From: Brachionus koreanus
Taxonomy: Eukaryota; Rotifera; Eurotatoria; Ploima; Brachionidae
Reading direction: 5' to 3'
Assembly: GCA_016987375.1 (NCBI GenBank)
Contig: PJRA01000313.1
Span: forward strand, 3,844,153-3,908,152
Length of the DNA stretch: 64,000 nucleotides
Shown: positions 1 to 64,000 of the stretch, one piece after another
How the letters are laid out: the number at the start of each line of letters is the position of its first letter
Numbering within the stretch: position 1 is the stretch's first letter
Position numbers and translations under genes: made by a program
The notes under the pieces: generated by a model
Told to the model about the DNA's origin: nothing
The model's database searches: none
Seen by the model: the letters and a program-made list of their open reading frames with translations, nothing else

Positions 1-644
1 TGTTTTAAATGAAAAAACTAGATAAAAAGGCTTTATTCTTGTGCCCTGAAATTTATCAATAGTAGCAATTCATTTAGGAAGTATTTCACCATGGTAACAA
101 TTTTTTTTTTAAATTCGAAAGAGAATTGCTCGTTTTCATTTTAATTTTACCAAATTTTTTAATAATCCATTCTTCAAAACGAACAAAAAAATAAACAAAA
201 ATGGCCATGAATGTCAATTCATAAATATTTTAATATAATGTTTTTTCTTAAGAATTTTTCAGTAATTGTGGAATCGTTGAGCCTACTTGAAATTAATTTC
301 AAGGTCAAGATTAATTTTGAAATAATTAAAGCCCAAGTGATTTTTTTTCTTCCAGTGAAATGAATTAAAGTAAAAATCACTTTTAGTTAAATTAGATATA
401 AAAAATTTTTTTTTTACAAAAATATCCAATTATTAGAAAATTCAAATGAGATATTTCCAAATCCAAAGCACCATTTAATTTTTAAAATAAAAAAGATCAT
501 AAAATAAACTTTAAACTGCTTAGTTGCCTTAAAATTAAAACTAAGATTAAAAAAATTACATTTATTAACATAAATCTAAATAGTAATTGTAAAATATTTT
601 TAGAAAAAAAAAAGATTATTAAGTAACGAATTTTTATAGGTACA
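1..644. other. Non-coding flank upstream of the SAMHD1-like gene
   Basis: AT-rich sequence with long A and T runs and no reading frame of note. An AG just before position 640 could be the acceptor of a 5' UTR intron of the gene that starts at 645. I found no trace of a SAM domain exon here. The gene's promoter is presumably in this stretch, but no element can be named. Confidence 0.5.
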
Positions 645-2601
645 ATGAGTCTAGATTTTAAAGTAATATAATTCATTTTTAAAATAAAACAATGTTAAAT
701 ATTTTTTTTTAAGATAATAAAAGATTCAGTGCATGGTTTAATTGATCTTAAACCAATAATTGTCAAAATAATGGATACTCCTGAGTTTCAGCGACTTAGA
801 CACATTAAACAACTAGAAACACTGTGCTATATATACCCTTGCGCTGTTCATAATCGCTTCGAACACTCAATTGGGTAATTTAGCATAATTTAAATTAATT
901 TTAATTAGAATAATTTATATAATTTTAAATTAAAATAGGACAAGTTATTTAGCACGGCAGTTTATTGAGCAGATCAGCAAAAATCAGCCAGAATTGGAAA
1001 TAAAAAAAGAAGAAGCACTTTGTGTTGAAATTGCCGGCTTGTGTCACGATCTGGGACATGGACCCTTTTCTCATTTATTTGAAGACTTGGCCAAAAAAAT
1101 TTACATAAAGCATAATCCGGATGCTGACCAAAACGACGTGAAAAATTTCTTTGTCGTAATTAAAATTTAATATTTTAAAATAAGTTAAATATTTTGTTTA
1201 TTTAGCATGAAGATGTTTCTTTGTTACTTTTTGATAGAATTTACAATCATTTAGAAAAAGATTTTAAAAAAGAAGGTTTAAATGAAAATTTCAAAGAATT
1301 AATCAAAGAATTAATAAATCCCTCTTCTATAAAAGTAGAAATTCAGCTCTAAAAGAAAAAATTATCTTATTTTAAATTTTCAAAGAAAATAATGAATAAG
1401 TATAAAGAGTTAAAAAATGCAGAAGACTCGCACAATGTTAGTGAAATTGAGAATGAAATTAAAGGACTAAAAAAAGAGTTTGAGCAAAAACTAGGTATTT
1501 CAATTGAAAAATCTTTTCTATTCGAGGTAGTTTATTCTTAAATAGATTAAATTTAAATTTGTAAAATTTTCAAATAACAAAAAAAAGATTGTTTCTAATG
1601 TGCGAAATAAAATTGATGTTGATAAATGGGACTATTTTGCAAGAGACTCGCTTAATCTCGGAATCAATAACACATTTGATTATAAGAGATTCATTTTTTC
1701 TTCAAGAGTCATCAATCCAAATGGTACATTGAATCAAATTTGTGTTAGAGATAAAGAACTAAGAAATGTTTACGAAATGTTTCGTACTAGAGAAGACTTG
1801 CACAAAAGAGCATATCAACTACCAAAGGCAACCGGTGTAAAAGAGATGATAGTTGATATTCTCTATGAATTGTAATAAACTAAATCAAAAAATTTAATTG
1901 TAATAAAAAAATTTAATTTTTTTAGAGACGATGTTCTTGACCTGTACGAAACTGTGTCGAAATTAAAAACCGATGATGAAGCGCTTAATAATTATTTAGA
2001 TTTAGATGATAGAATCATTTGCATTACGCTAAAAAGTCTTAGCAAATTTGTGAAAGACAAAAATTTGAAAGAAAATATTTCCAGAGCTAGAATTTTGATT
2101 GATAGACTCAATGAGCGAAAACTTTATAAAGAAATATCAAGAAAGATTGTGAATCTAACTAAATCTAGTGAGAGATTGAATAAAGAAGCTATTGAAAATG
2201 AATTGATAAAGAAAAATGGCCTAACAAAAGATGATATTTGTGTTATTGTAAACTATTTTTTTACTATTTTGATTATAATTTTTTTTTCTAATTTTATAGG
2301 AGTCAAGGATAAATTTTGGAAGTAAGGACATAGATCCTCTTGAAAATCTTGAATTTTATGACAAAAATTTTCAAATTGTGAAAAAAAATTCAATCGATGT
2401 AACTTATATTAAATTAATTTTTAAATTTAGATAATCAAAAAATTTTTTATTTAAAAGGAATATAATTCGAAGATGAAGCCACATAATTTTGAAGATATTA
2501 AACTGATTCTGTTTATTAAGAATCGAAATATTTTAAGCGATTTAAATTTATTAAATTCCCTAAAAGAATCATTCGATCAAATAATCAATTTTAATTTATG
2601 A
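645..2601 (+). CDS. SAMHD1-like HD-domain deoxynucleoside triphosphate triphosphohydrolase
   Basis: Nine exons that keep phase: 645-662, 714-874, 939-1155, 1206-1334, 1386-1526, 1588-1871, 1926-2247, 2300-2398 and 2458-2601, giving 504 residues. The family cleaves dNTPs to deoxynucleosides and triphosphate. In vertebrates SAMHD1 limits retrovirus replication by lowering the dNTP pool. Visible hallmarks are the first metal-ligand region HNRFEHS, the HD motif [12 protein letters not shown], the core block [12 protein letters not shown] and the downstream [16 protein letters not shown], all in family order. The C-terminal half is shorter and more diverged than in vertebrates. The protein starts almost directly at the HD domain, with only six residues in exon 1, so there is no N-terminal SAM domain; human SAMHD1 has 626 residues with one. 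The start at 645 rests on a tiny first exon, and a longer 5' end cannot be excluded. Family assignment is secure. An antiviral role is inference. Confidence 0.92.
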
Positions 2602-3710
2602 ATTTTTTTTTTTTTTTAAATGGCCTAGCTAAATAAACGCCAATGCAAATTAGTTTTAGCTTTTGAGTTTATTTTTAAACGATAAAATAATTGTTTTTTC
2701 AAATTCCAATTTTGATTTAATAAAAATACTTTTATAAAAATTATTTTTTTTATAAGTTTTTATGAGGTTAATAATTAGTATGTTGTAAAAATTTTTAAAA
2801 TAAATCCATTAAAATAAAACTCTTTTGTACCAGCTACCTTAAATTTTACCATTATACTTTTTATTTCATGATATAAGCTGAGTAAAATTTAAAAGAATAT
2901 CAATAAAAAAAGTAAGTTTATCTTCAAGTTATAAAGTTTATTTATCAATGAGAAGTTCCATTCTTCCATAAAACTCATGTTATCCTTTTTTAACTTGGTG
3001 TCGGTTAAATAAGGAGGAGTTCGATATCTTACAATTCTTCTATTTTTGCCATTGATCATCTAGCTGTAAAGCTAAACCCAGCTTAGCTTTATATTGAATA
3101 AGCTTTTAGTTGGCCAAAGAAGGATATTTTTTTTGAAGTGAAGCATGCATTCTTATTTTATAGAATAAAGCTCTGCATTCAAAAAACGGCTATCTCGAAT
3201 CAGTTCAAAGTGTTTTACCGCTTTAAAATCGCACCAAATACATAACTAAACTATAACACAAATTCACAATTTTGCACTTTTCTAAAAAATTTCAATGAAA
3301 ATAAACTAGCAATCCAGGCTAAACCGTTCCTCCTGTTTTTTTCTTATTCTTATCATTTAATTCTATTAAATATATATATATTTATTACTGTAAACAGCAG
3401 TATATATCATCAGTTGTGCCATTTATATTTATTCAATAGGCTAACTAACTAAATTAATATTTTAATTAAAATAAAAATATCAGTGAGTTTTATGTCAAAA
3501 TGATGTTGGCGAAAATTAGAGGACATTTTTAAAATTCTTGACCCTTTTTAAAAATATCCAAGTTAGAAAATTTACTTTGTATAAATAGCGATAGTAAAAT
3601 GAGATGAAATATTGTTTTTACAAAAAATTTAAAATGTTAAGTGGAAGTATTATAAAGCTACTAATTCAATTCCAAAAAAATTGGACTTAATTTTTTTTTG
3701 ACCCTATTCT
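2602..3710. other. Intergenic, nothing recognisable
   Basis: AT-rich sequence downstream of the SAMHD1-like gene. It includes a short TA microsatellite near 3370-3383. There is no coding potential in any frame and no terminal inverted repeats that I can see. Confidence 0.5.
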
Positions 3711-3719
3711 ATTCTAGTG

Positions 3720-3905
3720 GATGAATGGGGATGCGCTCATCTCCTTTTCAGGTACCTTTTTTGAGCAACAGCTCCGATCTGACACAGAGGCTCCTGCATC
3801 GAGTTGATCATCTTCTTTGCGAATTTTACCCAGTCGAACCGATCCCCCATTTTCTTATGAAAGGGGTTTAAACATGCGCCCCGTATTGCAGAGATATTTT
3901 GAAGA
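3720..3905 (-). repeat. GC-richer degenerate repeat, related to 41330-41400
   Basis: This island stands out against the AT-rich surroundings. On the minus strand it has a short open stretch (about 3750-3860) with the string ATCAACTCGATGC followed by a TCAGATCGGAGCTG-like block. A clearly related but degenerate string (ATCAACTCGATGC ... TCAGGTCGAAGCTGGGG) occurs on the minus strand at 41330-41400. Two copies in one window indicate an old dispersed repeat, perhaps part of a retrotransposon. The family was not identified. Confidence 0.4.
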
Positions 3906-4580
3906 TTTTTCCACCCTCAGCGGGTTTTAGTTGATGAAGTAAAAATTCTGAGCTTGGAACATTATGTTTTTTTGAACATAGAAATTTATGAATTCAATTT
4001 ATTTTTATTAAAATTCGAATATAAAAACTAAATAAAGTTATTTTTGGAAGAATATGACAGCCAGCACACAAATTAACTATTGTACTATAAAAATTTTTTC
4101 TTTATTATATGTTATGAATAAATTATCTTTACAAAGATATTTGAAATTATTTAACTTTTTACACTAAAGATTTTGATTAGATTCCTATTTAATTTTTTGA
4201 TTTTAAATAATAACTATTATATTAATATGCTTGGCTTATTTTTGACATTAGAATCATTAGCAACTTAGTTTGTAATATCATTATTACGTAAAATTCATTA
4301 GCTAGCAATTTACTTGATGCCAAAATATCCATCAACTATATCATTCAGGAATATTTTTAAATAATTTAACTTTTTTTCAAATAACTCTAAATGATAATTT
4401 TTTTTTACTTATAATGATATAACATGATCTTAATATTGTTAAAATCGGGCAGTTCTTTAAATTTCCTTAAAACTGGTGATTGATTTTCAAAAATCAACTA
4501 ACTTAAAATCCGCCAATTTTTTGAAACTATTTTACACAATAATTAATTTCTTTTGGCTAATATAAATATAATATAAAAAT

Positions 4581-4917
4581 GGTTGCTTGGTGACGGTAAT
4601 GTTTACATTAGTACCATTGGGCCCGTCTATCCGATCTTCTCGTTAGACGTTTAGGAGCAACTATTTATGCTCTATTCTAACTTAAACGCTCATGGTTAAG
4701 TTAGTTAACTAATCCAGTGAAATCGACAGAGATGTCGCTATATCACATCTTCCCTCCGCTTTCATAGCGACTGCTAGGGAACTATCGACCATTTTGACCA
4801 CTGCCGGATCATTAATTACCGGGATCAGTCATAGACTAATATTTTTCCCAGGTACTAACTGACAATCGCCAGGTAGCCATTGCACGCACTATAAACATTA
4901 CTGCCACCGAGAAGCAC
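4581..4917. mobile_element. GC-rich foldback element with imperfect terminal inverted repeats
   Basis: The block is far richer in GC than its flanks. Its first and last 45 bp or so are imperfect inverted copies: the left end runs GGTTGCTTGGTGACGGTAAT then GTTTA, and the reverse complement of the right end runs GTGCTTCTCGGTGGCAGTAAT then GTTTA. The interior has no long reading frame. This is the look of a non-autonomous DNA transposon or foldback element. No clean target duplication is visible and the superfamily is unknown. Confidence 0.5.
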
Positions 4918-5224
4918 TTTTATTAGTCTTCTGGGGCTTCATTAGTCTTCGCTATATCACAATGACTAGATTAAAAAAATAAAAATAAATTTTTTAAATC
5001 TAAATTTATGTCTATTTAAAATCTTAACGAGATAAAGTTACAATAAAAATTAAATTAACAAATATTTTTAATTTTAAATTCCTCTTCAAAAAAATTCAAA
5101 AAATCTAAATTTCAAATAAGTTAAATTTTTTAATTAATTTTACAAAAAAATTATCTTTTATTTAAAAAAATTCTTATTAATTCCTTAGTTTTCTTTTATT
5201 TTTAATTATTTTAATGTTTCTAAA

Positions 5225-5745
5225 CAAGAAATTCAATGCATCAATTTCTGTTGGTGATGAAAATTTTAAATGCGTCGATAGCTTTGCATATCAAGGAAGT
5301 GTGATTAGCAAATATGACGGATCCGAAGAAGACATCCGAAATAGATAAACGAAGTCCAGATCTGCATTTTCCAATTAAGAACTATGTGGAAATCCACTAA
5401 GGACAAATTTATATCTTTGAAGTACATTTATATGTTTTATTAAATCTCTATTACTGTATGGATTTGAATGCTAGATAATGATTGACAGATTGATTGATAT
5501 TCAAAAAATCGAAGATTTTCATAGCAATTAACTTCAAAAAATTTTGAGAATCTCCTATCCGAAAGTCATTACAAATGAAGAACTGTAAAACAGATCAAAG
5601 ACCAATTTGAAGCATTATTCGCAGAAAACGACTTAAATGGTTTGGATATGTATTCAGAATGCCAAAAGACAGAATTCGAAGAATTGCATTAGTTATGGGC
5701 GTCTTATGCTCCTCTCGGATTTGAAGATAGAAGACGAGAAAAAAA
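5225..5745 (+). mobile_element. Decayed LINE fragment, C-terminal part of a reverse transcriptase
   Basis: Broken frames spell the familiar tail of a non-LTR retrotransposon polyprotein. The order is a YQGSVISKYDGSEEDIRNR block (family: YLGSVIS.DG..EEDI..R), then pieces with WKS and a serine/leucine-rich segment, then LKWFGYVFRMPKDRIRRIA near 5635-5690, matching the RLRWLGHVxRMP signature. Several stops and frameshifts make it non-functional. It looks 5'-truncated, as is usual for LINE insertions. Confidence 0.75.
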
Positions 5746-5759
5746 TGTAGTTCAATTAA

Positions 5760-6418
5760 GTTGAAAAAATTCATCTAATTTTTTTTAAATTAAATAATAA
5801 AACTTTATTAATCAAAATAAATTAAAATATAAATTATTAAAAAAAAATATTTTTTTAAAACTTCATTGACTAGTTTAGGTTTATCACGAGTTCTCTTTTC
5901 ACTAAAATCAAATGTTTTAGCATTATCAAGATTTTTAGTAAATATATTAATGTTTGTATTTTCACATAATCTTCAGCAAGGCCAGTTTTTGCTATTTCAG
6001 CTACTATTATAAAAATCATTCTGGTTTTAGCTTTTTATTAAGAATAAAGAAGTAACTTGATGTTATTTCAAAATTAAAATTGAAAATTTTAATTTAAATT
6101 TTATAAATTCTTAATAGTTTTTTAAAAAGAAATAAACTTGTGGAACTACAATTTTTTTAAATTTTGCGCTTTTTCTAAAAAATTTTCAATAATTCGCACA
6201 TCTTTTTATCTTTCTTTTTATGATCAATCAATTAAATAAGGAATAAATAAATTAATCATTAGATTAATTAAGACATTTAGTTTGTCTTCTTAAATTATTT
6301 CATAGGTCTTTTTAAGTTTCTCCTTACCTACAAATCTTTTAGCATTACCAAGATTTTAAATAAATATTTTTATTTTATTGATTAAAAAAAATAAATTGAG
6401 ACAAAATAATAATTATAA
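5760..6418. other. Intergenic, nothing recognisable
   Basis: AT-rich spacer between the LINE remnant and the 3' end of the minus-strand methyltransferase-like gene. It presumably holds that gene's 3' UTR; TTTATT strings on the plus strand are possible AATAAA signals for the minus-strand transcript, but none stands out. Confidence 0.4.
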
Positions 6419-7633
6419 TTAATTAAGTCTTTGAATTTTTCCTTTATTCTCATGATCACTACCTGAAACATTTTTTCGCTTACATCTATTATTTTCATTT
6501 TTATTCAATGTATTAGAGTGATCATAGTGATAATTTTTTTGTTTCCATTTGTCCGATTTAAATCTAATCAAATTTTTGTTATTAAACAAATCTTCAATTT
6601 GTCTACCATATTTTATGCTAGTAAATATAATCTGATATTCTTTTTTGTCATAACAAATTACAATTTTTTTTTCATCTGCATTTAAAATCTTATTCAATTT
6701 GGCAACATATTCAGGAACTATTAATTTATTCAGAATTTCGTCATTTCTACAGAATTTTTTTATTTTTTCAAAATTATCAATATAATTTTCAAATACATAA
6801 ATTTCAGCTTTACAATCATAACAATGATCTAGTCCATCTATATAATAATTGTGATAATAGCAATTTACTCTTTCAACATTATTAAAATAGTAAAGCTGAT
6901 TTTCATACTTTAAACAATCGTAGGTTTTTATTTTGGCGTTTTCTCTGACATAAAGTCGTGTTTCTGAAGATGAATTTGGAGGCCAAATTTGAAAATAAAT
7001 ATCTCCTTCCAAATAATCAAGAGTTAGCTTTGCATTTGGTCTATTTTCCACATATGGCAAACGGAATTTGAATAATGATCTAAACGGCTTTAGAATTTTG
7101 TACCAATTCATCTGATTTTGCATATCTTCTAATATTTCTTTTTCTATCTCAGCGTCAGTTAACTTGGCTCCTGGTCCAAATCGCCTAATGTCTGAAACAA
7201 ACAAAATAATGTCTTCTTTAAACTCTTCCCAAAGACTTAAGGCCATTTCATCATCAAAGTATTCTTGGTTAATTCTGATTTTATCATTCGGCTTAAATGC
7301 CATTTTTGCAGGATCAATCAGAATGAATCTTATAAATGGAAACATTTCACTTAAAAATTCTAGATGAACACCTGGTGCTGCTCCTGCATAAATGAGAACT
7401 ATTTTTTTGAAAATTTTATTTCTGGGAATTTCAGCACAACAAGTGGTAAGAAACTCAACTTCGCTTAAAAATAATTTTCTTTGTCCAAAATGAACACTTG
7501 TTCTATCTTGATCTTTTTCTTTAGGTACATATTTTTTTGCCGGAAAATCATCTGTCAAAATTCTGGTAAATTTTTCTGAATAAATGGCATTTTTGTTTTG
7601 TAGTGTGTGCGGTGAAATTAAATTTAAATTCAT
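6419..7633 (-). CDS. VP39-type (PARP_regulatory) cap 2'-O-methyltransferase-like protein, copy 1
   Basis: Intronless, 404 residues, ATG at 7633. The fold is that of the small subunit family of large DNA virus poly(A) polymerases, which also methylates the first transcribed nucleotide of capped RNA. Seen: HFGQRKLFLSE near residues 48-58, the SAM-binding string IYAGAAPGVH at 81-90, an acidic residue at D107, VSDIRR around D148, FKFRLPY around K189 and SSETRLYV around E224. Placing K53, D148, K189 and E224 against the known K41-D138-K175-E207 tetrad of VP39 gives similar spacing, so the protein could be active. After the domain lies a C-x2-H-x9-C-x2-C cluster (near 260-280) shared with copy 2, a possible zinc site. 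The tail is Lys/Asn-rich. The partner gene lies divergently at 8860. Homologues occur in giant viruses and scattered eukaryotes; the direction of any transfer cannot be told from here. Confidence 0.82.
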   Translation of the reverse strand: MNLNLISPHTLQNKNAIYSEKFTRILTDDFPAKKYVPKEKDQDRTSVHFGQRKLFLSEVEFLTTCCAEIPRNKIFKKIVLIYAGAAPGVHLEFLSEMFPFIRFILIDPAKMAFKPNDKIRINQEYFDDEMALSLWEEFKEDIILFVSDIRRFGPGAKLTDAEIEKEILEDMQNQMNWYKILKPFRSLFKFRLPYVENRPNAKLTLDYLEGDIYFQIWPPNSSSETRLYVRENAKIKTYDCLKYENQLYYFNNVERVNCYYHNYYIDGLDHCYDCKAEIYVFENYIDNFEKIKKFCRNDEILNKLIVPEYVAKLNKILNADEKKIVICYDKKEYQIIFTSIKYGRQIEDLFNNKNLIRFKSDKWKQKNYHYDHSNTLNKNENNRCKRKNVSGSDHENKGKIQRLN

Positions 7634-8190
7634 TTGATTAAATTTGTCAAATAAAAAGTTTTATTTTCTAAGAAAAAAAATTAAATTCAATAATATTCTT
7701 CTTTTTTTTGTTAAATTAACTTTAGATAGAAACAATAAAAAATTATCGGATGCATCGTTTTTTATGACTTTAACAAAGATACCTATTATCTTTTTGATTT
7801 CAACGGAAAAGTTTTTGAGCCTATTAAATTTTAAAACATTTGAAATTATATTGTCATCTAATAATTATTTTTACTTTTTTTTTCACTTAAATATGAACAA
7901 AACATTAGTTAATATTCTAAACCGATCATTATAACTAATTTTGTTCATTTAATCTATTTAAAGTCACAAAATTGAATTAAAAACAATTGATTTTGTGATA
8001 ATTAAACTTGTCCGTCAACCAAAAATTTTCAAATAAAAAAATATTTAAATTGTTTTAGAGTGAAAATTAGTTAAGCCTATGAATTAAATTTAAAATTAAG
8101 TTAATAAGAAAGAAAAGAAAAATTGGCTTTTAAACTTAAAAAAAACTTTATTGATTTAAAATAAGAGTAAAATTAATCAGATAATATAAA
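7634..8190. other. Spacer between the divergent methyltransferase-like genes, proximal part
   Basis: AT-rich, presumably carrying the promoter of the minus-strand copy. The open frame on the plus strand at 7644-7934 is composed of Phe, Leu, Ile, Asn and Lys runs and looks like chance in AT-rich DNA. Confidence 0.4.
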
Positions 8191-8197
8191 ATTGAAC

Positions 8198-8370
8198 GGG
8201 AGTTGGTCCCAATTTGACTCGATTAGAGGGAATGAGTCCCAACATTAATTGAATTGAAGGGAATTGGTCACAAATGAACTGTAATAAAGAGAGTTTGTCC
8301 CAATAAAAGTAAGGTTATACCCAATTTAGCTGATTAAAGGAGAATTAGACCAAATTTAATGTTAATATAA
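8198..8370. repeat. Degenerate minisatellite of about 30 bp units
   Basis: Five to six units start near 8198, 8228, 8259, 8289, 8311 and 8339. Each begins with a short hyphenated palindrome of the type GGGAATTGGTCCCAA, seen as GGGAGTTGGTCCC, GGGAATGAGTCCC, GGGAATTGGTCAC and GAGAGTTTGTCCC, then an A/T-rich spacer such as TTGACTCGATTAGA. Period is 28-31 bp, and units decay towards the 3' end. It lies between the two divergent methyltransferase-like genes, about 500 bp upstream of the plus-strand copy. Confidence 0.65.
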
Positions 8371-8859
8371 ATTAATCAAAATAGGTCTGAATTAGTCAAA
8401 TTTATTAGTATTTCATAGGATTTTTTCCAAATTAAACCAAAGTAACTTAGTCAGAATTTTAAATAAACTTTAATTCTACTTTAAGAAAAAAAAATTTCAC
8501 AAATAGATAGTCTGAATTGGATTTTTTAATAATATTTGATACATCTTTAAGTCTTTTTTATGACTTAAAAAAGATACATGTTATCTCTTTAATTTCAATG
8601 TTTTTAAGCCTCTTAAATTTTTTAAACACTTATCAAAATTTTATTATTTGTTAATTTTTTCTATTTTGTCAAAATAAATGGCTATAAAAATAAAAAAAAT
8701 TAATATTTTTTCGAGTCTATATCATAATAAAAGATTATTAAACAATTTTTTGTATTCAAATTTTTTTAACTAAAGTATGAATCAATAAACAAACATTTAA
8801 TATTTTAATATATTATATTAGATATAAATTTAATTAGATATTTTTAAGCTTTGTTATTA

Positions 8860-10017
8860 ATGTTTAAGCCTGAAGACTCGCCTCATACGCTACAAAATTC
8901 TGAATCTAAATATGTTACTGAGACATTTAGTTGGTCCAAAAGGATTCTTGACCATGAAAATTATCCATCTAATTGTGAATATACACCAAATTCTAATAAT
9001 GAAAATACTACAGTAGTTCATTATGGAAGATATCAACTTTTATTATGTGAAATTGAATTTTTGACACTAGTTTTACAGGATTTATCAAAAGACTATTGTC
9101 CAAGTGAAATTAAAAATAAAAAAATAGTCGTAGTTTACGGTGGTGCTGCCATCGGAAGCCACTTAAAGATTTTACATGATTTTTTTCCTTTTATTAAATT
9201 TATTCTGTACGATACACAGACTTTTCGATTAGGAACTGATATAGATGAGAGTAAATTTGTAGTAAGAAAATTGTACTTGAATGCCAAAATAGCTGGTGAA
9301 TTAAAAAATGAGTATGATGATAGAGAAAATTTCATTCGATTGTTTATTTCTGATATTAGAAGAAATAATAAAGAAATTACTGTTGAACAAGACATGGATT
9401 TACAAGCCGAAATTCATAAAGAACTACAGCCATACAGATCATATTTGAAATTTCGACTTCCCTACTATAATGGAAATCGCTTATTCAAAAAGTATTTAGA
9501 TGGAGTAATTTATTTTTTAGCATTTGGAAATCGTTCAACCAGTGAAACCAGACTTTATGTAAGACAAGACTCTGATTTTAAGAATTATGACTGCAAAAAA
9601 TACGAAAATCAGATGTATTTCTTTAACAAATATGAACGAACTAACTGCTACAAGCATGAAATAGATGCACCTGGACTTGACCATTGCTACGATTGTAGAT
9701 CTCTAGTTTTTATCTTAGATGAATATAGAAAGATTTTTGAAACTAAAATCTTTTTATTTCCTCCTTCTTTTGAGATTGGAAAAAGAAGTACTAATCAATT
9801 GTACGCTTTGATAAATAATAGATTAAAATCAAATAGTAAAAAAATTGAATATACATTGAATTATGACCAAGAATTTTTTCAATGTGAATATAATTTCACT
9901 AATATGCAACTTGGTACTAAGATTAATCGAGAATTTTTGAATCGTATCAAAATCAAACAAAGAAATAATGACTTTAGTTTTATGGAGAACAGATTTTCGA
10001 GAATATCTTTGAATTGA
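8860..10017 (+). CDS. VP39-type (PARP_regulatory) methyltransferase-like protein, copy 2, with altered active site
   Basis: Intronless, 385 residues from the ATG at 8860; the open frame runs slightly upstream, but without an ATG. It is paralogous to the gene at 6419-7633 over nearly its full length: shared SPHTLQN near the N-terminus, GxAAxGxH SAM-loop, FISDIRR (D165), LKFRLPY (K197), TSETRLYV (E229) and the same C-x2-H-x9-C-x2-C cluster. Two differences matter. The SAM loop reads VYGGAAIGSH, with Ile in place of the usual Pro. Where copy 1 has FGQRKL, copy 2 has YGRYQL, so the lysine I align with the first catalytic lysine of VP39 is missing. D, K and E of the tetrad remain. It may bind RNA or SAM without full catalysis. 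The reading frame is intact and looks under selection, so it is not a simple pseudogene. Confidence 0.8.
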   Translation: MFKPEDSPHTLQNSESKYVTETFSWSKRILDHENYPSNCEYTPNSNNENTTVVHYGRYQLLLCEIEFLTLVLQDLSKDYCPSEIKNKKIVVVYGGAAIGSHLKILHDFFPFIKFILYDTQTFRLGTDIDESKFVVRKLYLNAKIAGELKNEYDDRENFIRLFISDIRRNNKEITVEQDMDLQAEIHKELQPYRSYLKFRLPYYNGNRLFKKYLDGVIYFLAFGNRSTSETRLYVRQDSDFKNYDCKKYENQMYFFNKYERTNCYKHEIDAPGLDHCYDCRSLVFILDEYRKIFETKIFLFPPSFEIGKRSTNQLYALINNRLKSNSKKIEYTLNYDQEFFQCEYNFTNMQLGTKINREFLNRIKIKQRNNDFSFMENRFSRISLN

Positions 10018-10805
10018 AATTATCAACAAACAAAATGACCGGTGGATATTTATGTTTTTTTCTTTTAAAGTAAAATTAGTAAAATAGTTAGAAAAGATTT
10101 ATAAATTAAAAATTGATTAAAAAGATTATAATTTTAACTTTAATAAGGAATAAACCAATTTTAACTATAGTCGATGGTAGCTTATTTATACAATTTCAAT
10201 AATTGCTACAGAAAACAAAGACATTTTTGGGGGCATTTGAAGATTACAATATCCTTTTCAAAAAATTGACTTTGAATAGGATATTTGCATTGTTATTTTA
10301 AGATACAAAGTTAAGTCAAAATACAAAGTTATAAAGTTTATAATTGAATATTTTTCTACTAATACTTGGATCGAAAAAATGCTTTTATTCCATTAATACT
10401 AGAAGGCCCGGTTGACTAAAAATTTCAAGTCATGTAGACAAGTGAAATGTTTTTTTTTGAAAATAAATTAAATTTTTTTAAGAATTAAAAACTATTTACT
10501 TAGTTTCAGTTTTTTCTAAAGGTCCTTGAGCTTTTAACTGTTAAGAATTAAACAGAACAAAGATTTTCAATAATTGTGAAAAAAAATTCCGAATCAAAAA
10601 TAAGAATTATCTGTAGAAAACAATTGAAAAATTAAAAACAAGAATATTTCTCTAAATTCAAATTATAATAAAAATTGAATTTCAGTTTCCATTAATTTAG
10701 TATAATACATACTTCATTCCTTGTTAGTTAGCTATAATGCTCTTATTTAAGTCATTTAATTTAATAACCTTAAACTTAAAAGATGATTTTTTAATTTTTG
10801 ATTTA
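10018..10805. other. Intergenic, with one piggyBac-like terminus
   Basis: AT-rich. Near 10397-10416 the string TTAATACTAGAAGGCCCGG resembles a piggyBac-type end (TTAA followed by a CACTAGAA-like start). I could not find a partner end, so this may be a relic. Nothing else is recognised. Confidence 0.3.
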
Positions 10806-10937
10806 ACGGGTGATGCATAAGTAAATCCATTGAAAAATAAATTCTTTACATCAGAAAAAAAAAACAGAACTTAATATAATTTTTATTTTTGAGATATTCG
10901 CTTTTAATTTTTGTTCATTTACTTATGCATCACCCGT
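10806..10937. mobile_element. 132-bp Tc1/mariner-type MITE
   Basis: The two ends are perfect 21-bp inverted repeats, ACGGGTGATGCATAAGTAAA followed by T. They are flanked by TA on both sides (10804-10805 and 10938-10939), the target duplication of the Tc1/mariner superfamily. The interior is AT-rich and has no coding capacity. A single similar terminus occurs at 20984-21004. Confidence 0.9.
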
Positions 10938-10939
10938 TA

Positions 10940-11820
10940 GAATATATCAGTTTTTAAAAGACAGGAAACAAAAATCATATGTACTATTAAATAATCAGAG
11001 AAATAATGATCCAGATTCTAAATATCATGCTCAAAAATTAGAAAAGTTCAAAATTTTTTTGAGTCAAGAAAATTTATTACAGAAAAAAGTTTTTTAAGTC
11101 AAACCTAATTTTTCATTTTAAAAATTTTGGATCACGAGGTTTGCCCGCCAAATTTTTTGACCAAAATTTCTCAATTGAATGTTTTTTAGAAATCAAAAAA
11201 TTAGCTGACAATTTATAAAATTATTAAACAAGTTTTTTCTTTTTTGAACCTCGAATTAAAGGAAATTAATTTTTTTTTTTAAAGATGTGAATTATCTCAA
11301 ATCTTTTTTTAATTCTAGAAATTAGCCTACAATTTTTTAAAATTTATTACAAAATCTTTAACTTTGACTAATTTGTCGATTTCCAAAAATAAAATTTGAA
11401 GCTCTTTGAGAAATTTTGCTCAACACATTTATGACCGCTAAATTGTCCGGCCAACTTCACAAAGATGTTCACATAAATTTTGAGTAAAAAAGTCCTTTTT
11501 AAACATTGTCAAATTTTTGTTATTTTAAATTTATATTTCATTGAAAAAAAAAATTATTTTGTATCGTTTATTTAATAAATATTTCGCCATTAATTAATAA
11601 AACAAACTCTATACAATTGATGTCTCATATAGATATAAAATTTTATATTTAAAAAAAAAAGAAACAAATTCCTGTAACAAGAATTTCTGAGCTAACTTCG
11701 TAATACATTCAACAAAATTAAAATTGAATTAAAGAAAAAAAATTATTATAAGATTGTTCCTGAGTGCTTTGCTTAAAATACAATTTACATTTAGAAAATA
11801 ATTAAATCTCGTTTATTCAA
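10940..11820. other. Intergenic, nothing recognisable
   Basis: AT-rich spacer. Its last 200 bases are probably the 3' UTR and termination region of the minus-strand discoidin-domain gene. Confidence 0.4.
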
Positions 11821-13476
11821 TTACAGCTCATAAACTAGGACTTCACATAAAACAGCACTGAAAATTCTGCTCCAACGATTACTGCGACCATCAGCTTGTA
11901 TGTAAACATAGCGTCCACTTAATGGTTTCAAGCATTGTAAATGAATTTGAGGAGCAAATATTGCATAATTGTTACGAGTGACAAAATTGCACAAGTTATT
12001 GCTATTTAAGTGAATTTTTTGGCTAAAATGATATTTAGGCTCGGATACATCAGTTGAATTAGAGACCAAGCTGGGGCTTGAACGAGTACGCACATTAATG
12101 ACAGGTTTGCGGTCGACGAAGACCGAAAATCTTTCCAAACCAAACATGTAGTCTCTGTAGGCGAAATTTGAGTCCTGACCTTTTCCTTGCCATGTTTTTA
12201 GCAGAACACCTCCAATAGTTGTCATTCTACCTAAATCTATTACCAGTGTCGGTCGTTCTGAATAATAATTGTCCATTATGGCACACTTGTGCAATGAATT
12301 GTCTTCGTTTCCATCTACTGCCAAAGACGGATGGCCTTCTTGTATCAAATTGATAAATGACCGAGTTTTTAACGAGTTTCGATAAGATCTCTTTGTATCT
12401 GATTTTCTTTCATTAGCCCAGGCATCTTTATGATAAGCAAGATTTTCGATACAATTAGAATTTTCATTAACACGAAAATAGCCCGGCAAGCACGGAGCAG
12501 TAAATGGACATCCGAAAACTCCAGCTCTTAGACCTATATGCTGATGCCATTCAATCGGATGGAATCTGATAAATCTTGCCCAAAATGGACTATTCAAAAA
12601 ATGAGTCCTTTCCATCTGTTTGTCCGCATTGCCACCAAAAATTTTTGGCTCCAAATGATTAGCATCTTTATAAAAATTCCAAATCATACTATCATTACTA
12701 AAGGAAATTTTGTATTTAGTGACCCAGTGATTTCGGTTTGTATCACCTTTTCCTTTTGTAATGATACCAGTTACCAATGTCGGATGACCAATGTCCAATT
12801 CAAGCCAATGATCTTTAACAAATCTTTTTCGGGGACACCAAGCTTTATTGCTTAGCAAATAGCCATCGTTTGGCTGACATGACCTCTTGTTTCTTAATGG
12901 CAAAGTACTTGATGCAGTTAATTTGCCGTATGGCGGCATGCCAAGCAATTGCTTACATTCCTGGCAGCCTAAAACCTCGACTCGCATACTCGGATGCTTG
13001 AACCATTGTAAAGTGTGAAATTTAATAAATCTTGCATAAATTGACTGATCAAAATAATTGTTCTGAATGGTGTGATCATCAAAATTTCCCTGAAAAACCT
13101 TCTGATTGCCGTACTGATCAGTTATATACTGCCATTGAAATGCATCAGTGCTGTAGGATATCATAAAAGAAGTGACCCATTCTTGTCTTCCAGTCCGACC
13201 CTGAATAATCACGCCAGTTATTTTGGCAGCCACTCCAAGATCTATCTGCAGCCATTCGGCATCTGATCTATGCTTTGCACACCATGCTTTTCCATTAGCC
13301 ATGTAAAGTCGTGAGTATTTTTCGTGACAATTTGGATCCCACATTGACGGATAAGTGCTTGAAGCGCTTATTTGCCAGTCTTTAATTTCGTTGTTTGACA
13401 TGCCCAAGGGTCCATTGGCACATGCATTCAAGTAATAGATACCATTTAAAGATATAGCCAATATTAATAACATCAT
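11821..13476 (-). CDS. Secreted protein with two F5/8 type C (discoidin) domains and a third galactose-binding-like domain
   Basis: Intronless, 551 residues, starting at the first ATG of the frame (13476). Residues 1-18 form a signal peptide (MMLLILAISL...). Discoidin domain 1 runs from C19 to C171 and domain 2 from C174 to C323; each opens with C-x(4-6)-LGM or its equivalent, holds the W-x-Q/E-x-D-L/I-G strand (WLQIDLG, WLELDIG), the WVTxYxIS block, and closes with ARFIxFHP...GC. A Cys-rich linker (CPFTAPCLPGYF...) follows. Residues 340-551 form a third, more diverged beta-sandwich with AVDGNEDNS and VIDLGRM strings, resembling fucolectin-type modules. Such proteins bind glycans, phospholipid or matrix outside the cell and serve as lectins or adhesion factors. 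There is no transmembrane segment after the signal peptide. The ligand cannot be predicted. Confidence 0.88.
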   Translation of the reverse strand: MMLLILAISLNGIYYLNACANGPLGMSNNEIKDWQISASSTYPSMWDPNCHEKYSRLYMANGKAWCAKHRSDAEWLQIDLGVAAKITGVIIQGRTGRQEWVTSFMISYSTDAFQWQYITDQYGNQKVFQGNFDDHTIQNNYFDQSIYARFIKFHTLQWFKHPSMRVEVLGCQECKQLLGMPPYGKLTASSTLPLRNKRSCQPNDGYLLSNKAWCPRKRFVKDHWLELDIGHPTLVTGIITKGKGDTNRNHWVTKYKISFSNDSMIWNFYKDANHLEPKIFGGNADKQMERTHFLNSPFWARFIRFHPIEWHQHIGLRAGVFGCPFTAPCLPGYFRVNENSNCIENLAYHKDAWANERKSDTKRSYRNSLKTRSFINLIQEGHPSLAVDGNEDNSLHKCAIMDNYYSERPTLVIDLGRMTTIGGVLLKTWQGKGQDSNFAYRDYMFGLERFSVFVDRKPVINVRTRSSPSLVSNSTDVSEPKYHFSQKIHLNSNNLCNFVTRNNYAIFAPQIHLQCLKPLSGRYVYIQADGRSNRWSRIFSAVLCEVLVYEL

Positions 13477-16400
13477 TGTGACTGTTTGTGTTCAAAAATC
13501 AAATCGCATTATTTATAAAGAAATTTTTCTTCTAAAAATAAAACCAAATATTTGAGATGTTTGTTTATAAAATATACCGAGAAAAAGTGTTAATTGAGAG
13601 TATAAAATTAGAAAATATCCTGTTGTTTAATTGTGTTTAACAGGTTTTAGATTGTGTAACATAACTATTATCTCAGTCTATCGGCTGAGATGGGTAATTA
13701 CATTTTAAAAGTTAATTTTAAATTATTGCCTGCTTGGCTGAAAACGCTTAATGGTCACTTAAAAGATATTAATGATTTATTAATGTCCGGACTTCAAGCA
13801 TAAATCTTTTTATAGTTCTGATGCAATTTAATTTCAATTTTAGTCCATGTCTGAGAATGGATCTATAATTAACTATAACCGTGGGACAGTTGATACTAAA
13901 TTATTGCTCACAATGCTATTAACCTATATTTTTATATAATTTTCTCTTGGTCTCGTGTCATGCAAAAACAAAGAAAAAATTGATTTTATTTTTGATCGAG
14001 CCCGATCACTTATCAGCAAAGATGAACTCGCTTAAAACTTTAAATTTGATACCTTTTTTTTCAAATCCTTTGATATGTGTATAAAGAGCTTTGATTCTTA
14101 TCTCTTTTAAAAGTGATAAATGTCGTAAATTTTAATAATAAAAAAATTTTTTATTCTACATTCAAATTCAAAATTTAAAAAAAAAAATCACATTTCTTTC
14201 AATAAAATTTAAAAATTTAATTTAATAAATTAAAAAATGATTTTATTTTTGTCTATTTTGCTCATTTAAAAAACTTCATTGAATCTTAAAAAAAAGATAA
14301 AACTTGTAAATTCAATTTAAAACAGTCTAAATAGAGTTGAGAATTTATTTGGCCTAAAAAACATCGAATAGATTTAAATTCATCTTTAAGATGCTCTTAA
14401 GGCTCTTTTGCTATCAGATTAAAATGATAAAGTGCATCTAAAATCTAAGATTTAAAAAAATTTAATCCTTTTCTGAGGCATTTGCATTTTTTTTTGACAA
14501 AAACCAAAAACCAATTAGCTTAATCTTGATTTTTGATCTACAAAAAAAGGAAAACATTTATCAACAAAAAATTTGAAATTTCAAGGCTTTCCATAATGAT
14601 CACCTGGCCATCGATTTATTGATTGTAATTAAACGAGTACAAAAAAAAACTTTAATCCTGCATGAAAAGCCCTAGATTAATGAAGTGCAAATACTCGTCG
14701 ATTTAAAAATTGGCAAACTGTTCATTCAAAGTTATCTGATCTTAATGTAAATAAATACAAAATGGATATCAATTTCAACCTTGGTGATTGCCGGCCACTG
14801 ACTCAATCAAGCACCTTAGATCAAATATTTGTACAGAGTCCATGTAAATTTAGTTGTTTAAATATTTAATCTTGACTTTATTTAAACTCAATAAAATCGA
14901 TTAATTAACTCCTTAAATAATCGACTATTTACTTTTCAAATGGACTAATTTTTGGACTCATTTATTCCATTAAATATAGATGGCTTCTGGTAAATAAATG
15001 AATCACTAATGCTCACCTCATTAGTACTTTTTAAATAAGCTATTAAATAGATAAACCATGATTTAAAGTTGAGCTAAATTTTTTTTCATCTCGGACACAT
15101 ATGTTTAATTTTAACGACAAATATAAAATCTTTTTATTTCAATACTAAAATACCTAGTAGCCGTAATAATCAAAAAAAATGTTTGTTTATTCTATTAATG
15201 GATATTTAAATAAAAATGACAATATTTACAACAAATTTACTAGACTGATTTATTTACTAATTGATGTATTCTTACCAATAAAAAATTGTAGATTCAAAGC
15301 CTTTTGGGCTCATATGTTTGATCTAATTTTTTAATCTATCCAATTTCTCTTTAATAAATTAATTTGAACTAATTTTTTTTTAATTAAATAAATTTACATT
15401 TTTTTTTGAAAAAAAAAATTTTTCATCTTTGATACAAACATTTAAAATTTGAATATTAATAATTTTCTTTTTATTTTAATTTAGAATTTCAAGCTAGTTA
15501 TTTGATAAATATCAAAATTTAGATTGAAAACAATAGAAAAATATAAAGAATTATTAATTATTATCTATTGAGTTTAAATTATTTCATTAAGCAGATAGTT
15601 TGGTGAACAAATAATAATCTTGATTAAATAATCATTAAAAAAATAAGAATGTACTGTTAAGTGATTTTTTGCTGAATGTCTAGCATTCGCACAAAAAAAA
15701 AATTTGATTTTAAAATAGCCTTTTACTTGATAATGCAAATCTATGTCAGTTAGTAGCAAAATTGACTTAATTTATCGACTCTATCGCACATGATGTCGAC
15801 CAATATTCCCGAATTTTAGATCTGATAGCAAAATTTAGCTAATTAGGAAGTAGCCTACTGAACTTATCAAAAGAGGCCACTTTAATTTAAGTAAAAAAAA
15901 CTATCTGGACTTACTTGTAGTTTAAAAAGATTAAGACTTTGTTTGAATTTCATCTTATTTTCTAGTGATATAATTTAAGTTAAAATTTCTGTCTCAAAGA
16001 GGATTGATAGTAAATTTACATTTATTAAGAAAAAAATGTGGTAAAGTGAACAAATAAATACCAAATAGTCTATGCAAAATCTTTTATTAGACATTCATAT
16101 TTAGTCATTAAGAACCATAACCTTTTAAGAGACTACCTATATTGAAAAAAAAATTACTAACAACCGTAAATAAAAGTTATGGCTCTATTAGAAACTACTC
16201 GACAATTTATTTTAAATTGCTCTTTAGTACATATTCTTTAAATTAAGTTACTGCTCATATCATACTTGAAAATCACTTATCCATTACCGCTTGCATTACA
16301 AACTAGACGATAAAGATGTCTAGAGATTTTCTTTTGTTGGTCTCTGAAGTGATCTTTGACTACCTTGGTTTGCATTTAAAACGAGCCGCTTTCAGATAAC

Positions 16401-19400
16401 TAATTATGCAATTCGATTAAGATGCTAGAGTCCAATTACAGCTTTAATTATCTTTTTTTTTAAATTAAGTAAAATGAAGCTTTAAATCCCAAATTATTCA
16501 TCATGCCCACTTGAAAAAAATTTACTTAGAAAAAAATCAAAACTATCTTTGTTTTAAAAAAACAGCTTGACTAAATTTAAGAATAAGTATCATGAAACTT
16601 CAGTGTTATATCAAAATAAATCACACAGAGATTGCATTTTAATTCTTTAAATTTAAAAAATCAGTAATTTCTTTTTATTAAAATAAATTTTTGCTTTAAA
16701 AAAAAAGGTCTAAATAAATTAGAAATATTTAAATTTAAATATTTTTCTATTATTTGAAATGGTACCCAATTATTTTGCCGGAGAAAAAAAATTTCTAATA
16801 TCCTGTGGTCTTTAAGACAATTTAGATAGACACAACAATGCGGTTGTTTCATTTTCAAAATGATAACTAAAGACTTTTTTCTATTTGATTGATGGAAAAC
16901 TATTTCGTTTCGGATAAGCCATCATTTACAATACCAATACCTTAAGATAGCATGCGATCTAATTATTATCTTTATAGTTATTTTTTCCAATTTTTTTTTA
17001 AATAGCAAATTTCGGAAATTAATCTTAAGTATTAGTTTTTCCAATCATGAAACAAATTTATACGCCCCAAATTATTATGTAATAATTAACTATTTTAATC
17101 TGAGTTTTTTTCTAATTAAAACTTGTTTCTAGAAAAAATTAAATAAAACTCTAAAACTTAAGAATCATAATTTTCAAGACATACAAGTCAAAATTGAAGC
17201 AAATTTGATTTATATAGATGTCAATAAAAGGACCATTAATTTCGATCCAACTTGCACAAATTTTAAATTCATAGCTAACCTATTGAATCAAAACCTAATT
17301 CCTTGTTAGTCTTAGTTTTTCATGGTTTAAAATACGCGAAGTATAAAAGTCATCTTTTTGTTAATAAATAATATTTTGAAAGTTTCAGACTAAAGCTGTT
17401 TATGGACATAATCTGACCTGAAAACCTAAAAAAAATCTTAAGAGATTAGATCATCGAAAATTAAAATTAATATTTGCTTGATTTTAATATATAAGACAGT
17501 TATTGTACAATTCATTCAAGTAGCATTTGGAATAGTTTTATTTTATTTATAAAGCAATGATTTCTAAAAAAGTATGATACACTAAAGATAAGTTTTATAA
17601 ATTAAAAATGGAGAAAGAGACAAAATTTTGAGTTGAACACTTGTCAATCGTTGAAGAATTGATAATTGCTTTCAATTTGTAACTACGAAAGAAAAAGCCT
17701 TTTGGTCATGAAAATAAAAAAAGTCTGGTCAAATCTAAGCTAAGATATTCATTGTTTAACAAGAATACAAATTCTCCGGGTGATTTTTTCATTACTAACA
17801 ACTAAAAAGCCTAGTCTGTTTGTTTTAAGTGTCTTAATCTTACGGTTGAGTGCTTCAAAGAACTTGAAAGTAAAAATGACAATTTTAGTGACTTTGTAAC
17901 ATCAAGCTAGAAAAAAATTAAATCTTTTTTTGCTACACATAACAACTAAATCTAATTAAAAAACAAACAAATCTAGCGAAATAGAAAACAAATGCTCAAC
18001 AATTTAATTTGAAAAAAATTTTAATTCAAATTAAAAAAAATATTGTTGAAGGATCATTAAAATTATGTCGATGCTCTTTTTTTATTTATTTAAATAATAA
18101 TCTGAACAAATTGAATTAAATTAAGTAAAATTCTTTAAGCCATTAGAGCTGAATTGAAAGCCAAATAAAAACCAAATACTAAAACTACTAAAAAATAAAT
18201 TTAAAAGTATATATTTTATTTAATTTTGCTTTCATCTATAATCTTGACTTATTAAGTGAATTAGCAAACAAATAGAGTTTTAGGAACGAACAATAAACCA
18301 CTGAGAGAAGGTTACTTGTTTCTCTATTTTTTATTCGGTGACCAGAAACTAAGATTTCCTAGCCAACTAAGTATAAATAATTGTTTAAATTAAGGCTTTT
18401 ACTTATAACTAGTTTTATCTGTATTTACTCAAATGATAAGTGGTCACTACTAGGCTAACCTAACCGGCTTGTTTTATTTTTTTTTAGTTTCCTGGAAAAG
18501 TTGAAAAAATTTAACTTGTATGACAAAAATTGCTATAAATCGTAAAATTTTCTATTTGCATTGAATATTTGCTTTCCTGTTTGAAAAAAAATTGCATCTA
18601 TCTAAAAGAAAAGTCTAGCGCATTCAAAATATTTTCATGTATGCTTGATAGCTGATCGATAGTTCGATCAAAGAATTTGTTCATTCAAAAGTTTTTATTT
18701 TAGTATAAAAAAGATCTCTCATAGCAAGAATTTATTTTGTTTGAAAAACTGATTTTTAAATTTTAGACTATTTAAAATTGCGAGTCACAAAAACTTAAAT
18801 AGAAATGACCAGAGAATACAAGTCAAATAGATTTATCTAAATGCTTCTAAATTAAATGAGAAAATTAAAGATAAAATTTAAATAATTTTACCAAAGAACA
18901 CGAAAATAATCTAGACAGACAGGCAATCATTCAGACATATGATTAGACCTACAATACAATAAAAATTTAATTTTAAAATTAGTAAATTAAAGCCTACTAA
19001 CTACATACATAAAATAACAAGTAAAATAACTCTATTATTATCTTTTTTGAGAAAGATTTTTAAGAAAAATCTTGTTTGGTTTAATTGTCAACTTTAATTA
19101 TTGAGATAAATCGATACTAATTAGGATTTAAGTCGATTATAATGCTCGAATGTAGGTAAGCAAACAAAGCTAGTCGGAGAAAAATGATGTTTTTTTAATC
19201 ATACAAGTTTTTTTTACATTTAATCGACTGTCTTGGGTCCAAAATTTAGATTTTTTTGTGTTCAAAAATTCTCTTGCTTTTATTTAAAATTTTTCTTAAC
19301 AAAATAAAAAAAAATAAACTCGAACTACATAGAATTTTCAATTTTGCATCTATATCCAAAACTATAAAAAACTTAATTAAAAATAGGTAGGTAATTTTTA

Positions 19401-20980
19401 GTAATCCACTTTTTCCCCTCAAGACTTTTTGTGACTAAAATTATCTAAATAATTATTAAATATGCATTTTAAAAATATTAAAAAACTAAACAGATTGACC
19501 ATATGTACGATCTTGGACATATGATGCTTGAACTAGAATTGAAGCCTGGCCGAATTTTAATTATATTCAAACATAATTTTATAAAATAGAAGAAATTTAT
19601 TCTTACTTAACTACTACTAAAGATAAAAAATTGACAACCAGTATGTTGAGCAACCATAGTTTTATAGAAAAAAAATGAAGTCAAAAACCTTAGCAAAGAA
19701 AAGACTTATGTAAGTAAATAAGATAAGCATAACTGTGGTTGACAACGTAATCTTTCAATAAACCTCTATTGTATATACAAACAAAAAAATATACTAAAGC
19801 TTTTCTACGATGACTTACTGTTATCTTAAATTAACCAAGTTATACGAATCTGCAAACAATCAATGAAAAATTAGATCATCATTTTAATCTCTTGAAATCT
19901 ATTTATCTTAAGCCAATTAAACAAGTCAATAATACTAAATTAGAAGACAAAATTTATTCATAAGATTTAATTTTATTGAATTTAAAAGTTGGTCACTAAA
20001 ATGTAAAAAAGCTTTCAAAATGCTTATTTTTAAAACAGAATCATAGTTGTCGGCTATTTTTAAATGCATTTGAATTCATTTGCGGTTGTAGCTTTTGATA
20101 TATGAAAATGAATTTTCAAAAAAGAATCATTATCTTGAAGAAATAATTCTATCATCCCGATTAGATTTTTTAAACTAATCTTGTATCTTTCTTACTTTAA
20201 GCACATTTTCACCTACCACTAATTATTACATATTTTACAAGTTACTGCTGTTGCTGAAAGTCTTATTTGTCAGTAATGACGTAACACTACCAAAAAGTCT
20301 AGCTTCATGAGGAATAGAATCAATTATGCACTAACAAGAACATAATTTTAACACTCGAAAACCGGATGACTTTTTTGACCCTTTTATTTAAATCTTTGTT
20401 AATATTTCTTTTCAATGAAAATAAAATTATTTTATAGAAAAAATTAAATAAATTTATAATATTTTTTATTTAAGATATGATTGAAAAAAAAATTAAAAAA
20501 ATAGGATTAAATTTATTGAATAAAAAACAAATAAAGGAAGTTACAAAAGGGGTTCAAAAGACCCCTTCATTTAAACTTTTTAAGAATAAATTATTATTTA
20601 GTAAAAATTAAGTTCAAAAAATTTTTAAAGTTTTAAATTTTTAAATTAATTTCTAGAAATTTGCGTATTTAAAATCAATAGTTTAAATTTTTTTTTACAA
20701 TAATTCAGTAAGTGTCCTAAGAGTTACATGTCAAATAATAGTGCTAATATTAAGTTGAGTCAAAATATTTTGTGTTTTTTTAAACTTTTTTGATTTATCA
20801 ATGAAAACAAAATAAAAAGTTAGCCTTTATTCAAGATTTAAACCATTAGACTCTACAATTTTTAGAGTTTTTTTTTATGTTTTTAAAGCTGTATGTGGTC
20901 TAGTGTTAGTAGTTTAAATATATATATATATTAGATCATCTGATCATTTTCCTAATCGGGAAAGTAAGCTTAACTTTTGT
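13477..20980. other. Long gene-poor stretch
   Basis: About 7.5 kb of AT-rich DNA without a reading frame that shows domain content, codon bias or splice-consistent exons. The short frames at 15574-15759 and 16661-16858 on the minus strand are rich in Lys, Asn, Phe and Ile and look like chance. No tRNA, rRNA or array was found. It may hold distal regulatory DNA or unrecognised non-coding RNA. Confidence 0.45.
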
Positions 20981-20983
20981 CTG

Positions 20984-21004
20984 TTTACTTATGCCTCACC
21001 CGTT
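20984..21004. repeat. Single Tc1/mariner-type terminus, relic
   Basis: The string TTTACTTATGCCTCACCCGT, followed by TA, is the right-hand terminal repeat of the MITE at 10806-10937 with one change (GCCTC for GCATC). I could not find the matching left end upstream, so this seems to be a broken copy. Confidence 0.6.
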
Positions 21005-22041
21005 ATAATAGTAGAAAAATTGATTTTGAATCATTTATCAAATATTTGTGCGAATGAAGGCAGAATTTGTAGCAATCTACAGGAATCTGGTGATTTATTC
21101 TAATGTATTTCTAACATTTATACATTTTTTTTGTTTTTTATTTTTAATATAGATTTTAAAGATTCGGCTATTAATTTTTAAGAAAACTCTTTTAAATTTC
21201 ATTTTGGTTTAACTCTTTAAACAATAAATGATAATAAAATTTATTTTTTCATGATTTTGTTGAACTATTGCATTGATGCATTGATGCGGTAAAACTTAAA
21301 CAATTTAAGCTTAAGAAAAAAAAGGAGAAGAGAAGAAAAGCTGTCGAAAGAAAAAATCAAAAAAAAAGAAAAGAAGTTTCAATTTCTTTATTAGTTTTGG
21401 TTGGCATAAGCTTACAGATAAAATTTGAAAAAAAAAATAAGACGCGGCATGGGTAAAAGCTAGAAAGAGATTTTGTTCAAGATCTGAAAAATTAGCTAAA
21501 GAAGTGGATAAAGACGGTACAATCTGGTATTTTTGTGGTATTTCTGTAAAAAAAGTTCAAGGGAGTTTTTTTTTTAAAACTTTTGATCAAAAATTCATTA
21601 AAAACTGATCAATGTCTCATATTAATCAGTTTTTTTTGCTCTTAAAACAAACTATTAAACATGTACATTAACTATGAAAACATCAAAAGACACTCGTCAT
21701 TTTTAAGTTAAGGTTTTTCAGATGACATATTTCTGTAGAAAAAAATTGGAAAATTTGAATTTTATTTTTTTAATTATTAGATGATATTTAAAAATTTGAC
21801 AAAATTTGGTTAAATTTAATCAGTGGGAGAATATTTTTTTATCTTAACAAAACTTTAAAATTTTGAACATTTTTTTTGATAACCCGTTATTATAAACACA
21901 TTTTTAAAAACACTATTTACTTTTCTCATTTTTTTAAATAAAAGCCAAAATGACATCGAATTTTATTACTTAATTAATAACAAAAATTATGAATAAAATT
22001 GAGACAATTTACAATAACTAATATTTTATAAAGTTTTCTAA
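21005..22041. other. Spacer downstream of the Roc-COR gene
   Basis: AT-rich. A purine-rich stretch lies at 21305-21385. The plus strand from about 21445 to 21545 reads open with Lys, Arg and Ser-rich content, but no family was recognised. The last 150 bp are probably the 3' end of the minus-strand transcript. Confidence 0.35.
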
Positions 22042-25000
22042 TTAAAAAATATTTAAATTAACTTCTTCAATCTCTTCAATCAGATTATTTTTTTCTTGTT
22101 CTGTTTGATTGCTTGAAAAGTTGTCTTGATCACTTAGAATATCAGCATCAGTCTGTTCGATATGATTTTTGCAAAGCCATAAAATTTTTCCGTTTCTCAA
22201 CTCACAATATTCTAAGCCTAGAGGTTTAATAGTTGAATTTCCTCCAAGCCATGACAAAGAAAAGTATCGGTCATTTTCGAATTCAGTAATAAAAAATCCT
22301 CTAAAACTGTTGTACGATTCACCAATATCTAATGATTCAGTTAAAGACTTTTCTTCCATGTCATTAAACAACATATTTCCTTGTTCTGTTAAGAAAACAC
22401 CTAATTCGTTCGAAGAGCTACCATTTCTTAAGATTGATATGATTCTAACCAGGAAAGGACAATATGAACTCAAAAGTTCAGGAAGGATTACAATGCAATC
22501 AGAGAAATGCCAAGACTCTTCGTGCTCGCACATCGGCCTAATGCATGGAACTAATTTAGAGCCAACGTTATTTTCTTCAATTGATTCTGCTCTTTCAAAA
22601 ATCATGTCCTCTGGTTCAACTGTCGCTGCCAAATTTCGTAAACGTTTAATCAACTTTAATTTAGATATTTTTTCTTCGTCTATAAAATCAATACACAAAA
22701 GACGTGGATAGAGTCGTGATGTGGACGTTTGGCTTGTAAACTGGATTAGTTGACGCAAAAATTTACGCTGAGTTAATTCATAAAGCTCTTGAATTGCTGT
22801 ATTGTTTGAATCAATAACGCTATTATTATCATTAACTTCTTCTTTTTTTCTATTTTTTTTTGATTTTGAAAGCTCTAGACGGACATGTTTAAGGAGTACT
22901 GAAAATGCCTCTTCAAAAATTGAACAAAAATTTTATTAAGCTATAAATACATGGAAACATTTTTTAGCTTCATTTCATAGAAGACTATTAGCAAAGAAGA
23001 CCAAAAAGCTCTCAATCAGTCAGAATCACAAAAAAATTTAAACATAAAAAATAAAATTATTAAAATAATTAATATTGCTTTTATTGATAACAAAAAAATC
23101 TCTTTGAAAACCTTTTTTAGAGATTCTTTTTTTTAAATTATTTTTTATTTAAATCTAAATATTTTTATAAATAAATTCTAATAGGTTTTTTTTTAAAAAT
23201 ATTAACTCTTATTTATATTTTGTTTCTATTCAATTTCAAAATAATTGTTTACTGACCGAAATCTTTTTTTTTGTGAAAAACATATTTAAAACTTGTGAAA
23301 TTAATTAGATCAATTATTTCGATATATCCTAAATTTTGCTAAAAAAAAAAACAAATTACCGGGTGTTTTGTACTGAAAATTAACTTCTGGATAGCTGCTA
23401 CCCAAAAATGCGATTTCATTTTTTCGCCATTCATTTCCTAGGCCAACAACAGCTTTGACAATCGGAATCTTGAGTGATATATGGGCGAATCTAAATTCTA
23501 ATTTACAATTTTGTGATTCAACATACTCATCAGAAACACAAGCAACAATAACTTTTGCCAAATTCATTCCTTTAGTTATTTCGCCAAACATTTGTGTTGT
23601 TGAGTCCAAATTGTCCACATCAATCCATGCATGGATTCCATTATCTTCAAAAAATTTGACCAAGCTTCTTGGATCTAACCAGCCCAAGCTTTTATTTGTT
23701 CCTTTAGAGCCTTTTTTTATTGCTTCATGTGAATTAGCCCAACAATAGCTGATAAATACATCCGGATTTTTCTTTTCACTTCCAGTTTTCAAATCAGTTT
23801 GAACAATTTTTTCTATAGATTCAAATGCATCAGCTATTTTTGTCGGATATCGCTTTGGATCTTTCATTATGACTCGAAAATCAGCACACGCTGAAGCAAA
23901 CAACGGATTTTTGAGCCATTCATGAGCACCTAGCTGGCCAAACTCAATTAAAAGATAGGTTTTTTTGATCAAATTTTTGACCATCTCAAATATTTGAATG
24001 CATTTCGAGTCAGAAGAAAAATTATTCGAAACTCCAAAAATAATCAATTTTGACTGCTTGATTGCACTGGTAATTTTGTCCAACCTTTCATTGGACGGAT
24101 CTTCACTATACCAAATATGATACCCCTGCGATTCTATTGCTTTTATTACATTTAATGGGTTTATTGATTTATCTTGGTCTAAATTTGTGTCTCTATCACA
24201 ATACCAAAAAAGAACGTCATATTTAAATGTATTTTTTAAAGAGTTCAAATCACGAATTGTGTATTCTAGATTTAAATCCATATTGTTCGTATCATCTATA
24301 GGCATTATAGCCATCATTTCTTGTATAGAAACAGCATGGAAGTATTTACGGCATTGCAAAAAAGGTGCTTTCATTTCACTTGCTCTTTTAAGCAAAGTAG
24401 AACTAAACAAATAGGGCTCAGTTGATTGTGACTCGACGCAATCCGGACATGGAAAACTAAAATCATACTGAAGACCATTGAATGAATCGTTTATTAATGT
24501 TTCTATTGTTTCATGAATAACAAATACAATATTTTCAGGCTTGACTCCTTGAACTTTTATTTTGATTGAGAGAGCATTTTTTGATTGACTTATAAGAGCT
24601 ATATGGGAATTTTTCTTTAATAAAGAACCTTTCTTCCAAATAATAGAACTGTCTCCATATTGGAAAAGTCTGACTTGAATTCGATTAAATAAACCTATAG
24701 GCAAATACTCAAATCTATAATTAACTTTGAATTGTTTTATTTTAACCGAGCTAAAAGGATCAATTTCTGGCCAAGAAAATTTTGGTTCAGTATCTGGCAG
24801 CAAACATGGAACAATGCTTATTTTCATGTCGGGAACAGGAAATGTCAAATCGAATTCTTCAGTAAGTTTTAGCATCCATTGATGCAATTCTTCGGGATAT
24901 TCGTTCCATATTTCGCCGATTTTGTCGTGAGACAATCTTCCATTTTCAATGCAAGTTTGTCGGACTGAAACTATTTTGGCAAAAGCGTTTACTATCCATT

Positions 25001-28000
25001 GAGGATTGATAATTACTTTGTCTTTTAAACTTTTATTCTCAAAATATTGGAGTGAACCCAAATCATTTAAAAATTTTACTGCTTGTAAAATTTCTTCTGA
25101 GTCATAGATTCCATTTTTTTCTGCAATTGAGTTTATTAAATTGAATGAGAGTAACGAGTCTTTGTCTGACCTTTGCTTAATACTTTTCTCAAAATTTATC
25201 CAGGCTTCCTTTAAAATTAATAGAATTGAATTAAAATTTATTTGTAAAAAAAATGAGTAGTTTATTAATCAAAAAATCAAAAGAATGAGTTATTTTGCTA
25301 ATTAAAAGTAAATTTTCTAATAGGATTCAAAATATTTTTTCAAATTTAATTTTTCTTCTTGAAGATTAATTGATTTTAATGAATAGTTTGATTTAGAAAA
25401 ATTCTCAAATAATTGGCTCACTTTATTTATTTATTTATTTGTTTTCTGTACCGAGCTAATGCTCCTTCAGAAACAAAAATATTTTTCTTTATCTTACTAT
25501 TTAAATTTCACAAGTGTGAAAACTAAAAAATTAACTAATCTAAAATATCAAATAAAAAAATAAATTCACGCGCTTAAATACGAATTTTACGAAGAAGAAG
25601 CGCACGAATTTACTTTGATTATATAATTAAATTTGGACAAACAAGTCAATTATCAATACAATAATACATTTCAATTATCGTATATAATAAAACATTTTTT
25701 CCATTTTTTCTGAGTCAAGATATATTGAATACCCTACTCCATTGTGTAATTGCTACCTAACTATTTCCTCTTATTTCCATGAAGCTTCAGCTATTTAAAC
25801 TTCTGTCACATGTAACAACCTATGTCTTTTAAACTTTATATTTTTTTAGCTGATTTACTTTATTTTATTTTATCTTTTATTCTATTAACTCTATTTTTAT
25901 TTTTTTACTTTATTCTGAAGGAGCTCTAGCTCGGTACAGAAAACAAATAAATAAATAATAAAAATACACCAAAAAAATAAACCATAAATTTTTGTTCAAA
26001 CATAAGCTCCTTCAAATAAAAAAGAAAAGTAAAAATTTAAAAGAAAAAACGTTTAAAATATTTTAAACTTGAATAAATTTTATCTTTTTATTTATCGGCA
26101 AAGTAAATATACAAAAATTAAAAAACTTTATAAATTTTCTTCTAATGGTCAAAAACTTGTTGAACAGATAAAAAAAACTGAAACAATCGTTATTTATCTA
26201 CTACGGAAGTCTGCAAGATTCCACTCAATATAATAATATTGAAAGTGAAAACAAATTGCAATCAACTTGCATAAATTTTGAAGACTTCCGTAGTAGGTTA
26301 AAAAACTGTTGTTTCACTTTGTTTCATCTGGAACAAAAATTTGACCATTTGGACAAAAACTGTAAAATTTTTTACCACATATGATATTTATAAATAATTT
26401 TAATATGTAATTAAAAAACTAAAATACTGAATTAGGAACCAAATTTTAAATTTTTTTGCATTTAATGTCAATTACATTAAAATTTATCACTTTTCTTATT
26501 TAATAATACATGATTGATTGGAATAAAACTTTTATGATTAAAAAAAAAACAAAAATTAATTATTTGTTACTTAATTTTAAAAATATTTTGGATTGAACAC
26601 TCTTTTTATTAAACATTTATGTAAACTATTGTTACGTTATCTCAAAATTCAATTATAAAAAATTGTAAAAAGGTTTTCGCTCTTCGAAAATTGCTAAAAA
26701 AGCCTTAGAATTTGAGGGGAATAATTGGATTGGAAAGAGTAGATTGGGAAACAGTGAAAAAGTGATTAATTATAAACGCGGAAGATCAGCAGTATCAAAT
26801 AATTAAAAAAGCATTTTATTTTGTTTTTTATTTTTTTGTTAAAATTTGAAAATAAGTATTTCTATTTTATTTTTTAAATAAAAAATAATGAAAAAATTTG
26901 GTTTAAATTCAGTAATTTAGTTTTTAAAATAAACACAGGTAATAATTATAAGCCATATTTTAATTTTTTTAAAAAAATTTGTTTTTACATGATTCATCTT
27001 GTGAATTTAGCTAAACTAAATTAATATAAAAGAACTCACTGGTATTTTTTCATCAATGTACTTTTCTTCCAAAGTTGCTTCAATAATTTTTTGTTTTAAC
27101 TCTTCAATGCCTTCACCAGTTTTAGATGACACAAAATGAAATCCAGCAATGTCTTTAAATCTAGATCTTAAATCTTCTTCATCGAGAGTATATTTAAAAA
27201 CCTTAATTAATTTTTGCATTAATCAAATTTAATTTTTTGGTTTAATGTAAGGCTACTTGATCAACATGAGTTCCAACAACAAAAATAGGTGCGCCAGGTG
27301 CATGGACACTGATGCTACTTAACCAAAATTCCAAACCAGCATATTCACTTCCTAGTCTCACATTCCACACGAGCAAGTAAACTCCTCTAGAACTAAGAAA
27401 AAATTGATGCGTATTGTAATATACACTTTGTCCGGCAAAATCCCACATTGAAAATGTTAAATCGGATCCGTCTTCTAAGTTTATAACCCAATCATCGATG
27501 TCAATACCATCAGTTAGCTCTGTACTCTCATCACAATGCTCTCCTTTTAAACTTCGTAAAAGAGATGTTTTGCCAGCTTGGCCTAAACCAACTAACATTA
27601 ACTTGGTTCTTTTAAACTCTAAAGAGCCGGATAGCAGCCGTTTAAGATAAGTAAGAACTGAATTAAAGCCTCGCTTTACCACCTCTGATGGTGGAGTTAC
27701 TAAAGAAAGACAATTGTTCAAGTCTAGTTTGCTAATTGACAAATTTGCTAACTTGGGACTTATATTTTCCAAAAGAATACAATTGCTTAAAATTAAGCTT
27801 TTAAGGTTTTTTAAATTTTCAATTTCATCAGGAATTTGTTCTATAGACTGAAAGCTCAAGTCAAGGACTCTTATATTGATCATTTGAAAGATGATGTCCG
27901 GAATATTCGGGCCCAGGCGCAAATATTTTTTGAATATAAATGCGTTTATTTTGATTATTTCTTTTATTTCCAAATATCCATTAGAATTCCAATCAAAATG

Positions 28001-28924
28001 GTCAAATAGCCGTCTTAATTGATGCTCTTTGAGTATTTTTGTTTTTTTGAATTCATTTTTTAAATTCTCATAACTAATTAGTGAATCATTTTTGCCATAT
28101 TTGTCCATGTCTATTAAAGGAATACCAGAAAGTTTCAGTTCAACTATAACTTCAGGATTTAAATCAAAACAAAAGTAGTCAAATGATGAACGAGATATTT
28201 TGAGTGTTTTTATTGAACCAGGCAAATTGATTAATTGATTTTTTTCATTTATTTCCAAGTTTTCTAAGTCCAAAGTTTCAAGGTTTTTCAAATGATCAAA
28301 AGATAAATGCTCTGATTTTAGTCGATTGTTAAAATAAAGTGCTTTTAGTCCTTCTATTTCAAGCAATGAATCAGGAAGATACTCGAGATCATTGTTCAAG
28401 AGTTTTACATCGACTAAATGTGGAAAAAGTTTGAAAAATACTGGACTCTCAATCGAAAGTGGAACGTTTATGATAAGCAAATTTGTTAAATTTGGATATT
28501 TATCAGCAAAATTTGTGTCTAAATTTAGCCCAGAATCTGAGCCTATTAGACCAAATCGTGTACAAAATTTAGAATATTCATTAAATTTTTTTTCTAGTGA
28601 AAATTCCGGTTCACTTGATGATTTATACTTGTAATCAGCCAAATAGCAATAGTAGCATCTACCCAAATTGACGTTTTGAAGACTTGGATTTTTTTGAAAT
28701 TTGTAAACATCCGACTTTTGTTCTTCTTTGGACAAAAGACTCAAATACTTTTTAACGTTACACTCATATTTACGCTTAAGCATATCGTTTTGACTCACAA
28801 AAAGGCTAAGATAATTTATTAAATGTCGTAAATATAATCGAATATATCTAGTTAATTGATCACCACTTAAATCTTCATTCTGATCAGTGAAAATTTTAGC
28901 ATCTTCGGGAACAATAGATGAAAA
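22042..28924 (-). CDS. 3' part of the giant Roc-COR gene: LRR, EF-hand-like loop, Roc GTPase, COR, two TIR domains, C-terminal domain
   Basis: Exons 28924-27257, 27201-27040, 25208-23360 and 22910-22042 keep phase and give about 1515 residues, numbered here 1308-2822 of the joined frame. LRRs lie at about 1456-1740. They are interrupted by DWNSNGYLEIKE (1618-1629), a good 12-residue EF-hand loop. The Roc GTPase has an intact P-loop GLGQAGKT (1753-1760), DFAGQ (1802-1806), THVD (1860-1863) and SSKTG (about 1890). COR follows (1918-2170, with INPQWIV and IWKKGS strings). TIR-like domain 1 spans 2246-2380 and is diverged. TIR domain 2 (2399-2510) has DVFISYCW, HAWIDVD and NCKLEF, where the Glu (about 2488) sits at the position of the catalytic Glu of NADase TIRs. 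The end holds CEHEESWH and ILWLCKNH blocks of unknown role. Roc-COR proteins are dimeric GTPase scaffolds; TIR tails imply innate immune or death signalling. The first exon begins without an ATG for some 50 codons, so it needs upstream exons. Intron 27039-25209 carries two transposon insertions. Confidence 0.85.
25424..25960. mobile_element. Foldback element with 46-bp inverted arms inside an intron
   Basis: The left arm (25424-25472) reads (TTTA)n, then TTTGTTTTCTGTACCGAGCT, then a GCTCCTTCAGAA block. The right arm (25912-25960) is its inverted copy, with AGCTCGGTACAGAAAACAAA followed by (TAAA)n. They differ at about two positions. Both A-rich tails point outwards, as if two 3' ends of a short retroelement stood head to head. 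It lies in the 1.8-kb intron between the Roc and COR exons. Confidence 0.75.
26201..26294. mobile_element. 94-bp MITE with TA target duplication
   Basis: The termini are inverted repeats CTACGGAAGTCTGCAAGATT (left) and, as the reverse complement of the right end, CTACGGAAGTCTTCAAAATT. TA flanks both sides (26199-26200, 26295-26296). The size, the TA duplication and the lack of coding capacity fit a very short non-autonomous Tc1/mariner-like element. It sits in the same intron as the foldback at 25424-25960. Confidence 0.85.
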
Positions 28925-29537
28925 CTTAAAATTAAATAAAATTTAAAGAACATTTATTTTAAAATTTTCTTTAACAAAATAGAAAAAAAATTTAGATTTA
29001 ATTCGAAAATAAAAAAATTCGTTTTTCAAAAAATTAGAATAATTTTTATTTATTGTTTAAAACTTTATTTTGTTAATTTATTAGAAAAAAACTTAATTTA
29101 ATTTATATAAATAAAAATATTGATACAGCTTTAATAGAAAATATTTTTCTTAATTATTTAAATTTCTAAAAAAAATTTTTTTTATTTTTAATTGAATTTT
29201 CAAGAATATAATTCAAAACTTCAAAAATACTAAGATAGAAACATGTTTATTGAAAATACATGGATATTTTTTGAAAAACAATAAATTTAAAAAAAAATAT
29301 TAAGTTTATATAGAAATAATTTATTTATTTAATTAATCCTAGTAACTTTCTGACATTTGCTCAAAGCATTTATTTTACTTAACCAAGATTTTGATTGAGA
29401 TATCCTTAACAAATATATTTTCAAAATAATTTAAATTCAAAAGATGGCATTTTAAAAGAATCATTCATTTAAAATATAAATACCAAAATAAAAACATATT
29501 TAAATTCAATAAAAGTAAAAAAAAAATTTACAATTAC

Positions 29538-32500
29538 TTTTGATATTAGAACCATGTAAGCAGATACCAATATTAGAATTAAATCATTTGAATCAAGTAT
29601 TTTTTTTTGAACTCTAATTCCACTTGATTTAAATAAATGAGCATAAATTATCTGCTGGTCATTTGACTTTACAAGACAGCACATATGTAAATTAAATTCT
29701 TCTAAAATACTGCTTCTTCTTATCGATAATATATTGTTTATGCTAGATGGCAGAATGATGACTCCACGAGTTGGTGCATTGGCCGATCCATAAGTGGTTA
29801 TTATGTTTTTTTCAATTAAATGATTCCAGTTTTTAGATATGAATTCTTGTAAATTACCAAGCTTAAGACTGGTGTTCGGTAAATTAAAACATGATGTTAA
29901 GACTTGCTGATTTTTGTTTCCTTTAAAATCTGATATGGTCATGCCACTTTTTTGGTCCTTAAATAAGTATATATTTAATTAGTTTATTAAAGAAAAGGAA
30001 AGATTTAAAAAAAAGAACCAGTGTAAAAATATCAAAAGGAACTGCAAAAGCGTTTTTTTCAGATAGATAGTTTTCCCATTTAAATTCCTTTTCACTTTTT
30101 TCTTTATAATCTTAAATAATCAATTTAAAATTTTTGTCTTTTAAAGTTGATTTTAGTATATTTACCCATCGGTACATCAAATTTAATGTTTGTTAGATCA
30201 TCTTCGATTAGCCAGTTTCTTTCTTTGACTTTTCTTCGATGATATTCAGTCCATCCGACAGGTTTCAATTCAGGACTGAATATTTCGGACCAAAAGTCAT
30301 AGTTAGATGCCCACCCATCAAAATGCACAAGAACCAAATTGTCGCGTACATCAACTATGTTAAATTTAAAAGTTTTCAAAAAACAATAATTGTAAATTAT
30401 GATCTTTGTTTGAATCTAATATAAGTTAGGCTGTTTACAAAAATTTTAAAGAGATTAAGTAACAGTTGGTAAGATAAGTTTATTTATTAATAATTTTAAA
30501 TTTTAAGTCAAATGAATTCTATGCTCTGTAAAAACCCTTCATTTTCCCTTTAAGATGCACACCATTAAAAAAAAATAACTGATTAAAATATGTAATAAAT
30601 TGAAGAGTTTTAGCAGATCTTAGAATATATTTGTATAAATTTGTAGGATATTGTGCTGTTTGCAAAAGAGTTTCATTGTTCCCCACAAATTAAAATTAAT
30701 TCAATTACGCTATAATTATATTATTATTATTATTATTATTTTTTAAGCTCAAGCCTCATAGGCAAAAAAAAAAAGTTAATTTGAATTTGGAAATAAGTTT
30801 TTTAACTGTGGTAAACCATTAAACCCTTTCCCATTTAAGCACAATTGGTAAAAAAAATTTTATAATTATTAACATTCATTTCAAAAAAATTACCCCAGAT
30901 TCGGCTATATAAAAATTTAAATAATAAAAAACATCATTTTTATGAAAAAGAGAAAAAATTATTGAGACAATTTTTTCCACGATATTATTAATTTACATGC
31001 ATATTTAAAACTAATTTTAAAAGAGATTTAATTTTAAAAAATTAGATTAACTATGTAAATTTTATGAAAGATCTCCAAAATACGTCAAATACAAAAATAA
31101 ATTAATTGAAATTTAAATTGAGAAAAAACACAATAATTTAGTTGAACTTTTTGCTTTTTTTACGTAATTTTCTCTTATTTTTTTTCTTTAAAAATTTTAG
31201 TTTATTATTTAGTTTTAATCATTATTCTTAAACAAATTTTCTTTGACTTTAATTTACCGTAATTAATAGATACTTTTTGAAAATTATTCTTAGACAATAA
31301 AAAACTGATTAAGCTTACCAATAGTAGCAGGGGAGATCAAATTAGGATAAAGTTTATCTCTAGCTTCTAAACGATGATTAATTAGAGATTTCAAATCAGT
31401 TTTGGTATATTTTTTTGCATGTATTGAGTTATTATATTCTAAGCATTTAGACAAGTAGTGCGAATTTGTCGGTGTGTCATCTGTATGACCGATAAAAGTA
31501 AACACTGGTATCAGATATTGATGTGTATATTCGATTTCTAAAATTTTAATTCCATTTAATGTAATATCAGCAATTTTATGACTTTCATTCTAATAAATAC
31601 AAATTAAATTATTCACATATTTCAAATTATTTTTAAAATATCACAATTTTTCTTATTTTTAGCAAAATAACATCGCCCAAATTAATTTGGTTATTTAAAT
31701 TAGAATTGAGACTTAAAAGGGATCTCTTGACTTTCAAATGCTCGCAATTCTGGTCGTATTTGATTTCCATTTTGTTCAGTTCAATCCAAATTGTATCTGA
31801 TCCATTTGATTTGTAGCTTTATTTTATCAAATTTAAATTAAAAATTATTTTCAAATATGTTCTTTTGTAAAAATTTTAGTTTTTCTTTTAAATGACATTT
31901 AACAATGACTTAAAATGAAAATTTTGAATAAAAATCAAAACTCATAATTTTAAATGGGCTCAAATTATTACAGTAATTAAAAAATTTACCATGCTAAAAC
32001 TAAATAAATGCTTTCAGTTAAAGCTAAATTTCTATCCATAAATTTGAACGAATAAACTTCGTAGTTTTGTTCAGTGATAACAACTTCTGGTTCGAATGCA
32101 AAAACTAAATTTTCATTTTGCAATTCAGCTGTTCCCCAGAACAAAGGTATCTTGGTTTGAACGACATTTATCTCATTCAATTTTGGATACAAAACAAAAA
32201 AAGCATTCTTAAGTTTTATATGATAATCGAAATTCATAAAGCAATCAGCGCATCTTAGTCCATCATCATTTGTTGTTTTAAAATTGTGTAAATATTTGCC
32301 TATTTGACTTCGATAAAAGTACACATCACTTTTGCTAATCGAGTGATACATCTTAATTAAATCGGCTTTGAAAAAAAAATATATAAAAAAAACTAGCTTT
32401 TCAAATTTTCATCTACCTGAACGATTGTTCAGAACTTCAGGTTCATTGTTTTCAAGTTGAATTGGATGACTTATCATCTCATTTTCAATATTTATCTTTT

Positions 32501-35500
32501 CATTTTATTCATTTAATTAAAAAATTTGAATAAAAATAATGGTTTACTTTATGTGGAATATGATTCTTTATCAACAAGTGTTTTAAATAAACATAGAAAT
32601 TCATATAAATTGCTTTGAAATGATCTAAATAGGATTTATCCTGCAAATCAAAATGTTTTTCTGGATCTGACATCCGGACGGCTAAGCGAACTTAAAAATT
32701 TTCTAGCTTAAATTCTGACAAGATAGTTTTTTAAAGCTTACCTTCTTTTTCTGTATATTGAATGAGAGCATCAAAATGGGTATCACGATAGTAAAATCCA
32801 TTCTTCCACAATTTAATACATGTTTTACTATCAAAGTACATGGTAATAAGATCTGAAAAAACATTAAAAGGCAAAGGAGAAAATAACTCCCAACCAATTT
32901 TATACTCCAAATCAGACCAATTTTCATCCCATTTCTTAATAAAGTCAATTTAGAGTTATTTCTATTATTAATTTAAAAATATTAATAAACAAAGACAATT
33001 CTAATTTTAATTTAAAATGAATATTTGTATTTTATTGATTAATTTTCAACATAATCCTTTTAAAAAAAGATAAAATTTTTGATTTAATTTAAACCAATGT
33101 TCAAAGTAATCTCCAAAATTTAATCTTAATTAAAATAATTAGAAAAATTTTAACTTTATATAGAATAAAGATCATATTTGTTCCAAAAAATCACTGTGAA
33201 CTAAACTTTATTGAAGGCCTATTGTGATTATATATATTGATACTTAAACAATTTGTTCGTACTAGAAAAGATAAACATTTTGTTTAGTTAATTGATGATG
33301 CTGTAGAAGATTTTATTAGAAAAGAGATTAATAAAATATTAGTGCGAAGATTTTAGAGGTCAGTTGAAGCATATAATAAATGATCACCTTGTAATGAAGT
33401 CCTAAATGTATATTTTTCAAGTAAAACTTAGGCAACTTGTTAACAACATTTAAAAATAACAAATTCATTACTATAAAATCAAAATGTATTCAAAATTAAT
33501 AATTATGTAAAAATACGTCAAAAATTAACATTTAATTTCATTAATTTAAAAATATTTAAATTTTTTTTTTAAATGGACCTTTTTTGAGCGTTTTTAAAAA
33601 TCTTAAAACTAAATAAATAAAAAAAGTAAAATCATATTTTTGTTCAGAATTTTATAATGGTAAGGGAACTTTCAAAAATTAGATCCCGAAAGAGTTAAAC
33701 AATATCAAAATTTTTCCGATTTTTTTTGAAAAAAATTTTCTCTCCAAGATAGCCAGCTCAGAACATAGATTTTTTAATTCTTTATCTAGAAATTTGTCGA
33801 TCAAGTAGATTCGATTGATAAAATTCCTAAGTAAAATCTGGAGATAGTGTAAAAGTTTTGCATTTCCCTAACTTTATAATACATAAAATGAGCCATAATA
33901 ATTTGCAAATATATTAATTTTTTGATGAAAATTTTGAAAATTTTTCAGCAATCCTTTGGATCGAATTTTTTTTCCTAAATTAAATCATCAACTGAATTAA
34001 TTTTTATTCAAAAATGACACACTCATTTTTACTAAAATTAAATAAAATTTGAAAATTAAAAATGAATTCAGCTAGATTGCATACAAATCCTAATTTTTTT
34101 TTATAAAAATTATGAAATTTATTATTAACACTAGAAGCACCAAACGATTCAAAACGACTCGTTTTAAAATTTTTTAAATCCTCGTATCTTTTGAATGAAT
34201 TTTTGAAATAACTATATCTTTTTTGATTTATGTAGATTTTAAAATTTTCCTTAAAAATAATATTACTTAATAAAATTGTTATAGTTTTTATTATAAAATA
34301 ATTTCAAATTAAAAAAACGTGAAAAAATGCTTGGTGCTTCTAGAGGTAAATTAAGAAGTCAGAGAGGTAGAAAAATACAATTCAATCATAAATTGTCAAA
34401 AAAAATATTTTACAATAATTTTATATTTACCATAGATGATTCTTGATTTTTACTTAGACAAAAAAGAGGTATCATTATATGTTCTTCAGGTAAAATTAGT
34501 AAATTGTTTTCTTTTAAAAACGAAATTAGATATCGAAAAATTTGCTCATTTGGACACAAATTTTTCAATTTTTCCCTCAGTTCAGAACTATTCCAAATGG
34601 GAATATTCGAGCCAAAAATATTGTTCAATTTTGATTCACTGGTTATTCCATTTGACAAAATATCCATAACATTCATAAGCCAATTTATATCAGTAATTAT
34701 GTAAGATGTTTTTTCATTGTAAAAAAAGTGACCACGGGCGTTCTCAGCCTTTGCATATCTCATTGATAATTGCTTATAAAATTTTGTTTGATAATACTTT
34801 AGTTTTTTATTCGATTCGAATAACTGATTGAATTCATCGGCCGTTATAATAAATCTAGTTTTCAAATTCAAATATCTATCTATTAGCTCATCAATTTCAT
34901 GTTCGTATTTTTCATGATTTTCATCATAAAACAAATTCCATTTGAACATATAGAACGAATTATCTGCAATGTAGCTTCTTAAAGATACATTTAAATCTTT
35001 TTGAGAATCATCATCATTTGGAATGATTTGAGTCTTTATTTAAAAATAAACTTTATTTATTTATATACTTTTTTTTAAAATTTTATTACCGGTTCTAATG
35101 AAGAACAATAGAAATAAACAGAACGAACAAATTGACACAATACTGAAGCTGTTTTTGAAATTTTTGAAATGTATTCGGGATTGAAATTTGGCATTTCTAC
35201 ATACTGTTTAACATGCTTTAATTTGTATTCATTTACCAAATTAATGTCGAATTCTTTCAGTTGTTTAACAAAGCTTGGAGAATTGATGAGTCTAACAAAA
35301 TTTTGATAACTAGCTGGCTTAGCGAACAGATAGCACATAGCTTCAGCTACAATTTGAACTCCTGAAGGCGGAGCTTTAAGAGACTTGAGTTCTGCTAAAT
35401 CAGCATTGGTGATATTAGAAACTATGCTATAAGCATCGTTCTTATAAAATTCCGAGTGACTTGATGCCTCTTGCCTCAAATTAAAATTGTTTAGAATCAT

Positions 35501-36689
35501 TATTTTATCCGAATTGTTCTCAAAATTTATGCAAGCATAATCCAAGAGATTGATTAGATAGCCTATATGTTCAGCTAGGTTTAGAATGTCGCTCAATTCA
35601 AGTTGAAGATTAAAATTTAAATTTAAATAATTTCTAAAATTTAGCAAAATTAAATTTAAAAAACAAAATTGAAAAATTTTCAGAACTACTTCATGTGTAA
35701 ATCAACTGATTTTCTTAATTTTTTTTCCAAATTTCTTAAGGCTTTGTTGACATTCGACTGAATTTTTTGACAAAGTGTTCCTTCAGCTTGTCCAATGCCA
35801 AGAATCAAAACTTTAGCTGGTAGAATATTTTTTGTCATCACAATTAGTAAGCGTGGTAAAAGAGAATTTTTGATCGTTTCTTCATCTAAGCTAGCATCAA
35901 ATGTCAATATGACAAGATTTCTTTCGCTCAGGAATAGTTCGCAAGTTGACTTTAATAAAACCAAAATAAACAAAATCTTAATTTAAATCTGAATCTTGAT
36001 ATTACTTGTGAGCATTCAAAAAAATTGATTGTTTTTTTATTAGGTAATTTTATTTTTACATATTTAAAAAATTCATTTTTGTCATTTCTAATTTTATTCA
36101 AATTAAAAACATTTTCGCTTAATTTTGAATTAAACGAATTTGAATTTATCAAGATACATTTTGTCTGATCAAAAGAAGCCTCTAAATTTTAAAATTTATT
36201 AAAATAAATTAAATGAAAAAATTATACCATTGTGAAAATTCTTTTTAGGATCACAATTCAAAGATACCATTAAACTCTCTGATATTCTTGGGCAGCATGA
36301 AAATCTTTTATTCAGCTTGGTTAATATAAATTATGAAAAATTTTTGAAATTTTTTATTTTGAGTTTTTTTTTACTTTGATTTCTGGAAAACTGAATAGAT
36401 TTTTCCCGTTGAATGAGTTCAAATGATGCAATGTCCATATTGAAATATTTGCACACCCATTTAGAAGAAAATGGTCCAAGTTTTCTTTTTTAACATTTTC
36501 GTCTTTAGACAAAATAGATTTTAGAATCCAAAATAACAAGTCGGTAGCGGTCTCAACACCAGAAAAGTCCAATATTTTTGCATTTTCGAACTCATTTGAC
36601 CTGATCAAGGTGTCTAAATCCAGTATCGCATTTCGAAAAAAAATTTCTTTTGGTAGATATAAAATTTTGGTAATTTCGTTATCTGACAT
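29538..36689 (-). CDS. 5' part of the giant Roc-COR gene: degenerate Roc, dynein stalk-tip-like module, COR, MBT domain
   Basis: Fifteen exons keep phase: 36689-36375, 36315-36228, 36181-36006, 35949-35690, 35633-35090, 35033-34431, 32934-32742, 32690-32548, 32495-32417, 32365-31990, 31816-31645, 31589-31319, 30354-30166, 30110-30019 and 29957-29538. That is 1307 residues from the ATG at 36689. Residues 130-265 look like a Roc domain that has lost its P-loop and DxxG motif (ECSQ where DFAGQ is expected) but keeps the FLSERNLVILTFDAS strand. Residues 345-460 match the dynein heavy chain stalk tip: ADLAELKSLKAPP, then FNPEYISK, then LCQFVRSVYFY. COR covers 470-775. An MBT repeat runs from HRLEARDK (about 1050) through VHFDGWASNYDFW and PVGWTE, with an arm-like WENYLSEKNAFAVP at about 1150. 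The last exon (1168-1307) is an unrecognised domain. It ends in a donor (AAA|GTAATTG) that is in phase with the exon at 28924. Between exons 6 and 7 lies a 1.5-kb intron with a MITE. The exon 11 donor is the least certain. Confidence 0.8.
30717..30741. repeat. (TTA)n microsatellite
   Basis: Eight TTA or TAT units in a row in the intron between exons 12 and 13 of the Roc-COR gene. No function is suggested. Confidence 0.8.
34129..34350. mobile_element. piggyBac-like MITE in an intron
   Basis: The left end CACTAGAAGCACCAA follows a TTAA (34125-34128). The right end is the inverted TTGGTGCTTCTAG (34331-34343), with a TTAA at 34351-34354. The inner 13 bp match perfectly; the outermost bases on the right (AGGTAAA) have diverged. 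TTAA targets and a CxCTAGAA start are typical of piggyBac. The element lies in the 1.5-kb intron between exons 6 and 7 of the Roc-COR gene. A related start (TTTAACACTAGAAAGCCCG) occurs at 43571-43589. Confidence 0.55.
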
Positions 36690-37740
36690 TATAATAACTA
36701 TTATTATTTTTAGCTGAAGATTTATCTTCAAATATTTATATTTTTTTTTTCAAAAAAGGTTGTCTTGGCAACTCGAACAAATATTACGTCACAGTTTGAC
36801 AAAATTTACCATCTAGTTTACCCAAAAATCGATTAGTTAGCAAAATTAATTTTAGTCTTTAAAAATTTTAGATAATTTATAGTCGATGTGAAAAAATTAA
36901 GCAATCTTAGCAACAAATAATTAATTTTCTTTTTCAAGGTTACGCTATCAAGAACTCTAAAACAAAGTTAAGTAACTAGATTTTTTTTTGTTAAAAATAA
37001 AGTTTGTTTTGAATATTATTTAAGATTGATTTTAGGAAGGAAATAAAGCTAATTTTTTAGAATACACTAGAAATATTTTAAAAAAGAAAAAATAATCGAA
37101 ACTTATTTCTAAATATCCAGAAAAAACAATAATTTATTTAGTTTATTTTGTTATTTAAGTCTACCAAAAGCGTATCGCATGTATTGCTATTGTTGAAATT
37201 TGAAATAAAAACAAATATTTGATTCATCATTGTTACTAGGGAATTGAACTAAAGAAAATGTTGCAAAATAATGAGATTTTTTTGAAAAAAAATTTTTTTT
37301 AGGATAAATTGATTTGTAATTTGTGAAAATATCCAATTATGAATTGGATATAATGGAAAAAAATTGGAAATTAGTTTATTTCTAATTTTAAGAAAAGACC
37401 TCTAAATATGAACCATTAGCTATTGTTGGAAATTATCTATCATCTGGCGAAAAAAAATGTTTATTGTGAATACCTTTTTTTTTCTCTTCTAAACAATATT
37501 CAGCAAAAATAACCTAATTGAACTATTTTATTTGTCAAAATGAAAAATAAATTTTAATTTTTAATTAAAGAAGGCATAAAAGTGCTACCTAAAAGCTTAA
37601 TTTATGAAAATTTTAAATCGAGATTAAATTTTCTTTTAATAAATATTTGAAAAAAATACTAAAAAAATTCACTTGGAATAAAAAATAATTTTGTCAAGTT
37701 TGATAAAGACCTAGCATCAAAAATAAAGGTAATTTAAAAA
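36690..37740. other. Upstream region of the Roc-COR gene
   Basis: AT-rich, no genes recognised. The promoter of the minus-strand Roc-COR gene should lie in the first few hundred bases. Confidence 0.4.
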
Positions 37741-37744
37741 TATC

Positions 37745-38005
37745 TAAATCTTTATTTTTCCTTGTTGACTTCTTGTGTAGCATAGGGTCATTACTTTTGA
37801 TTTCCACTCAAGTCGATCTCAATATCATTCTCATTTCGACGAGTTCTTTCGTGATTGTTGACTTCAATGTAATTACTGATCTTTCCTGCCTTTGTGGTGT
37901 CCATTGAAGGGCCTTTTTTGGTATTCTTCTTTCTTAATGCATTGACCTAATGGCTCTGAATTTTTTCTTTTTTATCGTTCAGAATTCGACAGTGCCTCAG
38001 GTCAG
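37745..38005 (-). mobile_element. LINE fragment, C-terminal tail of a reverse transcriptase protein
   Basis: On the minus strand, an open stretch near 37960-37800 reads RRIPKKALQWTP, a very characteristic motif near the end of non-LTR retrotransposon polyproteins, followed by a stop-terminated tail rich in Thr, Lys and Glu. The upstream part is lost or unrecognisable, so this is a 5'-truncated dead copy. Confidence 0.7.
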
Positions 38006-38009
38006 TCTG

Positions 38010-38645
38010 TCACAATTTAAATATATCTAAATCTAAAAAGTGCTCTTTTTAGAAAATGAAATTTATAAGTTATGGTTGCTGCTAATTTAATTTTTTAAAT
38101 CAATTTAAATCTTGCTTGTTAATTTTTATTCTCCTTGAATACCAATAAACCTTTTAATTCATTAAAAGAATCTATTTGCTATTAAGATCAGTTTTTACTT
38201 TGGTTTTGTTCACTGAGCGTGGGTCAAAATTTAGAATTTGTGCAGTAGATCAGTTGTATTAAAATTTTTTAGCATATCTTTTTTTAATAATAAATTTTTT
38301 AACTTATAAAAAAATAATTTGACTAGAAAATATAGTATCACTAGGCTATTAGTCTTCGAATTTTCTTCAGAGTAATTTATTTCAATACCAGCTATTTTTG
38401 ACAATTGGTGAAAAGTGATTGAAAACTAATATTTTGGAAATACTAAATATCCTAAACTAAGTCTTCATAATCAATTCGATTAAATTGATAAAGAAAACTA
38501 CTTTTATAAAAAAAATTGTGCTAAACTGAATAAAATGATTGATCTTTTAAAACTCCTTTAAGTAATTTATTTATTTTTTATTGAAATTAGAGGTGAGGAA
38601 AATTAATTTCTTCAAATAAAAAACTTGTTTATAATTAATCAATAA
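38010..38645. other. Intergenic, nothing recognisable
   Basis: AT-rich spacer between the LINE tail and the 3' end of the minus-strand RING gene. Confidence 0.4.
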
Positions 38646-40163
38646 TTAAATATAAACAGCTAAATTTTGAAAATCAATTAAATCTATGCTATAATTATTA
38701 TTTAAAATATATTCAGTTTTTTCACTAGGATACTCATCCAAGTTTCTTTCATCTCTTCGATTTCCATCAAAATCCAAAAAACTTATGATCTTAAGAGCTT
38801 TGTTGAATACAGCAATAACATTTTGATTATTAATTCCAAATAGGTTAGTATCCTGATCGATTTTGATGCTTTTTACAAATCTTCCGTCATCTTTGTCTAC
38901 CACAATTATTTGATTTTTTTCTTTAAAAAACAAAAAACTATCATTAACAAAAAATTTTTCCGTATTTTCTGGCAAGTAAAGACACGTCTTATTCTCACTA
39001 GAATAAATCTTAAACAAGTTTAAGGAAAAATCATAAGCTTGTAAAGTAGACCCAAACTCTGATTTGCCAAGACACAATATTAAGTTATTAGATATAACAA
39101 TACTTTGTATCAAAAAAACAACATTAATACGAGCAACCTCATTCAAATTATAATCAAAACCAATCAATATGTTACCAACATTTAGCGCAATCATTCCTTC
39201 ATTAGCCTCTATTTCATAATCCGTTTGATTTTCACTAAGCTCTAATTCAAAACGTCGCTGACATTGATTCAAATCATGAACTTGTAGCACCAGCTTGTAG
39301 ACTAAACTATTTGAATCAGTAGCAATATCAATGTCATAAGATGTCATTACAAAACTAATAGAAAAAAATTTTTCATTTAATTTTTTAATTTTTAAATTTT
39401 GTCTTAATTCGTTTAATCCATCCAGTTGTTTTGAAAAATCAATTTTCATATATTCCGAAAGTTTAATAGGATCTATGTGATGTTCATAGATAAAACCAAG
39501 TGCTCGAGGATCAATTGAAGCTGGATTTTTTTTGAAGCTAAATGTTTCATAATTTGAAATTTGATTTTTAAATTTTTGAATTTCAATTCCAAGCCGTGAT
39601 TTGATTGTTTCAGCAATGAGAACATTCTCTTTGACATGTGTGTCTTTTTTGTAAGGCTCTAATTCTTTAACAAAATAATAATACTCAGTGTTATAATTAG
39701 TATAATTCTCCAGACAATTAGTCTCATAATTCAGTACTTTTTCAACAAGATCATTGCGTAGCTGATTTATTTGGTCACATTTCAAATCAGCCTCGATCTC
39801 AATATCATTTATAATTTCTTTCACAGAATCTTTAATTTTTTCTTTGCATGTTTCAAAGCTTTTTCTCAAAAAAACCCAGTCAGCTTCAATTTCAAAGATA
39901 CATTTTAGCCTTTTTTCAATCTGTCTTTCGCTTAAAGTTGCTTTGTTAATGTTTATAGCTTTAACTAGCGCTTTGTTTTGAGGAAAACCATTTTCTGGTA
40001 TTTCATGAACAGAATTGCAAAGTCTGCATAGGAAATTATTCGAAAAAGGACCAATTGGACTGACACATTTTGAACATATACTTTCGCCACACGGTAAAAT
40101 AATGGGTGATTGATATTCTTTGTGACAAATAGGACATGATAGTAATTGTTGATTTGAAAGCAT
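38646..40163 (-). CDS. RING-finger, coiled-coil protein, probable E3 ubiquitin ligase
   Basis: Intronless, 505 residues, ATG at 40163. The N-terminus is a RING: CPIC at about 10-13, PCGESICSKC at 25-34, and CRLC at about 46-49. The loop that in C3HC4 fingers reads CGH has CGE, so the usual metal-binding His is absent. The ligand pattern may be altered or shifted. A long charged helix region with coiled-coil character covers roughly 75-210. From about 250 to the end the sequence alternates short beta-like strands (ALNVGNILIGFDYN, LFGINNQNVIAVFN) with the rhythm of a beta-propeller, but no NHL or WD signature is clear. The layout is TRIM-like without an obvious B-box. Proteins of this sort usually move ubiquitin from an E2 to a bound target; the target here is unknown. 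Confidence 0.75.
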   Translation of the reverse strand: MLSNQQLLSCPICHKEYQSPIILPCGESICSKCVSPIGPFSNNFLCRLCNSVHEIPENGFPQNKALVKAININKATLSERQIEKRLKCIFEIEADWVFLRKSFETCKEKIKDSVKEIINDIEIEADLKCDQINQLRNDLVEKVLNYETNCLENYTNYNTEYYYFVKELEPYKKDTHVKENVLIAETIKSRLGIEIQKFKNQISNYETFSFKKNPASIDPRALGFIYEHHIDPIKLSEYMKIDFSKQLDGLNELRQNLKIKKLNEKFFSISFVMTSYDIDIATDSNSLVYKLVLQVHDLNQCQRRFELELSENQTDYEIEANEGMIALNVGNILIGFDYNLNEVARINVVFLIQSIVISNNLILCLGKSEFGSTLQAYDFSLNLFKIYSSENKTCLYLPENTEKFFVNDSFLFFKEKNQIIVVDKDDGRFVKSIKIDQDTNLFGINNQNVIAVFNKALKIISFLDFDGNRRDERNLDEYPSEKTEYILNNNYSIDLIDFQNLAVYI

Positions 40164-40612
40164 TTTAAAAAATAATTTTATTTTTTTTTACAAATAATGC
40201 ATTTTAAAGAATTTTGAGTTAAAAATAAATGATAAAATTTAGTTTTGACTTTTTAATTTTATCTTTGATAACCATTCCTCTTTATTTACGATCTAAGACC
40301 TAAAAATATCCTAAGGCTCAGTTCTTGTTTTGATAAACTGCTTTTAAAAATCATGCAAGATTATATAATGAAGAAAAAGCAATTTTTGTCAAAATAATTC
40401 TGAAAATATTTTTCTGAAGATTTCAAAATCCTCAAATATTTGAGAAAACAAAAAAAAAATATTCTTCTAATTTCATGATTAAGCAACAGGCTTATGTCCT
40501 TAAAATTGACTTATTAACACTTCATTTATTTAAAAAAAAAAAAAACTATATTTTTAAATTGAGATTTTTCAAAATAAATAACAATTTTTGATCAAGCCTT
40601 ACTTTAAATATT
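40164..40612. other. Upstream region of the RING gene
   Basis: AT-rich; expected to hold the promoter of the minus-strand RING gene. No element can be named. Confidence 0.35.
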
Positions 40613-41025
40613 TTATTTTTTTACCATTAGTTTAACCAGTTTCCTAGATATTATTAATTTCAAAGTTTTTAAGAGAATAATCAAATTTAGATTTGTTTGA
40701 TTATTTGGATTTATTTTTTTAGACTTGTATGTATCGTATCTGTTTTTGAATTGATTGACTGTTGAGACCTCTATTGCTTCTCTGAGGTAAACCATTCCAT
40801 TCTTTCACAATACTATTTGTAAAGAAGATAATTCTTTGCAAGTATTGGGTTGAAGATTTGTCAGAAATTATTCTCAAGTGCCCTCTGATTCCCTGCATTT
40901 AACATTGAGATTTTTTGCCTAGCAATCTTTGAGTTGCCAGTATACATTACTTTACACTTGGATTCATTAAATTCCATACTCCAACGTTTCGACCACTCAA
41001 CCGTCTTGTCAATGTCATCTTGAAT
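40613..41025 (-). mobile_element. Internally deleted LINE fragment
   Basis: On the minus strand, the part near 41025-40880 reads WSKRWSMEFNESK and NSKIARQKISM, a reverse transcriptase palm-to-thumb segment. It is joined directly to WNG/MVYLREAIEVSTVNQFKN (about 40800-40730), the C-terminal end of the same protein class. The 100 or more residues normally between them are missing. The first part is nearly identical to the LINE copy at 57958-58720, so both belong to one family in this genome. Confidence 0.78.
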
Positions 41026-41329
41026 TAGCATTACCCATATAATATTGAATTACCTATATATTTTAATCTAAATATTATTATTTGAATCTATTGGAATTAA
41101 AATTTCTATAAAATTTTAATTTTGTTATGGCATAATTGTTCCAGCATGTTCTTAAGATCTTACAAACGCACTAACTTCACACCTTCTAATGATGGCTGAA
41201 AAACAATTTTCTTCACGTCTGAAAAAATTAATTTATTGGCTCCATAGAATCCTTAACAGGATAATAATAGAAAACAATTATCAAATATAAATTATAATAT
41301 AATATATTCTCAAAATTCCTCATCCGCTT

Positions 41330-41400
41330 GACCCCAGCTTCGACCTGATTCAAAGATTACCGCATCGAGTTGATATCCTCTACATCAATTATTATTGTAT
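41330..41400 (-). repeat. Second copy of the degenerate repeat at 3720-3905
   Basis: The minus strand carries ATCAACTCGATGC and TCAGGTCGAAGCTGGGG in the same order and spacing as the related island near 3745-3830. It is shorter and more decayed. Confidence 0.4.
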
Positions 41401-41857
41401 CGAATATCTTTTTCTTTCCTAAAGTAAAATCAATTTGAGTGAATTCATATAAAATTGTGGAAATAAGGCAAGAAAAACAAAAATTAAGATGGAATGAGAT
41501 GAAATAAATCCTGTTCATAGTGCGCAACAAAATGACGAAATTATTTTAATTATTATCTAATTATTTTAAGAAAATTAAAAAACTGCAATTAATTTTAAAG
41601 TAAAAATAATTATGAATTAATTTTTACTTAGCTAATTTTTTTAATTTTATTTGATTCTATAAGCATTAGAACACAAGCTTACTTTTTTTTTCTAATTTCA
41701 TCATTTCATTTTATTAACAAAATATTTTAATATTTAATATTAATTTTATTCATCTATTAAGAAAATTTTAATCGAAATTTTAATAAAACAAATTTAATTT
41801 TATTTTAAACAAATTTCATTATTGAATATTTTATAAGATTAATTTAATTTTAGAGAT
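41400..41857. other. Upstream region of the first Rel gene
   Basis: AT-rich, no genes. Likely 5' UTR and promoter of the Rel gene at 41858; no kappa-B-like site stood out. Confidence 0.35.
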
Positions 41858-44589
41858 ATGAGTGATGTAAATTGCAAACGATATTTGGCCAAAATTACTG
41901 AAGATTCACGGCCAATTCCATATGCAGAAATTGTTTATCAGCCATCCTCGGTATATCGTATGAGATATAAGTCTGAAAATAGAACATCTTATTTAATTTC
42001 TGAAAATTCTGAGGGTGATTGTCCAATAAATTCAAAAAATAAAAAATGTGTCCAATATCCAAAAGTTAAGGTAGGAATTTAGTCCAAAATAAAATTTAAT
42101 TTCTCAGTTCTTTTTTTAAAATTAGTGTCTGTTTTTTTTTAATAAGAAGAATAAACATAAGATTTTGTTTTTATTAAGATTGTTAATGGTGAAGGTCCAG
42201 CTACTTTGATTGTATCTTGTGTTAATAAAACTGAGCCATATTATGTTCATCCGCATAAATTGATGGGCAAAAATTGCATACATGGCGTTGCTTTATTTAA
42301 TATTAATAAAGGAGATACTGTTTTTGAGTAATTTGATGAAAAATTTGTAAAATAATTTTTGATGAGTTTATTTTTTTTTAGTTTGTCAGAAATTTCAATT
42401 CAACCAACTTTAAAATCAAATACTGAAGACAGGATCCTTGAATTAATAGAATATAATGTTGATCCTTTCAATCGTAAAAGAATTCTTAAAACTGTTATTT
42501 GAAAAAAAATTCTACGAAATTATAAATTTTATTTTAGTTGGATATAATTTTGACAGAAAATTAATCGATTTATCATGTGTTCGACTATGTTTTCAGATTT
42601 TTTTGAGAGATTCTTTTGAAACAACTGAAATAATACGTGATAAATATCATATTCTGAAGCCACTGGTCTCTCAGGTTATAAGCTCAACAACCAATTCCTT
42701 ATCCGTAAAAGAAACTTTTTATTCGAGCGGTTCTTGTGATGGAGGCTCAGATGTAATTATATTTATAAAAAAATTAGAAAAGGATCAAAAAATACTAAAA
42801 GCCAAATTTTACGATTCCCATGGATGGAGTTCAATTGTTGACATTGAAGATTCAAAAATTCACTATCAAGTATAAAAAATTAAAAATTTTTTTAAAAAAA
42901 AAGATTTATTCACTTTTTTAATTGATTAATCATAATTTTTAAGTGTGCTCTTTCGTTTAAAGCACCCAAATATCCAAAAAAAATAGACAAAGAAGAAACA
43001 GTATCTATCAAATTATTTGTTCCCTTTAAATCGGAAGAAGAAAGAGATAATGATGATGAAGACAGCATGGAATTTAATAATCAAGTTTCATCATCTTCTG
43101 TATCATCTTTGGATTCTCGACAACTAGGCCAATATGAGTCAGAGGAGATCAAATTTGTCTACTATCCATCAAGTATTAATTTACATTCTCTAAATTTATT
43201 CATTTAAAAACTATTTTTGATAACATTTAGGCGTTGGAACATATTCCAACGTACTATTTGAAGAAATTCTAGATACTAAACGAGGTATCAGAATCTTGAC
43301 TCACTCATTAAAACATCCATTTTCAAATATTTCTTTTTAAGAGAATATAAAAGATAATTGTTATATGATCAGGAGAAATTTTCAAATAAAAGATCAATTA
43401 CATTGACGAGGAAACTATTAATATATTAAGTTAATATTTCTCACATTTAATTTAATAACACTAATTTTTTTTACACGTTTTTTTATTTAAATCCTAAAGT
43501 AAGTCTTCAATATGAACATTCAAAATCAAAAAAACAAAAAAAATAAATATAAAATTTTATTAAAAAACCTTTAACACTAGAAAGCCCGAGGAGTTTCGTA
43601 GGCCTCTTTTTTGAAAATTGAAATTTAAATTTTATCCACATGTAAATAAAATTTCAGAAAAATTGCTTTTATCATCTAGAAATCTTGATTGAAATTCTTC
43701 AGAAAATGAGCGAATTTAAATAGGATAATTTTACGGAAAAACAAATTCTTTTATAATAAGTTAAGCGTTTATCATAAATTAGAATTTAAAAAAAATGAGA
43801 AAAATAATCTTTTTTCATGTAATTTTACTCTAAAATTTAACAACAATTTTTCTAAAAATCTTATGATTGTATTTTTGAATTTTATTTTATTGTAAATAGG
43901 TTCAATTTCAAGTTTACCAAGCGATCTGCCAACTAAAAATTTAGATATTATCAATAATCAACATGGGGTCGAATTGAATCACTCAAGCAGTTTTTCTGAT
44001 CAAAATTCAATTTTTGGTAATGAAATTATCAAATTATTAATTGATTTTTTAAAGATAATTTAGCCGTTGATGATTTAGCCGTACATTTGGTCGTCCGCCT
44101 TTATCACCGTCCGTTTAGGCAGGCCTGCTCGCGGCCGAAAAAATTTTTGGCCGCATCAGCGACCGCTTGTACGGCTCTCAACACTAGTCTAAGCGATTTC
44201 AGATAGTTTTTTATTCACTTAAAAAATAAATTACTAGTTTTATTTGTTTTAAATTAAACTATTATTTTTGAATACTAATGAATATATTTTTAGATTCAAC
44301 TTTTCTTCAAACCACAAATGTTAATAGTGATTTTTATGATGATAACAATCTAGATTATAATAGAAGTAGACAAGCTATTTCAAATGATCAAAATATTGAT
44401 TTATCAGGTATGTTTTTGATTATTTCGAAATATTGTCGATTGATTATTTTTCTCAATTTATATATTATAGATTTAATTCAAAACGATCCACCAATGCAGT
44501 TTTTTCTACCAAGTTTGAATGTCCTTCCAAACTTAGATGTTGATGATATTGAAAAACTAGTTACCATTCCATCAAAAAATTTTTTTTAG
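41858..44589 (+). CDS. Rel/NF-kB family transcription factor, copy 1
   Basis: Nine exons in phase: 41858-42070, 42179-42327, 42382-42473, 42538-42869, 42944-43172, 43231-43284, 43900-44016, 44294-44407 and 44471-44589, giving 472 residues. The DNA-binding half of the Rel homology domain starts at about residue 19 with PYAEIVYQPSSVYRMRY and continues through GPATLIVSCV, YYVHPHKLMG, DLSCVRLCFQIFLRD. The dimerisation (IPT) half follows with SGSCDGGSDVIIF, GWSSIVDIED and CALSFKAPKYP. In the DNA recognition loop the usual RFRYxCE is RMRYKSE, so the redox-sensitive Cys is Ser. Beyond the domain come acidic/Ser-rich and Asn-rich segments of low complexity, with no ankyrin repeats, so this is a Rel/Dorsal-type and not a p105-type protein. 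No clear nuclear localisation signal was found. Rel factors bind kappa-B sites as dimers downstream of Toll-type signalling. A paralogue lies at 50214. Confidence 0.9.
43571..43589. repeat. piggyBac-like terminus, single end
   Basis: TTTAACACTAGAAAGCCCG in intron 6 of the first Rel gene resembles the left end of the element at 34129-34350. No partner end was found nearby, so this is a weak call. Confidence 0.3.
44077..44176. mobile_element. 100-bp GC-rich foldback element in an intron
   Basis: The outer ends AGCCGTACA and TGTACGGCT are inverted repeats, followed by similar GGTCG strings on both sides. Near the centre is a second hairpin, GCGGCCGAAAAAATTTTTGG then CCGC. GC content is much higher than in the surrounding intron (intron 7 of the first Rel gene). 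It looks like a MITE-like insertion; there is no coding capacity. Confidence 0.6.
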
Positions 44590-46153
44590 TTGATTGAAAA
44601 CATCTTTAAAAATTTTATTTTAAATTAAAAAAAAAAAGTTTGTTGATTTCATCATTTTTATTAAGTTTTGAAATTGTTTGCTATTAAAACTATTAAAACT
44701 ACTAATTTAAACTTTAAGATGCCAAAAAAAAAAATTCAACCTTTTAAAAATAGAAAAATTTTTTTTCTTGATATATTAGAAGTGGTCATGGATCTCATGT
44801 TAAAATCGAGTAATTTCGATACCAATATCCGGCAGATTGAACTTCATGATAAAAATTTAATGATAATGCTCATAATTATTTTTTAATAAAAATTTTTGAG
44901 TTTTTTAAATGAAAAATTTAATGCAGAGAAATGTTTTAATGAGTAGCATTACATGCTAAACCATATCCAACTATTTTGCATAATTCTGCATTCAGAAATC
45001 GTTTGCAGAAATTTGCAAAGTTAAAAAATTAAATCATTTTAATTTGATAATAAACTTCAATTTGCCCAATATCCAACATCTTATTGAAAATTTACTAGTT
45101 AAAAATCGTCTTGATGAACGGTTCTTCAGGCAGATCAATATTTGTGATAAGAAATGGATCTAATTTCGAAATCATTGAAGCATAAACCAATGATTGATTC
45201 AATCTTAACAATCAAAAAAATTTATTCAAAATATTTTGTTAAATCTTGAACTTTTTTTTCCAAAATTTCAATGAATTTATTGATTGTAAAATTAAAGTCA
45301 CCGATTTAAAAGTACACCGAAAATAAATTTAGCAATTAGACATGTTTTGAATTTTAAAATCAATAATAAAAATTTTATTAAAACGTTTTTAAGTCGAGTT
45401 TAAAAGAAGAGATGATAGGTTAAATTTTTCAAGTGTCCAAATTTGATGCATATCAATAAGTCTCTTTCTAATCTTTTTTCTTAATTTTTGATTAAAATTT
45501 TTGTTTAATTTATTTAAAAAAACTTGCAAATGGTCGACGATCAGCTATGGCTTAGAATTAATAATAATAGCAAAAATATTAAAATAATCTAAAAATTTTT
45601 TCAAAAACAACATATTTACAGGTTAAAATGAAGAAAATTTTATCAACTTGAGAATAATTCAAGGAAAATTTTTTTAAATTTTAAATAAATTAAATAAAAA
45701 ACGATACTTTAAATATCTGAATTTTTTTTAGTTTATTTACATAAATTATAAAGCAGTAATTTCTTATTGAAACATATTTGTTATGATTAATTTAGAAAAA
45801 ATTTGCTGACGTTTTTACTCTGTATCAGAAGTAAATCTTTAAAAAAAAAGTCAATTTATTAATCATTTTATAAGAAAAAAAAAGAATTTCAATTAAAATA
45901 TCAATTATTTTAAAATTAGATTAAAACTAAACCAATTACTAAAGAAAAAATTTCTAACTAATGACAATCAAATTTTTTATTTTCTTTGGTTTCGGCTAGT
46001 AGACCGTGAACAATTTGAATTAATAAAAGTTAAGTTTTGTTTTAAAAGATTTAATTTTCTCTTTTTTTATAAGCATCAAGTACACTTGTTTTAAAATTAT
46101 TTCAAAATGTTTTCAAACTAAAGATTTAGCTCTAAATTATTAAAATATTCCAT
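44590..46153. other. Intergenic between Rel copy 1 and the galactosyltransferase
   Basis: AT-rich. The frame at 44668-44886 is Lys/Asn/Ile-rich and is probably chance in the 3' UTR region. Nothing else is recognised. Confidence 0.4.
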
Positions 46154-47405
46154 ATGAAATACAAAAAGCGTTCTAGAATTAACAGCATATCCTTAGTGAT
46201 AACAATTTTTTGTTTCGTTACTGTTCTAATATTTGCCAACTTAAGAAATAATTCGAGACTTATTAACTCAACTCATATAGAGAAGGAGTCAATTTTTTAT
46301 CCAAAATCACAGACAGAAAATAACTTCCAACAAGAAGATAAATTTTTAACTGAATCAGAAGGTAAAAATTTTTGTTCTGTTTTATATAAAATTCTTTAAT
46401 TATAGAAAAAAAGATTCATCGTCATTTGAATCGCTTGAAATTTTGAATAATAAGTTATCTTCTTTGAATATCAGTCTTGGCGGTTATTTCAAACCAACTG
46501 ATTCTGAACCGAAATACAAAATAGCAGTTATAGTTCCGTATAGAAATAGAGAAAAAAATCTAAAAATTTTTTTGAAAAATATTCATCCTTTTTTAATAAA
46601 CCAAAGACTTGAGTACTCAATATTTTTAATCGAGCCGATTGAATCGGTAAAATTTAACCGAGGTCTTCTTTTGAATATTGGTTTTTTGGAGTCAATTCAG
46701 CTAGCAAATGATAAATGGAACTGCTTTGTTTTTCATGATGTAGATTTAATTCCCGAAAATGAAAATAATTTTTATCATTGTCCTCCCTTACCCAAGCATA
46801 TGTCATCAGCCGTTAGTACATTTGACTACAAGTAGACAAGCATGAATTACTTTTATGAATAAAAGTAATTTTTATTAATTTATAGACTTCCATACAAGGG
46901 ATTATTTGGCGGAGTAACAATATTGACTAAAAAACACATGGAAAAAATAAATGGTTTTTCAAACATGTACTTTGGATGGGGAGGTTTTAACCGGCTTATG
47001 TCATTTCAAATACTTTTTTAAGCTGTTTTATTTAGGTGAAGACGATGATCTCCGGAAACGGTTTGTTTTTTTTGGCTATTAAGTAACTCTATTTAGAAAA
47101 AAAGAGCTACTTTAACTAGAAATTTAAAAATTTAATTCCTGAATTTATTTAGCATTATTTCCAAAGGATATAAATTGATTAGAAATAATCTCGAGACTGG
47201 CCGCTATAGAATGCTAAACCATGAAAAAGATTTTCCTAATCCGAAGCGATTTAAGCTTCTGAAAACTTCAGCAAAAAGAATTAACATTGATGGCTTGAAT
47301 ACAATCAAATATGTGGTTGTATCAGTGAAATTTGAAAATTTATTCACAAAAATAATTGTTTCATATGATGAATCATTTTATATAAAAACTAAAACAAATT
47401 ATTAA
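46154..47405 (+). CDS. Beta-1,4-galactosyltransferase family protein (GT7)
   Basis: Five exons in phase: 46154-46361, 46414-46831, 46886-46983, 47036-47060 and 47153-47405, giving 333 residues. It is a type II Golgi membrane protein, with a short basic N-terminus, a transmembrane anchor at about 11-28 and a stem to about residue 85. The catalytic part shows the family landmarks in order: [20 protein letters not shown] with the metal-binding [13 protein letters not shown], and [13 protein letters not shown] near the acceptor site. A C-terminal NPKRFKLL...DGLNTIKY block follows, as in other members. The family transfers galactose (or GalNAc) from the UDP-sugar to N-acetylglucosamine, or to xylose in the case of B4GALT7; specificity cannot be told here. 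Exon 4 has only 25 nt and encodes GEDDDLRKR, part of the active site. Length is slightly below vertebrate enzymes. Confidence 0.9.
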
Positions 47406-48480
47406 GTTAATAATTTAATAAAAAAATGTTTATTTTAACAATTTATATTTATATTTATGTGATTGCCAAAAATTGACAAATTGATTAGAGTTTTTATAAA
47501 AAAAAATTTCGGCCGAAATTATATGTTGTGTTATTTTATAAAAATTTTTAAATCTGATTTATCATCAACTACCGTATTTCATCAAATTAAAGATAGTTAA
47601 GTCATCAAAGTGTTTCTTTTATCCGAAAATTTTAGTTTAGTCTATAAAAGTCTATAGAAGTTACTCAAATAAAAGAAATTTATCTATATTTTTATTCTAT
47701 TGGAAACAAGAAAATACATGTTTTATATGGCGAATTTTGTTTAAACAAGTTACATTTTTTTGAGGAAAAAAATCAAATAAAGAAAAATTTTCAAAGATTT
47801 TTGACTGAAGGCTCTTGAAGTTTGATAGTTTTTGAAAACAGTGGTTTAGGTTTTTGAAATTTTTCAGATGAGTTTATATTCAAAAGTTACTATATCTATA
47901 GAATACTCTTAGATCAGAGTTGGTCAAAAGTCAAAGTAAAGTCTTTACTTTTACTTTACTTGGTCGAACGAGATTTAGAATCAAGATGAGAAGTAAGATT
48001 ATCTGAGTTTTCCATTTTCAAATAAAAAAGATGACTAAATTTTTAAAAAAATTAATATTCTAGAGGAAAAAAAATTAGAAAAAAACATATTTTTTTTTAA
48101 ATAGACGAAAAAAAAAGAAACAAAAATGTAAAATAATAGAAGAGATCTTATTATAAATAAGAAATAAAATTAAGTGATTGTATTCTCTTTAACATCTAAA
48201 TTTAAAATTTTAAACAAAAATATGATATTATAGAGAAAATTAATGTTATTATAGAAGACGCTGTAAAAATTTATGTTTCAGTTAAATATTGAAATATTAT
48301 AAATTTTCAATTTGTTTGAATCTCTTTTAGCTTCGAAACTGTCTATATCTTTGAAACATAGACTTTGACTTTGTCAAAATATAAAAAACTGCGAAAAAAA
48401 AATATTCGGCCTAGGCTTAAAAATTTTTCAAATATAATCACAATAAAATAAAAAAGATAAAATTTAATTGAGGTTTTTTA
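47406..48480. other. Spacer between convergent B4GALT and DPH1 genes, with a possible hAT-like end
   Basis: AT-rich. Near 47915-47975 the string CAGAGTTGGTCAAAAGTCAA, then AGTAAAGTCTTTACTTTTAC, resembles hAT terminal repeats, which often read CAGxGGTGGxxAAAAGTACTT with Ta/Ct-rich inner repeats. A related inverted GACTTTGACTTTG lies near 48360-48375, but no clean right end or 8-bp duplication was found. Confidence 0.35.
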
Positions 48481-49923
48481 TTAATTGCTATTTTCATATT
48501 CAATTTTAATTTTATTTTTTTTATTTAAGTTCGGCTTCGTTTTGTTAAATTGATTGTTCACTGTCCAATTGCCCAAGCTCTCATTAGCGTAAAAATCCAT
48601 CGGATATTCTGATTGCCAAGTAGTTTGCTTTAAACTGACCATAGCTTCATATGGAGTCAATAATGGCTTAGCGAAAAATTCACCCCAATCGATTGACAAC
48701 CGCGGACAAGCTATCTGAACCCATCTTTCAAAATTTTTAAAGACATTTAGAATTAATTTTAATGAAAAAAATTTATTTTTAAATTTACGCGTCAATTTGA
48801 TCATCAAATAATTTCAACTTATTGGGAAATATTTCAGATAAAAGAACAATAAAATAATTTTTATTTAATTCTTCAAGTTTTTTGATTAGATTTTCAAGAA
48901 TTTTTGGTGATCCTTGCCTTCCAAGAGTTGACAAAATAATACCATAATTTTGGGAATTTCTCAATTTTAATTCTGAACTATTTTCTGATTTAATTAATGT
49001 TTTCAATGACTTCTGAATTTGTTTTTCACGATTAGACTTCATTTTGTCAAAGTCATAATATTCACGTGAAAAGATTTTACTATATGGATCATATCTAGCA
49101 TAAAAATAGATTTAAGAATAAAAAAATTTCATGTGTAATTTTTAACCTGTAGGCAGAAACTTTTTCATTAGCTATCATAATTGATTCTAGATGAAATCGA
49201 CCATCTCCTACATAAATCAATGCATCAGTTTCGATTAATTTGGGAGCAGTACAACCCAGTATCTCACCAGGGCTCAAAGGCTTACATTGTGGTAATTTAA
49301 CAAGATATTTATTATCTTGTAAAATTCTACTGGCAGCATGAACCGAAGAAGCAAACTGAATTGTACTTACTAATGCTAGACGAGTGTCGGTAGTAAAATT
49401 GAATTTAATGGTTTCTATCAAGTGGTCGAGATCAATTTGAATATCTACAAATATATAGAGAACCTGAATGCCATTTGTGATATCGATTGGGACTTAAATA
49501 AAAAAATTTTGATAAAAATTCTTGCGTTTTTTCTAATTACCAAGACAACTATGACCATAGTGAATTATAAGATCACAATCCAAGGCTCTAGCTGAAAAAT
49601 CATCAATGCAACAAGCACCATATGTTACATCACCCATTATCAAAGTTTCGGCTTGAGTAAAACTTGAATTTTATTTAAAATTTTGTCAAACTGAATGAAT
49701 TTTTAAAATTTTACTCTTGAATAATGTCTGCTATGGTACAAGCATATAGGAGAAGACCCTCTGGCATTTGAAGAGCGACTCTTTTGCTATTGTTACTTTT
49801 AATCTTCCAAATGGTCTTGGGTATTTCGAAATTGTAATTTTTCGGCAAAGAACTCATTGCCTCTTTTAGCTTGGGATCATTTGATATTTCGGTGGGTATT
49901 TGATTTAAAACAACTCGTTTCAT
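48481..49923 (-). CDS. DPH1: Diphthamide biosynthesis protein 1
   Basis: Five exons in phase: 49923-49715, 49662-49541, 49492-49147, 49094-48789 and 48724-48481, giving 408 residues. DPH1, with DPH2, transfers the 3-amino-3-carboxypropyl group of SAM to a histidine of elongation factor 2, the first step of diphthamide synthesis. It uses a radical reaction at a 4Fe-4S cluster. Conserved stretches are [115 protein letters not shown] and [11 protein letters not shown]. The three cysteines expected to hold the cluster are present, in GACC, LGC and ACP. The Lys/Asn-rich C-terminus is not conserved. The gene is divergent from the second Rel gene, with only 290 bp between the two start codons, which probably share a promoter region. 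Confidence 0.96.
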
Positions 49924-50213
49924 TTTGATTTTTTTTTTAGTTGAATTTTAATTTTTTTTATTTGAAATTTTAATAATAAACAAAAAGTAAACTTAGTTTT
50001 AAAAAAATATTGCGATAAATTTTGAAGATTATAGAAATATTATTTAGTTTTAATTGCGTTTTTTTTTGCCCTGAATGAAAAATTTCCCAAAACTGAATTT
50101 TAAATTTTAATAATAAATTATAAAATTATCAGTCTTTAATTTTAATGTTACTAGTATTTTTTAGCAATTTTTTTGATAAAAAATTTATATAAAGCAATAA
50201 TTTAAATGAAAAT

Positions 50214-52546
50214 ATGGGCGAAATACCGAATGGACGGCCAATACCATATGCAGAAATTGTCTATCAGCCATCGTCGGTATACCGTATGAGATATGAAGCT
50301 GAAAATAGATCAACTCATTTAGTTGCTGAAAATTATCTACCAGAGCGTGATAGTCCATCGAATACTAAAACTCGAAAAAAAAGCCAAACAACCGAAGGCC
50401 AATATCCAAGAGTTAAGGTACACTTTGTTTCAAAATAAAATTTTAGATTTTTTCTTCAAATACTAAATCCAATAATATTTTTTAAATAAGAAAGATGTTC
50501 ATAATTTTTAATCCATACAATTATTATTTTAATTTATTTATGCATATGAAAATTGAGATTAAGTCAAATTTTATTTTTATTTATCAGTCAAAAACCAGAG
50601 GGTTTTTTTTCGGATCTTTGTGCAACCTTATAATTTTATTTTTTATTCCATGAAAATAAGCAGCAAAAATTTATAAATTTCAATTTTTTAAATCTAAATT
50701 TCTGATTGAAAAAAAATCCAAAAATAATAAAAGATGTAACACAAAGTGTTATTATTTGAATGTTAATTAAAACTTGCTCATGATTTTTTTATTTTTAAAT
50801 ATTTTTGTATCCATTAATTGAATTAAACAAAATACTGACATATTTTTTATTCTTAATTAGATAATAAATGGTGAAGGTCCAGCTACTTTGATTGTATCTT
50901 GTGTTAATAAAAACGAGCCGTATTATGTTCATCCGCATAAATTGATGGGTTCAAGTTGCAAGCATGGTGTAGCTGTTTTTAATATTGAAAAAGGAAGCAG
51001 TGTTTTTGAGTAATTAAATGAAAAATAAATCAGATAATTTTTGATGAATTTATTTTTAAAAAGTGTATCAGGTGTTTCTATACAGTATACAAAAAAAAGT
51101 GATATTGAAGAAAGAATCAAAGAATTAAAAGAAAAAAATGTTGATCCGTTCAATCGTAAATATTTGGTCACTAATTATTTAATAAATTCAGTTATTTGAT
51201 CAGCAAAATAAAAAAATTTATTTTAGTTTTTTTTTTGGACAATTTTGAGTGTGCGTGTTATCAACTATTGCATAAAAATATAAAAATGACAACTAATAAT
51301 GAATGATGAAAAATTTTAATTTAGTAATTATTTTGACTGAAAATATAACTGAATCAAAAAATAATGCTTTCATTTCAAATTTAAATTAATTTATATATTA
51401 ATATTAGTCGGGTTTAATTTTGACAGAAAATTAATCGATTTATCATGTGTTCGACTATGTTTTCAGATTTATTTGAGAGATTCTTTTGAAACAACTGAAA
51501 TAATACGTGATAAATATCATATTCTGAAGCCATTGGTTTCTCAGGTGATTAGCAATTCTTCTAGAAAAATAACTTTGTCGGTAATTTCGGCATTTAACTT
51601 GAGCGGTTCATGTGACGGGGGTTCAGATGTAATTATATTTATAAAAAAATTAGAAAAGGATCAAAAAATACTAAAAGCCAAATTTTACGATTCCCATGGA
51701 TGGAGTTCAATTGTTGACATTGAAGATTCAAAAATTCACTATCAAGTATAAAAAATTAAAATTTTTTTAAAAAAAAAGATTTATTCACTTTTTTAATTAA
51801 TTAATCATAATTTTTAAGTGTGCTCTTTCGTTTAAAGCACCCAAATATCCAAAAAAAATAGACAAAGAAGAAACAGTATCTATCAAATTATTTGTTCCCT
51901 TTAAATCGGAAGAAGAAAGAGATAATGATGATGAAGACAGCATGGAATTTAATAATCAAGTTTCATCATCTTCTGTATCATCTATGGATTCTCGACAACT
52001 AGGCCAATATGAGTCCAGGGATATCGAATTTGTCTATCGTCCATCTGGTAAAAATTTTCATTTAATAAAAATATTTATTTTAACTTTTTTTAAGTTTTAA
52101 ATACTGTTTCTGACCAAAAAAATTTGACAGAATCTTTTTTTGGATTTTCTGAAGCAGCTGACAAAGAAGGTTTGATGTAAATTATTTTTTTAAGCTTATT
52201 TATTATTTTTTCATTTTAAGCTGTTAGTCATATTAGTTCTCAATCAAGAAAAAATTTGCATAAACGTCAATTAACCAATTTAAAAAATTTCAATCCACGA
52301 TTATCTAATATTCCGAATGAATTAATTTACAATGATCCAGTGCTTACAAATAATTTAATGTTTGATAATATAATTATTGAAAACTTTTCTTTTAATGAAA
52401 TTAATCAAATCAACAATTATTCTCCCGAAATTAATGACTTAAAAAAACTAATTGAAAATGTAAATTCAACAGATGAAGAAGCCAACTTAGATTTTATTGA
52501 TACCAATGACCTTTTTTTACAAAGTATAGCTGATTCTATATTTTAA
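50214..52546 (+). CDS. Rel/NF-kB family transcription factor, copy 2
   Basis: Seven exons in phase: 50214-50417, 50861-51009, 51064-51155, 51408-51745, 51819-52047, 52095-52169 and 52221-52546, giving 470 residues. It is a paralogue of the gene at 41858, with the same intron positions through exon 5 (exons 2, 3 and 5 even have identical lengths: 149, 92 and 229 nt). The Rel homology domain starts with PYAEIVYQPSSVYRMRY; the recognition loop again has no Cys (RMRYEAE). Most of exon 4, the short intron after it and exon 5 are almost identical to copy 1, including silent and intronic bases. Exons 1-3, the first intron (443 bp against 108 bp) and the C-terminal exons have diverged. The C-terminus is Asn/Ile-rich and ends in an acidic segment that could serve as a transactivation region. 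There are no ankyrin repeats. Confidence 0.9.
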
Positions 52547-52785
52547 ATTCTGAAATTAAATAAATTTTTATTCATTTAAATTTTTTCCAATAGTGAGCAT
52601 TTTTTAAGCTCTATTTTACTTCAAAAAGCAGTCTAATTTTTTTTCTATATTCAATCAACACGACAAAAATAATTAGCTCAGGTAAAAATTTAAAACTAAA
52701 ATCAATAAGACTTTAAAAAAAATTGAGTAAATATTGAAATGAATAATTTTATTATTAGAATAAAAAATTTATCATAAAAAATAGC

Positions 52786-53881
52786 CTAATTAGAATGAAC
52801 TTTTTTCATTTTTTTTCCATAGGAATTTTTATAGAAATTCATAAATAAAAGAGCCATTAGTGAAGTGTAGATAATTGCTGCCCAGCTCCATCCTTTTGGA
52901 TACGTACAATCTTTTTGGAACAAATTTACAATGGCATGAGAAATAACAATTGTAAATTGAATCTTAAATTTAAATAATTAATAGATAAATATAAAAATTT
53001 CATTTTGATTACCAATTGAAATTGAGTTAAGTATTTTTTCCACCAGAGATATTTTTGAACCGAGGGTCCTAGAGCGGCTAGTCCGTAATAACTGTACATA
53101 ACGGCATGAACAAGTGAATTAAGAGCACAAATTAGAAAAGCTTTGATTTTCAATTAGAAAAAATTTTGTTTGATTTTTTTAAAACAAAGTACTCTGGCCT
53201 CCGGCAACCCATTTTGTACCAGACCATGCAGTCAAAACCATCGATATATGATGGTAAACGTGCAAAAATGTAATTTGGTTAGACTTTTTTCTAAGGGCAA
53301 AAATGATCTAAAAACTAAAAATTAGATTAAAAAAATTTGAATTTCAAGCTTACAGTGTCAATTAAATCAGCAAGCTTCATCAAGTAGTAAAAATAAATTG
53401 CGTTTGCCATCTTAAAAAAAAGTAGTCACAAAATTAGAATCATTATAAATTCTATTTACCCTTTTGGCTAAATGGTTTTCGGAATAATCGACCGGTTGAC
53501 ACGTGAGACTAAATCTACTTTGAATAGCAAGAAAAAGTATCTTGAAAAAAAAAACTCAAAATTAAATCTATTAAAATATTTCTTTGAATTACTTCAAATG
53601 AATTGTAAAATGAAGCGATAACCTGGCATAAATTGTAGCCGATCATAAAATTTTTAAGTTCAAACGCTTCTCTATATTTCATCAGTTTTACAATTCCTAT
53701 TAGAAGAATAATGTACAGAACGAGAATTTTTATCGGTGACATTATTGTATCCATAGAGAATTTGTCATTCATTCTGGGATCTTTAAATAATTTCTTGTAA
53801 TTTTCTAATAAATTTTATCAAAATTTTAAAATTACCAGCTATTGAATCCCAATACGAAAAAAGGCCCATTAGATTGTTCAT
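52786..53881 (-). CDS. ELOVL-family very-long-chain fatty acid elongase, copy 1
   Basis: About seven small exons on the minus strand, from an ATG at 53881 ([15 protein letters not shown]) to a stop at 52786. The enzyme is a multi-pass ER membrane protein that condenses malonyl-CoA with an acyl-CoA. Signatures appear in order: [10 protein letters not shown] after exon 1, [34 protein letters not shown] (KxxExxDT-type), HVYHH (the histidine box HxxHH), [13 protein letters not shown] (HxxMYxYY) and [10 protein letters not shown] (TQxQ). The C-terminus [11 protein letters not shown] is basic, as is common in ER proteins. The pattern resembles the ELOVL1/7 and ELOVL4 side of the family. It is about 1.4 kb downstream of, and in tandem with, copy 2. 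Exact edges of the short exons were read from GT/AG sites and reading frame. Confidence 0.9.
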
Positions 53882-55257
53882 TTTCGAATAAATTTATGGC
53901 TCAAATATAAAATTGAGCTTATCTATTTATACATTTTCACAGTTTAATGATTTAGAAAGTTTAGACTAAAAGTTGTATGAGCATACTATAGAAACGAAAA
54001 TTTTTCTGAGGAAAAAATTATGAATGAAATTATTATTAATGTACTTTCTATGTCTTCTTAGAGCTTTTTAAAAAATTCATTAATTATTAATATTTAAAAA
54101 ACATTCTCTTGGGTTAAATTTTAGTCGATTTTCTATAAAACATGTTTCATAAAACAATTTCTAAATCGAATTTCTGAAAATTCAATTTTAAAAAAATTGT
54201 ACTTTCATTTGAAATAATTATATTTTTTATTTAAAAGCGCATAGCGACTTTATACTGAACACATATCACATGGTTCAAATTTGATCTCTAATTTATGAGT
54301 TATTAATCTAATTATTCGACAATTTTGAACTAAATCTTTTAGTATTTTAATTATAATCTGAAACTGCATAGCTTAGGAGACGAAAGATTTTTTTTTTTAA
54401 AAAAAAATTATTTCTATGCATAATTTTCTTTTAAAATTCTAAAAACAAAAGTGTTTTAGAAAAAAATTCCATACATCATTTATCGAAACACTTTTTGGTA
54501 AAATATTAAATCAATTCACATAGTGATATTATTCAATGAAAATTTTATCCGATAAAATTTTCAATTATTTTAAGGCTTAAAATAATACAATGAATAAAAA
54601 TTAATTTGATCTATTAATTTAAAATGAATAGAAAATAAAAAAAGATTGAACATTGTTTAAAGAGAATTATTAATAAATTTTCATTTATTCTAAAATCAAC
54701 AAGTATTGAATTAATTTAAGATAAATTTATTTTTCGAAAAAATGCTGAAACCCACAATGAAGCTCAATTAATGAATTAATAAAAAAGAAATTTATAAAAA
54801 ATTTACTTTTTCTTATAATATTTTTTGCATAAAGCAAGAAAATTCTTAGTATGTATTTTTCCTTTAAAAAGCATTCTTTTAAATTAAATAATAATGTATC
54901 TTAATAAATTTTTAAAACTATCAATTTTTTCATTCTAAAAAACGTGAACAAATTTAAATTGAATGATAAATCTGGAAAAATGCTTAATTTTGACTGATTT
55001 TTTTAATAAAGATTCATTTAAATTTAAATTTAAAATTGAATTTATCACGTAAGTGTTTATTTGATAAATCAAAATAAATCTTTTGTGCATTTAAAAGAAA
55101 AAAATTAAAATAAATCATAACATAATCCTTTAATAAAACTAATTAAAATTCATGCTAGAAACAAAAAAAAAATGGTCAATATTTGAAATTTTTTTATTAG
55201 CCAAATTTTCTTTTTAACAAAAATTTAAATTTTATTTAAATCGCTAAAAAAAATAAA
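53882..55257. other. Spacer between tandem elongase genes
   Basis: AT-rich, no genes. It should contain the promoter of elongase copy 1 and the 3' end of copy 2. Confidence 0.4.
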
Positions 55258-56383
55258 TTATTCAGTTTTAGTTGCTTGGATTTTTGCTGCTTTTTTCAAG
55301 TAAGATTGTCTGTAGAAATTAACAAAAAGACCGGCGATCAATGTCGTGTAAATCGCAGTCGAGTAGACAAAAGCTTTTGGATATGTGCATTCGGTTTGCA
55401 TGGCATTCACCATCGAATGGGATACGACACATAAAAATTGAAACTGTTCAAAGAAAAGAGTTTAATTGAGTCATAATTTTAGAATTCTGAAATATACCAA
55501 TTGCAATTGAGTCAAATATTTCTTCCACCATAAGTATTTTTGGATTGATGGACCCATTGAAGACAATCCGTAGTAGCTATACATGACACCATGTACAAAT
55601 GAATTAAACATAACACAAACAAAAGCTAACCAAAAAGATCTACTAAACTATTTTTTAAAATTAACTTTAATTAAATTTACATTGGCCACCAGGTACCCAT
55701 TTTGTTCCGAGCCATCCTGTTACAATCATTGATGAATGATGGAACACATGCAAAAATGTTATTTGATTTGATTTTTTTCTTAATGCAAAAATAATCTTGA
55801 AATTTTGAAAAAAATTCAAAAAATAAAATTTTCAAAATATCTTTTAATCTTACAGTGTCCATTAAATCTGTCACCTTCATCACATAATAAAAGTGTATGG
55901 CATAAGCTAACTTTCATAAATAGTTACAAATTAATAATTATCTATTTTATTGTATTAATTACTCTTGTCGCATCTGGATCGTCTGAATAGTCGACTGGTT
56001 CACATGTTAAACTATACTTCATTTTTATTACTAGATACAAAATCTAAAAATCTTCTTTAGTCAAAAAAATATCCTGATTTTGATTGAATTTACTTCAAAA
56101 CAGTTATAAAAAGAGGCTACAACTTGAAAAAGATTGTAAAATATCATGAATGTTTTGAGTTCAAAAGGTTTTCTATTTTCCATAATTTTGCGTATTATAA
56201 ACAGAATGATGCCATAAATTACCAAAGTTAAAATTGGCGAAAAAATACTGCTCATTCCGAAGCGATTTTCAAGACGCTTATCTTTAATTGAGAATTGATT
56301 CACATCAAACATTAAAATAAGCAAATTTGAAGGTTACCAGCAATGGACAAGTAGTAGTTATATGAACTGACAAGACGTTCCAT
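55258..56383 (-). CDS. ELOVL-family very-long-chain fatty acid elongase, copy 2
   Basis: This has the same exon layout as the neighbour at 52786-53881: ATG at 56383 ([15 protein letters not shown]), stop at 55258. Landmarks are [51 protein letters not shown] and [10 protein letters not shown], so all catalytic motifs of the family are kept. The exon with HVFHH ([20 protein letters not shown]) is nearly identical to the equivalent exon of copy 1, while the first and last exons differ. This indicates tandem duplication followed by divergence. The C-terminus ends in a Lys/Ala-rich tail ([12 protein letters not shown]), so ER residence is likely, but a classical KKxx signal is not exactly placed. 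Confidence 0.9.
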
Positions 56384-57614
56384 TTTAGAGCCAGTTGAAT
56401 TTTGAAAAAATAAAAAATTTTGTACAAATTAAACCAATTTGGGTATTTATAAGCAGTTTTGTTTGCATTCTTCATAGTTAAATGATTTCATAATCATAGA
56501 TATTTTTCTCAATTAATTTTCAAATTGTATACAGAAGTGTAGGGGGCTTTTTCAAATCAATTTGACAAACCTCACCTTTTAATTTCTGAAATAATAAAAT
56601 ATGCTAAGAAAATTTTCATTTTGTTTCGGTTTGATAGTTTTCAAGAGAAAAATATCGATGGTTTATCATTAAATAATATTAAAAAAAAATTTCAAATGAA
56701 AATTCTAACATTTAGTTTATTGGTAGGGCATAAAAATTGGCCTTTATTTTCTACGAAAATAAGCTCAATCAAAAAAAATTGTTTTTAGACACAAGAGTTA
56801 GAAATATATTTGCGATTAGTTTGTAATTTAGTTGAAATTTTTTTATTTCATAAAAATTTTTACATTTCTTTTACGAAAATTATTTGAATTTTATTGTTTG
56901 AAAACATGAGAATATATAAAAAAAAAAAAGTATTTCCTTTAATGAAAATAAATTGTTGACAAAAAATTTAAATGTTAATCATATCTCAATAATACTTTTG
57001 CAAATTCACTTTTTAATATGCGTTTTTTTATTTTTATTTCGAAATCGTAAACTGGGTTGCAAAAAAATCCAACAAAAAAATAAAATAACAAAATTTAAAA
57101 AAAATGAGTTTTAATTTTTTTTGTTAATTAGTTTAAAAATAAAATACATGTATATTAACATACTATTTATAATTACATTTAATTTAGATCAAATTTTGTG
57201 AATTAATTAAAACTGGTAGATTTTTAGGCATCGAAGAATCATGTTTTTTTTGAATATATTAATATTTGAAAATTTTTAAAAATAAAATATTTTTTATAAA
57301 TATGTTTATTTATGTAAAAAACATAGTTTTTTATCATTTATTTTCAAATATTCTCCTAATTAATAGTAATTTTTTATTTTGATGAAATTGTGTAAAAATT
57401 TTCAACTTTTAAACTGAAAAGTCTTTATTACAGAAAATGAAATTTTTATTCAAAAATGGATGATGAATCTTGGTAAATATTTATAAAAATCATAGTGATT
57501 TTCAAATTGAAAATCGTTTTAAAAGTTCATCACAATATCAATATTTAATCATATTGATTTTATTCTTAAAAAGATATTAAATTTTTTCAGCGAGTGACGT
57601 CAAATATTTTAATT
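56384..57614. other. Upstream region of elongase copy 2, otherwise featureless
   Basis: AT-rich. The promoter of the minus-strand elongase gene is expected in the first few hundred bases. No other feature was recognised. Confidence 0.4.
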
Positions 57615-57615
57615 A

Positions 57616-57693
57616 AAAAAACAAGGGGGCATCCGGGATTGAACCGGAGACCTCTCGATCTGCAGTCGAATGCCGGATGCCCCCTTGTTTTTT
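57616..57693 (-). pseudogene. tRNA-Cys relic converted into a palindrome
   Basis: Positions 57684-57625 (minus strand, 60 nt) read like tRNA-Cys with anticodon GCA: an anticodon arm TTCGACTGCAGATCGAGAG, a variable loop, a T arm CCGGTTCAATCCCGG and an acceptor end TGCCCCC. The D arm, and so the A box, is missing; about 12 nt fewer than a full tRNA. Instead, the 5' side (GGGGGCATCCGG) is the exact inverse of the 3' side (CCGGATGCCCCC). The match continues into the flank, giving 21-bp perfect arms (57616-57636 and 57673-57693) including the TTGTTTTTT run that would serve as a pol III terminator. It is therefore probably not a working tRNA gene. Confidence 0.75.
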
Positions 57694-57957
57694 CAAGAAT
57701 TTATAGCTTATACTTTTTTATCAATAAATTAAGAGAACACTTAAAAAATTTTTTGTAATTGTGAAAAGTATTTGAAAGTTAGAAGACGCGATTTCAGAAT
57801 AATTTTCAGAATGACAATTTTAGAACATTTACTATTCTTAATTTGCTAATTAAAAAAAAAAATTTGCAAATAACTTATAACTTTTTACTATTTTTTTTCT
57901 CAGTCAAACTAATTATAAAAAAGCTAAAATTTTAAATAATAAAACAACAGGCGAAAC

Positions 57958-58720
57958 GTTTGAGTATGAAATTTAATGAATCCAAGTAATGGCAACTCAA
58001 AGATTGCTAGGCAAAAAATCTCAGTGTTAATTGCAGATGATTTGAAAGTAGAATTAGTTGAGACTACTCCTGAGCGCGATCTTGGTGTAATGGTGAACAA
58101 CAAACTCAAATGGAATGATCAAATTGACAACTGCGTTAATAAAGCTAACAACATGCTTGGTATGCTCAAGAAAGCGTTCGTGTATTGAGATGCTCAATCA
58201 TTTTTGCAGCTTTACAAAACATATGTTAGACCGCATCTAGAATATTGTGCACCTGCCTGGAATCCATATTTAAAGAAGGATATACTTAAACTTGAACAAA
58301 TACAAAGAAGTGGAACAAAACTAGTTCCACAAATAAGAAGTTTGAACTTTGAGTCAAGATTAGAAAAATTGGGGTTAGAAACTATAGAAACGATAGGTGA
58401 GAGCGTGGGAATCTTATTCAATTCTATAAAATCGACAAAATTACAATCATGTCAATTGGTAGTTATTACGATTCAAAACTCATGAGTTCAGTGAATAATA
58501 AAGAATGCAAAGTGGAGGAGTAAAGGGAGCAAAGCATCGCATTTGCTCGCAGCTAAAAAAATGTGAAGCAAGACGAAACTTTCTACTNNNNNNNNNNNNN
58601 NACAGCAAGTTCGACCAACCAGTTCAAAAACAGATTGGACAATGTCAGTAGAAGCAAAAAAAAAGCGAAAAGTCTACTAAAGCGGGATTATGTTAGTCTT
58701 CATGATTTGTCAGTTTAGTT
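57958..58720 (+). mobile_element. LINE 3' fragment, C-terminal part of a reverse transcriptase
   Basis: The plus strand reads NSKIARQKISV, then TPERDLGVMVNNKLKWNDQI, then one in-frame stop after KKAFVY, then LYKTYVRPHLEYCAPAWNPY, KLEQIQRSGTKLVPQI and, beyond an assembly gap, NQFKNRLDN. This is the classic end of a jockey/CR1-like non-LTR element. A small deletion near 57985 and the stop at about 58186 disable it. It shares family with the fragment at 40613-41025. The frame after 58485 is shifted. Confidence 0.88.
58588..58601. other. Assembly gap (14 N)
   Basis: Fourteen undetermined bases inside the LINE tail. The gap length may be arbitrary. Confidence 1.
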
Positions 58721-58729
58721 AAACTAAAC

Positions 58730-61700
58730 TTGACCGTAGAATATTAACTGAATGAAAACATGAATAAAATCGAAGCTGGTCAATTTTTATTTAGCAATTT
58801 CTATCTTAATTACTAACAATGAATTTTTCATAAACAAAATAATGCTATTTTTTTTAATTATTTAATTATTATTAATTTTTTTAAAAAATTTGATTTTTAA
58901 AAAAAGTCTAATGTTTCGTTACTTGCATAAAAAGCTTTGCTTGCCCATTTTTTAATTTTTTTTTAATTCTAAGATCTAAATCAATTGCTTTCCAATTCTC
59001 AGAATATCAAATGAATAAATAGTTTATTACTAACACATGAATTAAATCTCTATAGCATTTAATAGATAAAAGAAATAAAACTTGCAAACTTAAATAAATA
59101 TTTTCTTGATATTGTTTTTTAGGAAAATAAATTAAAGATTCAATTTGGAACTTTAAAAATTAATTTGCAAAATGTTGCAAAAGATATTAAATTTTTAAAT
59201 TATTTCAATAAATAAATTAAATACAAAAATTAATCTTTTATCAAAAATTATTTTATCAATTAATTTGAATTAAATTTTTGTCTTTCTTTTTTGATGCTTT
59301 TATTAAGGTTAATAAATAGTTCTAATGTGCTGAGAAATTTTTTTCAGTTATTATTTCCCTCTGCGCTTTTAAAAGACTGATATTTAAAATGACTAAAATA
59401 AATTTGACTTAATGTAAAAGAAAAAATAAATTTCTATTGAAACGCTCTAAATATCTCAATTAAATTTTTTTGTCTATAATGCCAAAAAAAACATATACGT
59501 GAGCCAACTTGTATGTGGGCTTTATTTGTTAAATTGAATTATTTTTGATTGAAATTTAAAAAAAAAGTGCTATTAACTCAGTTTTAAAATATTTCAACAG
59601 AATTTGAATTTAATTTGTTAATAAAAAACGATGTTTTTGTATTAAAAAAATTTTTCAAAAACTAAATAAAAGTTATCTAAAAATTTTTTGATTCTTAATA
59701 TTTTTGAAATTTAGACCACATCCAACACTACTTATGAGGTGTAATTAATTAGTAATAAATAAAAAAAAAGATAATTTTTTTTTCTTATTCAATACTAAAA
59801 AGCTAATAATTTATTTTAAAATAATTTGACTAGAAATTTTTAAAATTTCTCACATTCAGGATTTTGTTCAGAATTCTATGCTTTTTATTTTTTCCACTAT
59901 TTAGCTTTGTATGAAAGCGAAAAAGTACAAAGTACATACAATTTATTACTTACATGATTGAATACTTTTATATAAAAGCATTAGCTTAAAGATTTTTTTG
60001 ATTTAAGACTTTGCTCATATCTCGAAAATCAAAATTTCGAAATAAGAACAGTTTTAAAATTTTAATTAAGATAAACTATAAAAAATCAAAATTTTTATTT
60101 GAGTATTTAAAAATTTAAATTTTCTAGTAGCTTAAAAAAATATTAGGTTTAAGTTCAGTGCTAAGTATTAATAGAAAAATTTAGGTAATAAAAAAATTCA
60201 ATTTATAAAAACTTTAATTTTTATATCGAAAATCAAATTATTATTTTTATTCGATATAACAAATTTTACAATTTGAAATTATCTGCTTTTTATCTGCTTT
60301 TTTAATTCTAAAATTCAAGAAATGAAGAAGTCTAAATTCAATATAGAATATTAAGCATCAGTATTTGATATGATATTATAATCTTTTACAAGAGCCTCTC
60401 TGGAGACGATTCGATCGGTATTTAAAATTTTAATTGATACAAACAGATAAATTTCAATCAATATTCCCAAATAATTGGCTCAATTAAAGTTAGCATTTCC
60501 AGCGAAATTATAAAGAAAAACAAATCGGAAAATTTCAATATTTTTATTAGCTTTTAAAAACAACAATAACAAATTGCCAGTCTAATTATCTGATCGATAA
60601 TTCTCCATGGATAAAAAATAAACTTTCTCATACAGATCTATTTAGATTGCAAATATAAATAAATTACTCCTATCTATGCCTATCTATTTCATGGTCGTTT
60701 GATCACACACTTAATCACGACTATACTTTTATAAATTCATTTATGTTATTTCAGCTTTGGTTTTTTGAATGGAACAAAAGTTTAAATATGAAAACCGATT
60801 ATCATATGCTGTTAAGCTATTTCTATTCAAATAACCTTTGAATTTGAGATAATGAATGCAAGTTTTTATTCAATTTTTAAATTAAGCTTGAAATCTGATT
60901 GTTGCCTGGTCCGGCACATGTGTGCTAATATATTCTTTGATAAAATACAAATTTCGACATGCAAATGCTAATTTCCTACTCAATCTAAATCTAAACAAGA
61001 TCATCTCTTCGACTACCGAGTCAAACTACTTGTTTTAAGTATTTTTTCATTATCAATTAAGTCATATGATCTTCCAAAATTATAAATTCAATACAATTAA
61101 CTTTTTATTTTCTTTATTTAAATGTAGGCATTACCAGTCGTGAAAGTGCTAATTTTTTATTTTAACCATATATTTAGATAAAAATTTTAATTTATAAAAA
61201 AAAATTATATTGCTCGTGGCCATCAAAACGGCCAACACAATTTTTTGACAGTCCAGTGGCCGCCACTGACGGTACCCAATACTAATTTTATTTAAAAAAA
61301 AAAACATTATTCAAGAAAACAGGTTTAACTATTTAAAAAAAGGTGCATTTATTAGACAGATAGATAGATATTTGAATAAAATTTTAAAAATTAAAAAGTT
61401 AACTTTGAATCTAATCGCCTCAGATCGAAAAAAAATATATTAATTTCCTCTAAAGTCATAAAGGTTAGCATACCGATTTGTAAAAAAATTTAAATGCTAA
61501 TTCATTTTCATTTTATTTTTAAAAGCATTGATATTTAGGATATGACTTGGGGCGTACAGAGTCTTTCAAAAATGGCATTCGATAGAAAGATAAAACCCAA
61601 GATCCGAGTTGTGTCCATTTTGCAAAAAGCTCACATGTGCGTGTATGCTCTATAGCCAAAACACCAAGTCAAATATTTATTGAGATTAAACAAACAAAGT

Positions 61701-62049
61701 CAAGGAAAACTACTAGTCCAAGTCGCCGGTGCTTAAACCTAATTTCAATTTAATCTTATTCTCTATTTTTCTAATAGATAAATCGACTAGAAAATATAAT
61801 TGGGTAGGCTAGAAGAACTTTTCATTTATCTTCTAATACCATCGACTAATCAGAATCAATTATCTTTAGTTAAAATTCAATTGGCTGCTAAACAGCAATC
61901 TAAGTTATAAAAACTCTACTGCTGATTCGATTCTAAAGGAGTTATTTTTTAAGCTAACAGAGAAACAAAAAAAGAAATAAGTTTATTACTTTATAATTGC
62001 ATTTCAAATTATTTCATGATTATTATCTCATCATAATTAAGATAGAACA
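58730..62049. other. Long spacer upstream of the homeobox gene
   Basis: Mainly AT-rich, no genes seen. A GC-richer island at 61215-61285 includes the short palindrome CAGTGGCCGCCACTG and two GGCC-type strings. From about 60900 to 62000 the base composition is less extreme and less simple than elsewhere, which would fit cis-regulatory DNA of a developmental gene, but no sites can be assigned. Confidence 0.4.
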
Positions 62050-62067
62050 TCTCTCTCTCTCTCTCTT
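62050..62067. repeat. (CT)n microsatellite in the 5' leader region of the homeobox gene
   Basis: About eight CT units, roughly 165 bp upstream of the start codon of the MEOX gene. GAGA/CT repeats are common near animal promoters; no role is proven here. Confidence 0.7.
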
Positions 62068-62230
62068 TCTCACATGACTTGCCGCCTTTATTCCTGGTTG
62101 GCATCTTACCACTCAATCCGGTTTATGGATTGAGTCGGATTACAATCTAGATGAGAACAATCTACACTAGACAGATAAACCGATAGACCTTATATAAATG
62201 TTTGTTTAATTTTAGAATAAGACCAAAAAA

Positions 62231-63836
62231 ATGGAAGCACAACATTTTTATATGCAAGCAGTAGCGGTTGCAGCGGCCGCAAATGACACTCCTAGCAGTC
62301 CGAATGTCAACTATTATCCTAACAAACAAACTAATCAGACATACTTGCTGAATCCGCAAGTATCGCCAACAATATCACCTCTGTTGTCCTCTTCGCCAAA
62401 CTTGAACTCGAGCGCCTCGTCGTCCAACGTGTCGCCCAACAACTCCCACGTGGACGTTAACTCATCAACAGCTGCTGCACTCTGTCATCTGGCAAGTTTG
62501 GCCAATGTGTACGCCAATGGATCAACTGGTCCCAATACTCAAACACACAACCAATTGTACTATCAAAATAGTCAATTCAATCACACATATTCAAACCAAT
62601 GCCCACAAAACTACTACACACAGCAAACATACCAACCAGGCTACAATTCATATGATTACCAATATACTGATTCAAACCCATGGTGGAACAAACTCAATCA
62701 GAACAATCAGATCAATAGCCAAAAAAATTTAAACAAATCCATTTCTTCTTTGTCTACTTCATCGTTTTCAAGCTCAATTGAGCACAATAATTACACTGTT
62801 CCATCACACCCATTAACACCAGATGAAACCCAGTCCAACTTTGAAAACCCGAATATTTCTCCCAATACTATGCTGAATAATAATTATTTAAAAAGTAAGG
62901 ATTTGTTAATTTTTTTTTCAAAATTATTTGAGCAAAAATTTTTGGTTCTAGAGAAAAAAAAATTCACTAATTCAATGAATTAGTGTTCTGTAGATTAACT
63001 GAACAAGTGAGGTAATTAGTTCTGATAAAGATGAAACGAATTAGCATTTTTGAGTTGAATAAAAATCTAAGGCCTTAGAACCCAGTGATTATAGTAGTAA
63101 ATTTTTGTATAAATGTCAAAATAGCAGAGTCTTGTTTAAAGATAAATAAACTATGTTTAGACTAATTTGAGTCGATTTGCAGCATTGATTGCAAAAACAC
63201 ATGTTTTTGTTTCTCATACAAACAAAAACATAAAATGAAATCAAGCGTTTTATGTAGCGTGTTTTTCTATTTTAGAATAATAAATATTTATGTTTTATTG
63301 TAGATAAATTGAACGATTCGTTTGGGAAACAAAACGCCCTTGGCCACAACTCATTGTCGGCCAAAAGTCTAGTAACACCAGTTAATGAGCACATTTCGAA
63401 TATTAGCGCACAAAATAATTACACTAGTGTCACTGCAGTGACCAACAATCAAGTTGTAAATAAGGCTGGATTGCTTAAACCAGTCAAGTCTAAAAATTCT
63501 AGCTCAGCTAATTCTAAGTCTCGTAAAGAGCGAACAGCTTTTACCAAAGCCCAAGTCAAAGATTTGGAAAAAGAGTTCTGCAAACACAATTATTTGACGC
63601 GATTGCGTAGATATGAGATTGCAGTGGCACTGGATTTGAGCGAAAGACAGGTCAAAGTTTGGTTTCAAAATAGACGCATGAAATGGAAGCGATCGCGTGG
63701 AATGAATGGAAAAGTGGGAAAAAATCAAAAAGCCTTTTCTTTTGATAACGAAAATGCTGAAGATGATGATGAGGACTATGATGATGAATTTGATGAATAT
63801 GATGATGATGATGAACAAGATATGCAAGCGAATTGA
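62231..63836 (+). CDS. MEOX: MEOX (Mox) family homeobox transcription factor
   Basis: Two exons in phase, 62231-62894 and 63304-63836, giving 398 residues. Residues 1-220 are rich in Asn, Ser, Gln, Tyr and Ala, including an alanine-rich start (AVAVAAAAN) and SNPWWNKL, but no Hox-type YPWM hexapeptide. The homeodomain (about 294-353) starts [11 protein letters not shown] and continues with [20 protein letters not shown] and [16 protein letters not shown]. The [21 protein letters not shown] block is diagnostic of MEOX and separates it from Hox and ParaHox genes. The tail after residue 355 is strongly acidic (runs of Asp, Glu, Tyr), which may act in activation or be a disordered spacer. In other animals MEOX acts in mesoderm and muscle patterning. 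The homeodomain lies wholly in exon 2. The 3' UTR has a polyadenylation signal at 63978. Confidence 0.95.
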
Positions 63837-63977
63837 TATTTTTTACTCATTAAGATAACCAATAATATTTTTATTTATTTTTTCTACAAATGTTGAACGA
63901 ATATTTTTTTAGGAATTAATTGTAATTAAAATGTTTGGTATAATTTGTTGTTGAAAAAAAAACCTTTTTTTTTTTAA

Positions 63978-63983
63978 AATAAA
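63978..63983 (+). terminator. AATAAA polyadenylation signal of the homeobox gene
   Basis: AATAAA lies 142 bp after the stop codon of the MEOX gene, at the end of a T-rich run. It is the best-placed candidate, though cleavage downstream of it would fall at or near the window end. Confidence 0.5.
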
Positions 63984-64000
63984 GATTTATTAATCTCTAA

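Follow-up and report, generated by a model that had tools for sequence, protein, structure and literature searches.

Introduction

The microtubule-binding tip of the dynein heavy chain is normally considered together with its motor and stalk, in which shifts of the coiled-coil register set the affinity for tubulin. In ROCO proteins an LRR region ahead of Roc is common, but not required. LRRK2 carries a kinase where the rotifer protein described here has TIR, and to our knowledge it contains neither a dynein tip nor an MBT repeat, the latter being usually a chromatin reader. For plant NLRs, the concept of integrated domains is presented in PMC7145615.

Here, a stretch of 64,000 nucleotides of Brachionus koreanus DNA (GCA_016987375.1, contig PJRA01000313.1, forward positions 3,844,153 to 3,908,152; referred to as the window) was analysed, in which a dynein tip is almost certainly present in a ROCO gene. 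The tip has neither motor nor long stalk, and its exon stands in line and in phase with the exons encoding the MBT repeat and the Roc-COR-TIR part.

Results

The gene was modelled as 19 exons (Table 1), the junctions of which were picked by eye from the genome sequence alone. All 18 of the 18 junctions are in phase and the single stop stands at the end, with weak donors at exon 11 (GTGATA) and exon 14 (GTTCTT). A preliminary description had placed exon 5 within a Roc-COR gene; its placement of exon 5 and the in-phase joining of the exons on both sides stand, as the phase is kept at both joins of exons 4-5-6 (acceptor TTTTAG/AAATTA, donor GAACCG/GTAATA of exon 5, the slash marking the border), but the onward exons with the MBT, LRR-like, Roc, COR and TIR segments had been missed.

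After exon 15 a short terminal exon, stop included, is readable in phase as well, and it would divide the locus into two adjacent genes, one with the tip and a separate one encoding LRR-Roc-COR-TIR; the B. plicatilis relatives P0001 and P0002 are short predictions, as this division would have it. However, the borders of exons 15 and 16 coincide in the window gene and three further copies, the in-phase junction is also present inside a third B. plicatilis protein, P0003, and no Met stands ahead of the conserved start of exon 16 as far back as the last stop, so that two genes are quite improbable. Since P0003 runs through the exon 15/16 junction, the model was extended to 19 exons and the gene end after exon 15 was abandoned. 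Very probably, all 19 exons encode one polypeptide. The segment of exons 1-2 is kept in the paralogs and in P0001, and exons 9-12 are colinear in the paralogs, exon 11 having no match in one of them. Exon 17 shows 62-92% identity across three copies and exon 19 42-98% across four, of which one is truncated where the fetched sequence ends.

Table 1. Positions in the window of the gene, its exons and the segments recognised in them
Feature	Position	Strand	Remark
Whole gene, 19 exons, 2822 aa	22042..36689	(-)	GT...AG
Exons 1-2, N-terminal segment, LRR-like by eye only	36689-36375, 36315-36228	(-)	
Exons 3-4, Roc-like segment without P-loop	36181-36006, 35949-35690	(-)	
Exon 5, dynein microtubule-binding stalk tip	35633-35090	(-)	
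PF12777 match, tip only	35108..35425	(-)	genome profile search, G000:C2:3879260-3879577, profile 97-210
Exons 6-8, COR-like segment of N-terminal half	35033-34431, 32934-32742, 32690-32548	(-)	
Exons 9-12, unnamed segment, COR-like part to MBT	31319..32495	(-)	
MBT repeat, split across exons 12 and 13	30224..31373	(-)	PF02820
Exons 14-15	29538..30110	(-)	phase-0 junction with exon 16
Exon 16, LRR-like region, EF-hand-like loop, intact Roc GTPase	28924-27257	(-)	
Roc GTPase in exon 16, P-loop GLGQAGKT	27604-27260	(-)	Pfam
Exon 17, end of Roc	27040..27201	(-)	
Exon 18, COR-A, COR-B and TIR stretches	23360..25208	(-)	Pfam
COR-A in exon 18	25205-24798	(-)	
TIR stretches in exon 18	near 24149-23979 and 23663-23478	(-)	
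Exon 19, C-terminal tail and stop	22042..22910	(-)	

A 176-residue query in the frame of exon 5 was matched by the Pfam MT family (PF12777) at residues 63-169 (E 6.3e-11; 42.3 bits, above the curated cut-off of 24), and the part of the profile covered, positions 96-210 of 344, corresponds to the stalk tip only. In the full 2822-aa model the match was found at residues 350-455 (E 3.9e-9, 36.4 bits). Among solved structures exon 5 matched best to axoneme entry 8glv, in a chain of 4191 residues (E 7.6e-15) labelled AAA+ ATPase domain-containing protein, and the next chains were labelled DHC2 and DNAH2; with a profile of four paralogous exons the value was 6.5e-22 (DNAH2 6.7e-21). The landmarks ADLAELKS..APP, FNPEYISKISK and LCQFVRSVYFY, by which the preliminary description had recognised a dynein tip, fall inside these structure and profile alignments, and both the landmarks and the expected match to a dynein MTBD profile are thus confirmed. 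In predicted structures the exon 5 product takes the helical fold of the MTBD, as had been anticipated, but the long antiparallel coiled-coil stalk (CC1, CC2) expected along with it is absent, the predicted models showing short end helices only. Structure comparison also returned similarly shaped bundles from further axonemal or conoid chains, with identities of 8-12%.

In the C-terminal half, Pfam predicts Roc at residues 1748-1862 (E 6.2e-22), followed by COR-A at 1917-2054 (E 4.1e-30) and COR-B at 2076-2215 (E 2e-32), which is the order that defines a ROCO protein. TIR_2 (E 1.3e-12, 48.7 bits, cut-off 28) and TIR (E 5.4e-8, 33.3 bits, cut-off 21.3) were also detected, and in the second TIR an S..Y..S..C..E run is visible by eye, presumably the motif tied to TIR NADase activity and putative here. 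The C-terminal half is likely to be a Roc-COR switch that is still active, its output being TIR. The MBT repeat (PF02820) lies at residues 1056-1117 (E 1.3e-17); the genome has 12 MBT matches, 3 of them at loci of this family. Among the 13 Pfam families found at E <= 0.1 in the 2822-aa model there is no AAA+ family and no LRR family. On exon 16 LRR_14 reached 22.3 bits (cut-off 40), and LRR_14, LRR_4 and LRR_8 all stayed under their curated cut-offs both in exon 16 and in P0003. The LRR-like region before Roc also holds an EF-hand-like loop (DWNSNGYLEIKE), under the Pfam cut-off.

Pfam gave no match for an N-terminal Roc or COR, either with exon queries or with the full model. Comparison of N-terminal with C-terminal profiles by hhalign gave E 0.16 for COR and E 0.053 for Roc, and hmmsearch with the same profiles returned a sole C-terminal COR match, of -1.1 bits. 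By eye, the P-loop (GxxxxGK[ST]) and the THxD-type motif are missing in five N-terminal sequences, and both are present in the compared C-terminal ones. Foldseek with the 615-aa model of P0002 returned dynein or axoneme titles in 48 of the best 50 of 458 matches; the AF2 model is weak past residue 440 (pLDDT about 30-46), and the COR-B part falls there. We regard the N-terminal half as probably a Roc-COR unit that has decayed, the tip likely being inserted between its Roc and COR. The interpretation in the preliminary description is supported in part. Its claim that the tip belongs to a Roc-COR protein is upheld by Roc, COR-A and COR-B of the C-terminal half, but the Roc-like and COR-like flanks themselves have no Pfam match.

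In the rotifer's own genome (83.3 Mb, 92 contigs) PF12777 has 26 matches, four of which are tip-only (about positions 92-211): the window, one on contig C27 and two places on C15. The others are read as exons of heavy chains. The exon order of the window gene was traced at other loci by tblastn and is nearly complete at C15 802-785 kb (exon 11 unmatched, exon 19 cut by the fetched end) and at C15 1240-1223 kb. The C27 copy shows exons 1-6 and, beyond a masked part, exons 16-19; at C15 1220-1207 kb the start is masked and the gene is seen from inside exon 6 through exon 19, and on C32 only exons 16-18 were found, the remainder being masked. The tip is visible at 4 of the 6 family loci, the other two being masked at its position. 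So far, the giant ROCO family has been found in Brachionus-like rotifers only.

The relatives P0001-P0003 from B. plicatilis have the same tip and the same order, with automatic names and predictions of unequal length. P0001 ('dynein heavy chain domain-containing 1-like') shows 73% identity over 69% of a 662-aa query; P0002 is named 'dynein heavy chain axonemal'. In P0003 (1849 aa, 'serine threonine-kinase pats1') the tip, COR-like and MBT-like segments run straight into the LRR-like and Roc part, within which the protein ends; Pfam finds neither an MBT nor a kinase family in it. A tree was built of five family tips and, from the rotifer's genome, 12 heavy-chain tips; it left aside P0003, near-copies and partial matches. 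The window tip, L027, L029, P0001 and P0002 fall on one side of a branch with support 100/99, and the window tip pairs with P0001 and L029 with P0002. These pairings suggest that the duplication preceded the split from B. plicatilis. The longest end branch of the tree (1.51) belongs to a very divergent dynein stalk at G000:C8:409692-410621 (L016), which is without most of the basic contact residues and might be a candidate DNHD1-like protein.

Between the window gene and the C27 copy, which is possibly an allele, 2177 codons (exons 7-15 excluded) gave dS 0.0995, dN 0.0106 and a ratio of 0.106, and in the aligned introns 162 of 1895 bases differ. The per-exon counts are small: exon 5, in which 9 changes are synonymous and 4 nonsynonymous (dS 0.087, dN 0.009, ratio about 0.10), resembles exon 16 (dS 0.148, dN 0.009), unlike exon 6 (dS 0.067, dN 0.025) and exon 4 (0.027, 0.017).

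The limitation of the match to the tip and the dynein names of P0001 and P0002 could be accounted for if exon 5 were a stray piece left from a gene for a dynein heavy chain, a case that the preliminary description had named among its refutations. It fails: the exon has identical borders and 4/5/6 phases in two diverged paralogs, the same order is found in B. plicatilis, the exon is under purifying selection, and the five family tips separate from the 12 heavy-chain tips compared. Such an artefact is therefore extremely improbable, and we rejected it.

The tubulin-contact residues of dynein named in PMC6125590 and PMC4230729 were transferred via the cytoplasmic dynein of this genome. At K3298/K3299 the window tip carries T/N, at R3342 it carries S and at E3378/R3382 E/K, and L027 has R/K, S and D/R at the same three sites. 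In L029, P0002 and P0003 the 3378/3382 pair is without its basic member; the rotifer's own cytoplasmic dynein, with N/N at 3378/3382, is also off the named residues. The basic residues missing in several copies, the missing stalk and the similar bundles in axonemal and conoid chains would also suit a helical module put to new use, binding a different partner or just bridging the Roc-like and COR-like segments, and having nothing to do with microtubules. The clear kinship with dynein tips and the low dN of the tip exon, however, suggest a kept surface, and we consider this reading unlikely, though with some weight.

Variation of the contact residues between several diverged copies is also in line with an integrated decoy, in which the tip, perhaps along with the MBT repeat, would imitate a host target of pathogen effectors; the receptor would then be switched by an effector that contacts or modifies it and not by the microtubule. 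The protein has the GTPase switch and TIR for this, and its extra domains sit on the apparently decayed second Roc-COR unit. On the other hand, an arms race might give fast change, and between the two closest copies the tip exon has changed only slowly. By analogy with plant NLRs with integrated domains, for which it has been proposed, this arrangement is conceivable, but unlikely.

Searches of 5.77 billion proteins, in part limited to 7995 candidates and missing relatives that share no 5-residue words, yielded P0001-P0003 and a weak dynein fragment, P0004 (E 1.7e-4), among the matches listed. Viral contigs gave two pattern matches and no relative. Neither a dynein tip in a ROCO protein nor this rotifer family appeared among the matches listed from the open PMC literature, and no open PMC paper held both Pfam accessions or an automatic name together with Brachionus. 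The database record of P0003 already lists PF12777, PF08477 and an LRR family, thus the combination is in the databases under another name. The preliminary statement that no Roc-COR protein with this module is known therefore applies to descriptions in the literature searched, but not to database records. As anatomy the combination is well supported, and no description of it was among the matches listed from that literature.

Other features were seen in the window outside the gene. Two long open frames with PARP_regulatory matches, at 6419-7660 (-) and 8848-10014 (+) (Pfam E 3.4e-22 and 3.4e-17), lie on this rotifer chromosome; the family, the poly(A) polymerase regulatory subunit, is known from poxviruses. 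The frame at 11824-13491 (-), which has two discoidin (F5/8 type C) stretches (E 3.2e-55), falls in a GC-richer patch. The neighbouring frame at 38646-40187 (-) has an N-terminal RING-like segment, all its Pfam matches being under cut-off. Two very similar frames at 42450-42875 (+) and 51365-51751 (+) (GYNFDRKLIDLSCVRLCFQI, GFNFDRKLIDLSCVRLCFQI), about 9 kb apart, appear by eye to be a local duplication, and a homeobox-like segment was noted by eye in the frame at 63276-63836 (+).

Discussion

The explanation we favour, to which we give an even chance, is a giant ROCO receptor with the dynein tip as a dock for microtubules or tubulin. The flanking segments would hold the end helices of the tip, in place of a sliding stalk; since only short end helices remain, a clamped tip would have one state and act as a fixed dock on microtubules or tubulin. 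The dock would position the receptor on the microtubule lattice, where a GTP-driven rearrangement of the C-terminal Roc-COR would bring the TIR domains to their signalling state. A dock on a signalling receptor is favoured because the C-terminal half holds the parts of a GTPase-switched TIR receptor. That the tip itself docks to microtubules or tubulin we hold at slightly below an even chance.

The dynein tip, in a receptor-like protein of the LRRK2 superfamily, seems to have persisted through at least one speciation without motor or stalk. Two questions arise: does a tip that other domains clamp keep a fixed affinity state, and do animals assemble intracellular receptors from pieces of host machinery, as plants do? 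The automatic names ('dynein heavy chain', 'pats1') conceal a coherent family.

Compared with plant NLRs carrying integrated domains, the likeness is an analogy, a receptor with a foreign host domain, while the NTPase and the kingdom are different. An animal counterpart, in which a TIR-ROCO would guard the microtubule or dynein track and fire when a pathogen's effector contacts or alters the bait, is rather unlikely; the MBT repeat would then perhaps guard a nuclear mark. With LRR-Roc-COR-TIR ROCO proteins, the C-terminal half is shared, except that LRR is below cut-off in the rotifer protein, which adds an apparently decayed Roc-COR front half, the dynein tip and the MBT repeat. With the dynein heavy chain, the rotifer exon 5 shares the sequence profile, the helix order and the predicted fold of the tip, the best-scoring tips being those of the short-tip axonemal chains 8glv_Fm, DNAH2 and DNAH6. 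Unlike the heavy chain, the rotifer protein has no AAA+ family by Pfam and no long coiled-coil stalk, and its tip, with some tubulin-contact residues changed, sits in another protein.
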